Positions 1-64,000 of a DNA stretch of 64,000 nt are shown here, piece after piece (within the stretch, counting starts at the first letter, position 1; each line of letters opens with the position of its first letter). The notes under the pieces were generated by a model. It saw nothing but the letters and a program-made list of their open reading frames with translations, was not told the DNA's origin and made no database searches. This DNA comes from Hyaloperonospora brassicae. Its lineage: Eukaryota > Oomycota > Peronosporomycetes > Peronosporales > Peronosporaceae. A program made the translations under genes and the position numbers. The stretch lies in the NCBI GenBank assembly GCA_947650285.1, contig CANTFL010001470.1, positions 1-64,000 on the forward strand, given 5' to 3'.

Positions 1-3000
1 TTTTACACATAAATGTGCGGATGTGTATTAGTTGTGTTACGTTGTGTTCGACTTTGAGGACATTAATTTCTGGGGTAATTATATTTGACTAATTTAACTA
101 CCATTTCTAATTGTTAGCTGTCGTTTCGGGAATCGACCATTCGGTCCTATCCCAAGATGATGCACCTATAAACTGATGTAGTGTTTGGGCATGATGACCT
201 GCTTTTAATATGCCAATTAATATTTTATCATCATACAAGTAATACACATAGAGTTTTATATCAAGAAATCCAAATTTTGTTATCGGAAAAGTTCATTACG
301 AGTATTTCACAAAATAGTTTGGTCGATACATGAGCGATAACCTTCTGTATGTACATTTAATATGCACACTACCTTGCCATGCCGCCCTATTTCCTACATC
401 ACCTACTAAACCTGGAACCTATTTGCAAATAAATAATTTTGGATTTGTACTGAAATCGATATTTTCATTCGTTAAAAGATTTGTGCCTTGAGTGTCGGAC
501 TCCTGTATTTTGTATCCATGTGATTAATCACATTTCACATAATATAAAGGTAGTCACAAATTTATAAAGGATACTTGACAGCACTATCTACGGATGAGAA
601 TGCCGTAACAAGATACCTGATTCTTGTACATTAAATTGCTCACTAATGTTGATAAATTCTCTGTATAGTCGTGGTAAAAGCCATACTGAGTACCGAAATG
701 TACGGTCTAACGCCTTGCTCAGGGTGATGGATATCTTTCGACGTGGCTGACAAGTGTCTACCCCTACTTGGCGTGTTTCGTAGTACACTGATTGTTATAC
801 TAAGTACACAACAAGGTATGTGTACTATACAGAAACCCATTCTACTTTATTGTACTACTTGCTTCACCATCGTCACACATTCCCCTACCAGACCGTCTGT
901 ATTGCGGATTGACAACCCATTCGTTCCCTCAATAGAGATCACCCTCAAAGAAAAAGTATAGCCTCACAATTTTGTGAAACTAGCTGCATGATGCCACCAG
1001 GCGACTAGTCAGAGACTTTTCCAACCATTCTCGAAGAGCAATTGATAGACGACAAATGTGATACCGTCGATTAGAGTGATGAAAATGCCGAGAGAAGCAC
1101 ACCTGCTCAAATCGAGGAGCGTTCCCGCGCACCTAATACATTCTCAGAAATCGTCGCGATATGAGGGCGCTCGCAGAATCCTCAAGGCCTTGAGCCTAGC
1201 ACTATTACCAACAAACTCAGTAAGTAACAATGTGACATGTTTCTGGCTGCGGAATACTCGTATAGGATTCACGTCCATTGCATCGCTGCGGGTCATACAA
1301 GACTACATCATCCAGCCTCCTACCCTCGACGGTGAGACACTTTACAAGTCGCACGCCAATCATTGGCAGGGTAAGACCTAATGCGAGGCAACAATGCCGA
1401 GCAAGAAAGAAGCACATTATACTCTACGTAAGCGCTATCTGACACCAGAAATGACCGATGGATCAAAGCTTCTTGAGGTTAATCGAATCGATACGTGGTG
1501 CTATATTACCCTCAGTGAGAAGCATTTTAATCATACCGTACCCGGGGGACACAGACATCGAGAATGATATTTGTTGAAACGCCGATCGGTATGACACGTG
1601 TGTATATTGCACAGCATAAAGACTCTAAGAGCAAGTGGCGACGCGGCCGATGTTCGCCTGAAACGATTCTTCGTCACGTTTTGCCTAGTTGAAGTTTAAA
1701 GCCGATAGCGCTAAGTACCTGAATTTTAGCAACAGAATTTGACCACGTGCTCAAATGCACATGAGTGCTTCGGGTGCAACGACAACCACCGGTCTTTGTC
1801 ATAGCATGATGGTAATGGTGTGAGCACGCTACATGATGTCGGGATTGATGCATGCCATCAAGAATAAAATCTTCAGAAGTCGCCTGGTCACTTGAGCTCA
1901 TAGGTTGATGTAGGACATTATATCGCGTCGAGTGATAGACACGCGCAGTGAGTGACTAGCAGATGATTACGATTTATGTTTGTATCCATTATTTTTAAAT
2001 AGGTGCTTGATATGGTCTCCTAAATAGATTCATTATATAGATCTTTTCTGACCTTACTTTTGCGTCTTTACGTTAGTCTTTTGCTTTCTCTGCAAGCACG
2101 TCTACGAGAGACTACGACGCACCTGCTAATATTGTTGTCGGTGTAGGTGAACTTATACTGTCGTCAGTTTACGGGAGGCGCCTCCGTACAATGACTGTAG
2201 AACCAAAACGACGTTGACGTTATTAAGTTTTCGCGCGGGCTCCATTTGTGACATGAAACGCTTCACGCTAGGATGTGTGCCAAATAGAAACTCATTGCGC
2301 CATGTGTTTATAGACTCCAGGGAACGATGCCACTTCATGAGTTCAAATGAGATTCATATTGAGTGCGTCGCTTTTAGTGTCTATGCACATGTAACTGTCA
2401 GTCCCTTGCTCATGCAGCAGAATAGGAGGAGGTTGATATCTCTACGGCATCCTATGTCAAAATCTTTCGAACAATCGACGAGCTGACGCAAAAAGTATTC
2501 GTGCGCGAGTGTCAATTCGCTAATAGGCTTACAAGGTAGAGGCACATTACACGTCTGCTACTTTGGTACCACGTGGGCTTTTACTGACGTTTCCAGTCAC
2601 AAGTTTATGTATGCTCTTTTGGAGCTGATACTAGCATCTCGTGTGCGTAGAACCTGAGTCGATGGCGTACTGCCGAGTGACTTCGAGTGGTCTGATACGA
2701 CCGGTAGCACTTTGCGAGATAAGTTGATGCTCGTGAGCAAGAAACGAGTCCGCTCAAAAGTCACGTACACGCACAAACCCTCAACATGGACGGAAGTAAT
2801 CGCTCAATCGTTCTCTACATGTTCATGCGCACTCATCGGTAGTGAAAGCATTGTCAACAGGCATCTCGTCATTTGTTGAGTACTGCGAGTCGCTCTATAT
2901 CTGGCTTCAGTTTCTAACACCCTCGGTATTGGAAAGGAATTGAAGCGATGGGCACTTGGGCGCGAGCTGATATTTTCGGACTGGTTCATCCTTCGTCGCC

Positions 3001-3278
3001 TGCTAAGGTACAATTCTTCCTTCAGCCTTTCGGACTGGGTCATCCCTCGTCGCCTGCTAAAGAACAGTTGTTCCTTGAGCACTTTGCTTTTAACAGGTGG
3101 TTCCGCGGAGGGATCCAGAGTGATCGGAACTGGATTCTTCCCGCCCTATACACACTGCCTGGGTGCAGAACAAGTGCCCTCATGTCGCTAATGCGCTTCC
3201 AACACTCGGGACTTCCGGGTACCATGGAGCAGAGTCGACTTCTGTAGCGCTTCATGGAGTCAGTCATCATTGACCTCA
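1..3278. other. Non-coding or unassigned flank
   Basis: I see no gene I can support here. Open frames are all under about 110 codons, overlap in several frames and show no recognisable motif. The first 600 bases are AT-rich. A frame at 1058-1381 has a faint resemblance to the start of a copia-type reverse transcriptase but is too weak to call. No LTR, rRNA or tRNA was recognised. Confidence 0.5.
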
Positions 3279-3420
3279 CTGCGCTAAGTTGACCAGGTTC
3301 GACAACGCATGTGTGGCAAGTCATGTTAGCCTTCAATGGAGTATATCAACTGAGATCTTATATCGTGAAAGTCGAATCGGATCGTCTAGGCATTATGAAG
3401 CGTTTTTGCTCTTACGAGAA
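3279..3420 (+). repeat. Dispersed repeat, copy 1
   Basis: This 142-bp stretch recurs at 25604-25745 in the same orientation, at the same length and with only scattered substitutions. In both places a trinucleotide repeat tract follows within about 75 bp, and similarity reappears beyond the tract. It could be part of an unrecognised mobile element or a fragment of a duplicated gene. The frames across it encode nothing I recognise. Confidence 0.75.
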
Positions 3421-3493
3421 GACGTCAGTCCCAGTCGAAGTCTTTGTACAAGCCTTAGTCGCTGTCGTAGTAAAAAGAGCAGGAATAGTAGCA

Positions 3494-3530
3494 GTCGTCG
3501 TCGTCGTCGTCGTAGCAGGAGGAGGAGGAG
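3494..3530 (+). repeat. Trinucleotide microsatellite (GTC)n/(GGA)n
   Basis: Six GTC units are followed by a short GGA run. The long Val and Arg/Ser runs predicted here are products of the repeat, not evidence of a protein. The tract lies just 3' of the dispersed repeat, as it does in the second copy. Confidence 0.85.
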
Positions 3531-4698
3531 TGGTGATTGTGGCCATTCAGCAGAAGAAATAGCCGACAACGTCGCAGTAGATCAGCCAATATGTATTACA
3601 GCGCAACGCAGCGTTCGACCTGAGCTTCTGCCTGCTCTACAACCAGTTCACACATAAAGCCGACTGCTTTGCCGTTGCCAGCTCCAGCCTCCTCGCATGC
3701 GGCTGTCGTGACTCGTGCACTGCAGCAAACGATTTAAGCTTCGTCACAATAAGTGTCGGCGAGACAGCGACTCGGCTATGCTGCCGTTGCGGCTGGAGTC
3801 GTCCAATTGTCGGTGGATAAGCGGCCTACTGGACCGCCATGTACATATGCTACAGCACCGGCCGCGGCGGCAGATTTGGCAAAAACGTCGTGACAGCCAC
3901 GAAGCAAAGACATAGGATGGGTGCTCGTAGGACGCTGCGAGCGTCTCCGCTAGTAGCGCAGACGAGGAACACTCGAGGTTGTCGTGCCGTTACTCTTCCA
4001 TGCTAGACAGTGATGACGTATCGGCCAAAAGCTGTTGTCTTTGCCTCTGGTGTCACTTGGCGAGCACACCATGATCCATTCTCGAGGTTTTCGGCATGAT
4101 TTTCGACAACAGCAAGCACAGATTGTCGGTGCGTGACAGAGGGTACCGTTACAGGCGTGCGGGAAGCGACCGCTATCCGCCGGTTATCCAGCGCTGGTCA
4201 TTTTCGGTTTCAATCCACCCGAATTGCAACGTGAGTGCAAGCACCTTTGCTTTTTTCAAGGTCGTGGCGCTGTTCGAAGACTCTTTGTAGGAAGTAAAGT
4301 GTTATCACGCATTACAGTTCACTCTATCGGCCTAGCGCTGTCTGCTCACCACAGCAGGCCACACGAATACTAGTATTGCCACGAGTTTGTTGCACTAGTG
4401 CTTTTTTCGCACGCTTCCTGCTGAGTTCGAGACGGCAGTTGGTCGGCTCGTCGTCCGTGTTGTCCACGGTCTGACAAGCCAATTGATGATACCATGCGAG
4501 GGAGGAAGAGGGTAGCAATCTGTAGTTAGCGATAGCAATACAGTTAGGAAACGAGGGCATTCGTCGCGTTCGCTCGGCGATACCGGCCCACACCATCTCT
4601 GTTTGAGCACACACGAAGCATTCAAAATGCCCTAGTGACCAGCCAGTCCACATTCTGTAGTGCGTGGTAAGCCTTCCTGCTTCAATGACAGCTGGTGC
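3531..4698. other. Intergenic region downstream of the RlmN-like gene
   Basis: No supportable gene. Short frames on both strands (for example 3715-3915 plus and 4324-4653 minus) match nothing I know and have no start or splice context worth trusting. The right edge is the 3' side of the minus-strand RlmN-like gene, so its 3' UTR and poly(A) site should lie below 4699. I saw no clear signal. Confidence 0.5.
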
Positions 4699-6138
4699 TT
4701 AGTCTACACGACCACGTCCACGACGGGCGATCCCGATGGCAAAGACCGCAATCGCTGCTCCCAATAAAGCGAGCCCAATGGCTTGTTGATGCTCGTCCAC
4801 AAAGTCGTTGCCGCGCGTCAGCCATGATGAAACGAAAGACGTTGTGACGGGTGAAGCGTCTGCACTCTCGCTGTCCAACGTCGAGGTATGCTTCACGTTC
4901 TTTTCTTGCGACCTTTTGCTTCTCCGCGGGCCAAGATCTTCAATGTCCCGTTGCACAGTATTACCGTCAGGCTTGTTCTTCAACGCCAATTGACCACACG
5001 CGCCGTCGATGTCAGTGCCATGGTTTTCGCGAATCGTGGCCTTGAGGTTATATGGTTCGCGCAGGACGGCGTGGAACGCACGAATGTCTTCTGGTGGCGG
5101 GGAGCGAAACTGCGCACCAACGTCGGTAGGATTGTACGGGATCAGGTTCACGTGCACCGATCGATTGTGAAGTAGCTGTCCAAGTTTATGAGCAGTCTCG
5201 ATTGAGTCATTGACGCCCGCTAGCATGCAGTACTCCACCATCACAAGACGCCCTTCCCTGCACAAAACGAAACAACATGAACCATAGCAGCAACACGCAT
5301 GTCAACTCAGTTCGTCTCGAAGAGCACTACAACATCATCATCATCAGCAGCAGTGGCCGCTCCATCACACAACACACAGTACACGAACGTACTTCATTGC
5401 GAGGTGGTCGTCGATAGCTGCCATTAGTTTGTCCAACGGGTAGGCAGTGGACGTAGGTACAATCTCACTGCGCATCTCCTGCGTCGGAGCGTGCAGTGAC
5501 AGTGCCAGTCGCACAAGCGGCGCATCGTGTGAAAGCTGTCGAATACGATGGATCACGCCCACGGTCGACAGCGTAATGTGCTTGGGTGCCAGTCCAAAGA
5601 CGTTGGTCATGGCTCGAATGGCGGCCAACACGGCGTCGTAGTTGTTCAGCGGCTCGCCCATGCCCATGAACACCACGTTTCGAATCGGTACCACACGGTT
5701 TGCATGGGCCAGTTGCTCCAGGATCTCGCCACTGCACAAGTCCGCAATGATGCCGAGCGTGCCCGTCGCGCAGAACGTGCAGGCCATTTGACAGCCCACT
5801 TGGGAGCTCACGCAAAGCGTATTGCGGCCTTTGTGGCGCATGATCACCGCCTCGATTTCGTGCTCGTCCTGCAGCTGAAGTAGCAGCTTCACCGTACCAT
5901 CGGCCGAGCGCTGTTCGGTTGTCACGGACGTTGTAAAGGGCACAAAGTGGTCGCGCAGCTGCGTTCGAAGTGTCTTGGGGATGCCCGGGATCTCAGCAAA
6001 CGAGGCTTCTGGATGCTGCGCTAGGAACCGCCATATCGTCAGCGCATGGAGCTCCTTGAAGTCGTGCGTCCGCAGAAACGCGGGCAGCGTCTTCTGGTCA
6101 AACACGGGCAGCGGACGCAGCGTGTGCTTTTTGACCAT
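4699..6138 (-). CDS. RlmN-like radical-SAM RNA methyltransferase with C-terminal membrane tail
   Basis: The RlmN family methylates C2 of adenine in 23S rRNA (A2503) and some tRNAs, using S-adenosylmethionine and a 4Fe-4S cluster. The gene has two exons, 6138-5393 and 5257-4699, which join in phase to 434 codons. The cluster cysteines are C116, C120 and C123 (CxxxCxxC). C109 and C336 match the two catalytic cysteines of RlmN. GMGEP starts at residue 159, and a DID-ACGQL motif surrounds C336. The ATG at 6138 was chosen because an in-frame TGA lies 27 nt upstream. Residues after about 345 are not part of the bacterial enzyme: a charged, Ser-rich linker, then a hydrophobic helix at about 408-426 ending in RRGRGR. 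That looks like a tail anchor. There is no obvious N-terminal targeting peptide. The family call is firm; membrane attachment and organelle are inferred. No bacterial-type operon context is present. Confidence 0.93.
5258..5392 (-). other. Intron in the RlmN-like gene
   Basis: The 135-nt intron has donor GTACGT at 5392 and acceptor TTTGTGCAG ending at 5258. Splicing joins ...AA to G..., restoring the RlmN reading frame across a Lys codon. Without splicing the frame ends in a stop soon after the donor. The GTACGT donor and short length suit a compact eukaryotic genome such as an oomycete. Confidence 0.85.
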
Positions 6139-7167
6139 TCGTGCGTTCGTGTCCAGTGGAGTTCACGTGAATGGGTACAAAAAGACGACCACGACGAGCT
6201 CTTGGGGTTTCGGTCCCGTGCGACACACTGTTGGCTCGTTTATGATGCCGATATACCCATTTACAGGACAATCGACTTGGATCGCATGTGGCGGACGAAA
6301 GACGCAGTGTCCACTCACGCCACGTTTGTACACGCGTTCTCCTGCTCTCCTGTCGGTGGTGAGTGGAGGATCGGAATCAGATTTTTCCGTCTCGCAAAGC
6401 GCCTCGAATGGTCATGTGGCTAGCACCAGGCAGGAAACACCAGACCATAGCTCGATGTGTGCATTGAGACGCGTAAGTCGCTTTGTAGCGCGTCCGTCAG
6501 CTGAACAGATCGTGACCGTGAAGCGCGTGTAGCGATACTGGTTGACAGGAATCAAGTGCGTAAGAAAGCAGCTGCAGAGGTGCAATGCGATGGAGCAGGC
6601 GAGTCGGGTGTTGTTGTAGCGATTGAGCAATTTGATCGGATGAGGACCTCAAGCGGACTCGTGTCCACGCTGATGTGTCAACGCTATCGTGCGGATGTCG
6701 CGACGCCTGGTACATGGTAGTAGCTATCGACGGTCCAAGTTGAGTAAAATTTGCTGTTTGTGAAGCGAGCACGACGACGTTCGGTCGAGAATATTGTGCA
6801 ATCAATATACTGCCACGCGAGGGGATGAAGTCACGCATTGGTTTTGACCATCCGGCCGTGAACATATTAGCCTCAAATCCGACGTACAGCTGACACGAAA
6901 TGGGAATGAGTACTGCGTACGTGAACAAGTCGAGGGACGTGCTGACACGATCATCTCGTTTCGTTATCGGGAACCCGCACCATCAAGCATTCCAATTCTC
7001 GCGAGGAGCTATCAAATGGTGCTACCGCATACTGTGTGCGTCATGGAAGACCTTATCTTTGTCATGTAGAGTCTCTCGACCACACGACAGTCAGCAGCGA
7101 AAGGTCACGAACACACGCTCACGCAACACGGTACAGTCACCGCGCAACCTGCGTAGATAGAGATGCC
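6139..7167. other. Upstream intergenic region with one unsupported frame
   Basis: This region holds the 5' side and probable promoter of the minus-strand RlmN-like gene, but no core promoter motif is clear. A 143-codon frame on the minus strand (6497-6928) starts only at a TTG and resembles nothing I know. It could be an exon of an unrecognised gene or chance. Element A begins at the right edge. Confidence 0.4.
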
Positions 7168-7172
7168 TGTCC

Positions 7173-7613
7173 TGTAACGGGGTAGCCCGTTACATGAAAG
7201 TGTCATTGAAACAATTTGACAATAAAGAATATTACGTCAAATATTCTTTTAACAACATCACAGAGCATGATGATATTGTTGAAGATGACCGAAGGGTCTA
7301 CTCATTGGTTGATATCGTGATGATATCAACCCACCAATCGCTGCTAGACGCGCGCAATGGGTGGTGAGTAGACGTTATCATACATTTAGTTACATTAGTA
7401 TAATTAAGTCAGGACAAACAGAGATACAAGAGTTATAGAACTTAATTATATTAATAACAGTTTTACTTTTTCTACGACCAGAGTCTTTCACCTTAGTCGT
7501 TCTACCTTCCTCTGTATAGTTCTACACCTGACTGGGCACTGACTATCACTACAGTCAGTGATCGTAAACTCCGTACTGGTTGACCAGTACGTAGTCGTCG
7601 GTGCCCCGTTACA
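7173..7613 (+). repeat. Element A 5' LTR
   Basis: The 441-bp LTR opens with a perfect 9-bp inverted repeat (TGTAACGGG, 4-base loop, CCCGTTACA) and ends GCCCCGTTACA. It contains further hairpins, including the 10-bp GGTTGATATC/GATATCAACC pair. It matches the D-G LTRs closely, but differs strongly from its own partner at 14466 over the last ~150 bp. Confidence 0.95.
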
Positions 7614-7615
7614 CC

Positions 7616-7624
7616 TGTTAGCAC
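7616..7624 (+). other. Element A primer-binding site (altered)
   Basis: TGTTAGCAC lies 2 bp inside the LTR. In element C the same position reads TGGTAGCAC, whose first eight bases complement the 3' end of many initiator-Met tRNAs. A and D-G carry one change, G to T at position 3. The tRNA identity is inferred from the general pattern of initiator-Met priming. Confidence 0.5.
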
Positions 7625-7663
7625 TGTTTAGTCCGTCCAAGGACCACAACCTCATCTCCTAAC

Positions 7664-8778
7664 ATGAACATGTTGGACGAAGTCGAAGGCGGCATATTTC
7701 ACGGAACCCGTGAAGGCTACTCCCATTTGAGTGACATCGAATGGAGTGCGATCCAACGAATGAGCTCGACCGTTGGTGAGGAAGCCATATGGGCCATGCT
7801 ATCCACAAGGGATAGAGACCAGCAGCATTCCGTCATTAGCAAGTTTTTGCAACGAGAACTTGATGAGTCGCGAGCGAAGGTTATCTTGTTGCAACAACAA
7901 GATAACCAGCGGAACGAAGAACTGAGACAGCCTCAGTCCGCGCAGTCGACACGGGAGCGTCGACCGGGGTCTCTAAAGCTAGAGATCTCCAAGTATCACG
8001 GAGTCGAGGATGACTCCCTGTTAAGATAATTCGTCGAAGTCGAAGATGCCATCGAGGCCCGTCTCATCGACGATGAGCGAATGCAAGTTGAATTTGCTCA
8101 GTCGTACTTGGCAGGGGACGCCAGGAATTGGGCCCTGAATCTCAAGTTGCACGACCCAAACGTGTTTGGTTCGTTAGATATCTTCAAGACCCTGCTCAGT
8201 GAGACGTTTGAGCCTCCCAGGGCAGAGTTTTGGACACTATCTGAACTCCTCGGAATCAAACAGGGTAATCGTAAGGTTCACGCTTACGCTCAGCACGTAC
8301 ACCACCTTGCAATCTGCATGGTAGTGAACCCTGTGAGTGAATTTGTGTTGATCACAATATTCATTCAAGGGCTGTCCGATGGTTCCGTCAGGGACCACCT
8401 GTTCCGCGGAGAGCTAAGACGCTCTTTGAAGCAATCTTCGCTGCGGAGCAGGAAGACTTTAGTGTGAGACAGGCTCACACTACGCTGACCCCTTTTCGTC
8501 CACAGAGACGATCAGCGGTCGGAGGCCCAGAGCCAACGGACCTCTGTAATGTTGAGGGCGAGAAACCTAGCCCTGCGAATGACAAGCGATCGGCGAGATG
8601 TCATCGCTGTCATAAACTGGGACACTACGCATATGAATGCAGTATTCCCCGCTCAGTACCTCGCGGTGCTGAGCGCAGTAATCGTCCACCAGTAAGAAGA
8701 ACTAGAGGGCGAGGGTCCGATGCTGTTGCAAAACCTCAACATCGAGACCAACCATCCGGAAATGGTCGGGGTCAGTAG
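7664..8778 (+). pseudogene. gag: Element A gag (nucleocapsid protein), broken
   Basis: This is the same Gag as the intact 371-residue copies in D, E and F. It has a coiled-coil-like N-terminal third, a retrotrans_gag capsid region and a basic tail with a CCHC zinc knuckle (CxxCxxxxHxxxxC near 8600). Two lesions break it: an in-frame TAA at 8027-8029, where intact copies read TGG, and a 1-bp deletion near 8415 (one T lost), which shifts the knuckle into another frame. Confidence 0.9.
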
Positions 8779-11700
8779 GGGCGGAGCACCCTACTGATTC
8801 AGCAACATCAAGAGAATTTGCAAATCTCTTGACGAAGGTTGCTCCCGACACGCAGTCCCTGTGTGTCTCTGCACTTGGTGCTGAGGTGTCTCTCATCACC
8901 TTGATATGGAAGTGACAAAGGACTTGTCACCTCGCGCCCTAGTTGACTGTGGGGCGTCGAACAATTTTGTTCGTCGCCAGTCGCTAGAGGCAGAAAGTTT
9001 CAACTTCGTGGTGCGGGAGATCCCTCCAACGAGAATGCGGTGCGCCTAGCGACAGGCGCATCGATCACTGTAAAAAAACGTGTCGTCGGAATCCACTACA
9101 CGTTAAAAGATGAACAGTACGATGATGATTTCATCGTACTCGACCTGGATGACAAGTTCGATGTCATCCTAGGACTATCTTGTCTCAGGAGATACAAGCC
9201 AAGGGTGAGCTGGCAGCATCGATCAGTTTCGATACCTGCTACTTGTTCCTCAGATGAAGATCTGAAGAATGTCTTGGAACGCCCACATCTACGTGGGTGT
9301 ACTACGAGCGAGTGCGATGGTCTCACTCGTGGTACGGTCGTTAGCACGACTGTACAAGAACACAATGCAGATGATCACTACATTGTGGAGAAAGCTCTCC
9401 TGGACCCTGTGGATGTGACATCCCAGGAAGTAATCGAGACAGTAAATGTCTTGGTTATTGATGGATCAAGCGTAGGAGATTACACGCTTAATCTGGTTGT
9501 GCCTCCGAAACTAACTTCGGAGATAACTCAATTGCCGACGCTAGAACCGAAACGGTTCTTGCGTGATCTGCGCATTGGCAAAGTCAAGCAGATCTGCATA
9601 CTCGTCACAGAGGACGGGTGCGTTACCGATATTCGATCGGCAACGGTGTATACTGAGACCGAGAGGGTTCTCAGCAGTTCATCGATGGACGAAACTGTCA
9701 TCGATGAGAAGACTCGGATTAAGAGATAGGAATCTCAATCCTGGAGGTCGCTTCAGGCAAATCCTTTGTATAAGGATTTGATCGAATTCAAAGATGTGTT
9801 CCCTGAATCCGTGCCATGCGAGTTGCCTAAGGACAAAAGCACTCGACACAAGATCGAGCTCAAGCCGGGCTCGAAGTACTGTGTCATGAGGCATTGGCCA
9901 CTGCCTCGTGAACGAGTACTAGCGATCCACAAGCTCTTTACCGATCGCTTAGCATCGGGCCATGTGAGGGAATCAACTTCTCCTCACAGCTCTCCGACCT
10001 TCTGTGTGCGAAAAGCCACAGGAGGATGGCGGATAGTGCACGCATATAACAAGTTGAATGCTGCAACGGTACCGGCTCAGACGCCGATACCAAGGAAGGA
10101 CGTAATCATAGATGGTATGTCAAAGAGTACCATATTCTCGTCCATGGATCTGATGGACGGATTCTATCAGATCCTCATGCGTGAACGGGATATCCCGTAC
10201 ACAGCAGTGAGCACCCCCAGCGGTATGCTGTGGTAGTGGCTAGTGATGCCACAGGGGCTGAGTAATGCCCCTGCTACTTTCAACAGATGTGTTACAAATA
10301 TGTTGAGACCGGTGCGTGATTCCGCACCGAGTTACTTCGACGATGTGTTCGTCCATAGCCGGGATATGGACGGAATGACGGACGTTGAAGTTCACAGGAC
10401 TCATGTTCGTCAGGTTCTTCAACTTATGCGCCAGCATAACTTTTATGCCAATATCAAGAAGTGCATATTCGCGGTTAGCGAAATACCACTTCTTGGGTGC
10501 ATTGTGGGTAAACACGGCGTACGCCCTGATCCCGAAAAGATCAAGGCGATCACCGACTGGCCAGTGCCAGTCGATGTCGAGGGACTTCGTAAGTTCCTTG
10601 GCTTAGCAGCGTTCTTACACAAGTACTCTCGCAACTACGCCGAGATGACGGTACATATTTCTTGAGTAAACAAGAAAGATGTGAAGTGTTCATGGAACGC
10701 TGACTGTCAGCTTTCCTTTAAAAGTATAAAGAAATGCTTGATGCAATCGCCCATCTTGGCGATTGCAGATCAGAACAGACCATTTCATGTGGTCTGTGAC
10801 GCCAGCGATTTTGCTATCGGCTGTGCGTTGATGCAATACGAAACAGGCGGCGCAGAGCGCGTTGTCTAACGTCAATCGTGTCAGATGCAACCAGCTGAAC
10901 GCAACTACCCAGTGCATGACAAGGAACTACTTGCCATGAAGTATGCACTGGCTAAGTTCCGGGTCTATCTCCTGGGAGATAGACCGTTCATCGTCTATAC
11001 GGACCATGCGTCACTACGCACGGCCGTAAACAGTCCACACCTCTCGCAAAGGATGGCGAGTTGGCTGTCCTTCTTCGCGGAGTATAACTTCTCCGTGGAG
11101 TACAAGCCAGAACGACTTAATGTCGTCGCTGATTCGTTATCACGTCGGCCCGACTTCGAACCAACGTCCCGAGTCAACAGTGAGGCTTTGCCCACTGTTG
11201 CGACACTGTCCATCAGTGTGCCTTCGTCGCCTTTACTCGACGACGTGCGGAAAGCATACGCAGGAGACACGAATGTCTCCGTTTGATGGGTCATCTTGCG
11301 AACCTATCCCGAAAATCCTTGTCGGGTTTGCCGGCTCTGTACCGTTCCTCTTTGGATAGGTACACGACTCGCGATGGCCTGCTATATTATTCAGCAGTTA
11401 CTGACGACACGCCTCGTGTCGTCGTTCCCGATCATGATGATTTGCGATTACGCATCATGTTCGAATGTCACGAAGCCCAAGCAGGTGGCCATCGTGGGAG
11501 AGAAAAGTCTTACCTCACGGTAAGTCGTGACTTTTATTAGCCCCGCCAGTATCAGTCTGTACGCAAGTACATACGTGCTTGCGAGGTTTGTCAACGGGTG
11601 AAGCCTAGTCCTTCATCCCGTGCACCATTACAACCTCTGCCGGTCCCGACAGAGTGTTGGGAGTCCGCGTCCATGGACTTTGTCTTCGAATTTCTCGGAG

Positions 11701-13370
11701 ACGCTCACAAAAATAATGGTATTCATGTGTTCGTTGATCGTTTCAGCAAGATGGTGCATCTTGCTGCAGTGCCCGAGTCCATCACGGCACCCAATTGTGC
11801 TCGTGTCTTTCTTGACACGATCTTCCGACTCCACGGGTTGCCCCGTTCACTCGTATCCGACCGTGACCCTCGGTTCACGGCGGAATTTTGGCAATCCGTG
11901 TTTTGTTCTCTCGGAACACGATTGAAAATGTCTACTTCTGACCATCCCGAAACAGATGGTCAGACGAAACATGCGAACCGTGTCCTCGAAGAGATCCTTC
12001 GATGATATGTCCACTCGTTTTCGAGTTGGAGCGAATTACTACCCATGGTGGAATTCGCCATCAATAATTAGGTGCATGCCTCAACCCAGCATACACCGTT
12101 TTACGTGAATGGCTTACGCCATCCACATGTTCCCGCCCTTTAGAGTATGACTCTTGGATAAGGGGGGAGGGACTCGCTCGAGCAAAGCCGTTTTGGCTCT
12201 TGCTCATCACGTGTCGACGCTAACGTCGTCACGTATGATGCCGATGTCGATCAGGTCGACATCGATGGAGAAAATCACCGCAATAATTACGACAAAGCTA
12301 TTATTGATTTAGATGATGATGACGATGCTGGTATATTCAGCATCGTCAACGATTATTCCAGCGAGGAAGAAGACAACCTCGCTGAAGAAGAGAAGGATCT
12401 CTTAGCAGTGCGCACGAAGAGCACTGAAAGACAAAAGAACGAGTCAGCAGAGAACTTCCTGCTGACTCGAGAGGCGGTAGTCCGTTTCGTTCAGGACTCC
12501 ATCGCAAATGCGGTGGACCGCCAGAAACGGAACGCAGACAAGAATGGAAGAGCAAATGTTCTTTCGTTTAAAGTTAACGACCTAGTACTACTGTCTATGG
12601 TAAACTTACCTGGACATGCAGTCACTAGTGTCGGCAGTAGTAAACTACTGCCGAAATACATCGGGCCATTTCGTGTGTTTTGCACCTCAATGGCAATGCA
12701 TACACGATTGATTTGCCCCGCAGGATGCGCACGCATCCTACGTTCTATGTTGGTCGTCTCCGCCCGTACTATCAGTACGAGGTCTCTTGCGAGAACGGAG
12801 ACAGATGGCACGCTCGAGAATCCTTTAACAGATTCTTGTGATCACGGACCAAACACTCAAGTTGGTCCTTCAGTGACGCAGTCTCGCGACGAGCCGCCTC
12901 TAGCTCGTCGCGCAAACGATGCTTCTCACGTTCGGTCTCGACTTGAAATAGCGCGAAATCTGATCGGTCCTTCTTCCGATCGGTACGGAGACGTCGTACG
13001 GTCGCCGGCAAGTCGTGCCGACGATCGTATTCGTGATCGACGTTCACCCTCAACTCGGTCAGGTAAAGCTCATGGTTACCCAAAGTCTCCTGCAGGCCCG
13101 GCGGTTGAGCCGGACCTTGTCTTTCCACCGCCACCGGATCCACTGGTGGATTCTCACGGTGGTCGACGCTTTCACGTGGGGCTTATCTTGAGCCACCGCG
13201 TGAAGAATGGGGTCGGACAAGTTACTTTGTCCGCTGGCGTGGGTATCCACCATCGTATGACAGCTGGGAACCTCGGTCCCAGCTGATGGCTGTCGTTGAA
13301 GGTCTCGTCCACCAGTATGACGAGACTAATCCGATAGGTCCGAGGGCTCATCGGTAAACACGCGCTTTTG
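8779..13370 (+). pseudogene. pol: Element A pol (PR-RT-RNaseH-IN-chromodomain), broken
   Basis: Domains in order: retropepsin-like protease (DCGAS near 8950, DVILGL near 9160); reverse transcriptase with YFDD at 10333-10344; RNase H (VCDASDFAIG, VYTDHASLR); integrase HHCC and core; GPF-type tail near 12660; remnants of a chromodomain at about 13150-13330. Lesions shared with D-G include two 1-bp deletions in the protease, TAG at 9727 between PR and RT, and TGA at 10663. TAG at 10236 replaces a Glu codon just before the RT core. The third integrase acid is Lys (AAA at 11967), a change shared with element C, as are TGA at 12003 and TAG at 12069. It cannot make active enzymes. Confidence 0.92.
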
Positions 13371-14333
13371 GCGCTTGTAGACGGATTGCAAGTTTGCAAT
13401 CGCATCCCGCATCTCAGCCGAGATGTGTGCCCTTCCCCAGGGCGAACTTACGGAATACACGTCCCTATGTGCACGTTGCGAGTTGTCAACACAACTCGCA
13501 CAAGGATCTCCCCTAGTGAGGCAAGGAATGTCTGACTCCCTCGACAAAAGATGCAATCGGTACCTTGCACCGGTTGGCGTTCGCTTTTCGAACCTGAGGC
13601 GTGTCGCCTCAAGTTTCTTGAGCCACCCTTCTCGTCCAAAATTCTTTACGTTTTGGACGAACGCGTTCCACGCTGCCAAAAGCGAGTTCTTGTCACGCTT
13701 TTGGTTGCTGTTGTACCATCGATGCTTGAAGAAGGAATCGAGATAAAAGTCTTTTTCAGCGCGAAAGTTGCTCGCGCTGGAAGTCAAGCCGTGAAGCTCA
13801 GTCGCATCGAATGAGGGTATTCGATGGTGTTGGCTTGTCTCGTGAGACAAGCCATTGATGAGCCGTTCGGGCAAACGCCACGGCTTCAGCTCATCACGCT
13901 TCACGGTGGTACCTTTGTTGGTACCACGGTTGTCAGTATGACGATGGGTTGCACCATCGTCAAGTCGCTCGTGCGAAGGAGCACGAGCTGATTGCGGTGA
14001 TGAGCAAACATACTCATCACCAGATTCGTCATCACTGCCGAACAGACTGTGTTGCAACTCACGAGTCCGCTCGTTCGACAGTGCTCTTGACGAACGATGA
14101 GGCACCACCGGTGATCGGGATGCCTCTATAACGTTGCGCGAGTCAGGCCCGTCTGACTCGCCAGAATCGATGACCTCATTGACAAGATCATCATGTGCAC
14201 GTGGTGCGATACCGCGTGCGTCAGCAGCACCTTCTGCTGCAGTCGGAGAATAAGCAGCAGACGATGAAGCGTCTGCTGCAGAGGCTAGCACAGCAGCAGG
14301 CTGTGTGGTCTTCGAATCACCTCTCATAGACAT
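12772..14333 (-). CDS. Element A antisense accessory ORF, unknown function
   Basis: The frame opens on the strand opposite to gag-pol, about 130 bp inside the 3' LTR, at ATG 14333 (MSMRGD, shared by all copies). It runs uninterrupted for 335 codons to a TAG at 13326. The protein begins Ala/Ser-rich and acidic, then has a conserved core with a WY-N-NQKR stretch and a C-x7-C-x2-C cluster (CLTRGDPCASC). Beyond the TAG the same frame stays open to 13059. An offset frame (13143-12772) encodes a strongly charged heptad-rich coiled coil (REKHRLRDELEAARRE). In element C the core and coil lie in one frame, so A has probably lost the join by a stop plus an indel. The sense strand here has no frame above 107 codons between 13340 and 14330. 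I do not recognise the protein. Confidence 0.6.
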
Positions 14334-14427
14334 GTTAACTATGCGAGGAAAGGTCAGGAGTGAATGGGTCTGACCAAACAAGTGCTCCTTATCCCACTGG
14401 TGTCCAACGAGTGGCCACCAAGTTTTC

Positions 14428-14465
14428 GATAGTCACACGGTGACTATCAGCTAAGGAAGGGGTGA
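14428..14465 (+). promoter_or_regulatory. Element A pre-LTR hairpin and polypurine tract
   Basis: GATAGTCAC, a 3-base loop and GTGACTATC form a perfect 9-bp hairpin at 14428-14448. The purine-rich CTAAGGAAGGGGTGA follows and abuts the LTR, as expected for the plus-strand primer. The hairpin and tract recur in all A, C and D-G copies. Confidence 0.75.
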
Positions 14466-14906
14466 TGTAATGGAGTAGCCCGTTACATGAAATTGTCATT
14501 GAAACAATTTGACAATAAAGAATATTACGTCAAATATTCTTTTAACAATATCACAGAGCATGATGAAATTGTTGAAGATGACCGAAGGGTCTACTCATTG
14601 GTTGATATCGTGATGATATCAACCCACCAATCGCTGCTAGACGCGCGCAATGGGTGGTGAGTAGACGTCATCATACATTTAGTTACATTAGTATAATTAA
14701 GTCAGGACAAACATAGATACAAGAGTTATAGAACTTAATTATATTAATAACAGTTTTACTTTTACCAGAGACTAGTCTGACAATTTAGTCTCCTTTACTT
14801 CCTCTGTGTTCCTTAAACACCTAGCAGAGCACTGTCGACCACTGCCGTCAGTGGAAGTATACTCCGTACTGGTTGACCAGTACGTAGTCAACAGTGCCCC
14901 GTTACA
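14466..14906 (+). repeat. Element A 3' LTR, chimeric
   Basis: This LTR is 441 bp, like its 5' partner, and nearly identical to it for the first ~295 bp. From about 14762 to 14895 the sequence is only loosely alignable, before identity returns at the last bases. The target duplication right after it is perfect, so the LTR end is original and the difference lies within the LTR. Confidence 0.9.
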
Positions 14907-14911
14907 TGTCC

Positions 14912-15200
14912 TCTCTTGCCGCGGTACAACGCAAACTGACATTGACTCGATCATGTCACCGGGAGTCAAGAGGTTAAGTCGTGTTCAAGCGTGCTCCTTG
15001 TGCTTGCAAGGAGCACTGAGCAGAGATAACAAATATACTAGAGTTAAAGCTGATACGCACATCGACATGATGGTGGCTACACGAACGGAAGTAAAAGAAG
15101 CGGTCAAGAAAAAAAAATGAAACCGTACTGTATTAGTTTCTGAAATGAAAAGTCCCATCTTGTCTCAATAAACCTACTTGTCCTTTTTACCAAGATAGTA
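14912..15200. other. Short spacer between A and the DNA transposon
   Basis: No gene. A 104-codon frame (14806-15120) begins inside the LTR and ends in a poly(A)-like run at 15107-15116, which probably has no coding meaning. TA at 15199-15200 flanks the left inverted repeat of the pogo-like element. Confidence 0.5.
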
Positions 15201-15829
15201 CAGTCCCCCTCTCTATAAGAGGCTCTCTATGAGAGACACCTTCTATATGAGGGTCACAGTGTCACCCAACATATTAAACTGTATAATAAATATTTTGTAA
15301 ACCGTTCTTTTTATAAGCGAGTAAGATATGAGACACGAAAAACACTCGCCCATTTGAGGTGAAAACCCTCTTTATATGACTCACTACTCCTACTTCTGAT
15401 GCTAAAAGAGATACGTGGCATTTGATGTGACAGTTGTTCCAGCCGAAGATTTACCTTAAACATATTCAGAAACGTCATAGAACCACAGACGTGTCATGGG
15501 GAAAGACATAGAGCATGTCATAAAAGGTGATCTTGTAAGGCCCAATTATTGATGACGTCATGACGACAGATACAAAAGACAAAATTCATTAACTTCGTTA
15601 GGCAATAGATAGGAAGAAATGAAATTTAATTTTCGTAAATATTCAACTACACCACTGATTCGACACGTCCATTCAAGAACATCAAGCCCGTGCAACCAAT
15701 GAGTTCAACAAAGCCAGTATGACTTTCTTCAAAGCAGAAGTACGAGGTATTTCAACACTGCAAAGAACGCCCAAACACCCGCTTTTATGAAGTGCAGACT
15801 TATATAATCATTCTTTCCAGAACAGCATT

Positions 15830-16459
15830 TGTAGCGGAGCTATACAGCTCCTTAAGTCAGAGAAAGACTTTAACGCTCAATTAGCAACTTTTGTTCTACG
15901 AACCCGACTCAAAGATTCAACAGCTCAGAGAGCTAAGGTTTGGTGCAAAGAACCCTACTCAACGATTCAACAGCTCAGAGAGCTAAGGTTTGGTTCAAAG
16001 AACCCGACTCAAATAGTCAACAGCTCAGAGATCTGAGGTTTGGTTCAAAGAACCCGACTCAAAGAGTCAACAAGCTCAGAGAGCTTACAGTCCCTGTTCC
16101 AGGGGGACCAAATGATTCAAAGAATCGACGCACATTGTGCACAATGAGTAGCTGCCTTAACAAGGCTCTGCTATCTCCTCAACGATCACAAGACGCCTCA
16201 AATAGGGACGTGTCTATCGGATCAAAATTGGAAATGATTTTTATTTTTCCTTAGCCTAAAAGAACACCTTCGAACGAAGTAATTAACCTACTCACTAATG
16301 AACTAAATAAACATCCCGGAAGATCTCTTAAATAATAATTGACAGACATCAGTCTTCAACAATTGATACTTGTGTTCTAATATCACTTTGAAGACGATCT
16401 CATCCTTTGCGTGCACCACTCCTATTGCCGACTACCAGTCGACGCGTAACCCCATTTCA
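15830..16459 (-). repeat. Element B 3' LTR, enlarged by tandem repeats
   Basis: At 630 bp it is longer than its 475-bp partner because a 50-bp unit is present four times (15900, 15950, 16000, 16050) where the other LTR has one. In minus orientation it starts TGAAATGGGG, altered from TGTAACGGGG, and ends GCTACA. A purine-rich GGTGGTGGAGGG abuts it on the internal side as a plausible polypurine tract. Confidence 0.85.
15900..16099 (+). repeat. 50-bp tandem repeat, four units
   Basis: Units begin GAACCC-ACTCAA at 15900, 15950, 16000 and 16050, with a period of exactly 50 and about 85-95% identity. The last unit diverges toward its end and merges with the single-copy sequence seen in the other LTR at about 23177. 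Confidence 0.9.
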
Positions 16460-16671
16460 CCCTCCACCACCAGACTGACGTTTTCACAAAACGTCAATCG
16501 AATTCTTATTTCGAAGAGGACGGTGTGTGTGCTCTTCAACCTGCACGGTTTTCAAAACACGAAAACCATGGCATCGCCACCCAATAAGTCGTAGACTCTC
16601 GCTTCCTACCTTGTCATTGATGTGGAGGTGGATATGGTAGCAATGCCGATATCCATGGTAAAGAGAGGACA

Positions 16672-17797
16672 ATGTCCGACGCACCAGTGCAAGAGGCAGC
16701 GCCTCATATTGCACCAAACCCATTTGCCGGGCGTGGCGAAGCCAACGCGCCATCGGCGCCGCATCAAACACTTCTTGAGGAGGATGCCATCATCACTAAT
16801 CCTCTCGATGAGCAACAAAAGTTGGCTATCCAACGAGAGGAGAGCGCTTAGCGCAGTATGCAGCTTGCTGCAACCCTTGAGGGTAGTCTTGGCTATCTGT
16901 TCATCCCACTCAGTGTGGAAGAGCGTATACGCCAAACGACAGGTCGTTCTTTGGCAACGTGGGCCATTGGCGCTGAGCCTACATCTTCTGATGACGTGGC
17001 GAGTCGACGGGCACTTCGTGAGAGGTACCTGCAACCCCACTTGACGACTCAAAGTCAATACAAGATGCGACTTGACACGCAAGCACGGGTTTCACCGGTT
17101 CCACCGATGAAGGGTATACCCATCCTCCTATTCGCAGGCGAATCACAATAGGAAGAAGACAACGCTTTTGTTCGCTGAGTGCATCGGAAACGACACCATA
17201 GCAGCGTGTTAGCTCTCAGAGCAAGTGCCGATGTGGCAGATGTTCGTCTAGAACAAAAGCTTCGGTATGATTACGCCAAACTTTGGGCCAGGGGACAGCT
17301 GCAAACTCGCACACGCTATGCTCTGGCATTGCCGGCCAATGTGAGTGTTGGTAAAGCGGTACCCAGCTACCCACCTGCTCCCACCACTATTGGTGAAGAA
17401 GCGTCTTTGGTCACAGGAGGACCCTTGCCGCGATGTTCAAAAACGTTAACGGCGTTTGGGCGATCCTGCCGCAGGGGTGTCTCAAACTCCCTTGATTTCT
17501 CCGACTCCGGGTACCCTCGCCACTTCACTAGATAATGGTATCGACCTTGACGACGACGTCGTATCAGGATTCGCTCCACATGGAACTGGCGGTTCCCTTG
17601 CTCATCGAGCAGCGTCGGAGGTGGTCGGCATAGCGAAGGAGGAGTATGAGAAGATGTTTCTCGAGTTGAGTGGTATTAGTGAGACATTGGATCAGACCCA
17701 GAGTGCGTTGGACGCGATGCGAGTCCGTGTTGAGGTGTTAAAGTTGGAACAAGCCCGTGCTCAGGCATTGGAGTTTAGCCAAGACCGGACCTCCTGA
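16672..17797 (+). pseudogene. Element B antisense accessory ORF, decayed
   Basis: Element B is on the minus strand; this frame is on the plus strand, starting about 210 bp from the 3' LTR. From ATG 16672 one frame continues to 17535, broken by in-frame stops near 16849, 17149 and 17177. A second frame, 17456-17797, carries a coiled-coil-like tail (EEYEKMFLELSGISE...). The N-terminus is Ala/Pro-rich. It does not obviously align with the accessory protein of A and C. However, position, strand, order (low-complexity start, core, coil end) and overlap with the chromodomain on the other strand are the same. Function unknown. Confidence 0.5.
17480..17579 (-). pseudogene. Element B chromodomain
   Basis: The frame reads ERIL, then YHYLVKWRGYPE, the typical chromodomain start with the aromatic and KW-GY signature that places the element among chromoviruses. 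These domains bind methylated histone tails and steer integration. The motif expected after it (W-EP) has been lost to mutation. Confidence 0.8.
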
Positions 17798-18049
17798 TAC
17801 GGATTCAGCAACCGATGACAAGGCCAACCTATGCGGCGCAAGCGCCTCCAAGTTCACTTTGGACGGATTCTTATACGGCTTAAGCAAGCCTACTTAGAGC
17901 ACGGGGTGTGTGCGCAGTTTGCGCGGAAGGTTGAGCATATACGCAAGTCCCTTTTTGGCGACGACCGTAAATGGTCCAATGAAGCGCGGACGCAACTTTG
18001 TCTTAAAGACAGCAGACACTACATTTGTAGGTAGGTTTTTAGCATTGAG

Positions 18050-21000
18050 TAGAACTTGGTCTCCGACGTCATAACGTTCTATACAAACTTTTTCTTTAGC
18101 ATCAGCTTATTCCTTCTGCTTGTCTTGGCTACCAGCCAGTGCGTCACGCACATGTCTTAAGACATTCGATCGCGGTGCGAGAAACTCGCTTACCTGTTTT
18201 TGAACAGTAGCAGCGCTGATATCATCAAGCCAATCGGCAACTCCTCCCCCACCAATCCCTGAACCACGCAGTGGTAGCGTTAACGGAACGCGAGGGTGTG
18301 TGAGACCATTCACATAAAATGGTGTGTAGCCGGTAAAGGCATGCACGGCGTTATTCAACGCAAACTCAACGACAGGGAGCATCGAACTCCAATGCTTTGG
18401 TGTTTCAGCGCAAACACTGCGCAAGATGTCATCGTTGATGCGATTCACTCGCTCGGTTTGACCATCAGTCTGCGGATGATCCGCTGTGGACATGTCAAAA
18501 CGTGTGCCGAGCACCTTGAAGATGGATTTCCAAAACTTCTTAGTGAAGCTAGGATCTCTATCAGAGACAATTGACAACGGCAACCGTGTTGTCGAAACAC
18601 TCGATCAATAAATAGCGCCGCTTTACTTTCTCCATCAATGGTATCCGTCAAGGCCGCCAAGTGAACCATCTTACTCAAAAGGTCAACAAAGATATCAATA
18701 ACCGTATTTTCATGCGCATCTTTCGGCTAACCGAACATGGAGTCCAGGCTAATGGACTTCCAACATCCAGATGATATAGGTAGACTAGCTAGCCGCGCAG
18801 CCGCATGCGCTGAGGGTTTCACCCGTTGACACGTTTTACACGTACGTACATATATGCTCATCCATTAGTAAAGTTTGAGCCACCAATAACATTGGATCAA
18901 AGAGTTATAGGTATTCTCACGGCCGCGATGACCGCTCACCGCATATCATGCGCCTCATAGAGGATCCGATGCTTCAACTCCTCATCATGAGGGACAACGA
19001 TGTAAGGGGTATCCTCCACATCCGTGCCATAGAAAAACAGGCCTTAATCTATCGAATATCGATGTAACCTCGCACGTAATCGTGCCGACAATTCTATGTG
19101 CTAGTCCTTTAACTCCTCGCTCCCTAGAGCACGTAGCTGAGCTACAAAATGTTCATCCTTGGCAATGCCGTACACATTAGGTCCGTGACCGACGAATGCA
19201 GAGCCTTATTATGAGCAAGCTCATAGTCAGGCCTAAGTAACAACTCATCAGTCAAAGCATCCTGCTTGCCCGGCTTATACTTCACCTCGAAGTTGTATTC
19301 GGCAAATAAGGAAAGCCAACGAGCCATTATCTGAGAGAGATGTAGCGACTAAGTCGAAGTGCGTAGTGACGCATGCTCTATATAGATCACAAACGGCTTA
19401 GAGCCAAGAAGATGAACTTTGAATTTGACGAGAGCGTACTTCATTGCAAGTATCTCTTTGTCATGAACAGGATATTTATTTTCTGCAGCCTTCAGCTACC
19501 GAGACTCAAACGCATTTACGCGTTCCCGCCATCAGAATCTATCTGTAACAGAGCGCTGCTTATGGAAAAGTCAGATGCGTCACAGACGACACTGAAAGAC
19601 CGACCAAATTCAGGCAAAGCCAAGATTGGCGCATGCAGGAGACTCTCCTTTACTGCTTGAAAAGCATCATGCTCGGTGCTAGTCCAGCACCATTCCACAT
19701 CCTTTTTTAGGAGATTTATAATGACCAAGCCATATTTGCGTAATTCGAACTGTACTTGTGCAAGTAATTGGCAAGGCCAAGCCACTTACGTAAGTCCTTT
19801 TGGTTCTTTGGAAGCGTCCAATCAACTATTGCTTTTACCTTAGCGGGATCCGCTCGAAGGCCTCGCTTCCCAATAAAGCAACCTAAAAGGGAATCTACTA
19901 TGCCACAAAACATGCACTTAGATGCGTTGGCGTACAACTTATTCGTGCGCATGCACTTAACAACCGCTCGTAAATGGTCAATGTGATTGTTCACATTTGA
20001 CCGACCGTTCATGTCACGAATATGGTCAAAGATGTCATTAAAGTATGTCTATGCATATTCTCTGTGAGATCTGAACAATTGTGTCACAAGACGATTAAAT
20101 GTAGCCGGGGCATTTTACAATTCCTTTGGCATAACGAGCCACTCCCAGATCATACCGCTCGGAGTACTGACTGCTGTCAGCGAAATCTCTCTCTCTCGCA
20201 TGAGCAACTGGTAATAACCATCGACTCAGTCAAGCGCACTGTACATTGTACATCCCACGATGTTGTTTTGACGAACATCCTTCCTCAGATTTGGTGTCTG
20301 AGCCGGGATGGTGGCAGCATCAATCTAGTAGTAATCATGAACAATGCGCCACTTCCCATTGGGCTTTCTGACACAAAATGTCCGTGTGGAATGAGGAGAT
20401 TTGCTCTTACGAACCATACCAGCCGCGTGCTTTGTACGAAAGAAGTCGTCAATGACTTTACACTCTTCCTTCGGTACAGGCCACTGCTGTGTTACACAGT
20501 ATTTAGATCCAGGAACTAAGTCAATTTCATGACGTACACATCTTTCGGGAGCTAAGACGGACGGTGGGTCGTTACACACCAAGTCTTTGAATTCCTTTAC
20601 AAAGGATAAAACGGATCAAGAGGTTCCTTAAGGATGAAGATCCACTACGCGCACTAATTGTCACCCTTGTGTCCTCAAGGAAAGACTCGTCCAATCACGA
20701 GGATGAGTTCAACTCAACGTCGGGTCGAATGACCACTAAATCGGATAACTCTCCCGCCTTCAGAGTGTGGATAAATTTGCCATCCGACGTTTCGTCTAAT
20801 TCAAAGAGAGTGTCCAAGGAAGGAAGAGTCTATAGACTAATGTTGCCATCAACAGGGCCAGTCACTTCATTGACAAGTGTATATGTTGTATTCTTACTAT
20901 TACCACTTCGTGAAACCTCGGACGTTTGGCGCAAAGCAGTTGCCACCCGACGCTGAGATTGTTTCCTCAACGAAGCTGTACGCCTCCTAGAGGTCGGGAC

Positions 21001-22060
21001 AATAGGTTCCCCGTAGTTGCTATTTATCGTATCACACTCTATACGAGAGCTCATGTCTTGAACGACATCTGGTGAAGTGTTACATAACTCAAACACTCCA
21101 TCCAGTGCATTTACATTTACCACTTCACGTACAGCATCTGGGCCTAGCCCTGAACACTCTGGCTTCTCGCTAACAACGTCATTACTGACATTCAGTGAGG
21201 TGTCATTGCGGCCGCCCTCACACGGTGAAATTTCACGTGTTGCCCCACTCACATCAGAGGAATTACATTCTTGATGACTCAGCCTAGGCCGACCATGCCT
21301 TCAGCATGCAGTGACTAAGTATCACAACGAGTACCACTCAACGGAGAACGACTATCTTCACATACGGTGAAAGAGCTCCGCTCAATATCCATGTCATTGA
21401 CATTAGAGTTAGTATACGCTGACATAACAATGTCCAGCACATTGACATCTTCCTTTAATGAGTCGCGTCAATAGCGCTTTTGTTTTCTAGCGAAGGTGGG
21501 TTCATGACTCTCGAAAGCTTCACTAGGAACATTGCGCGTGGTGCCTAAGGTCTTAGACCCACATCCAATCCATTGTTCTTGGCGTTCAAGCCAAGCCATA
21601 CATAGGGTGAGATCATATCTCAAATCCGATTTGAGGGCAAGGCAGCATTTAATGCTGTCAAAGTCCAAAAACTTCACACCTAAGTTCAATGGAACTCTAG
21701 GCACAGTGACACGACTATCGGTCGCTAAACGAACGGTGATCGAATCACCATCGTGCGCTTTGAGCGCTTCAGCGTATCGCTAAGTCCATCGAGGGAACGA
21801 CGTCGAGCATAATTGCATGATGCTCCGGAGTCGATTAGGATCGACTAATGCTTCTCAAAGTCTTTCGCTGTATCCTCAGCGACTAACAAGTCAGGCTTGT
21901 ATCCACGCTCTGTGATGGAGGGCACAGAGCTCAGTGGTGCTCAGCACTGTTTTCATCTACATCGTAGAGAAGTAACAGAACTCAGTTGTACCCCAGTAGG
22001 GCGCCCCGCACCTACTGGGTGTCGACGCTTCCCCTTGCCATACCAGGTTTCTGGTTGGGG
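18050..22060 (-). pseudogene. pol: Element B pol (PR-RT-RNaseH-IN), decayed
   Basis: Read on the minus strand. A protease remnant lies at about 21700-21500 (YDLTLCMAWLER, from the DLILGM-WL motif). RT runs from about 20590 (PGSKYCVTQQWPVP, FCVRKPNGKWRIVHDY). The RT thumb and connection are at 20012-19716, and RNase H (VVCDASDFSIS) near 19600. Integrase follows, with SDRDPSF and TDGQTERVN at 18570-18450 retaining the second Asp and third Glu. Many stops and frameshifts separate the parts. A C-rich/G-rich hairpin at the gag/pol border (21993-22019) matches the one in A, C and D-G. Confidence 0.85.
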
Positions 22061-23053
22061 CTGGGGTTTTGACCCATAGGAGTCGGTTGTTGTTTACGAA
22101 AAGGACAAATGGGACGCAAGTGTTTAGTGCTTCAGCGCATATAACAGCGTTTCACTTCCTGTCGTTGCTCTGCAACATGAATCTCCGCTTCACCTTTATC
22201 TTCGACATGGCTGAGATCCATCTATTCTGGCTTAAGGGGAGGCCGATGTGCTCGCAGAGGTCGCCCTCGCAAAGCTTGGGTTGTACCCATTACAACCAAG
22301 TCTGGACGACTTAAAGTTGTGTTCAGCATTTTGAGCGATGCTCACAGCTTCCTCAAAAGTAGAGGGATGGATTCGAAACACTTCTGTCCTGACAACGCCA
22401 TTACGAAGACCTTCCATGAACACAGTCACATAGACTGTCTCAGGGAGAGGGTCGGACTGCATAGAAGCCATCAGAGCTCTCAACTCTTGGACATATTCCG
22501 TTAGCTCATTCTTACCCTGACGGGTAGACAAGAATCGTGATCGCACGCGATAAGCCTGTTTAGGCGGAGAGAAAACTCGCAAAAGGTCTAACTTGAGCGA
22601 ATCTCATGTTGGAAACGCCAAGTCGACCGACGTGCCACACGTCAGAGCCCACTCTCTAGCTCTTCCATCGAGCTAAGAAATAGCCAGTGAGACCTGGTGG
22701 TGATCAAGTGAGAACATTCCAGGGCTCATGGCCATCGCAATATCACGGACCCAGAGGGTGTGATTTTCTCTCTCCTACCCGGAATGATGTTTAACGTCCA
22801 CCCGAAGGGAACGAGACTAAGCCTCTTCGTCTGGCATTGCCACGTAGCGTGCCAGCATAGACGACGCTACATAGTTTTGAACCTGCCCTACAAGGGCCAT
22901 TTCAAACTGCATGAATGCCTCGACTCGCGAATCAAACACATCGAGATCTTGTGCAGCTGGAAACTCCACATACTCACGTCCTTTGGCCGCGGTCAGCTTA
23001 TCGAGCGCGACCGTTTGAGCCTCAGAGACGGGTTTGGATTGCTCCATCCTCAC
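22000..23053 (-). pseudogene. gag: Element B gag, decayed
   Basis: Two broken frames are visible. 23053-22817 gives the N-terminal part. 22582-22232 gives a capsid segment typical of retrotrans_gag (RFLSTRQGKNELTEYVQELR, FMEGL). Further on, near 22150, a degenerate CCHC knuckle can be read with one Cys lost. No intact product is possible. Confidence 0.75.
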
Positions 23054-23105
23054 ACAGGATCAGTCGCAAAGCCTCCAGCGTATATTTACTACGAGTGCTA
23101 CGTAA

Positions 23106-23580
23106 TGTAGCGTAGCAACACATCTCCTTAAGTCAGAGGAAGACTTCATGCTCAACGAGCAACTTTGGTTTCAGAGAACCCGACTCAGAAAGTCAACAAG
23201 CTCAGAGATCTTACGGTCCCTGTTTTAAAAGATCAAAAGTTTCAAGAGAATCGAAGCACAGAGTGGTCAAGAGTATCTACCTTTACATGCGTTACTAGCT
23301 CTTACCGATCAAAGACGCCTCTTGAGGCACGTGTCTTAAGTGATCGAAACGGGAACTGAACTTGATTTCTGTTTATCTAAACGTGCTCTACAGAACAACG
23401 TACTGAACCTGCTCGCCAATGTCCTAAGTAAAACCTCTCAAAAGATCTCATAATCAATGGTTGACTGACATCAGTCTTAAACAATTGATACTGTTTACGT
23501 ATATCACTTGAAAGGGAGCCCCATCTCTTGTGTGCACCACACCTATTGTCGACTACCAGTCGACGTATAACCCCGTTACA
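23106..23580 (-). repeat. Element B 5' LTR
   Basis: The LTR is 475 bp, reading TGTAACGGGG...GCTACA on the minus strand. Just inside it the minus strand reads TACGTAGCACTCG, aligned with the TGGTAGCACTTCG primer site of element C, so the same primer class is likely. Confidence 0.85.
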
Positions 23581-23644
23581 AAATTAGTAAATTAACGGCG
23601 CATCGGCCTATAGCCATGGAAGAAATCTATTTTGAGGTCTTTAA

Positions 23645-25016
23645 CCCTAATGTAAAAAGAAACGGCGTGTCAAGCATCCTGGGTTCAAGAAGGAGCTGCT
23701 GAAGTTTTCTCGAGCGCGAGAGTGGCGGAATATCAGAAGATCTGACCCGTAGAAAGCAGACCAACTGCAAGTGAGCCATGATATCGAAGATCACGATCTC
23801 AAGTTTTCCAAATGATGGCTATAGAGTTTTAAGAAGCGAAACAATGTCAAAAGCCGTGCGTAGACAAGCGAGAGCGGGAGCTTATGTATTGAGGATGTGC
23901 AAGCAGCAAAGTATGAAAATCGACCTCGGATTGAACAATATTATCGTAGTGAAACGTTTAATTTTAATGAGGCAGCATTATTTTACGACTTGCAACCGAA
24001 CGAAATTCTATCCACGGTTCGAAAGATCGGTAAGAAGATCGTTAAGTCACGCGTTACAGTTGTTCTGTGCTGCAACGCAAGTAGCTCTGAAAAGCTGGAG
24101 CCCATGATCATCGGGAAGTTTAAAAAGCCAAGGTGCTTTGAGGGTGTCGAGATCAAGAAGCGTGGCATCGTATACGCTGCGAGCCTAAACGCCTGTTTGA
24201 CTGTAATTATCTTTGGTGAGTGGCTGCAATAATTCAATATTCGAATGCACGGTCGAAAAGACCTGCTACTTCTGGATAATGCCTTCAGTCACAAGGTCCG
24301 ACGAGAACTGAATAACGTCGATGTAATATTTTTTCGCATAGCATGATTTTTAATATCCAGCCGCTCGATGCAGGTCTCATTAATCTCATAATTTATTATG
24401 TGCGTCTTTAATTTACATCAATCTCCTAACCTGCATTTACGTTATATATATATCATCCGATCGTTTAAAGCTCGCTACAAGAAACTTCATAGATTGAAGA
24501 AAATATGGAACGCATACTTAATGTCGTAGAAGCCATTGAGTTTGCAGCTGAGAGCAGTACTAGTATTGGCGAGAAGATCATTCGAAGTTTCCGGATCAAG
24601 AGCAAGATAATCGAAGCGCCACAGGTTGCGGATTTGCGTGCACAAAACGACTATCGACAGTCCAGCCTCGCCTTCCAACAAGTCTGATGCGATCTGGCCG
24701 ATATGTTCCAAAGCTTGGTGTAACCGTTGGCGTGGATGATACTGTCAAAATCGAGGACCACGAGTAGATTTACGAAGAACAAGAAGCTCTGATTGAAGCA
24801 GAAGTGGATCCCGCGGATGTCGAAAGCGGCGACAATCAAGCGCCTGTTAGTGCAAAAGAAGCACTAAAGTGCTGCCTGCTTTTGAGCTCGTGCTTCGTAC
24901 GCTCAGATGAGGACCCGCATATAATTCAGTCAGATCTGGATAAAATGTCGTCGGGTTTTCGCAATAACCGGCGCGCTAGGGCGGACCAGCTCGACATGAG
25001 AGGCTTCATATAGTAG
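23645..25016 (+). pseudogene. Pogo/Tigger-type DDE transposase, decayed
   Basis: Remnants occur in the correct order. There is a CENP-B-type helix-turn-helix start near 23660 (RRVKHPGFKKELLKF), then a catalytic-core stretch at 23940-24200 (NEAALFYDLQPNE, RVTVVLCCNAS, EKLEPMIIGKFKKPRCF). The LLLLDNAFSH motif with the second catalytic Asp is at 24274. QPLDAGLI is near 24360, and C-terminal segments (VEAIEFAAES, PVSAKEALKC) run to about 25013. At least four stops or frameshifts separate them. Proteins of this class cut and paste TA-flanked elements; this copy is inactive. The beginning may lie left of element B. Confidence 0.8.
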
Positions 25017-25603
25017 ATAAACGTTAGATTTTTATTATAATCGGCGGGTCAAGCTTTAAAAATATCATGCAACTTCTTCCTTTCAGATTCTCATTAAAAG
25101 ACTTTTTGTAAGACACGTTGTAAAATTTGGGCGCAAAATTGTCTCTTATAAAGAGGAGTGAGTGTATATGTAGTCCCACAACTGCTTGAAGGTACCGCGT
25201 GTACAAAGTCACATGGTTCAGTCATGAGGCTCAGTACGTTTTCATGGCAGCCTGAAGAGGTGTTCGGCGGTGAGCGAACCAGGCATCAAAATGCGCTTCT
25301 GCAATCCCTTTGCCGTCTCCCTTATCCCCGGCACGAACTTAGGTAGACAGATCGCGGTGGCCGTATCACGCATTCGAAAATGTTCTACTAGCCGGCCAAC
25401 GCACCAAGATCCCTTACTTTTGTTCAGAGCGATCTTCCACAGCAGCAAAAACAGGACTTTGAAAGGGGTGACAAATACGGGATGATACGCATCAGCACGT
25501 CCCACTGTCAGTTCGGTGTGTGCGGGTGAGAAGTATGACCAATAAGTGACTTTTGAACGCCTCTGATCGCCACGCTTTGTACGATTTATCGTCATCGACT
25601 TCG

Positions 25604-25745
25604 CTGCGCTAAGTTGACCAGGTTCGACAACGCATGTGTGGCAAGTCATGTTAGCCTTTAATGGAGTATACCAACTGAGATCTTATATCGTGAAAGTCGA
25701 ATCGGATCGTCTAGGCATTATGAAGCTTTTTGTTCTTACAAGAAA
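25604..25745 (+). repeat. Dispersed repeat, copy 2
   Basis: Same length and orientation as 3279-3420, differing at scattered positions only. The shared tract starts CTGCGCTAAGTTGACC. Beyond the microsatellite, short similarity resumes (AGCGTCCGACCTGA near 25923 against a GTTCGACCTGA stretch near 3613). Confidence 0.75.
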
Positions 25746-25768
25746 GCGTGTCCAATCAGTCTTACTCA

Positions 25769-25855
25769 TAGTAGTAGTAGTTGTTGTTGTCGTCGTCGTC
25801 GTCGTCGTTGTAGTAGTAGTTGTTGTTGTAGTAGCAGTTGTAGTAGTAGTAGTCG
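25769..25855 (+). repeat. Trinucleotide microsatellite (GTA/GTT/GTC)n
   Basis: About 29 consecutive GTN triplets, mostly GTA, GTT and GTC. The predicted poly-Val (or antisense poly-Thr) is a repeat artefact. Confidence 0.9.
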
Positions 25856-26599
25856 TACTGTTTCGTAGTAGACAGGCAATGGACGCCACATGGACGTGGA
25901 TGATATGTCGACCAGAGCAGCGAAGCGTCCGACCTGAAGATTTGAATTCCTTTTCTATATCTCTGAAGTATCGGATGTCGTTTTTACATTTCCTCCAACG
26001 ATTTATCCAGTCCGACATACACACACATTTAATGGCGAGCGCTCGCAAGGAGTGGCGGGCATACAGATGTTGTACGTATGTGTCGTAAGGCGTAGCCAAA
26101 GTGGGTGGACAAGAGATGACATCGAGATATTGTGATTGCACTTACACTCTTCCTATCTTCCAGGAGACTAAGCAGCAACTTCAGATGGTGGCAGCTCTCG
26201 AACAGCGGTATTTGCTTGACGTTACCGGTGCATGTGTCTGCTCTGTTCAGGCTCGCAGATATACTGTCCAGTATCAATACAAGCCATACTCCTCCTCCTC
26301 CTCTAGGCTCTGCTACCACTTCTATACCCTGTCACACCCACAAACGCATCTTGTCGCATGATCGATGTACATGACACCATCTGACTGCCGCGTGGTCCTG
26401 CTGTCTCCAAAGCCGAGCACAGGCGCTCGAGCGTGCTCGAGGCGGACGAGATTCGTCAACAAGAAACACGGCGTCTGGATTATGCAATCCGAAACAGCAA
26501 GTCTTGAGACGTTGCGGCATGTTCAAGCCGTGTATACGCCATGACGGACTGACCTCAAGAGCTGATTTAGCTTTTTCCGAGCACTATTGTACTAGATTT

Positions 26600-27040
26600 T
26601 GTAACGAAGTACCGACAACTAAGTACTGGTCAACCAGTACGGAGTTTACTATCACCGACTGTAGTGATAGTCAGTGCCCAGTCAGGTGTAGAACTATACA
26701 GAGGAAGGTAGAACGACAAAGGTGAAAGACTCTGGTCGTAGAAAAAGTAAAACTGTTATTAATATAATTAAGTTCTATAACTCTTGTATCTCTGTTTGTC
26801 CTGACTTAATTATACTAATGTAACTAAATGTATGATGACGTCTACTCACCACCCATTGCGCGCGTCTAGCAGCGATTGGTGGGTTTATATCATCACGGTA
26901 TCAACCAATGAGTAGACCCTTCGGTCATCTTCAACAATATCATCATGCTCTGTGATATTGTTAAAAGAATATTTGACGTAATATTCTTTATTGTCAAATT
27001 GTTTCAATGACAATTTCATGTAACGGACTACCCCGTTACA
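26600..27040 (-). repeat. D/E array outer 3' LTR
   Basis: 441 bp. Its terminal U5 bases (ACGAAGTACCGACAACTA on plus) differ from the middle and 5' LTRs but resemble the outer 3' LTR of the F/G array (54235-54675). This ties the two arrays to one ancestor. Confidence 0.92.
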
Positions 27041-27170
27041 TCACCCCTCCCTTAACTGATAGTCACCGTGTGACTATCAAAAACTTTGTGGCCACCCGTT
27101 GGATACCAACGAGACGGGGAGTACTTGTTGGTCAGATTCATTCATTCTCACTTTGCCTCGCATAGTTAAC

Positions 27171-28710
27171 ATGTCTATGCGGGGTGACCCAAAGACGACA
27201 CAGCCTGTTGCTGCGCCCGCCTCTGCGGCAGACGACTCGTCGTCTGCTGCTCGTTATCATCATGCAGCAGGTGTCGCTGCAGGCGCATGTGGTATCGCAC
27301 TTCTGCACACAATGACCCCGAGTTAGGGGTCAGCTACTCTGACTCGGACTAGCCTTTAGAGGCATCGCATTCACCTGCGTTGCCTCGTTCATTAAGAGAC
27401 CTGCCGAACGTACGGACTCGCGACATGCGTCACAGTCTGTTCAGCAGTGATGATTGATATGGTGATGAGTATGATTACTCATCACCGCGATCAGCTCGTG
27501 CACCTTCGCACGAGCGATACGACGATGGTGCGAGCCGTCGTCATACTGATAACCGTGGTACCGAAACAGGAACCACTTTGAAGCGTGGTGAGCTCAAGCC
27601 GTGGCGTTTGCCTGAACAGCTCATCAATAGCTTGTCTCACGAGACAAATCAACACCATCGAATACCTTTATTCGATGCGAGTGAGCTTCATGGCTTGAGT
27701 TCCAGCGCGAAGACCTTTTGTGCTGAAGAAGACTTTTATCTCGATGCTTTCTTCAAGCATCGATGGTACAATGGCAACCAAAAGCGTTACAAGGCCTAGC
27801 TTTTGGCGGCATGGAACGCGTTCGTCCAAAACGTAAAGAATTTTGGACGAGAAGGGTGGCTCAAGAAACTTGAGGCGACACGCCTCAGGTTCGAAAAGCG
27901 AACGCCAACCGGTGCAAGGTACCGATTGCACTGTTTGTCGAGGGAGTCAGACATTCCTTGCCTCACTAGGGGAGATCCTTGTACGAGTTGTGTTGACAAC
28001 TCGCAACGTGCACATAGGGACGTGTATTCCGTAAGTTCGCCCTGGGGAAGGGCACACATCTCGGCTGAGATGCGGGACGCGATTGCAAACTTGCAATCCT
28101 TCGACAAGCGCCAAAAGCGCGTGTTTACCGATGAGCCCTCGGACCTATCGGATTAGTCTCGTCATACTGGTGGACGAGACCTTCAACGACAGCCATCAGC
28201 TGGGACCGAGGTTCCCAGCTGTCATACGATGGTGGATACCCACGCCAGCGGACAAAGTAACTTGTCCGACCCCATTCTTCACGCGGTGGCTCAAGATAAG
28301 CCCCACGTGAAAGCGTCGACCACCGTGAGCATCCACCAGTGGTTCCGGTGGCGGTGGAAAGACAAGGTCCGGCTCAACCGCCGGGCCTGCAGGAGACTTT
28401 GAGTAACCATGAGCTTTACCTGTCCGAGTTGAGGGTGAACGTCGATCACGAATACGATCGTCGGCACGACTTGCCGGCGACCGTACGACGTCTCCGTACC
28501 GATCGGAAGAAGGACCGATCAGATTTCGCGCTATTTCAAGTCGAGAGAGAACGCGAGAAGCATCGTTTGCGCGACAAGCTAGAGGCGGCTCGTCGCGAGA
28601 CTGCGTCACTGAAGGACCAACTTGAGTGTTTGGTCCGTGATCACAAGAATCTGTTAAAGGATTCTCGAGCGTGCCATCTGTCTCCGTTCTCGCAAGAGAC
28701 CTCGTACTGA
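27171..28710 (+). pseudogene. Element D antisense accessory ORF, broken
   Basis: The ATG at 27171 (MSMRGD) begins the same protein as in A, but a frameshift ends it after about 50 codons. The core resumes at 27578 in another frame. A TAG at 27797-27799 interrupts it (NQKRYKA then stop). It is open again to TAG 28154-28156, and the coiled-coil part follows in a third frame (28339-28710). E and G carry the same TAG after KRYKA, so the lesion predates the duplications. Confidence 0.7.
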
Positions 28711-31700
28711 TAGTACGGGCGGAGACGACCAACATAGAACGTAGGATGCGTGCACATCCTGCGGGGCAAATCAATCGCGTATGCATTGCCATTGAGGTGC
28801 AAAACACACGAAATGGCCCGATGTATTTCGGCAGTAGTTTACTACTGCCGACACTAGTGACTGCATGTCCAGGTAAGTTTACCATAGACAGTAGTACTAG
28901 GTCGTTAACTTTAAACGAAAGAACATTTGCTCTTCCATTCTTGTCTGCGTTCCGTTTCTGGCGGTCCACCGCATTTGCGATGGAGTCCTGAACGAAACGG
29001 ACTACCGCCTCTCGAGTCAGCAGGAAGTTCTCTGCTGACTCGTTCTTTTGTCTTTCAGTGCTCTTCGTGCGCACTGCTAAGAGATTCCTTCTCTTCTTCA
29101 GCGAGGTTGTCTTCTTCCTCGCTGGAATAATCGTTGACGATGCTGAATATACCAGCATCGTCATCATTGTCTGAAGTAGTAACAGCGTCATTGCTACTGC
29201 TAAGATCAACTTCTTCGATGTCGATATTATCGACATCGACGTCGAACGTATCGGCATGTGCGATGATACGTGATGAACAAGAGCCAAAACGGCTTTGCTC
29301 GAGCGATTCCCTCCCCCTTTAACCCAGCGCCACTCTGTATAAGGGCGGGAATACTTGGGTGGCGTAAGCCATTCGCGTAGAACGGTGTATGCGATGTTGA
29401 CGCATGCACGGAGTTGTTGATGGCAAATTCGACCGCCGGCAAGAGCTCACTCCAACTCGAAAAGGAGTACACGTATCCTCGAAGAATTTCTAAGAGGACA
29501 CGATTTGCACGTTCCGTCTGATCATCTGTTTCGGGATGGTCAGATGGGGAAATCTTCAATCGTGTTCCGAGAGAACAAATCACGGATTGCCAAAACTCCG
29601 CCGTGAACCGAGGGTCAAGGTCGGACACGAGTTCACGGGGTAAACCGTGGAGTCGAAACACAGTGTCGATGAAGACACGCGCACAGCCGTGTGCAGTGAT
29701 CGATTCAGAGACTGCAGCAAGATGCATCATCTTGCTGAAACGATCCACAAACACAAGAATACCATTATTCTTGTGAGAGTCTTCGGGGAACCCGAAGACA
29801 AAGTCCATGGACGCGGACTCCCAACACTCTGTCGGGACCGGCAGAGGTTGTAACGGTGCACGGGATGAACGGCTAGGCTTCACCCGTTGACAGACCTCGC
29901 AATAACGAATGTACTTGCGGACAAACTGATACTGGCGGGGCTAATAAAAGTTACGACTTACCGTGAGATAAGTCTTTTCTCGGCCACGGTGCCCGCCAGA
30001 CGGCGCATCGTGACATTCGAACATGATGCGTATTCGCAATTCATCATGATCGGGAACGACGACACGAGGCGTGTCGTCAGTAACTGCTGTATAGTATAGC
30101 AGGCCATTGCGAGTCGTGTACCGATCCAAAGAGGAACGGTACAGAGCCGGCAAACCCGACAAGGATTTCCGGGATAGGTTCGCAAGATGACCCATCAAAC
30201 GGAGGACATTCGTGTCTCCTGCGTATGCTTTCCGCACGTCGTCGAGCAAAGGCGACGAAGGCACGCTGATGGACAGGGTCGCAACAGTGGGCAAAGCCTC
30301 ACTGTTGACTCGGGACGTTGGTTCGAAGTCGGGCCGACGTGATAACGAATCAGCGACGACATTAAGTCGTCCTGGCTTGTACTCCACGGAGAAGTTATAC
30401 TCCGCGAAGAAGGACAGCCAACTCGTCATCCTTTGCGAGAGGTGTGGACTGTTTACGGCCGTGCGTAGTGACGCATGGTCCGTATAGAGGATGAACGGTC
30501 TATCTCCCAGGAGATAGACCCGGAACTTAGCCAGTGCATACTTCATGGCAAGTAGTTCCTTGTCATGCACTGGGTAGTTGCGTTCAGCTGGTTGCATCTG
30601 ACGCGATTGATTTCAGACAACGCGCTCTGCTACGTCTGTGTCATACTGCACCAACGCACAGCTGATAGCAAAATCGCTGGCGTCACAGACCACATGAAAT
30701 GGTCTGTTCTGATCTGCAATCGCCAAGATGGGCGATTGCATCAAGCATTTCTTTATACTTTTAAAGGAAAGCTGACAGTCAGCGTTCCATGACCACTTCA
30801 CATCTTTCTTGTTTACTCAAGAAAGATGTACCGTCATCTCGGCGTAGTTGCGAGAGTACTTGTGTAAGAACGCTGCTAAGCCAAGGAACTTACGAAGTCC
30901 CTCGACATCGACTGGCACTGGCCAGTCGGTGATCGCCTTGATCTTTTCGGGATCAGGGCGTACGCCGTGTTTACCCACAATGCACCCAAGAAGTGGTATT
31001 TCGCTAACCGCGAATATGCACTTCTTGATATTGGCATAAAAGTTATGCTGGCGCATAAGTTGAAGAACCTGACGAACATGAGTCCTGAGAACTTCAACGT
31101 CCGTTTTTCCGTCCATATCCCGGCTATGGACGAACACATCGTCGAAGTAACTCGGTGCGGAATCACGCACCGGTCTCAACATATTTGTAACACATCTGTT
31201 GAAAGTAGCAGGGGCATTACTCAGCCCCTGTGGCATCACTAGCCACTACCACAGATACCGCTGGGGGTGCTCACTGCTGTGTACGGTATGTCCCGTTCAA
31301 GCATGAGGATCTGGTAGAATCCGTCCATCAGATCCATGGACGAGAATATGGTACTCTTTGACATACCATCTATGATGACGTCCTTCCTTGGTATCGGCGT
31401 CTGAGCCAGTACCGTTGCAGCATTCAACTTGTTATATGCGTGGACTATCCGCCATCCTCCTGTGGCTTTTCGCACACAAAAGGTCGGAGAGCTGTGAGGA
31501 GAAGTTGATTCCCTCACATGGCCCGATGCTAAGCGATCGGTAAAGAGCTTGTCGATCGCTAGTACCTGTTTACAAGGCAGTGGCCACTGCCTCATGACAC
31601 AGTACTTCGAGCCCGGCTTGAGCTCGATCTTGTGTCGAGTGCTTTTGTCCTTAGGCAACTCGCATGGCACGGATTCAGGGAACACATCTTTGAATTCGAT

Positions 31701-32700
31701 CAAATCCTTATACAAAGGATTTGCCTGAAGCGACCTCCAGGATTGAGATTCCTATCTCTTAATCCGAGTCTTCTCATCGATGACAGTTTCGTCCATCGAT
31801 GAACTGCTGAGAACCCTCTCGGTCTCAGTATACACCGTTGCCGATCGAATATCGGTAACGAACCCGTCCTCTGTGACGAGTATGCAGATCTTCTTGACTT
31901 TGCCACTGCGCAGATCACGCAAGAACCGTTTCTGTTTTAGCGTCGGCAATTGAGTTATCTCCGAAGTTAGTTTCGGAGGCACAACCAGATTAAGCGTGTA
32001 ATCTCCTACGCTTGATCCATCAATAACCAAGACATTTACTGTCTCGATTACTTCCTGGAATGTCACATCCACAGGGTCCAGGAGAGCTTTCTCCACAATG
32101 TAGTGATCATCTGCATTGTGTTCTTGTACAGTCGTGCTAACGACCGTACCACGAGTGAGACCATCGCACTCGCTCGTAGTACACCGACGTAGATGTGGGC
32201 GTTCCAAGACATTCTTCAGATCTTCATCTGAGGAACAAGTAGCAGGTATCGTAACTGATCGATGCTGCCAGCTCACCCTTGGCTCGTATCTCCTGAGACA
32301 AGATAGTCCTAGGATGACATCGAACTTGTCATCCAGGTCGAGTACGATGAAACCATCATCGTACTGTTCATCTTTTAACGTGTAGTGGATTCCGACGACA
32401 CGTTTTTTTACAGTGATCGATGAGCCTGTCGCTTGGCGCACCGCATTCTCGTTGGAGGGATCTCCCGCACCACGAAGTTGAAACTTTCTGCCTCTAGCGA
32501 CTGGCGACGAACAAAATTGTTCGACGCCCCACAGTCAACTAGGGCGCGAGGTGACAAGTCCTTTGTCACTTCCATATCAAGGTGATGAGAGACACCTCAT
32601 CACCAAGTGCAGAGACACACAGGGACTGCGTGTCGGGAGCAACCTTCGTCAAGAGATTTGCAAATTCTCTTGATGTTGCTGAATCAGTAGGGTGCTCCGC
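28160..32700 (-). pseudogene. pol: Element D pol, broken
   Basis: Same domain order as A. D keeps the integrase catalytic Glu (QTER) that A and C have lost. It shares with A, E, F and G the two protease deletions, the TAG between PR and RT, and TGA codons around the RT-RNase H connection. Special to D and E is a 1-bp deletion just upstream of the RT palm near 31254, which shifts the frame before YFDD. The integrase core frame (29883-29227) is open for 218 codons, but it cannot be expressed as part of a full Pol. Confidence 0.88.
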
Positions 32701-32702
32701 CC

Positions 32703-33818
32703 CTACTGACCCCGACCATTTCCGGATGGTTGGTCTCGATGTTGAGGTTTTGCAACAGCATCGGACCCTCGCCCTCTAGTTCTTCTTACTGGTGGACGAT
32801 TACTGCGCTCAGCACCGCGAGGTACTGAGCGGGGAATACTGCATTCATATGCGTAGTGTCCCAGTTTATGACAGCGATGACATCTCGCCGATCGCTTGTC
32901 ATTCGCAGGCCTAGGTTTCTCGCCCTCAACATTACAGAGGTCCGTTGGCTCTGGGCCTCCGACCGCTGATCGTCTCTGTGGACGAAAAGAAGTCAGCGTA
33001 GTGTGAGCCTGTCTCACACTAAAGTCTTCCTGCTCCGCAGCGAAGATTGCTTCAAAGAGCGTCTTAAGCTCTCCGCGGAACAGGTGGTCCCTGACGGGAC
33101 CATCGGACAGCCCTTGAATGAATATTGTGATCAACACAAATTCACTCACAGGGTTCACTACCATGCAGATTGCAAGGTGGCGTATGTGCTGAGCGTAAGC
33201 GTGAACCTTACGATTACCCTGTTTGATTCCGAGGAGTTCAGATAGTGTCCAAAACTCTGCCCTGGGAGGCTCAAACGTCTCACTGAGCAGGGTCTTGAAG
33301 ATATCTAACGAACCAAACACGTTTGGGTCGTGCAACTTGAGATTCAGGGCCCAATTCCTGGCGTCCCCTGCCAAGTACGACTGAGCAAATGCAACTTGCA
33401 TTCGCTCATCGTCGATGCGACGGGCCTCGATGGCATCGTCGACTTCGACGAACCATCTTAACAGGGAGTCATCCTCGACTCCGTGATACTTGGAGATCTC
33501 TAGCTTTAGAGACCCCGGTCGACGCTCCCGTGTCGACTGCGAGGACTGAGACTGTCTCAGTTCTTCGTTCCGCTGGTTATCTTGTTGTTGCAACAAGATA
33601 ACCTTCGCTCGCGACTCATCAAGTTCTCGTTGCAAAAACTTGCTAATGACGGAATGCTGCTGGTCTCTATCCCTTGTGGATAGCATGGCCCATATGGCTT
33701 CCTCACCAACGGTCGAGCTCATTCGTTGGATCGCACTCCATTCGATGTCACTCAAATGGGAGTAGCCTTCACGGGTTCCGTGAAATCTGCCGCCTTCGAC
33801 ATTGTGCAACATGTTCAT
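32703..33818 (-). CDS. gag: Element D gag, intact (371 residues)
   Basis: Gag forms the particle in which the element's RNA is copied. The frame is complete, from ATG 33818 to TAG 32703. Residues ~55-95 are Gln-rich and charged, probably coiled; ~115-265 is the capsid-type retrotrans_gag region. A CCHC knuckle at C313, C316, H321 and C326 is followed by an Arg/Gly-rich tail suited to RNA binding. The stop codon sits inside the gag/pol hairpin. Gag is open while pol next to it is dead. Confidence 0.88.
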   Translation of the reverse strand: MNMLHNVEGGRFHGTREGYSHLSDIEWSAIQRMSSTVGEEAIWAMLSTRDRDQQHSVISKFLQRELDESRAKVILLQQQDNQRNEELRQSQSSQSTRERRPGSLKLEISKYHGVEDDSLLRWFVEVDDAIEARRIDDERMQVAFAQSYLAGDARNWALNLKLHDPNVFGSLDIFKTLLSETFEPPRAEFWTLSELLGIKQGNRKVHAYAQHIRHLAICMVVNPVSEFVLITIFIQGLSDGPVRDHLFRGELKTLFEAIFAAEQEDFSVRQAHTTLTSFRPQRRSAVGGPEPTDLCNVEGEKPRPANDKRSARCHRCHKLGHYAYECSIPRSVPRGAERSNRPPVRRTRGRGSDAVAKPQHRDQPSGNGRGQ

Positions 33819-33868
33819 GTTAGGAGATGAGGTTGTGGTCCTTGGACGGACTAAACAGTGCTAACAGG

Positions 33869-34309
33869 TGTAACGGGGCACCGACGACTACGTACTGGTC
33901 AACCAGTACGGAGTTTACGATCACTGACTGTAGTGATAGTCAGTGCCCAGTCAGGTGTAGAACTATACAGAGGAAGGTAGAACGACAAAGGTGAAAGACT
34001 CTGGTCGTAGAAAAAGTAAAACTGTTATTAATATAATTAAGTTCTATAACTCTTGTATCTCTGTTTGTCCTGACTTAATTATACTAATGTAACTAAATGT
34101 ATGATGACGTCTACTCACCACCCATTGCGCGCGTCTAGCAGCGATTGGTGGGTTGATATCATCACGATATCAACCAATGAGTAGACCCTTCGGCCATCTT
34201 CAACAATATCATCATGCTCTGTGATATTGTTAAAAGAATATTTGACGTAATATTCTTTATTGTCAAATTGTTTCAATGACAATTTCATGTAACGGACTAC
34301 CCCGTTACA
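33869..34309 (-). repeat. LTR shared by elements D and E
   Basis: 441 bp, TGTAAC...GTTACA. It is both the 5' LTR of D and the 3' LTR of E. It resembles the E 5' LTR in U5 and the D 3' LTR in U3, as expected if an unequal exchange between the two LTRs of sister copies produced the array. Confidence 0.92.
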
Positions 34310-34439
34310 TCACCCCTCCCTTAACTGATAGTCACCGTGTGACTATCAAAAACTTTGTGGCCACCCGTTGGATACCAACGAGACGGGGAGTACTTGTTGG
34401 TCAGATTCATTCATTCTCACTTTGCCTCGCATAGTTAAC

Positions 34440-35979
34440 ATGTCTATGCGGGGTGACCCAAAGACGACACAGCCTGTTGCTGCGCCCGCCTCTGCGGCAG
34501 ACGACTCGTCGTCTGCTGCTCGTTATCATCATGCAGCAGGTGTCGCTGCAGGCGCATGTGGTATCGCACTTCTGCACACAATGACCCCGAGTTAGGGGTC
34601 AGCTACTCTGACTCGGACTAGCCTTTAGAGGCATCGCATTCACCTGCGTTGCCTCGTTCATTAAGAGACCTGCCGAACGTACGGACTCGCGACATGCGTC
34701 ACAGTCTGTTCAGCAGTGATGATTGATATGGTGATGAGTATGATTACTCATCACCGCGATCAGCTCGTGCACCTTCGCACGAGCGATACGACGATGGTGC
34801 GAGCCGTCGTCATACTGATAACCGTGGTACCGAAACAGGAACCACTTTGAAGCGTGGTGAGCTCAAGCCGTGGCGTTTGCCTGAACAGCTCATCAATAGC
34901 TTGTCTCACGAGACAAATCAACACCATCGAATACCTTTATTCGATGCGAGTGAGCTTCATGGCTTGAGTTCCAGCGCGAAGACCTTTTGTGCTGAAGAAG
35001 ACTTTTATCTCGATGCTTTCTTCAAGCATCGATGGTACAATGGCAACCAAAAGCGTTACAAGGCCTAGCTTTTGGCGGCATGGAACGCGTTCGTCCAAAA
35101 CGTAAAGAATTTTGGACGAGAAGGGTGGCTCAAGAAACTTGAGGCGACACGCCTCAGGTTCGAAAAGCGAACGCCAACCGGTGCAAGGTACCGATTGCAC
35201 TGTTTGTCGAGGGAGTCAGACATTCCTTGCCTCACTAGGGGAGATCCTTGTACGAGTTGTGTTGACAACTCGCAACGTGCACATAGGGACGTGTATTCCG
35301 TAAGTTCGCCCTGGGGAAGGGCACACATCTCGGCTGAGATGCGGGACGCGATTGCAAACTTGCAATCCTTCGACAAGCGCCAAAAGCGCGTGTTTACCGA
35401 TGAGCCCTCGGACCTATCGGATTAGTCTCGTCATACTGGTGGACGAGACCTTCAACGACAGCCATCAGCTGGGACCGAGGTTCCCAGCTGTCATACGATG
35501 GTGGATACCCACGCCAGCGGACAAAGTAACTTGTCCGACCCCATTCTTCACGCGGTGGCTCAAGATAAGCCCCACGTGAAAGCGTCGACCACCGTGAGCA
35601 TCCACCAGTGGTTCCGGTGGCGGTGGAAAGACAAGGTCCGGCTCAACCGCCGGGCCTGCAGGAGACTTTGAGTAACCATGAGCTTTACCTGTCCGAGTTG
35701 AGGGTGAACGTCGATCACGAATACGATCGTCGGCACGACTTGCCGGCGACCGTACGACGTCTCCGTACCGATCGGAAGAAGGACCGATCAGATTTCGCGC
35801 TATTTCAAGTCGAGAGAGAACGCGAGAAGCATCGTTTGCGCGACAAGCTAGAGGCGGCTCGTCGCGAGACTGCGTCACTGAAGGACCAACTTGAGTGTTT
35901 GGTCCGTGATCACAAGAATCTGTTAAAGGATTCTCGAGCGTGCCATCTGTCTCCGTTCTCGCAAGAGACCTCGTACTGA
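34440..35979 (+). pseudogene. Element E antisense accessory ORF, broken
   Basis: Near-identical copy of the element D frame, shifted by 7269 bp, with the same early frameshift, the same TAG (35066-35068) and the same coiled-coil segment in an offset frame (35608-35979). Confidence 0.7.
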
Positions 35980-38900
35980 TAGTACGGGCGGAGACGACCA
36001 ACATAGAACGTAGGATGCGTGCACATCCTGCGGGGCAAATAAATCGCGTATGCATTGCCATTGAGGTGCAAAACACACGAAATGGCCCGATGTATTTCGG
36101 CAGTAGTTTACTACTGCCGACACTAGTGACTGCATGTCCAGGTAAGTTTACCATAGACAGTAGTACTAGGTCGTTAACTTTAAACGAAAGAACATTTGCT
36201 CTTCCATTCTTGTCTGCGTTCCGTTTCTGGCGGTCCACCGCATTTGCGATGGAGTCCTGAACGAAACGGACTACCGCCTCTCGAGTCAGCAGGAAGTTCT
36301 CTGCTGACTCGTTCTTTTGTCTTTCAGTGCTCTTCGTGCGCACTGCTAAGAGTTCCTTCTCTTCTTCAGCGAGGTTGTCTTCTTCCTCGCTGGAATAATC
36401 GTTGACGATGCTGAATATACCAGCATCGTCATCATTGTCTGAAGTAGTAACAGCGTCATTGCTACTGCTAAGATCAACTTCTTCGATGTCGATATTATCG
36501 ACATCGACGTCGAACGTATCGGCATGTGCGATGATACGTGATGAACAAGAGCCAAAACGGCTTTGCTCGAGCGATTCCCTCCCCCTTTAACCCAGCGCCA
36601 CTCTGTATAAGGGCGGGAATACTTGGGTGGCGTAAGCCATTCGCGTAGAACGGTGTATGCGATGTTGACGCATGCACGGAGTTGTTGATGGCAAATTCGA
36701 CCGCCGGCAAGAGCTCACTCCAACTCGAAAAGGAGTACACGTATCCTCGAAGAATTTCTAAGAGGACACGATTTGCACGTTCCGTCTGATCATCTGTTTC
36801 GGGATGGTCAGATGGGGAAATCTTCAATCGTGTTCCGAGAGAACAAATCACGGATTGCCAAAACTCCGCCGTGAACCGAGGGTCAAGGTCGGACACGAGT
36901 TCACGGGGTAAACCGTGGAGTCGAAACACAGTGTCGATGAAGACACGCGCACAGCCGTGTGCAGTGATCGATTCAGAGACTGCAGCAAGATGCATCATCT
37001 TGCTGAAACGATCCACAAACACAAGAATACCATTATTCTTGTGAGAGTCTTCGGGGAACCCGAAGACAAAGTCCATGGACGCGGACTCCCAACACTCTGT
37101 CGGGACCGGCAGAGGTTGTAACGGTGCACGGGATGAACGGCTAGGCTTCACCCGTTGACAGACCTCGCAAGAACGAATGTACTTGCGGACAAACTGATAC
37201 TGGCGGGGCTAATAAAAGTTACGACTTACCGTGAGATAAGTCTTTTCTCGGCCACGGTGCCCGCCAGACGGCGCATCGTGACATTCGAACATGATGCGTA
37301 TTCGCAATTCATCATGATCGGGAACGACGACACGAGGCGTGTCGTCAGTAACTGCTGTATAGTATAGCAGGCCATTGCGAGTCGTGTACCGATCCAAAGA
37401 GGAACGGTACAGAGCCGGCAAACCCGACAAGGATTTCCGGGATAGGTTCGCAAGATGACCCATCAAACGGAGGACATTCGTGTCTCCTGCGTATGCTTTC
37501 CGCACGTCGTCGAGCAAAGGCGACGAAGGCACGCTGATGGACAGGGTCGCAACAGTGGGCAAAGCCTCACTGTTGACTCGGGACGTTGGTTCGAAGTCGG
37601 GCCGACGTGATAACGAATCAGCGACGACATTAAGTCGTCCTGGCTTGTACTCCACGGAGAAGTTATACTCCGCGAAGAAGGACAGCCAACTCGTCATCCT
37701 TTGCGAGAGGTGTGGACTGTTTACGGCCGTGCGTAGTGACGCATGGTCCGTATAGAGGATGAACGGTCTATCTCCCAGGAGATAGACCCGGAACTTAGCC
37801 AGTGCATACTTCATGGCAAGTAGTTCCTTGTCATGCACTGGGTAGTTGCGTTCAGCTGGTTGCATCTGACGCGATTGATTTCAGACAACGCGCTCTGCTA
37901 CGTCTGTGTCATACTGCACCAACGCACAGCTGATAGCAAAATCGCTGGCGTCACAGACCACATGAAATGGTCTGTTCTGATCTGCAATCGCCAAGATGGG
38001 CGATTGCATCAAGCATTTCTTTATACTTTTAAAGGAAAGCTGACAGTCAGCGTTCCATGACCACTTCACATCTTTCTTGTTTACTCAAGAAAGATGTACC
38101 GTCATCTCGGCGTAGTTGCGAGAGTACTTGTGTAAGAACGCTGCTAAGCCAAGGAACTTACGAAGTCCCTCGACATCGACTGGCACTGGCCAGTCGGTGA
38201 TCGCCTTGATCTTTTCGGGATCAGGGCGTACGCCGTGTTTACCCACAATGCACCCAAGAAGTGGTATTTCGCTAACCGCGAATATGCACTTCTTGATATT
38301 GGCATAAAAGTTATGCTGGCGCATAAGTTGAAGAACCTGACGAACATGAGTCCTGAGAACTTCAACGTCCGTTTTTCCGTCCATATCCCGGCTATGGACG
38401 AACACATCGTCGAAGTAACTCGGTGCGGAATCACGCACCGGTCTCAACATATTTGTAACACATCTGTTGAAAGTAGCAGGGGCATTACTCAGCCCCTGTG
38501 GCATCACTAGCCACTACCACAGATACCGCTGGGGGTGCTCACTGCTGTGTACGGTATGTCCCGTTCAAGCATGAGGATCTGGTAGAATCCGTCCATCAGA
38601 TCCATGGACGAGAATATGGTACTCTTTGACATACCATCTATGATGACGTCCTTCCTTGGTATCGGCGTCTGAGCCAGTACCGTTGCAGCATTCAACTTGT
38701 TATATGCGTGGACTATCCGCCATCCTCCTGTGGCTTTTCGCACACAAAAGGTCGGAGAGCTGTGAGGAGAAGTTGATTCCCTCACATGGCCCGATGCTAA
38801 GCGATCGGTAAAGAGCTTGTCGATCGCTAGCACCTGTTTACAAGGCAGTGGCCACTGCCTCATGACACAGTACTTCGAGCCCGGCTTGAGCTCGATCTTG

Positions 38901-39968
38901 TGTCGAGTGCTTTTGTCCTTAGGCAACTCGCATGGCACGGATTCAGGGAACACATCTTTGAATTCGATCAAATCCTTATACAAAGGATTTGCCTGAAGCG
39001 ACCTCCAGGATTGAGATTCCTATCTCTTAATCCGAGTCTTCTCATCGATGACAGTTTCGTCCATCGATGAACTGCTGAGAACCCTCTCGGTCTCAGTATA
39101 CACCGTTGCCGATCGAATATCGGTAACGAACCCGTCCTCTGTGACGAGTATGCAGATCTTCTTGACTTTGCCACTGCGCAGATCACGCAAGAACCGTTTC
39201 TGTTTTAGCGTCGGCAATTGAGTTATCTCCGAAGTTAGTTTCGGAGGCACAACCAGATTAAGCGTGTAATCTCCTACGCTTGATCCATCAATAACCAAGA
39301 CATTTACTGTCTCGATTACTTCCTGGAATGTCACATCCACAGGGTCCAGGAGAGCTTTCTCCACAATGTAGTGATCATCTGCATTGTGTTCTTGTACAGT
39401 CGTGCTAACGACCGTACCACGAGTGAGACCATCGCACTCGCTCGTAGTACACCGACGTAGATGTGGGCGTTCCAAGACATTCTTCAGATCTTCATCTGAG
39501 GAACAAGTAGCAGGTATCGTAACTGATCGATGCTGCCAGCTCACCCTTGGCTCGTATCTCCTGAGACAAGATAGTCCTAGGATGACATCGAACTTGTCAT
39601 CCAGGTCGAGTACGATGAAACCATCATCGTACTGTTCATCTTTTAACGTGTAGTGGATTCCGACGACACGTTTTTTTACAGTGATCGATGAGCCTGTCGC
39701 TTGGCGCACCGCATTCTCGTTGGAGGGATCTCCCGCACCACGAAGTTGAAACTTTCTGCCTCTAGCGACTGGCGACGAACAAAATTGTTCGACGCCCCAC
39801 AGTCAACTAGGGCGCGAGGTGACAAGTCCTTTGTCACTTCCATATCAAGGTGATGAGAGACACCTCATCACCAAGTGCAGAGACACACAGGGACTGCGTG
39901 TCGGGAGTAACCTTCGTCAAGAGATTTGCAAATTCTCTTGATGTTGCTGAATCAGTAGGGTGCTCCGC
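35429..39968 (-). pseudogene. pol: Element E pol, broken
   Basis: Same lesions as D, including the RT 1-bp deletion near 38522. Visible differences from D are few: one base fewer near 36353 in the IN linker (GAGTTCC against GAGATTCC), plus isolated substitutions such as CAAGAACG for CAATAACG at 37169. The number of differences gives a rough age for the tandem duplication, which must be recent relative to the element's insertion. Confidence 0.88.
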
Positions 39969-39970
39969 CC

Positions 39971-41086
39971 CTACTGACCCCGACCATTTCCGGATGGTTG
40001 GTCTCGATGTTGAGGTTTTGCAACAGCATCGGACCCTCGCCCTCTAGTTCTTCTTACTGGTGGACGATTACTGCGCTCAGCACCGCGAGGTACTGAGCGG
40101 GGAATACTGCATTCATATGCGTAGTGTCCCAGTTTATGACAGCGATGACATCTCGCCGATCGCTTGTCATTCGCAGGCCTAGGTTTCTCGCCCTCAACAT
40201 TACAGAGGTCCGTTGGCTCTGGGCCTCCGACCGCTGATCGTCTCTGTGGACGAAAAGAAGTCAGCGTAGTGTGAGCCTGTCTCACACTAAAGTCTTCCTG
40301 CTCCGCAGCGAAGATTGCTTCAAAGAGCGTCTTAAGCTCTCCGCGGAACAGGTGGTCCCTGACGGGACCATCGGACAGCCCTTGAATGAATATTGTGATC
40401 AACACAAATTCACTCACAGGGTTCACTACCATGCAGATTGCAAGGTGGCGTATGTGCTGAGCGTAAGCGTGAACCTTACGATTACCCTGTTTGATTCCGA
40501 GGAGTTCAGATAGTGTCCAAAACTCTGCCCTGGGAGGCTCAAACGTCTCACTGAGCAGGGTCTTGAAGATATCTAACGAACCAAACACGTTTGGGTCGTG
40601 CAACTTGAGATTCAGGGCCCAATTCCTGGCGTCCCCTGCCAAGTACGACTGAGCAAATGCAACTTGCATTCGCTCATCGTCGATGCGACGGGCCTCGATG
40701 GCATCGTCGACTTCGACGAACCATCTTAACAGGGAGTCATCCTCGACTCCGTGATACTTGGAGATCTCTAGCTTTAGAGACCCCGGTCGACGCTCCCGTG
40801 TCGACTGCGAGGACTGAGACTGTCTCAGTTCTTCGTTCCGCTGGTTATCTTGTTGTTGCAACAAGATAACCTTCGCTCGCGACTCATCAAGTTCTCGTTG
40901 CAAAAACTTGCTAATGACGGAATGCTGCTGGTCTCTATCCCTTGTGGATAGCATGGCCCATATGGCTTCCTCACCAACGGTCGAGCTCATTCGTTGGATC
41001 GCACTCCATTCGATGTCACTCAAATGGGAGTAGCCTTCACGGGTTCCGTGAAATCTGCCGCCTTCGACATTGTGCAACATGTTCAT
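39971..41086 (-). CDS. gag: Element E gag, intact (371 residues)
   Basis: The encoded protein appears identical to that of D. Start ATG 41086, stop TAG at 39971-39973, CCHC knuckle near residues 313-326. The F copy differs at the N-terminus (DNVEGG for HNVEGG, KEAIWDM for EEAIWAM), which separates the D/E arm from the F/G arm. Confidence 0.88.
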   Translation of the reverse strand: MNMLHNVEGGRFHGTREGYSHLSDIEWSAIQRMSSTVGEEAIWAMLSTRDRDQQHSVISKFLQRELDESRAKVILLQQQDNQRNEELRQSQSSQSTRERRPGSLKLEISKYHGVEDDSLLRWFVEVDDAIEARRIDDERMQVAFAQSYLAGDARNWALNLKLHDPNVFGSLDIFKTLLSETFEPPRAEFWTLSELLGIKQGNRKVHAYAQHIRHLAICMVVNPVSEFVLITIFIQGLSDGPVRDHLFRGELKTLFEAIFAAEQEDFSVRQAHTTLTSFRPQRRSAVGGPEPTDLCNVEGEKPRPANDKRSARCHRCHKLGHYAYECSIPRSVPRGAERSNRPPVRRTRGRGSDAVAKPQHRDQPSGNGRGQ

Positions 41087-41136
41087 GTTAGGAGATGAGG
41101 TTGTGGTCCTTGGACGGACTAAACAGTGCTAACAGG

Positions 41137-41576
41137 TGTAACGGGGCACCGACGACTACGTACTGGTCAACCAGTACGGAGTTTACGATCACTGACTGTA
41201 GTGATAGTCAGTGCCCAGTCAGGTGTAGAACTATACAGAGGAAGGTAGAACGACAAAGGTGAAAGACTCTGGTCGTAGAAAAAGTAAAACTGTTATTAAT
41301 ATAATTAAGTTCTATAACTCTTGTATCTCTGTTTGTCCTGACTTAATTATACTAATGTAACTAAATGTATGATGACGTCTACTCACCACCCATTGCGCGC
41401 GTCTAGCAGCGATTGGTGGGTTGATATCATCACGATATCAACCAATGAGTAGACCCTTCGGCCATCTTCAACAATATCATCATGCTCTGTGATATTGTTA
41501 AAAGAATATTCAGCGTAATGGTTTTATTGTCATTATATCCTTAGTGACAATATCATGTAACGGGCTACCCCGTTAA
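41137..41576 (-). repeat. D/E array outer 5' LTR
   Basis: 440 bp. The U5 side matches the middle LTR. The outer U3 end differs over about 70 bp, and the terminal bases read GTTAAA instead of GTTACA. It shares CATGATATTGTCA with the facing F 5' LTR, where other copies read CATGAAATTGTCA. Confidence 0.88.
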
Positions 41577-42126
41577 AGTTTTGATCCGAAGTGTAGCAGG
41601 ACCGCAGGACGCGATGAAAGAGCTGGTGACATGAATCAGAAGCGGTTATGGTTTACCGAGATGGAGTTTGTTAATAGTTTTATCAATTTAGTGGCAGTCA
41701 TGGAGTTGTCGACGAGCGTGACAACGTGAGGTTCGATAGCACTTGAGCCCAGTGCAAATGCGAAGAGAAAGCAAATGAAACACTAAATGGTAACGATCGT
41801 AGCGGTGCCGTGTCGAAAAAAGATCGAAAAGCGCGTGGCATTTTTGTCAGAATCAAGACGCACGAGACAAGTCTACTAGCTGCGTGTCATTTTGAGGCGA
41901 CGGAGAAGGTGAGCAAAAGAATGCCTCAAGCTTTTGACTCGACAGAAAATCGATTTCTCGGCTCGAAGAACGACGATGCTGTTGCTGCTCGTGGTCATAC
42001 ACGGATTCCAGATGCCAGAGCAATGCTGTGCGTAGTGTCGGATTCCGGACAAAGGAACGCAGCAACGATACTTTATTCGCAAGCAAATTTCAAGCGCTAG
42101 GAATCAGACTGGCCGGGCTTGATAAA
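41577..42126. other. Spacer between the inverted retroelement arrays
   Basis: This 550-bp non-repeated stretch has an inverted array on each side. A 96-codon frame at 41810-42100 (plus) has no recognisable motif. I see no gene, origin or transposon end. It is the symmetry centre of the head-to-head arrangement. Confidence 0.5.
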
Positions 42127-42567
42127 TGTAACGGGGTAGCCCGTTACATGATATTGTCATTGAAACAATTTGACAATAAAGAATATTACGTCAAATATTC
42201 TTTTAACAATATCACAGAGCATGATGATATTGTTGAAGATGACCGAAGGGTCTACTCATTGGTTGATATTGTGATGATATCAACCCACCAATCGCTGCTA
42301 GACGCGCGCAATGGGTGGTGAGTAGACGTCATCATACATTTAGTTACATTAGTATAATTAAGTCAGGACAAACAGAGATACAAGAGTTATAGAACTTAAT
42401 TATATTAATAACTGTTTTACTTTTTCTACGACCAGAGTCTTTCACCTTTGTCGTTCTACCTTCCTCTGTATAGTTCTACACCTGACTGGGCACTGACTAT
42501 CACTACAGTCAGTGATCGTAAACTCCGTACTGGTTGACCAGTACGTAGTCGTCGGTGCCCCGTTACA
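42127..42567 (+). repeat. Element F 5' LTR
   Basis: 441 bp, perfect TGTAAC...GTTACA ends. Hairpins at 42127-42148 (9 bp), 42178-42203 (10 bp, AAAGAATATT/AATATTCTTT) and 42261-42285. A primer site TGTTAGCAC follows at 42570-42578. Confidence 0.95.
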
Positions 42568-42617
42568 CCTGTTAGCACTGTTTAGTCCGTCCAAGGACCA
42601 CAACCTCATCTCCTAAC

Positions 42618-43733
42618 ATGAACATGTTGGACAATGTCGAAGGCGGCAGATTTCACGGAACCCGTGAAAGCTACTCCCATTTGAGTGACATCGAATGGAG
42701 TGCGATCCAACGAATGAGCTCGACCGTTGGCAAAGAAGCAATCTGGGACATGCTATCCACAAGGGATAGAGACCAGCAGCATTCCGTCATTAGCAAGTTT
42801 TTGCAACGAGAACTTGATGAGTCGCGAGCGAAGGTTATCTTGTTGCAACAACAAGATAACCAGCGGAACGAAGAACTGAGACAGTCTCAGTCCTCGCAGT
42901 CGACACGGGAGCGTCGACCGGGGTCTCTAAAGCTAGAGATCTCCAAGTATCACGGAGTCGAGGATGACTCCCTGTTAAGATGGTTCGTCGAAGTCGACGA
43001 TGCCATCGAGGCCCGTCGCATCGACGATGAGCGAATGCAAGTTGCATTTGCTCAGTCGTACTTGGCAGGGGACGCCAGGAATTGGGCCCTGAATCTCAAG
43101 TTGCACGACCCAAACGTGTTTGGTTCGTTAGATATCTTCAAGACCCTGCTCAGTGAGACGTTTGAGCCTCCCAGGGCAGAGTTTTGGACACTATCTGAAC
43201 TCCTCGGAATCAAACAGGGTAATCGTAAGGTTCACGCTTACGCTCAGCACGTACGCCACCTTGCAATCTGCATGGTAGTGAACCCTGTGAGTGAATTTGT
43301 GTTGATCACAATATTTATTCAAGGGCTGTCCGATGGTCCCGTCAGGGACCACCTGTTCCGCGGAGAGCTTAAGACGCTCTTTGAAGCAATCTTCGCTGCG
43401 GAGCAGGAAGACTTTAGTGTGAGACAGGCTCACACTACGCTGACTTCTTTTCGTCCACAGAGACGATCAGCGGTCGGAGGCCCAGAGCCAACGGACCTCT
43501 GTAATGTTGAGGGCGAGAAACCTAGGCCTGCGAATGACAAGCGATCGGCGAGATGTCATCGCTGTCATAAACTGGGACACTACGCATATGAATGCAGTAT
43601 TCCCCGCTCAGTACCTCGCGGTGCTGAGCGCAGTAATCGTCCACCAGTAAGAAGAACTAGAGGGCGAGGGTCCGATGCTGTTGCAAAACCTCAACATCGA
43701 GACCAACCATCCGGAAATGGTCGGGGTCAGTAG
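42618..43733 (+). CDS. gag: Element F gag, intact (371 residues)
   Basis: ATG 42618 to TAG 43731-43733. Features as in D: Gln-rich coiled N-terminal region, capsid-like centre, CCHC knuckle C313/C316/H321/C326 and Arg/Gly-rich C-terminus. The first codons lie in a small hairpin (AACATG-AA-CATGTT). A 13-bp perfect stem with a CAA loop lies at 42833-42861 and encodes the ILLQQQDN stretch. The stop codon lies in the gag/pol hairpin (43728-43751). The pol frame that should follow is dead. Confidence 0.9.
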   Translation: MNMLDNVEGGRFHGTRESYSHLSDIEWSAIQRMSSTVGKEAIWDMLSTRDRDQQHSVISKFLQRELDESRAKVILLQQQDNQRNEELRQSQSSQSTRERRPGSLKLEISKYHGVEDDSLLRWFVEVDDAIEARRIDDERMQVAFAQSYLAGDARNWALNLKLHDPNVFGSLDIFKTLLSETFEPPRAEFWTLSELLGIKQGNRKVHAYAQHVRHLAICMVVNPVSEFVLITIFIQGLSDGPVRDHLFRGELKTLFEAIFAAEQEDFSVRQAHTTLTSFRPQRRSAVGGPEPTDLCNVEGEKPRPANDKRSARCHRCHKLGHYAYECSIPRSVPRGAERSNRPPVRRTRGRGSDAVAKPQHRDQPSGNGRGQ

Positions 43734-43781
43734 GGGCGGAGCACCCTACTGATTCAGCAACATCAAGAGAATTTGCAAATC

Positions 43782-46700
43782 TCTTGACGAAGGTTGCTCC
43801 CGACACGCAGTCCCTGTGTGTCTCTGCACTTGGTGATGAGGTGTCTCTCATCACCTTGATATGGAAGTGACAAAGGACTTGTCACCTCGCGCCCTAGTTG
43901 ACTGTGGGGCGTCGAACAATTTTGTTCGTCGCCAGTCGCTAGAGGCAGAAAGTTTCAACTTCGTGGTGCGGGAGATCCCTCCAACGAGAATGCGGTGCGC
44001 CAAGCGACAGGCGCATCGATCACTGTAAAAAAACGTGTCGTCGGAATCCACTACACGTTAAAAGATGAACAGTACGATGATGATTTCATCGTACTCGACC
44101 TGGATGACAAGTTCGATGTCATCCTAGGACTATCTTGTCTCAGGAGATACAAGCCAAGGGTGAGCTGGCAGCATCGATCAGTTACGATACCTGCTACTTG
44201 TTCCTCAGATGAAGATCTGAAGAATGTCTTGGAACGCCCACATCTACGTGGGTGTACTACGAGCGAGTGCGATGGTCTCACTCGTGGTACGGTCGTTAGC
44301 ACGACTGTACAAGAACACAATGCAGATGATCACTACATTGTGGAGAAAGCTCTCCTGGACCCTGTGGATGTGACATTCCAGGAAGTAATCGAGACAGTAA
44401 ATGTCTTGGTTATTGATGGATCAAGCGTAGGAGATTACACGCTTAATCTGGTTGTGCCTCCGAAACTAACTTCGGAGATAACTCAATTGCCGACGCTAGA
44501 ACCGAAACGGTTCTTGCGTGATCTGCGCAGTGGCAAAGTCAAGAAGATCTGCATACTCGTCACAGAGGACGGGTTCGTTACCGATATTCGATCGGCAACG
44601 GTGTATACTGAGACCGAGAGGGTTCTCAGCAGTTCATCGATGGACGAAACTGTCATCGATGAGAAGACTCGGATTAAGAGATAGGAATCTCAATCCTGGA
44701 GGTCGCTTCAGGCAAATCCTTTGTATAAGGATTTGATCGAATTCAAAGATGTGTTCCCTGAATCCGTGCCATGCGAGTTGCCTAAGGACAAAAGCACTCG
44801 ACACAAGATCGAGCTCAAGCCGGGCTCGAAGTACTGTGTCATGAGGCATTGGCCACTGCCTCGTGAACGAGTACTAGCGATCCACAAGCTCTTTACCGAT
44901 CGCTTAGCATCGGGCCATGTGAGGGAATCAACTTCTCCTCACAGCTCTCCGACCTTCTGTGTGCGAAAAGCCACAGGAGGATGGCGGATAGTGCACGCGT
45001 TCAACAAGTTGAATGCTGCAACGGTACCGGCTCAGACGCCGATACCAAGGAAGGACGTCATCATAGGTGGTATGTCAAAGAGTACCATCTTTTCAGCCAT
45101 GGATCTGATGGACGGATTCTATCAGATCCTCATGCGTGAACGGGACATACCGTACACAGCAGTGAGCACCCCCAGCGGTATGCTGTGGGAGTGGCTAGTG
45201 ATGCCACAGGGGCTGAGTAATGCCCCTGCTACTTTCAACAGATGTGTTACAAATATGTTGAGACCGGTGCGTGATTCCGCACCGAGTTACTTCGACGATG
45301 TGTTCGTCCATAGCCGGGATATGGACGGAAAGACGGACGTTGAAGTTCTCAGGACTCATGTTCGTCAGGTTCTTCAACTTATGCGCCAGCATAACTTTTA
45401 TGCCAATATCAAGAAGTGCATATTCGCGGTTAGCGAAATACCACTTCTTGGGTGCATTGTGGGTAAACACGGCGTACGCCCTGATCCCGAAAAGATCAAG
45501 GCAATCACCGACTGGCCAGTGCCAGTCGATGTCGAGGGACTTCGTAAGTTCCTTGGCTTAGCAGCGTTCTTACACAAGTACTCTCGCAACTACGCCGAGA
45601 TGACGGTACATCTTTCTTGAGTAAACAAGAAAGATGTGAAGTGGTCATGGAACGCTGACTGTCAGCTTTCCTTTAAAAGTATAAAGAAATGCTTGATGCA
45701 ATCGCCCATCTTGGCGATTGCAGATCAGAACAGACCATTTCATGTGGTCTGTGACGCCAGCGATTTTGCTATCGGCTGTGCGTTGATGCAGTATGACACA
45801 GACGTAGCAGAGCGCGTTGTCTGAAATCAATCGCGCCAGATGCAACCAGCTGAACGCAACTACCCAGTGCATGACAAGGAACTACTTGCCATGAAGTATG
45901 CACTGGCTAAGTTCCGGGTCTATCTCCTGGGATATAGACCGTTCATCGTCTATACGGACCATGCGTCACTACGCACGGCCGTAAACAGTCCACACCTCTC
46001 GCAAAGGATGACGAGTTGGCTGTCCTTCTTCGCGGAGTATAACTTCTCCGTGGAGTACAAGCCAGACGACTTAATGTCGTCGCTGATTCGTTATCACGTC
46101 GGCCCGACTTCGAACCAACGTCCCGAGTCAACAGTGAGGCTTTGCCCACTGTTGCGACCCTGTCCATCAGCGTGCCTTCGTCGCCTTTGCTCGACGACGT
46201 GCGGAAATCATACGCAGGAGACACGAATGTCCTCCGTTTGATGGGTCATCTTGCGAACCTATCCCGGAAATCCTTGTCGGGTTTGCCGGCTCTGTACCGT
46301 TCCTCTTTGGATCGGCACACGACTCGCAATGGCCTGCTATACTATACAGCAGTTACTGACGACACGCCTCGTGTCGTCGTTCCCGATCATGATGAATTGC
46401 GAATACGCATCATGTTCGAATGTCACGATGCGCCGTCTGGCGGGCACCGTGGCCGAGAAAAGACTTATCTCACGGTAAGTCTTAACTTTTATTAGCCCCG
46501 CCAGTATCAGTTTGTCCGCAAGTACATTCGTTATTGCGAGGTCTGTCAACGGGTGAAGCCTAGCCGTTCATCCCGTGCACCGTTACAACCTCTGCCGGTC
46601 CCGACAGAGTGTTGGGAGTCCGCGTCCATGGACTTTGTCTTCGGGTTCCCCGAAGACTCACAAGAATAATGGTATTCTTGTGTTTGTGGATCGTTTCAGC

Positions 46701-46901
46701 AAGATGATGCATCTTGCTGCAGTCTCTGAATCGATCACTGCACACGGCTGTGCGCGTGTCTTCATCGACACTGTGTTTCGACTCCACGGTTTACCCCGTG
46801 AACTCGTGTCCGACCTTGACCCTCGGTTCACGGCGGAGTTTTGGCAATCCGTGATTTGTTCTCTCGGAACACGATTGAAGATTTCCCCATCTGACCATCC
46901 C
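43782..46901 (+). pseudogene. pol: Element F pol, broken and cut by the gap
   Basis: The protease active-site Asp is at 43900 (DCGAS), and RT YFDD at 45288-45299. The RT frame is the least damaged here (299 codons, 44721-45620), keeping MLWEWLVM where A has a stop. Remaining lesions: two protease 1-bp deletions, TAG at 44682, TGA at 45618 and 45822, a private 1-bp deletion near 46070 in RNase H, and TAG at 46493 where a Trp is expected before PRQYQ. The sequence runs into Ns in the integrase core. Confidence 0.88.
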
Positions 46902-47001
46902 NNNNNNNNNNNNNNNNNNNNNNNNNNNNNNNNNNNNNNNNNNNNNNNNNNNNNNNNNNNNNNNNNNNNNNNNNNNNNNNNNNNNNNNNNNNNNNNNNNN
47001 N
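46902..47001. other. Assembly gap (100 N)
   Basis: Exactly 100 Ns, the conventional placeholder for a gap of unknown size. It hides the rest of element F (integrase, chromodomain, antisense frame) and the first ~37 bases of the next LTR. Distances across it are not real. Confidence 0.98.
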
Positions 47002-47405
47002 AACAATTTGACAATAAAGAATATTACGTCAAATATTCTTTTAACAATATCACAGAGCATGATGATATTGTTGAAGATGACCGAAGGGTCTACTCATTGG
47101 TTGATATTGTGATGATATCAACCCACCAATCGCTGCTAGACGCGCGCAATGGGTGGTGAGTAGACGTCATCATACATTTAGTTACATTAGTATAATTAAG
47201 TCAGGACAAACAGAGATACAAGAGTTATAGAACTTAATTATATTAATAACTGTTTTACTTTTTCTACGACCAGAGTCTTTCACCTTTGTCGTTCTACCTT
47301 CCTCTGTATAGTTCTACACCTGACTGGGCACTGACTATCACTACAGTCAGTGATCGTAAACTCCGTACTGGTTGACCAGTACGTAGTCGTCGGTGCCCCG
47401 TTACA
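47002..47405 (+). repeat. Element G 5' LTR, truncated by the gap
   Basis: The last 404 bases of a 441-bp LTR matching F, ending GCCCCGTTACA. If F and G are a true tandem it is the shared middle LTR. Confidence 0.9.
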
Positions 47406-47455
47406 CCTGTTAGCACTGTTTAGTCCGTCCAAGGACCACAACCTCATCTCCTAAC

Positions 47456-48571
47456 ATGAACATGTTGGACAATGTCGAAGGCGGCAGATTTCACGGAACC
47501 CGTGAAAGCTACTCCCATTTGAGTGACATCGAATGGAGTGCGATCTAACGAATGAGCTCGACCGTTGGCAAAGAAGCAATCTGGGACATGCTATCCACAA
47601 GGGATAGAGACCAGCAGCATTCCGTCATTAGCAAGTTTTTGCAACGAGAACTTGATGAGTCGCGAGCGAAGGTTATCTTGTTGCAACAACAAGATAACCA
47701 GCGGAACGAAGAACTGAGACAGTCTCAGTCCTCGCAGTCGACACGGGAGCGTCGACCGGGGTCTCTAAAGCTAGAGATCTCCAAGTATCACGGAGTCGAG
47801 GATGACTCCCTGTTAAGATGGTTCGTCGAAGTCGACGATGCCATCGAGGCCCGTCGCATCGACGATGAGCGAATGCAAGTTGCATTTGCTCAGTCGTACT
47901 TGGCAGGGGACGCCAGGAATTGGGCCCTGAATCTCAAGTTGCACGACCCAAACGTGTTTGGTTCGTTAGATATCTTCAAGACCCTGCTCAGTGAGACGTT
48001 TGAGCCTCCCAGGGCAGAGTTTTGGACACTATCTGAACTCCTCGGAATCAAACAGGGTAATCGTAAGGTTCACGCTTACGCTCAGCACGTACGCCACCTT
48101 GCAATCTGCATGGTAGTGAACCCTGTGAGTGAATTTGTGTTGATCACAATATTTATTCAAGGGCTGTCCGATGGTCCCGTCAGGGACCACCTGTTCCGCG
48201 GAGAGCTTAAGACGCTCTTTGAAGCAATCTTCGCTGCGGAGCAGGAAGACTTTAGTGTGAGACAGGCTCACACTACGCTGACTTCTTTTCGTCCACAGAG
48301 ACGATCAGCGGTCGGAGGCCCAGAGCCAACGGACCTCTGTAATGTTGAGGGCGAGAAACCTAGGCCTGCGAATGACAAGCGATCGGCGAGATGTCATCGC
48401 TGTCATAAACTGGGACACTACGCATATGAATGCAGTATTCCCCGCTCAGTACCTCGCGGTGCTGAGCGCAGTAATCGTCCACCAGTAAGAAGAACTAGAG
48501 GGCGAGGGTCCGATGCTGTTGCAAAACCTCAACATCGAGACCAACCATCCGGAAATGGTCGGGGTCAGTAG
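47456..48571 (+). pseudogene. gag: Element G gag with one nonsense codon
   Basis: Identical in plan to F, but codon 31 is TAA (47546-47548) where F has CAA. Everything after it is open to TAG 48569-48571, with an internal ATG at 47552 that could start a 339-residue product. The CCHC knuckle is intact. This is the main coding difference between F and G. Confidence 0.88.
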
Positions 48572-48621
48572 GGGCGGAGCACCCTACTGATTCAGCAACA
48601 TCAAGAGAATTTGCAAATCTC

Positions 48622-51600
48622 TTGACGAAGGTTGCTCCCGACACGCAGTCCCTGTGTGTCTCTGCACTTGGTGATGAGGTGTCTCTCATCACCTTGATAT
48701 GGAAGTGACAAAGGACTTGTCACCTCGCGCCCTAGTTGACTGTGGGGCGTCGAACAATTTTGTTCGTCGCCAGTCGCTAGAGGCAGAAAGTTTCAACTTC
48801 GTGGTGCGGGAGATCCCTCCAACGAGAATGCGGTGCGCCAAGCGACAGGCGCATCGATCACTGTAAAAAAACGTGTCGTCGGAATCCACTACACGTTAAA
48901 AGATGAACAGTACGATGATGATTTCATCGTACTCGACCTGGATGACAAGTTCGATGTCATCCTAGGACTATCTTGTCTCAGGAGATACAAGCCAAGGGTG
49001 AGCTGGCAGCATCGATCAGTTACGATACCTGCTACTTGTTCCTCAGATGAAGATCTGAAGAATGTCTTGGAACGCCCACATCTACGTGGGTGTACTACGA
49101 GCGAGTGCGATGGTCTCACTCGTGGTACGGTCGTTAGCACGACTGTACAAGAACGCAATGCAGATGATCACTACATTGTGGAGAAAGCTCTCCTGGACCC
49201 TGTGGATGTGACATTCCAGGAAGTAATCGAGACAGTAAATGTCTTGGTTATTGATGGATCAAGCGTAGGAGATTACACGCTTAATCTGGTTGTGCCTCCG
49301 AAACTAACTTCGGAGATAACTCAATTGCCGACGCTAGAACCGAAACGGTTCTTGCGTGATCTGCGCAGTGGCAAAGTCAAGAAGATCTGCATACTCGTCA
49401 CAGAGGACGGGTTCGTTACCGATATTCGATCGGCAACGGTGTATACTGAGACCGAGAGGGTTCTCAGCAGTTCATCGATGGACGAAACTGTCATCGATGA
49501 GAAGACTCGGATTAAGAGATAGGAATCTCAATCCTGGAGGTCGCTTCAGGCAAATCCTTTGTATAAGGATTTGATCGAATTCAAAGATGTGTTCCCTGAA
49601 TCCGTGCCATGCGAGTTGCCTAAGGACAAAAGCACTCGACACAAGATCGAGCTCAAGCCGGGCTCGAAGTACTGTGTCATGAGGCATTGGCCACTGCCTC
49701 GTGAACGAGTACTAGCGATCCACAAGCTCTTTACCGATCGCTTAGCATCGGGCCATGTGAGGGAATCAACTTCTCCTCACAGCTCTCCGACCTTCTGTGT
49801 GCGAAAAGCCACAGGAGGATGGCGGATAGTGCACGCGTTCAACAAGTTGAATGCTGCAACGGTACCGGCTCAGACGCCGATACCAAGGAAGGACGTCATC
49901 ATAGGTGGTATGTCAAAGAGTACCATCTTTTCAGCCATGGATCTGATGGACGGATTCTATCAGATCCTCATGCGTGAACGGGACATACCGTACACAGCAG
50001 TGAGCACCCCCAGCGGTATGCTGTGGGAGTGGCTAGTGATGCCACAGGGGCTGAGTAATGCCCCTGCTACTTTCAACAGATGTGTTACAAATATGTTGAG
50101 ACCGGTGCGTGATTCCGCACCGAGTTACTTCGACGATGTGTTCGTCCATAGCCGGGATATGGACGGAAAGACGGACGTTGAAGTTCTCAGGACTCATGTT
50201 CGTCAGGTTCTTCAACTTATGCGCCAGCATAACTTTTATGCCAATATCAAGAAGTGCATATTCGCGGTTAGCGAAATACCACTTCTTGGGTGCATTGTGG
50301 GTAAACACGGCGTACGCCCTGATCCCGAAAAGATCAAGGCAATCACCGACTGGCCAGTGCCAGTCGATGTCGAGGGACTTCGTAAGTTCCTTGGCTTAGC
50401 AGCGTTCTTACACAAGTACTCTCGCAACTACGCCGAGATGACGGTACATCTTTCTTGAGTAAACAAGAAAGATGTGAAGTGGTCATGGAACGCTGACTGT
50501 CAGCTTTCCTTTAAAAGTATAAAGAAATGCTTGATGCAATCGCCCATCTTGGCGATTGCAGATCAGAACAGACCATTTCATGTGGTCTGTGACGCCAGCG
50601 ATTTTGCTATCGGCTGTGCGTTGATGCAGTATGACACAGACGTAGCAGAGCGCGTTGTCTGAAATCAATCGCGCCAGATGCAACCAGCTGAACGCAACTA
50701 CCCAGTGCATGACAAGGAACTACTTGCCATGAAGTATGCACTGGCTAAGTTCCGGGTCTATCTCCTGGGATATAGACCGTTCATCGTCTATACGGACCAT
50801 GCGTCACTACGCACGGCCGTAAACAGTCCACACCTCTCGCAAAGGATGACGAGTTGGCTGTCCTTCTTCGCGGAGTATAACTTCTCCGTGGAGTACAAGC
50901 CAGGACGACTTAATGTCGTCGCTGATTCGTTATCACGTCGGCCCGACTTCGAACCAACGTCCCGAGTCAACAGTGAGGCTTTGCCCACTGTTGCGACCCT
51001 GTCCATCAGCGTGCCTTCGTCGCCTTTGCTCGACGACGTGCGGAAATCATACGCAGGAGACACGAATGTCCTCCGTTTGATGGGTCATCTTGCGAACCTA
51101 TCCCGGAAATCCTTGTCGGGTTTGCCGGCTCTGTACCGTTCCTCTTTGGATCGGCACACGACTCGCAATGGCCTGCTATACTATACAGCAGTTACTGACG
51201 ACACGCCTCGTGTCGTCGTTCCCGATCATGATGAATTGCGAATACGCATCATGTTCGAATGTCACGATGCGCCGTCTGGCGGGCACCGTGGCCGAGAAAA
51301 GACTTATCTCACGGTAAGTCTTAACTTTTATTAGCCCCGCCAGTATCAGTTTGTCCGCAAGTACATTCGTTATTGCGAGGTCTGTCAACGGGTGAAGCCT
51401 AGCCGTTCATCCCGTGCACCGTTACAACCTCTGCCGGTCCCGACAGAGTGTTGGGAGTCCGCGTCCATGGACTTTGTCTTCGGGTTCCCCGAAGACTCTC
51501 ACAAGAATAATGGTATTCTTGTGTTTGTGGATCGTTTCAGCAAGATGATGCATCTTGCTGCAGTCTCTGAATCGATCACTGCACACGGCTGTGCGCGTGT

Positions 51601-53140
51601 CTTCATCGACACTGTGTTTCGACTCCACGGTTTACCCCGTGAACTCGTGTCCGACCTTGACCCTCGGTTCACGGCGGAGTTTTGGCAATCCGTGATTTGT
51701 TCTCTCGGAACACGATTGAAGATTTCCCCATCTGACCATCCCGAAACAGATGATCAGACGGAACGTGCAAATCGTGTCCTCTTAGAAATTCTTCGAGGAT
51801 ACGTGTACTCCTTTTCGAGTTGGAGTGAGCTCTTGCCGGCGGTCGAATTTGCCATCAACAACTCCGTGCATGCGTCAACATCGCATACACCGTTCTACGC
51901 GAATGGCTTACGCCACCCAAGTATTCCCGCCCTTATACAGAGTGGCGCTGGGTTAAAGGGGGAGGGAATCGCTCGAGCAAAGCCGTTTTGGCTCTTGTTC
52001 ATCACGTATCATCGCACATGCCGATACGTTCGACGTCGATGTCGATAATATCGACATCGAAGAAGTTGATCTTAGCAGTAGCAATGACGCTGTTACTACT
52101 TCAGACAATGATGACGATGCTGGTATATTCAGCATCGTCAACGATTATTCCAGCGAGGAAGAAGACAACCTCGCTGAAGAAGAGAAGGATCTCTTAGCAG
52201 TGCGCACGAAGAGCACTGAAAGACAAAAGAACGAGTCAGCAGAGAACTTCCTGCTGACTCGAGAGGCGGTAGTCCGTTTCGTTCAGGACTCCATCGCAAA
52301 TGCGGTGGACCGCCAGAAACGGAACGCAGACAAGAATGGAAGAGCAAATGTTCTTTCGTTTAAAGTTAACGACCTAGTACTACTGTCTATGGTAAACTTA
52401 CCTGGACATGCAGTCACTAGTGTCGGCAGTAGTAAACTACTGCCGAAATACATCGGGCCATTTCGTGTGTTTTGCACCTCAATGGCAATGCATACACGAT
52501 TGATTTGCCCCGCAGGATGTGCACGCATCCTACGTTCTATGTTGGTCGTCTCCGCCCGTACTATCAGTACGAGGTCTCTTGCGAGAACGGAGACAGATGG
52601 CACGCTCGAGAATCCTTTAACAGATTCTTGTGATCACGGACCAAACACTCAAGTTGGTCCTTCAGTGACGCAGTCTCGCGACGAGCCGCCTCTAGCTTGT
52701 CGCGCAAACGATGCTTCTCGCGTTCTCTCTCGACTTGAAATAGCGCGAAATCTGATCGGTCCTTCTTCCGATCGGTACGGAGACGTCGTACGGTCGCCGG
52801 CAAGTCGTGCCGACGATCGTATTCGTGATCGACGTTCACCCTCAACTCGGACAGGTAAAGCTCATGGTTACTCAAAGTCTCCTGCAGGCCCGGCGGTTGA
52901 GCCGGACCTTGTCTTTCCACCGCCACCGGAACCACTGGTGGATGCTCACGGTGGTCGACGCTTTCACGTGGGGCTTATCTTGAGCCACCGCGTGAAGAAT
53001 GGGGTCGGACAAGTTACTTTGTCCGCTGGCGTGGGTATCCACCATCGTATGACAGCTGGGAACCTCGGTCCCAGCTGATGGCTGTCGTTGAAGGTCTCGT
53101 CCACCAGTATGACGAGACTAATCCGATAGGTCCGAGGGCT
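48622..53140 (+). pseudogene. pol: Element G pol, broken
   Basis: The most complete Pol of the A/D-G subfamily. Protease Asp at 48738, RT YFDD at 50126-50137. Integrase D at 51470, D at 51653 and E at 51761 are all present, and a GPF tail is near 52440. The shared lesions remain: two protease deletions, TAG near 49520, TGA near 50456 and 50660, TAG near 51332. RNase H runs on to the integrase HHCC in one frame (50678-51334). An acidic Asp/Glu stretch links the integrase core to the tail. Chromodomain remnants at 52950-53130 are split between frames. Confidence 0.88.
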
Positions 53141-54103
53141 CATCGGTAAACACGCGCTTTTGGCGCTTGTCGAAGGATTGCAAGTTTGCAATCGCGTCCC
53201 GCATCTCAGCCGAGATGTGTGCCCTTCCCCAGGGCGAACTTACGGAATACACGTCCCTATGTGCACGTTGCGAGTTGTCAACACAACTCGTACAAGGATC
53301 TCCCCTAGTGAGGCAAGGAATGTCTGACTCCCTCGACAAACAGTGCAATCGGTACCTTGCACCGGTTGGCGTTCGCTTTTCGAACCTGAGGCGTGTCGCC
53401 TCAAGTTTCTTGAGCCACCCTTCTCGTCCAAAATTCTTTACGTTTTGGACGAACGCGTTCCATGCCGCCAAAAGCTAGGCCTTGTAACGCTTTTGGTTGC
53501 CATTGTACCATCGATGCTTGAAGAAAGCATCGAGATAAAATTCTTCCTCAGCACAAAAGGTCTTCGCGCTGGAACTCAAGCCATGAAGCTCACTCGCATC
53601 GAATAAAGGTATTCGATGGTGTTGATTTGTCTCGTGAGACAAGCTATTGATGAGCTGTTCAGGCAAACGCCACGGCTTGAGCTCACCACGCTTCAAAGTG
53701 GTTCCTGTTTCGGTACCACGGTTATCAGTATGACGACGGCTCGCACCATCGTCGTATCGCTCGTGCGAAGGTGCACGAGCTGATCGCGGTGATGAGTAAT
53801 CATACTCATCACCATATCAATCATCACTGCTGAACAGACTGTGACGCATGTCGCGAGTCCGTACGTTCGGCAGGTCTCTTAATGAACGAGGCAACGCAGG
53901 TGAACGCGATGCCTCTAAAGGCTTTTCCGAGTCAGAGTAGCTGACCCCTAACTCGGGGTCATTGTGTGCAGAAGTGCGATACCACATGCGCCTGCAGCGA
54001 CACCTGCTGCAGGATGATAACGAGCAGCAGACGACGAGTCGTCTGCCGCAGAGGCGGGCGCAGCAACAGGCTGTGTCGTCTTTGGGTCACCCCACATAGA
54101 CAT
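52564..54103 (-). pseudogene. Element G antisense accessory ORF, broken
   Basis: Starts at ATG 54103 (MSMWGD). It carries the same early frameshift and the same TAG after KRYKA (53475-53477) as D and E, then a core to 53118 and a coiled coil in an offset frame (52935-52564). The C-x7-C-x2-C cluster is preserved. Shared lesions with D/E show descent from one already broken copy. Confidence 0.7.
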
Positions 54104-54234
54104 GTTAACTATGCGAGGCAAAGTGAGAATGAATGAATCTGACCAACAAGTACTCCCCGTCTCGTTGGTATCCAACGGGTGGCCACAAAGTTTTCGATAG
54201 TCACACGGTGACTATCAGTTAAGGGGAGGGGTGA

Positions 54235-54675
54235 TGCAACGGGGTAGCCCGTTACATGAAATTGTCATTGAAACAATTTGACAATAAAGAATATTACGTC
54301 AAATATTCTTTTAACAATATCACAGAGCATGATGATATTGTTGAAGATGACCGAAGGGTCTACTCATTGGTTGATATCGTGATGATATCAACCCACCAAT
54401 CGCTGCTAGACGCGCGCAATGGGTGGTGAGTAGACGTCATCATACATTTAGTTACATTAGTATAATTAAGTCAGGACAAACAGAGATACAAGAGTTATAG
54501 AACTTAATTATATTAATAACAGTTTTACTTTTTCTACGACCAGAGTCTTTCACCTTTGTCGTTCTACCTTCCTCTGTATAGTTCTACACCTGACTGGGCA
54601 CTGACTATCACTACAGTCGGTGATAGTAAACTCCGTACTGGTTGACCAGTACCTAGTTGTCGGTGCTTCGTTTTA
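54235..54675 (+). repeat. F/G array outer 3' LTR
   Basis: 441 bp with eroded ends: it starts TGCAAC for TGTAAC and ends CGTTTTA for CGTTACA. Its U5 variants match the outer 3' LTR of D/E. Confidence 0.9.
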
Positions 54676-55874
54676 ATGGCGATGGCGCGATTACGTGATG
54701 GAAGGCATGCTCAACGTGGATGACGAGTCTAAAGGCATGTTGCTGGTGTGATCAACTGCCTATGTGCTACGAGGAAGACATTTGACCAGATACAAAGCAG
54801 CAAAATTGAAGTTAGACGGCTCTCAAAGAATTGCTTGACGGTGAAGAGTGACTACCGTGCTGTCAAAAAAGTATTGAATGGAGAGCCTGAACGAAAAACG
54901 GCAGGTCAACAGCAAGATGATGCCAGCGATAGCGCGGTAGACGTCTGTGAAGAACAGGAAGATGTCCATGCATCTCCGTTATTAGCAAGGCACAGGACTG
55001 GTCACAAGCGTGCAAAAAGCCAGGGCGTGGCAGAGACCGACGAGCGATTGTTGCTGAACTCGGCGGAGAATGGAAAAAGCAGGCACCATATGTCATGTTT
55101 AGTGATGGGTCCGATCGAGTTGAAGCCGTACAGCCCAGGAAATCCGCTCGGGTATCTTGAGGTTAGATTACAGGCTATAGAGGTCGGTTCCAGGTTGTGG
55201 TGTTTGTCATTCGTGCATCTAGTGCATCTGGTGTACATCTTGACGATCAGATGAAAGAAGCTGCCAAACTGTAGCCGTGAGAAACATCAGGGCCAGTATC
55301 AGCGGGCCGACGTAAACTCAAGCCAAGCAGCGAGTGATACGACCGCCGCACTCAGCATCAGCGGGCCAACGAGAGCTAAAGCTAAGCAGCGAGTATACGA
55401 CCGCCGTACTCCGCATCCATTGGCGCTTACAGTGCAAGCTAGTCACTCCTCGCCGCGACTGGAGAATTTGGCTGGGGCGTTCGGGCTGAATCGATCATGC
55501 AAAATGCGTTTGTCATGCTTACAGGTAAGACCATCTCGCCAGTGACCATGCACTTGATCAATGGCGTATACACGTCTCCTGTACCGCGCACGGATGAGAG
55601 CGTAATCATTAACCAAATTTTGTTGATTTTTTGCGACATTTTTCAGGAACAAGTGGCACGCCATGTCTTCTTTCGGGGGTACCCGCGTCTACTTATCCGC
55701 GGTCCTGTCCGGCTGCAACGTGACCGGTGGCACTCTACGGCGGGAGACCTCGTCGATCGGCGCGTTGGACTGGACCGTCGCGTATTGGATTGGGAAGATG
55801 ACCTTCACACAAAAATGAAAGAGATGGTAAAGAACTTAAATTGTACACCCCCTAGAAGCGGCTGACCTCGGTGG
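54676..55874. other. Spacer between G and C
   Basis: A 168-codon frame (54748-55254, plus) and a 122-codon frame (55497-55865, plus) are present, but neither resembles a protein I know. The first is Lys/Arg-rich at its start with a hydrophobic end. A 59-bp tandem duplication lies at 55298-55415. I call no gene. Confidence 0.4.
55298..55415 (+). repeat. 59-bp tandem duplication
   Basis: Two units start ATCAGCGGGCC at 55298 and 55357, about 85% identical, with AAGCAGCGAGT and ACGACCGCCG common to both. No function evident. Confidence 0.75.
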
Positions 55875-56298
55875 TGCAACAGGGCAGCCCGTTACATGGA
55901 AATTGTCATTTGAGAGATAATGACAATAAAGAATATTATGTTGAATATTCTTTTAACAATATCACCAATAGTGGTGATTTTGATGGGTCGACCAAAGAGT
56001 CTGCTCATTGGTTGATATCTTGACGATATTAACCCATCAATCGTCGCAAGACGCGCGCAAGACGCGTGCAATGGGTGGTGAGTAGATGTCGTCATACATT
56101 CAGTTAGATTAGAATAATTAAGTTAAGTCAAACAGAGGGACAGTGGTTAAAGACTTAATTATATTAATATTGTAGTTCTACTTTTCGCTAAGACAGTGTT
56201 GCCTCTGTCTTATCTACAGCTTCCTCGGTTGCCTCGTGTACGCTTGTCGGTGCACGATACCCTTGCGTTAAGTTCACGAAAGGGTGTGCCCCGTTACA
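55875..56298 (+). repeat. Element C 5' LTR
   Basis: 424 bp, TGCAAC...GTTACA. The U3 hairpin at 55902-55927 reads ATTGTCATT/AATGACAAT. The 3' LTR has a different 9-bp pair at the same place. Confidence 0.93.
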
Positions 56299-56300
56299 TC

Positions 56301-56309
56301 TGGTAGCAC
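56301..56309 (+). other. Element C primer-binding site
   Basis: TGGTAGCAC, 2 bp inside the LTR. The first eight bases fit the acceptor end (..TGCTACCA) of initiator-Met tRNA seen in many eukaryotes. Identity of the tRNA in this organism is inferred. Confidence 0.6.
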
Positions 56310-56342
56310 TTCGTAGTCCTTCCAAGGACCACAGCATCCAAC

Positions 56343-57497
56343 ATGAACATGTTGGATGATGGAGAAAACTTTCACGACACGCGTGAAGGGTTTAACCATT
56401 TGAGTGACATCGAATGGAGTGCGGTAGAACGAATGAGTTCTACCGTAGGCGAGGTCGCTATTAGCGCCATGTTGGAGTCTCTATACAGAGACCAACAACA
56501 TGCCGCTATAGCCAAGTTCATTCAAAATGAACTTGTCGCCGAAAGGGATAAAGTAGCCTTGTTTCACCAGTAAGGCTCTCAACAGGCCGAGCATTTGAGA
56601 GAACTCGGTGCTCAACAGACAGAGCTGTTGAGACAGCAGCAATTCCATGCTGCTGTGGGCGGGACGACACATGCGCGTCGTCCCGAAGTCATGAAAGTTG
56701 ACACCTCCAAGTACAGTGGAGTCCCGGAGGACTCCCTGTTATTGTGGTTCGTCGAGCTCGACAGAGCCTTGAAGGCACGTCGTGTCAACGATGAGGAAAT
56801 GAAACTCACATTTTCTCAGACCCACTTGGCCGGACGTGCCAAAACTTGGGCCTTAGGGCTCGAGAGTAGCGACCCAAATGTGTTTAGGTCGCTAGATGAC
56901 TTCAAGTCCCGGCTCAGACAAACGTTTGAGCTGCCACGAGCTGAGTTCAGAGCTCGTTCAGAGCTACTGAAACTCAAGCAGGATAAGCGTGATGTGCACG
57001 CTTACGCTCAACATATACGACTCCTCGCGAGTAGTGTAACTTCCAACCCGGTAAATGAACACACGTTGATTACGGTGTTCATGCAAGGGATCGCAGAAGG
57101 GCCCGTCAGGAGCCACCTGTTCCGCCTAGAGCTTAATACGCTGGAAGAAGCGATATCAGTCGCGGAACAGGAAGACTTCAGCATGAGACAGGCTCATGCT
57201 AGCTCAAACTCTTATCGTCCACCGAGACGACAAGAGATCGGAGATCCAGAACCAATGGACCTCTGTTATGTTGAGAGCGAGAGACCTCGCTCTTCAAACA
57301 ACAAGCGAATGCAGAAATGCAATCGATGTCAGAAGTTAGGGCACTTCGCACATGAGTGTAGTGCTCCACGCCCAGTACCAAACAGTACTGAGCGAAATGG
57401 ACGACCATTTGCCAGAAAGGGCAATGGGCGTGGCTCCAGCGCTGCTGCGAAGCCGCAACAGCGAGACGGACCATCAAAAAATGGACGGGGTCAGTAG
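56343..57497 (+). pseudogene. gag: Element C gag with one internal stop
   Basis: Starts at ATG 56343, inside an 11-bp hairpin. A TAA at 56571-56573 interrupts it. The frame is then open to TAG 57495-57497, giving 300 codons that include the capsid region and a CCHC knuckle (CNRCQKLGHFAHEC, near 57320). Alignment with the intact F gag is clear over the whole length. The last codons form the slippery site of the frameshift signal. Confidence 0.88.
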
Positions 57498-57515
57498 GGG
57501 CGGAGCGCCCTACTG
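57476..57515 (+). promoter_or_regulatory. Probable -1 ribosomal frameshift signal at gag/pol
   Basis: The slippery heptamer A AAA AAT (57476-57482) is in the correct gag phase. A 9-base spacer follows, then a hairpin: CAGTAGGGGCG pairs with CGCCCTACTG (57492-57502 with 57506-57515, one bulged G). The gag stop codon is in the stem. The protease frame is -1 relative to gag and open through the overlap. A and D-G keep the hairpin but have CGGAAAT for the heptamer. Confidence 0.75.
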
Positions 57516-60500
57516 ATCCAGAAACCTCAAGGGAATTTGCAAATCTCTTGACGAAATTTGCTCCAGATACACAATCATTGTGTGTCTCTGCACCTGGTGA
57601 TGACGTTTCGCTCATCACCTTGAAGTTGGAAGCGACAAATGATTTGTCACTTCGTGCCCTAGTAGACTGTGGGGCGTCGAACAACTTTGCTCGACGCCAG
57701 TCACTAGAGGGTCGTAGGCTCAAGTTTGTTGAGCGCGACATTCCCCTCACGAGGATGACGGTGCGCCTTGCAACAGGCGCATCGATTGCCGTTGAGAAAC
57801 GTGTAGTAGGAATCCACTACACTTTAGAGAGCGAACAGTACGATGATGACTTCATCGTACTGGATCTGGATGACAAATTTGATGTCATCCTGGGATTACA
57901 TTGGCTCAGAAACTACGAGCCAAGAGTGAGCTGGCAGCATCGATCCGTGAAGATGCCTGCCGCTTGTTCATCAGATGGCCATCTGATGAACGTCATGGAG
58001 CGTCCACAAGCGTGTGAAGGTACTGCGAGTGGGTGCGATGGCCTCACTTGCGGTACGGTCGTTAGCACGACTGCACAAGATCGCAGTGTAGTTGATCACT
58101 ACACTGTGGAGCAAGCTCCCGGCGGCTGTACAGAAGTACAGGCGGCGCCGAAGGTCCACCACTCGAATAAGTCAAGTGGATCGGGACATGGATGTATGCC
58201 TAGCGGGCAACACCCTATACAGAAGAAGCCTGTTGTCACCAAAGGGCAACACGGTCACTCTAGGTCAACGGGAGAGTCGACCGTAGAGGATAGGTGCCTG
58301 ACTGTGGTTGCACAGCCACAGTCAGAAGACGTCGAGGGAATAAGTCCCCACGTACTTGAGGAAGGAATTCCTCAAGAGTCACTTGCTGAAGGATTAGGCT
58401 TCCTGCAACCTGTGGAAGCAAATTCCCAGGAAGTAACCGAGACGTTGAACGTCTTGGTCAATGACGGATCAAGTGTAGGCGCTTATACACTTGATCTGAT
58501 TGTGCCCCCGAAGTTAACTTCGGAGATAACTCAGTTGCCAACGCTAGAACCGAAACGGTTCTTGCGTGATCTGCGTAGTAGAAAAGTCAAGCAGATCTGC
58601 ATACTCGTCACAGAGAATGAGTATGTGGCCGATATCCGGTCGGCGACAGTATTATCTGAGAACTAACAGGTTCTCAGCAGCTCATCGATGGACGAAAGTG
58701 TCCTCGATGAGAAGACTAGGATTGAGCGACACACGTCTCAGTCCTGGAAGTTGTTTCAGTCAAATCCTTTGTACAAGGATTTGATCGACTTCAAGGAATA
58801 TTCGCGGTTAGCGAAATACCACTTCTTGGGTGCATTGTGGGTAAACACGGCGTACGCCCTGATCCCGAAAAGATCAAGGCGATCACCTACTGGCCAGTGC
58901 CAGTCGGTGTCAAGGTACGAAGGAAGTTCCTTGGAATATCGGCGTACTTGCACAAGTACTCTCGCAACTACGCCGAGATGACGGTACATCTTTCTTGGTT
59001 ACTCAAGAAAGATGTCAAGTGGTCATGGAACGCTGATTGTCAGCGTTCCTTTGAAAGCATCAAGAAATGCTTGATGCAATCGCCCATCTTGGCGATTGCA
59101 GATCAGAACAGACCATTTCATGTGGTCTGTGACGCCAGCGCTTTTGCTATCGGCTGTGCGTTGGTGCAGTATGACACAGACGGAGCAGAGCGCGTCACTG
59201 TTATCAGTCGCTTCAGATGCAACCAGCTGAACGCAACTACCCAGTGCATGACAAGGAACTACTTGCCATGAAGTATGCACTGGCTAAGTTCCAAGTCTAT
59301 CTCCTGGGATATAGACCGTTCATCGTCTATACGGACCATGCGTCACTACGCACGGCCGTAAACAGTCCACACCTCTCGCAGAGAATGGCGAGGTGGCTGT
59401 CTTTCTTCGCGGAGTATAACTTCTCCGTGGAGTATAAACCAGGACGACTCAATGCTGTCGCTAATGCGCTTTCGCGCCGGCCCGATTTCGAGCCGGACGC
59501 ACAATCCAACAGTGAGGATAAGCCCACTGGTGCGGCACTGTCAGTCAGTGTGCCGTCATCGCCTTTACTCGATGACATACGAAAGGCATCCGCAGAAGAT
59601 AAGGATCTTCTGCGATTACTGGATCATCTGTTGAATCCATCCATTGAATCATTGAAGGATTTACCGGCTTTGTACCGATCCTCCTCGGATAACTCGTAAC
59701 GGCCTGCTATACTATACAGCACTTACCGACGACACGAGGCGTGTCGTCGTTCCCGATCATGATGATTTGCGATTACGCATCATGTATGAGTGTCACGAAG
59801 GCCAAACAGGTGGCCATCGTGGAAGAGAAAAGACTTACCTCACGGTAAGTCGTGACTTTTACTGACCACGCCAGTACCAGTCTGTACGCAAGTACATACG
59901 TGCTTGCGAGATTTTTCAACGGGTGAAGCCTAGTCCTTCATCCCGTGCACCACTACAACCTCTGCCGGTCCCGACAGAGTGTTGGGAGTCCGCGTCCATG
60001 GAATTTGTCTTCGAATTTCTCGGAGACGCTCACAAGAATAATGGTATTCTTGTGTTCGTTGATCGTTTCAGCAAGATGGTTCATCTTGCTGCAGTGCCCG
60101 AGTCCATCACGGCACCCAATTGTGCTCGTGTCTTTCTTGACACGATCTTCCGACTCCACGGGTTGCCCCGTTCACTCGTATCCGACCGTGACCCTCGGTT
60201 CACGGCGGAATTTTGGCAATCCGTGTTTTGTTCTCTCGGAACACGATTGAAAATGTCTACTTCTGACCATCCCGAAACAGATGGTCAGACGAAACATGCG
60301 AACCGTGTCCTCGAAGAGATCCTTCGATGATATGTCCACTCGTTTTCGAGTTGGAGCGAATTACTACCCATGGTGGAATTCGCCATCAATAATTAGGTGC
60401 ATGCCTCAACCCAGCACACACCGTTTTACGTGAATGGCTTACGCCATCCACGTGTTCCCGCCCTTTAGAGTATGACTCTTGGATAAGGGGGGAGAGACTC

Positions 60501-61700
60501 GCTCGAGCAAAGCCGTTTTGGCTCTTGCTCATCACGTGTCGACGCTAACGTCGTCACGTATGATGCCGATGTCGATCAGGTCGACATCGATGGAGAAAAT
60601 CACCGCAATAATTACGACAAAGCTATTATTGATTTAGATGATGATGACGATGCTGGTATATTCAGCATCGTCAACGATTATTCCAGCGAGGAAGAAGACA
60701 ACCTCGCTGAAGAAGAGAAGGATCTCTTAGCAGTGCGCACGAAGAGCACTGAAAGACAAAAGAACGAGTCAGCAGAGAACTTCCTGCTGACTCGAGAGGC
60801 GGTAGTCCGTTTCGTTCAGGACTCCATCGCAAATGCGGTGGACCGCCAGAAACGGAACGCAGACAAGAATGGAAGAGCAAATGTTCTTTCATTTAAGGTT
60901 AACGACCTAGTACTACTGTCTACGGTAAACCTACCTGGACACGCAGTCACTAGTGTCGGCAGTAGTAAACTACTGCCGAAGTACATTGGGCCATTTCGAG
61001 TGTTGCATCGCAAGGGCAATGCATACACACTCGAGTTGCCACGTAAGATGCGCACGCATCCTATGTTTTACGTGGGGAGGCTCAGGCCGTACTGTCAGTA
61101 CTAGCCTTCTTCTTTCGATGAAGATAGCCCCCACGTTCAAGAACATCCATCAAGTTCTTGCGTTCGCGCTCCAGACGATCCGTCTAGTCGCGCAGATAAG
61201 ATACCTCGGAACTCAACCGAGATATTTCCCCGCGAGCTGTCGCCAGCTCGCCGGAAAGGAAGCGGACATCCCGCTCGACCTGAAGCTGCGCTGTGGCATA
61301 ATCGGCGCGATCCCTCTCCCGATCAGCCTCGTGATCCTTGCGGTTCTTCCGCACGGTATCAGTCAAAGCGTAGCGCTAGTAGCGCTCGTGCTTCAAGTCA
61401 TGGCGCAATTCATCGATTGCGCGATCCATCTCGTAAGGGTCGAGATGGTGAACCGAATCATCTGGAGGAGGTCTCTCCTCCTCCACCACATCTTTTGGTG
61501 GATGCTCACGGTGGTCGACGATTTCTAGTGGAGCGTATCCTAAATCACCGTGACGATTCATGATTAAGGACGAGCTACCTCGTCCAGTGGCGGGGGTATC
61601 CACCATCGTATGACAGCTGGGAACCCCGCTCTCAGCTGTTGATGGATGTTGAAGGTCTCGTCCACCAGTATGACGAGACCCATCCGATAGGTCCGAGGGC
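57503..61700 (+). pseudogene. pol: Element C pol with large RT deletion and chromodomain
   Basis: The protease is intact from the frameshift to TAA 58664: DCGASNNF near 57665, DVILGLHWL near 57885. The frame continues to 58795, where the RT fingers and palm are missing; the sequence resumes after YFDD and out of frame. RNase H (58837-59271, then a frameshift to 59217-59699) and integrase (59923-60330) follow. The third integrase acid is Lys (AAA at 60292), as in A. The integrase tail is intact (60733-61104; YIGPFRVLHRKG, MFYVGRLRPY). Near 61520-61690 a chromodomain is readable (GGRRFLVERIL, YLVQWRGYPPSYDSWEP), with one frame change or stop. TGA at 60328 and TAG at 60394 are shared with A. Confidence 0.88.
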
Positions 61701-62682
61701 ACATCGGTAAACACGCGCTTTTGGCGCTTGTAGACGGATTGCAAGTTTGCAATCGCGTCCCGCATCTTAGCCGAGATGTGTGCCCTTCCCCAGGGCGAAC
61801 TTACGGAATACACGTCCCTATGTGCACGTTGCGAGTTGTCAACACAACTCGTACAAGGATCTCCCCTAGTGAGGCAAGGAATGTATGCCTCACTCAATAA
61901 ACAGTGCAACCGGTACCTTGCACCGGTTGGCGTTCGCTTTTTGAACCTGAGGCGTGTCGCCTTAAGTTTCTTGAGCCACCCTTCTCGTCCAAAATTCTTT
62001 AAGTTTTGGACGAACGCGTTCCACGCAGCCAAAAGCGAGGCCTTGTCACGCTTTTGGTTGCCATTGTACCATCAATGCTTGAAGAAAGCATCGAGATAAA
62101 ATTCTTCCTCAGCGCAAAAGTTGCTCGCGCTGGTATCCAAGCCATGAAGCTCAGTCGCATCGAATAAGGGTATTCGATGGTGTTGTCTTGTTTCGTGAGA
62201 CAAGCCATTGATGAGCTGTTCAGGCAAACGCCACGGCTTGAGCTCATCACGCTTCACAGTGGTACCCTTGTGGGTACCACGGTTGTCAGTATGACGATGG
62301 CTTGCATCATCGTCAAGTCGCTCGTGCGAAGGAGCACGAGCTGATCTCGGTGATGAGCAAACATACTCATCATCAGATTCGTCATCACTGCCGAACAGAC
62401 TGTGACGCATGTCACGAACCGTACGTCCGGCAGTGTCGTGGATGAATGAGGCACCGCAGGTGAACGCGATACCTCTGCAGCATTGCCCGAGTCAGACACG
62501 TCTGACTCGCCAGAGTAGATGACCTCTATGTCAGGGTCATTATGCGCACGCGGTGTGAAAGCACGTGCACCTGCAGCACCTGTTGCTGCAGGCGAAGAAC
62601 GAGCAGCAGACGACGAACCGTCTGCCGCAGAAGCTGGCACAGGCACAGACTCTGTGTGACTTGAGTCACCCCGCATAGACAT
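61184..62682 (-). pseudogene. Element C antisense accessory ORF, nearly continuous
   Basis: Starts at ATG 62682 (MSMRGDSS). After one frameshift near 62430, a single frame runs from 62410 to 61184, interrupted only by a TGA near 62072 (Arg codon in A) and a stop at 61376-61378. It therefore joins, in one frame, the acidic N-terminal half, the core with the C-x7-C-x2-C cluster, a Pro/Asp-rich part lying antisense to the chromodomain, and a coiled coil (EADRERDRADYATAQLQVER). The ancestral protein would be about 500 residues. Function unknown. Confidence 0.65.
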
Positions 62683-62777
62683 GTTAACTATGCGAGGTCA
62701 GGTTGAGTAATGAACGGAACTGACCCAACAAGTGCTCCCTGTCCCAATGGTGCCCAACGAGTGGCCGCCATATTTTT

Positions 62778-62812
62778 GATAGTCACACGGTGACTATCAG
62801 TTAAGGGGGTGA
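62778..62812 (+). promoter_or_regulatory. Element C pre-LTR hairpin and polypurine tract
   Basis: A GATAGTCAC/GTGACTATC hairpin, identical to that of A, is followed by TTAAGGGGGTGA directly before the LTR at 62813. Confidence 0.75.
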
Positions 62813-63235
62813 TGTAACGGGGCAGCCCGTTACATGGAAGTGTCACTTTCTTTAAAGTGACAATAAAGAATATTAAGTTCAATATTCTTTGACCAATATC
62901 ACCGATAGTGGTGATATTGGTGAGGCGACCGAAGAGTCTGCTCATTGGTTGATATCGTGACGATATTAACCCATCAATCGCCGCAAGACGCGCGTAAGAC
63001 GCGTGCAATGGGTGGTGAGTAGATGTCGTCATACATTCAGTTAGATTAGAATAATTGAGTTAAGTCAAACAGAGAGACAGTGGTTAAAGACTTAATTATA
63101 TTAATATTGTAGTTCTACTTTTCGCCTAGACAGTGTTGCCTCTGTCTTATCTACCGCTTCCTCGGTTGCCTCGTGTACGTCAATCGGTGCACGATACCCT
63201 TGCGTTAAGTTCACACAAGGGTGTGCCCCGTTACA
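62813..63235 (+). repeat. Element C 3' LTR
   Basis: 423 bp, TGTAAC...GTTACA. Two U3 hairpins differ in sequence from the 5' LTR but stay paired: TGTCACTTT/AAAGTGACA at 62841-62862, and an 11-bp CCAATATCACC/GGTGATATTGG pair at about 62893-62920. Confidence 0.93.
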
Positions 63236-63240
63236 TGTGG

Positions 63241-64000
63241 TGCCGCACGAGAGCATCATCCTCGAGACTTCTGGGAGTCACAAAGGCTCAGGACATATGG
63301 CAAGAAAAGCGGGTAGAAGTAGAAGGGGATGGCGTACGGTGCTGGTTCGAGTGTACTGCTCTGCATCGCTGGTGGCGCCGGTACGCCTAAGACAATGAAC
63401 GCTGTGGCGTACCGACTTCAAAAGTGTGTGTGCTCGTGTCTTTTTAACGCTGCAGGGTTGGCGCTTTGGGGGCGTCGATACTGACGCATATTTGCGTGGT
63501 CTCGCGCGTCTGTTTCGCGATGTTAATATCGCTGTACTTTTGCTCGGCGAGTGCGAGAACATCTTTTGCCCACATTTTTCGTGCTGACATCGATTGACAA
63601 GAGGCTCTTCTTACAAATACCGAGCGGTAGAAAGCATCGTGTCTCTTACGATAAACTGACCGTGCGACCTCGACGAAGCCATACCCATCGTGATGCTATG
63701 CATGTATAGGCTTTTTTTTCAGCTGACATTGGATGGATCATAGCTGCGTGAAAAGTGACCAAGAAGCATACTTGCGGTCATGTTTGGTTAAAGCGGTGGG
63801 CCACCACGAGCACCATAGACCGTGTCGATTCAACACAATTACAACCGTGACCCATCGTCACCTTCCACCTCATAAGCGCGGCGCTTTCGTTTCAACCTTT
63901 CTCGATGGTCGTATTGCGGTACTCTTCCTAGCTCCAACTCGTCTCTTCGGTACCGGTCATCGCACCCGAGCGCAGGAACTCGCACAAGTGAAAACAGGAA
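63241..64000. other. Right flank, unassigned
   Basis: No gene can be supported. One plus-strand frame around 63420-63590 reads like protein but has no start or known motif and ends quickly. It may be a host exon interrupted by element C. No LTR or repeat was recognised. Confidence 0.4.

What the first reader, a model, noticed from the sequence alone, without database searches (positions are those of the whole stretch)
42127..54675. Retroelements built from dense short hairpins in coding and non-coding parts alike
Perfect, closely spaced inverted repeats occur every few tens of bases. Examples (stem/loop): 42127-42148 9/4; 42178-42203 10/6; 42833-42861 13/3; 43832-43855 9/6; 44072-44094 9/5; 44713-44735 9/5; 45608-45637 12/6; 45697-45722 10/6; 46358-46378 9/3. 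In D: 27461-27486 11/4, 27741-27763 9/5, 27822-27850 10/9, 28081-28098 8/2. In C: 56335-56358 11/2, 56513-56535 10/3, 58298-58325 10/8, 59591-59614 10/4. With equal base use, a stem of 9 or more with loop 0-12 is expected about once in 20 kb. I saw no comparable density in the RlmN-like gene. The pattern crosses gag, pol, LTRs and the antisense gene, so no single protein explains it. Possible causes are genome-wide ordered RNA structure (packaging, RT pausing, evasion of RNA silencing) or repeated template switching during reverse transcription.
Basis: partly seen in the sequence, partly recalled or inferred. Interest (0 to 1): 0.92.

Follow-up and report, generated by a model that had tools for sequence, protein, structure and literature searches.

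The report
Retrotransposons written as short perfect hairpins
A group of jumping genes in a downy-mildew-like organism is packed with short, exactly self-complementary stretches that share the DNA with its protein genes, far beyond chance and not seen in the other parts of the genome sampled, which suggests that copying or selection during their life cycle keeps turning their sequence into hairpins.

Summary
All 17 listed stems are exact. The window holds 192 perfect stems of 9 or more (loop 0-12) against 3.05 in shuffles; 84 are distinct. They lie in Ty3/gypsy elements; host 1-7172 has none. Other host and retroelement stretches sampled are at or slightly above shuffle level. Synonymous-codon shuffles do not explain them: the L029 pol ORF has 53 stems of 8 or more against 1.1. 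Stem length is a family trait: 7-10 bp in the main and L031/L033 families, 5-6 bp in L032 and window family E. Positions are shared within a family, hardly between families; pairs change in a compensating way. The signal is equal on both strands without significant G-U preference, against ordinary RNA structure. Some loops are inverted between copies: 486 AA, 54 TT, 1 other among 541; three other loci showed none in the rows listed. I favour arm-to-arm strand switching by this clade's reverse transcriptase, filtered by protein selection (0.45); both-strand selection is a close rival.

The parts
7173..14906 (+). Ty3/gypsy copy B, main clade, LTRs 7173-7613 and 14466-14906; 33 stems >=9 (counted to 14802)
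   Evidence: repeats, LTR match and counts, tblastn
26600..34310 (-). Ty3/gypsy copy D1 (A family), in tandem with D2, the LTR near 33.9-34.3 kb being shared; 34 stems >=9 (counted from 26501)
34313..41575 (-). Ty3/gypsy copy D2 (A family); 29 stems >=9 (counted 34311-41519)
42127..46901 (+). Ty3/gypsy copy A1 (A family), cut by the N gap 46902-47001; 18 stems >=9
47002..54672 (+). Ty3/gypsy copy A2 (A family), left LTR cut by the gap (47002-47402), right LTR to 54672; 32 stems >=9
55870..63241 (+). Ty3/gypsy copy C (main clade, L029-like), LTRs 55870-56304 and 62808-63241; 41 stems >=9 (counted 55901-63250)
42618..43733 (+). gag ORF of A1 (Retrotrans_gag, Ty3_capsid; zinc knuckle slightly below the Pfam cut-off)
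   Evidence: Pfam
43995..44684 (+). protease part of pol, A1 (RVP_2)
   Evidence: Pfam
44721..45620 (+). reverse transcriptase part of pol, A1 (RVT_1)
   Evidence: Pfam
50678..51334 (+). RNase H and integrase zinc-binding part of pol, A2
   Evidence: Pfam
51392..52048 (+). integrase core part of pol, A2 (rve, slightly below the Pfam cut-off)
   Evidence: Pfam
42833..42861 (.). example perfect hairpin 13/3 in gag
45608..45637 (.). hairpin 12/6 whose loop AGTAAA is the reverse complement of the loop TTTACT of L020; the in-frame stop that ends ORF 44721-45620 falls on the first loop base
48565..48590 (.). hairpin 9/8 at the end of gag, seen in the main clade, L031/L033 and L032
59727..59749 (.). 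hairpin 10/3 of C with loop AGG, inverted against CCT in 88 of the first 100 listed genome copies (530 in all)
16600..23100 (-). Ty3/gypsy family E (RT 53% identical): 1 stem >=9, but an excess of 5-7-bp stems with loops 1-6

Best explanation
One clade of Ty3/gypsy retrotransposons in a Peronosporaceae-like oomycete carries, laid over its protein code, many short Watson-Crick-perfect inverted repeats; stem-loops with stems >=8 cover 29%, 27%, 15% and 10% of L029, L030, L031 and L033. SHOWN: excess over all shuffles tried; no comparable excess in the host and other retroelement stretches sampled; family-specific stem size; near-isostability; compensatory pair changes; broken stems in a dead copy; equal signal on both strands; inverted loops at several loci. 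INFERRED: the hairpins are made Watson-Crick-perfect during the retrotransposition cycle, most likely because this clade's reverse transcriptase, on meeting a weak hairpin, switches strand and copies one arm from the other (quasi-palindrome correction), now and then also copying the loop from the complementary strand and so inverting it. Purifying selection on gag and pol discards damaging conversions, which leaves mostly synonymous hairpins. Stem size would reflect what each family's enzyme can open or switch on. Dead copies no longer pass through the enzyme and decay.
For: Clade limit: other retroelement loci L001-L008, distant Ty3 L022 and most host loci are at shuffle level (short stems checked for L001-L005, L022 and seven host loci); in 20 evenly spaced 10-kb samples, clade-like stretches hold 150 stems >=8 in 18.8 kb, the rest 62 in 181.2 kb (0.34 per kb; shuffles of the whole samples 0.21). 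Strand symmetry: MFE z of 150-nt windows sense/antisense -5.42/-5.32 (L029), -2.11/-2.35 (L031), -1.34/-1.53 (L033), -2.06/-2.27 (L032). G-U v A-C in one-mismatch stems of intact elements 23 v 13 (p 0.13) plus 30 transversions. Compensatory pairs L030/L029: 18 and 26 (the two directions) against 0.5 and 0.9 expected double changes. Loop inversions: 541 genome copies of one 11-bp stem carry AA 486, TT 54, anything else 1; TT occurs on 7 flank types, each also seen with AA; AGG/CCT, TTTACT/AGTAAA, CCTCG/CGAGG and GGAGCG/CGCTCC at other loci, the last with an outer mismatch matched as well. Decay: of 87 gap-free L030 hairpins, 51 are broken by 1-2 pairs and 4 by >=3 in dead A2.
Against: Hairpins strongly broken in a relative differ in both arms in 54 of 60 cases, where one-event copying predicts one arm (pairs not independent). 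Compensatory changes are not clustered within hairpins. No inverted loop among the listed rows at three of five loci scanned genome-wide: capped lists from 721 and 422 places, and all 43. One-mismatch stems are in excess (33 in L029 v about 2.7 in shuffles), so correction is far from complete. Density is alike in coding and non-coding parts of L029 and L031 and higher in coding in L032, although random conversions should be purged from coding DNA. Inversions could also arise after insertion in host DNA: 0 of 204 loop comparisons among the dead A-family copies show one, but only 35 of these differed at two or more places. For AA/TT the complement equals the reverse complement, so that control cannot separate them. 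Recombination between copies could spread TT over flank types.
Confidence: 0.45

Rival explanations
1. Selection for local Watson-Crick hairpins that must form in both strands (sense RNA and antisense RNA or cDNA), for example to keep small-RNA guides and their targets from pairing, or to keep single-stranded cDNA compact. Compensating point mutations maintain the hairpins; loop inversions are a side effect.
For: Compensatory changes about 30 times above independence in L030/L029 (about 4-10 times in pairs with dead copies) and isolated; hairpins built by synonymous choice, also in conserved protein stretches; stems near-isostable, GC falling with length (rho -0.19, -0.25, -0.67); density alike in coding and non-coding parts of L029 and L031; turnover of positions with constant size class.
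Against: Needs a both-strand pressure felt by one clade but not by the other retroelements sampled in the same genome; no small-RNA data; does not itself explain inverted loops; in two recently diverged intact pairs stems were not clearly more conserved than outside once ascertainment is allowed for (L029/L037 about equal; L031/L036 about half, on 6 changes).
Confidence: 0.33
2. Selection for sense-strand genomic RNA structure (genome-scale ordered RNA structure, packaging or translation control), as in some RNA viruses.
For: Predicted folding energy of L029 is 47% beyond shuffles (-59.8 v -40.8 kcal/mol per 150 nt); loops A-rich on the sense strand in L029-L031 (pooled with L033 0.30 v 0.24); G-U 23 v A-C 13 in intact elements leans the right way.
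Against: Folding is as strong on the antisense strand in all four families; transversion mismatches (30) outnumber G-U (23); in homologous L029/L030 pairs G-U 19 v A-C 29; L033 and L032 loops are not A-rich.
Confidence: 0.14
3. A host-wide mutational bias (replication-fork template switching) makes short inverted repeats everywhere and the elements merely show it.
For: Known process (PMC8794818, abstract and first part of Results read); host stretches outside the clade have 0.34 stems >=8 per kb against 0.21 in shuffles, a slight excess.
Against: Clade-like stretches have 7.98 per kb; eight other retroelement loci are at shuffle level; dead copies of the same elements have broken stems.
Confidence: 0.03
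4. Chance, base composition, codon use, or copy duplication.
For: Copies in the window are near-identical (84 of 192 distinct).
Against: Single intact elements exceed dinucleotide and synonymous shuffles by more than tenfold; several families show it.
Confidence: 0.01

Closest known systems
Coding palindromes in mitochondrial genes of Nematomorpha (PMC6649704; abstract and Discussion read)
   Same: Perfect inverted repeats inside genes whose arms encode conserved protein; gained and lost between species; template switching is discussed there.
   Different: There: mitochondrial, up to 284 bp, and no excess of imperfect repeats. Here: a nuclear retrotransposon clade, mostly 5-13 bp, many per element, with an excess of one-mismatch stems.
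Template-switch-made RNA hairpins (PMC8794818; abstract and first part of Results read)
   Same: Perfect stems, compensatory changes and loop inversion as a diagnostic pattern.
   Different: There: events inferred in rRNA and microRNA genes, ascribed to DNA replication. Here: dense, found in one retroelement clade, with a family-specific stem length.
Genome-scale ordered RNA structure of RNA viruses (recalled; search listing only)
   Same: Folding energy beyond shuffles along the whole genome.
   Different: Strand-symmetric and without significant G-U preference here.
Yeast Ty3 genomic RNA structure (PMC11381356; seven passages read)
   Same: Ty3/gypsy element with dispersed structured regions.
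   Different: The passages read speak of SHAPE-supported structured regions and single hairpins, not of tiling by perfect hairpins; not compared by computation.

Membership tests
Ty3/gypsy LTR retrotransposon | gag, then protease, RT, RNase H and integrase in that order | tested here: met
   Pfam hits (integrase core slightly below its cut-off), order by tblastn; relatives with long pol ORFs
Ty3/gypsy LTR retrotransposon | long terminal repeats | tested here: met
   matching ends: B 442 alignment columns, A2 401 (cut by the gap), C 435
Genome-scale ordered RNA structure | folding energy well beyond dinucleotide shuffles along the genome | tested here: met
Genome-scale ordered RNA structure | structure belongs to the RNA strand (sense stronger than antisense, G-U tolerated) | tested here: not met
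   sense equals antisense in four families; G-U 23 v A-C 13 v transversions 30, p 0.13 for the first two
Template-switch hairpins | loop inversion with flanks unchanged | tested here: met
   but none in the listed rows at three further loci (capped lists from 721 and 422 places, and 43 of 43)
Template-switch hairpins | one arm rewritten from the other in one event; clustered compensatory changes | tested here: not met
   54 of 60 differ in both arms; clustering not above permutation
Nematomorph-type coding palindromes | arms encode conserved protein | tested here: met
   amino-acid conservation of stem codons near that outside in L029, L035, L033 (.46/.49.52/.51.57/.49), lower in L031 (.43/.51) and L032 (.33/.46)
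Nematomorph-type coding palindromes | nearly all repeats perfect, no excess of imperfect ones | tested here: not met
   one-mismatch stems in excess

The most novel reading that the evidence does not exclude
A lineage of reverse transcriptases rewrites its own genome into self-complementary hairpins of lineage-specific size, so that the element's sequence is a compromise between its proteins and a palindrome-making replication enzyme: a second, enzyme-imposed code over a whole mobile genome.
Probability: 0.4. Interest if true: 0.95.

Novelty: new variant of a known kind. Interest (0 to 1): 0.86.

Why it matters
A whole autonomous retrotransposon whose coding and non-coding sequence is tiled with perfect short hairpins of lineage-specific length was not found described in eight searches of the held library (listings only, several of them capped; subscription papers and preprints are not held). 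It gives hundreds of natural copies in one genome in which one can watch hairpins being flipped, compensated and lost, and so makes directly testable the old question whether perfect stems are made by selection or by template switching. If the enzyme does it, it is a reverse transcriptase with an unusual copying mode; if selection does, there is an unknown both-strand pressure on mobile elements, perhaps from silencing.

Tried and rejected
Chance, composition and codon use: rejected. Genome-wide bias: rejected as the main cause, though host stretches have a slight excess (0.34 v 0.21 stems >=8 per kb). Regular spacing of hairpins: not found, gap CV about 1. A common loop motif: none seen by eye in the loops listed; TCT loops recur near the start of L032. 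Stem length limited by the codons: not strictly, extension by one pair was synonymously possible in 82 of 162 stems of four families (background 53-65%, so somewhat rarer than chance in L029 and L032). A captured host gene to show hairpin gain on a known ancestor: the antisense ORF has at least 116 matches (2976 candidates, 116 scored), taken to be element-borne but not checked one by one. DNA of relatives in other collections: none found in viral contigs or genome contigs, so other oomycetes could not be tested. Five-prime/three-prime arm asymmetry of transition mismatches (82 v 45): many of the copies are related; left unexplained. L034 shows 22 six-bp stems with loop 0-6 against 7.4, partly LTR duplicates and hairpins also seen in L032; its folding z is -0.13.

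Power and limits: most pairwise counts use related copies and both directions, so they are not independent; only L029, L031, L033, L036 and L037 served as intact elements in the G-U test; L034 and L022 are the only distant Ty3 controls; the 20 background stretches were chosen by even spacing on large contigs, not at random; the short-stem control took 5 of the 8 retroelement loci and 7 of the 20 stretches as host, plus L022.
Full report
CHECK OF THE OBSERVATION. The 17 inverted repeats are exact at the stated coordinates. The window has 192 perfect stems >=9 with loop 0-12; 20 dinucleotide shuffles in 1-kb blocks give 3.05 +- 1.6; stems >=10 are 105 against 0.55. The density is zero in host 1-7172 and high in every main-clade element. 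Because the window holds several near-identical copies, only 84 of the 192 stem-loops are distinct, so I tested single elements elsewhere in the genome.

WHAT CARRIES IT. The carriers are Ty3/gypsy elements: gag, protease, RT, RNase H and integrase domains in order, with LTRs. The genome has 100.56 Mb in 898 contigs. Its RlmN-like protein is 87% identical to a Peronospora effusa and 89% to Phytophthora proteins, and pol of L029 (residues 200-700) is 83% identical to a P. effusa protein, so the organism is Peronosporaceae-like. Copies with long open frames exist: pol frames of 1339 (L029), 1795 (L031, L036), 1940 (L033), 1606 (L032) and at least 1620 codons (L037, open at the end of the stretch).

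EXCESS IN INTACT ELEMENTS. In the L029 pol ORF, stems of 8/9/10/11/12+ number 20/17/8/5/3; synonymous-codon shuffles give 0.9/0.2/0/0/0. L037 pol: 65 stems >=8 v 1.8 (maximum of 50 shuffles 9); gag of L037, L029 and L031: 16, 11 and 10 v 0.5, 0.3 and 0.4. L031 and L033 pol have 35 and 19 stems >=8 against 1.6 each.

A SIZE CLASS PER FAMILY. Exact stem lengths in L029: 7 bp 31, 8 bp 33, 9 bp 29, 10 bp 15, against 4.0, 1.1, 0.3, 0 in shuffles; L031 has a peak at 8 bp with 30 against 0.7. L032 has few long stems but 170 five-bp and 72 six-bp stems against 57 and 15, the excess lying at loops 0-6 (three-nt loops 67 against 5.7); window family E is alike. RT identity to copy A1: L029 91%, L031 65%, L033 66%, L032 62%, E 53%, L022 and L034 26%. 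L022 is at shuffle level; L034 carries an excess of 6-bp stems, part of it LTR duplicates and hairpins also found in L032. The excess of loops in the long-stem families ends near 12-13 nt.

LIMITS. Eight other retroelement loci (L001-L008) and 15 of 20 evenly spaced 10-kb samples lack the dense pattern (short stems checked in part of them). In those 20 samples, stretches similar to the clade hold 150 stems >=8 in 18.8 kb; the rest hold 62 in 181.2 kb, 0.34 per kb, slightly above the 0.21 per kb of shuffles.

OVERLAP WITH PROTEIN CODE. Stem codons are about as conserved between families as others in L029, L035 and L033, and less in L031 and L032. Codon alignments show hairpins formed by synonymous choice, e.g. 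HPTFYVG encoded with an A-T pair in L033 and a G-C pair in L031 at the same stem position. Density is alike in coding and non-coding parts of L029 (12.3 v 11.3 per kb) and L031 (7.0 v 7.3), lower in coding in L033 (3.3 v 10.9) and higher in L032 (12.6 v 8.7, 6-bp threshold). In L029 52 of 301 synonymously possible 8-bp centres are realised.

POSITION AND TURNOVER. Of 53 hairpin centres in L029 pol, 27 coincide with one of the 28 of its relative L035 (rotation mean 0.9). Between families: L029/L031 3 (rotation mean 1.1, maximum 5), L029/L033 4 (0.5, maximum 3), L031/L033 6 of 35 (0.4, maximum 3), L029/L032 3 (1.9), L031/L032 2 (1.3). Number and size are kept, places mostly not.

COMPENSATION, DECAY, STABILITY. 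Between L030 and L029 18 and 26 pairs (two directions, not independent) changed on both sides and still pair, against 0.5 and 0.9 expected double changes; they are not clustered in hairpins; in pairs with dead copies the excess is about 4-10 fold. Of 87 gap-free L030 hairpins 51 are broken by 1-2 pairs and 4 by three or more in A2, a dead copy. Recently diverged intact pairs: L031/L036 6 changes in 2037 stem sites against 1.1% outside; L029/L037 9 of 1694 and 19 of 1819 against 1.6-1.8%; since stems are chosen as perfect in one copy, about half the outside rate per direction is expected without constraint. Stem length and GC are inversely related (rho -0.19 in 239 distinct main-clade stems, -0.25, p 0.07, in L031, -0.67 in L033), and stem stabilities are narrower than permuted (L031 with DNA parameters p 0.06).

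WHICH STRAND. Predicted folding is equally strong on both strands in four families. One-mismatch stems of intact elements: G-U 23, A-C 13 (p 0.13), transversions 30. Changed pairs between L030 and L029: G-U 19, A-C 29. Loops are A-rich on the sense strand in L029-L031 but not in L033 or L032. Ordinary selection on sense RNA should favour G-U strongly; it does not show.

LOOP INVERSIONS. Between homologous hairpins with flanks in the same orientation, some loops are reverse complements: TTTACT/AGTAAA, CCTCG/CGAGG, GGAGCG/CGCTCC (here the outer mismatch is matched as well), AA/TT, CCT/AGG. In a systematic scan of 1541 distinct loop pairs (808 with two or more differences) 14 rows at six loci fit the reverse complement, two of these loci weakly; the reverse-only control gave one locus, and the single complement-only row is one that the reverse complement fits too. 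Two-nt loops: 4 of 6 differing pairs fit, at three loci, though for AA/TT complement and reverse complement coincide and at one of these loci the stem is broken in the partner copy. Genome-wide one 11-bp stem has 486 AA, 54 TT and 1 other loop in 541 copies, TT on seven flank types. A second has AGG in 3 of the first 100 listed of 530 copies, on two flank types, beside 88 CCT and 9 others. Against this, three further loci showed no inverted loop in the rows listed: capped lists from 721 and 422 places, and all 43. L031/L033: 0 of 50 pairs; dead A-family copies: 0 of 204, 35 of them with two or more differences.

JUDGEMENT. The facts call for an agent that works on both strands, needs Watson-Crick pairs, acts while elements replicate, and has a size preference that follows the element family. 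Copying of one arm from the other by the element's reverse transcriptase fits most of these and the inverted loops; isolated compensations, scarce one-arm rewrites, abundant imperfect stems and equal density in coding DNA fit selection better. A mixture is possible. I put 0.45 on copying, 0.33 on both-strand selection, 0.14 on RNA structure.

LITERATURE. Eight library searches on oomycete, downy mildew, retrotransposon, hairpin, palindrome, inverted repeats, template switching and ordered RNA structure (listings only) returned no title or abstract start that describes this. Closest papers: PMC6649704 (abstract and Discussion read), PMC8794818 (abstract and first part of Results), PMC11381356 (passages).

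Noticed in passing
window 46902-47001: 100-N assembly gap between copies A1 and A2; the copies before and after 42 kb lie head to head as ~99% identical inverted arms, which may be local amplification or assembly.
   Followed up: partly
window 13326-14381 (-) and the 3' part of related elements: Long antisense ORF of the elements (351 aa here; open frames up to about 610 codons elsewhere), at least 116 matches in the genome, no Pfam hit.
   Followed up: partly
window 48565-48590; L032 1467-1494: Hairpin CAGTAGG-(GC-rich loop)-CCTACTG at the gag end is shared across families that otherwise share few hairpins; pol lies in the -1 frame relative to gag in L029, L031, L032, L033, so it may serve frameshifting.
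   Followed up: partly
window 45618-45620: The in-frame stop shared by A-family copies coincides with the first base of the inverted loop AGTAAA.
   Followed up: partly
L029 689-2112: Tandem duplication with an 805-bp offset inside the 3' region.
   Followed up: no
L032 169-320: Row of near-tandem 5-bp hairpins with TCT loops near the start of the stretch.
   Followed up: no
several elements: Transition mismatches in stems have G or C on the 5' arm and A or T on the 3' arm more often than the reverse (82 v 45); many of the copies are related.
   Followed up: no
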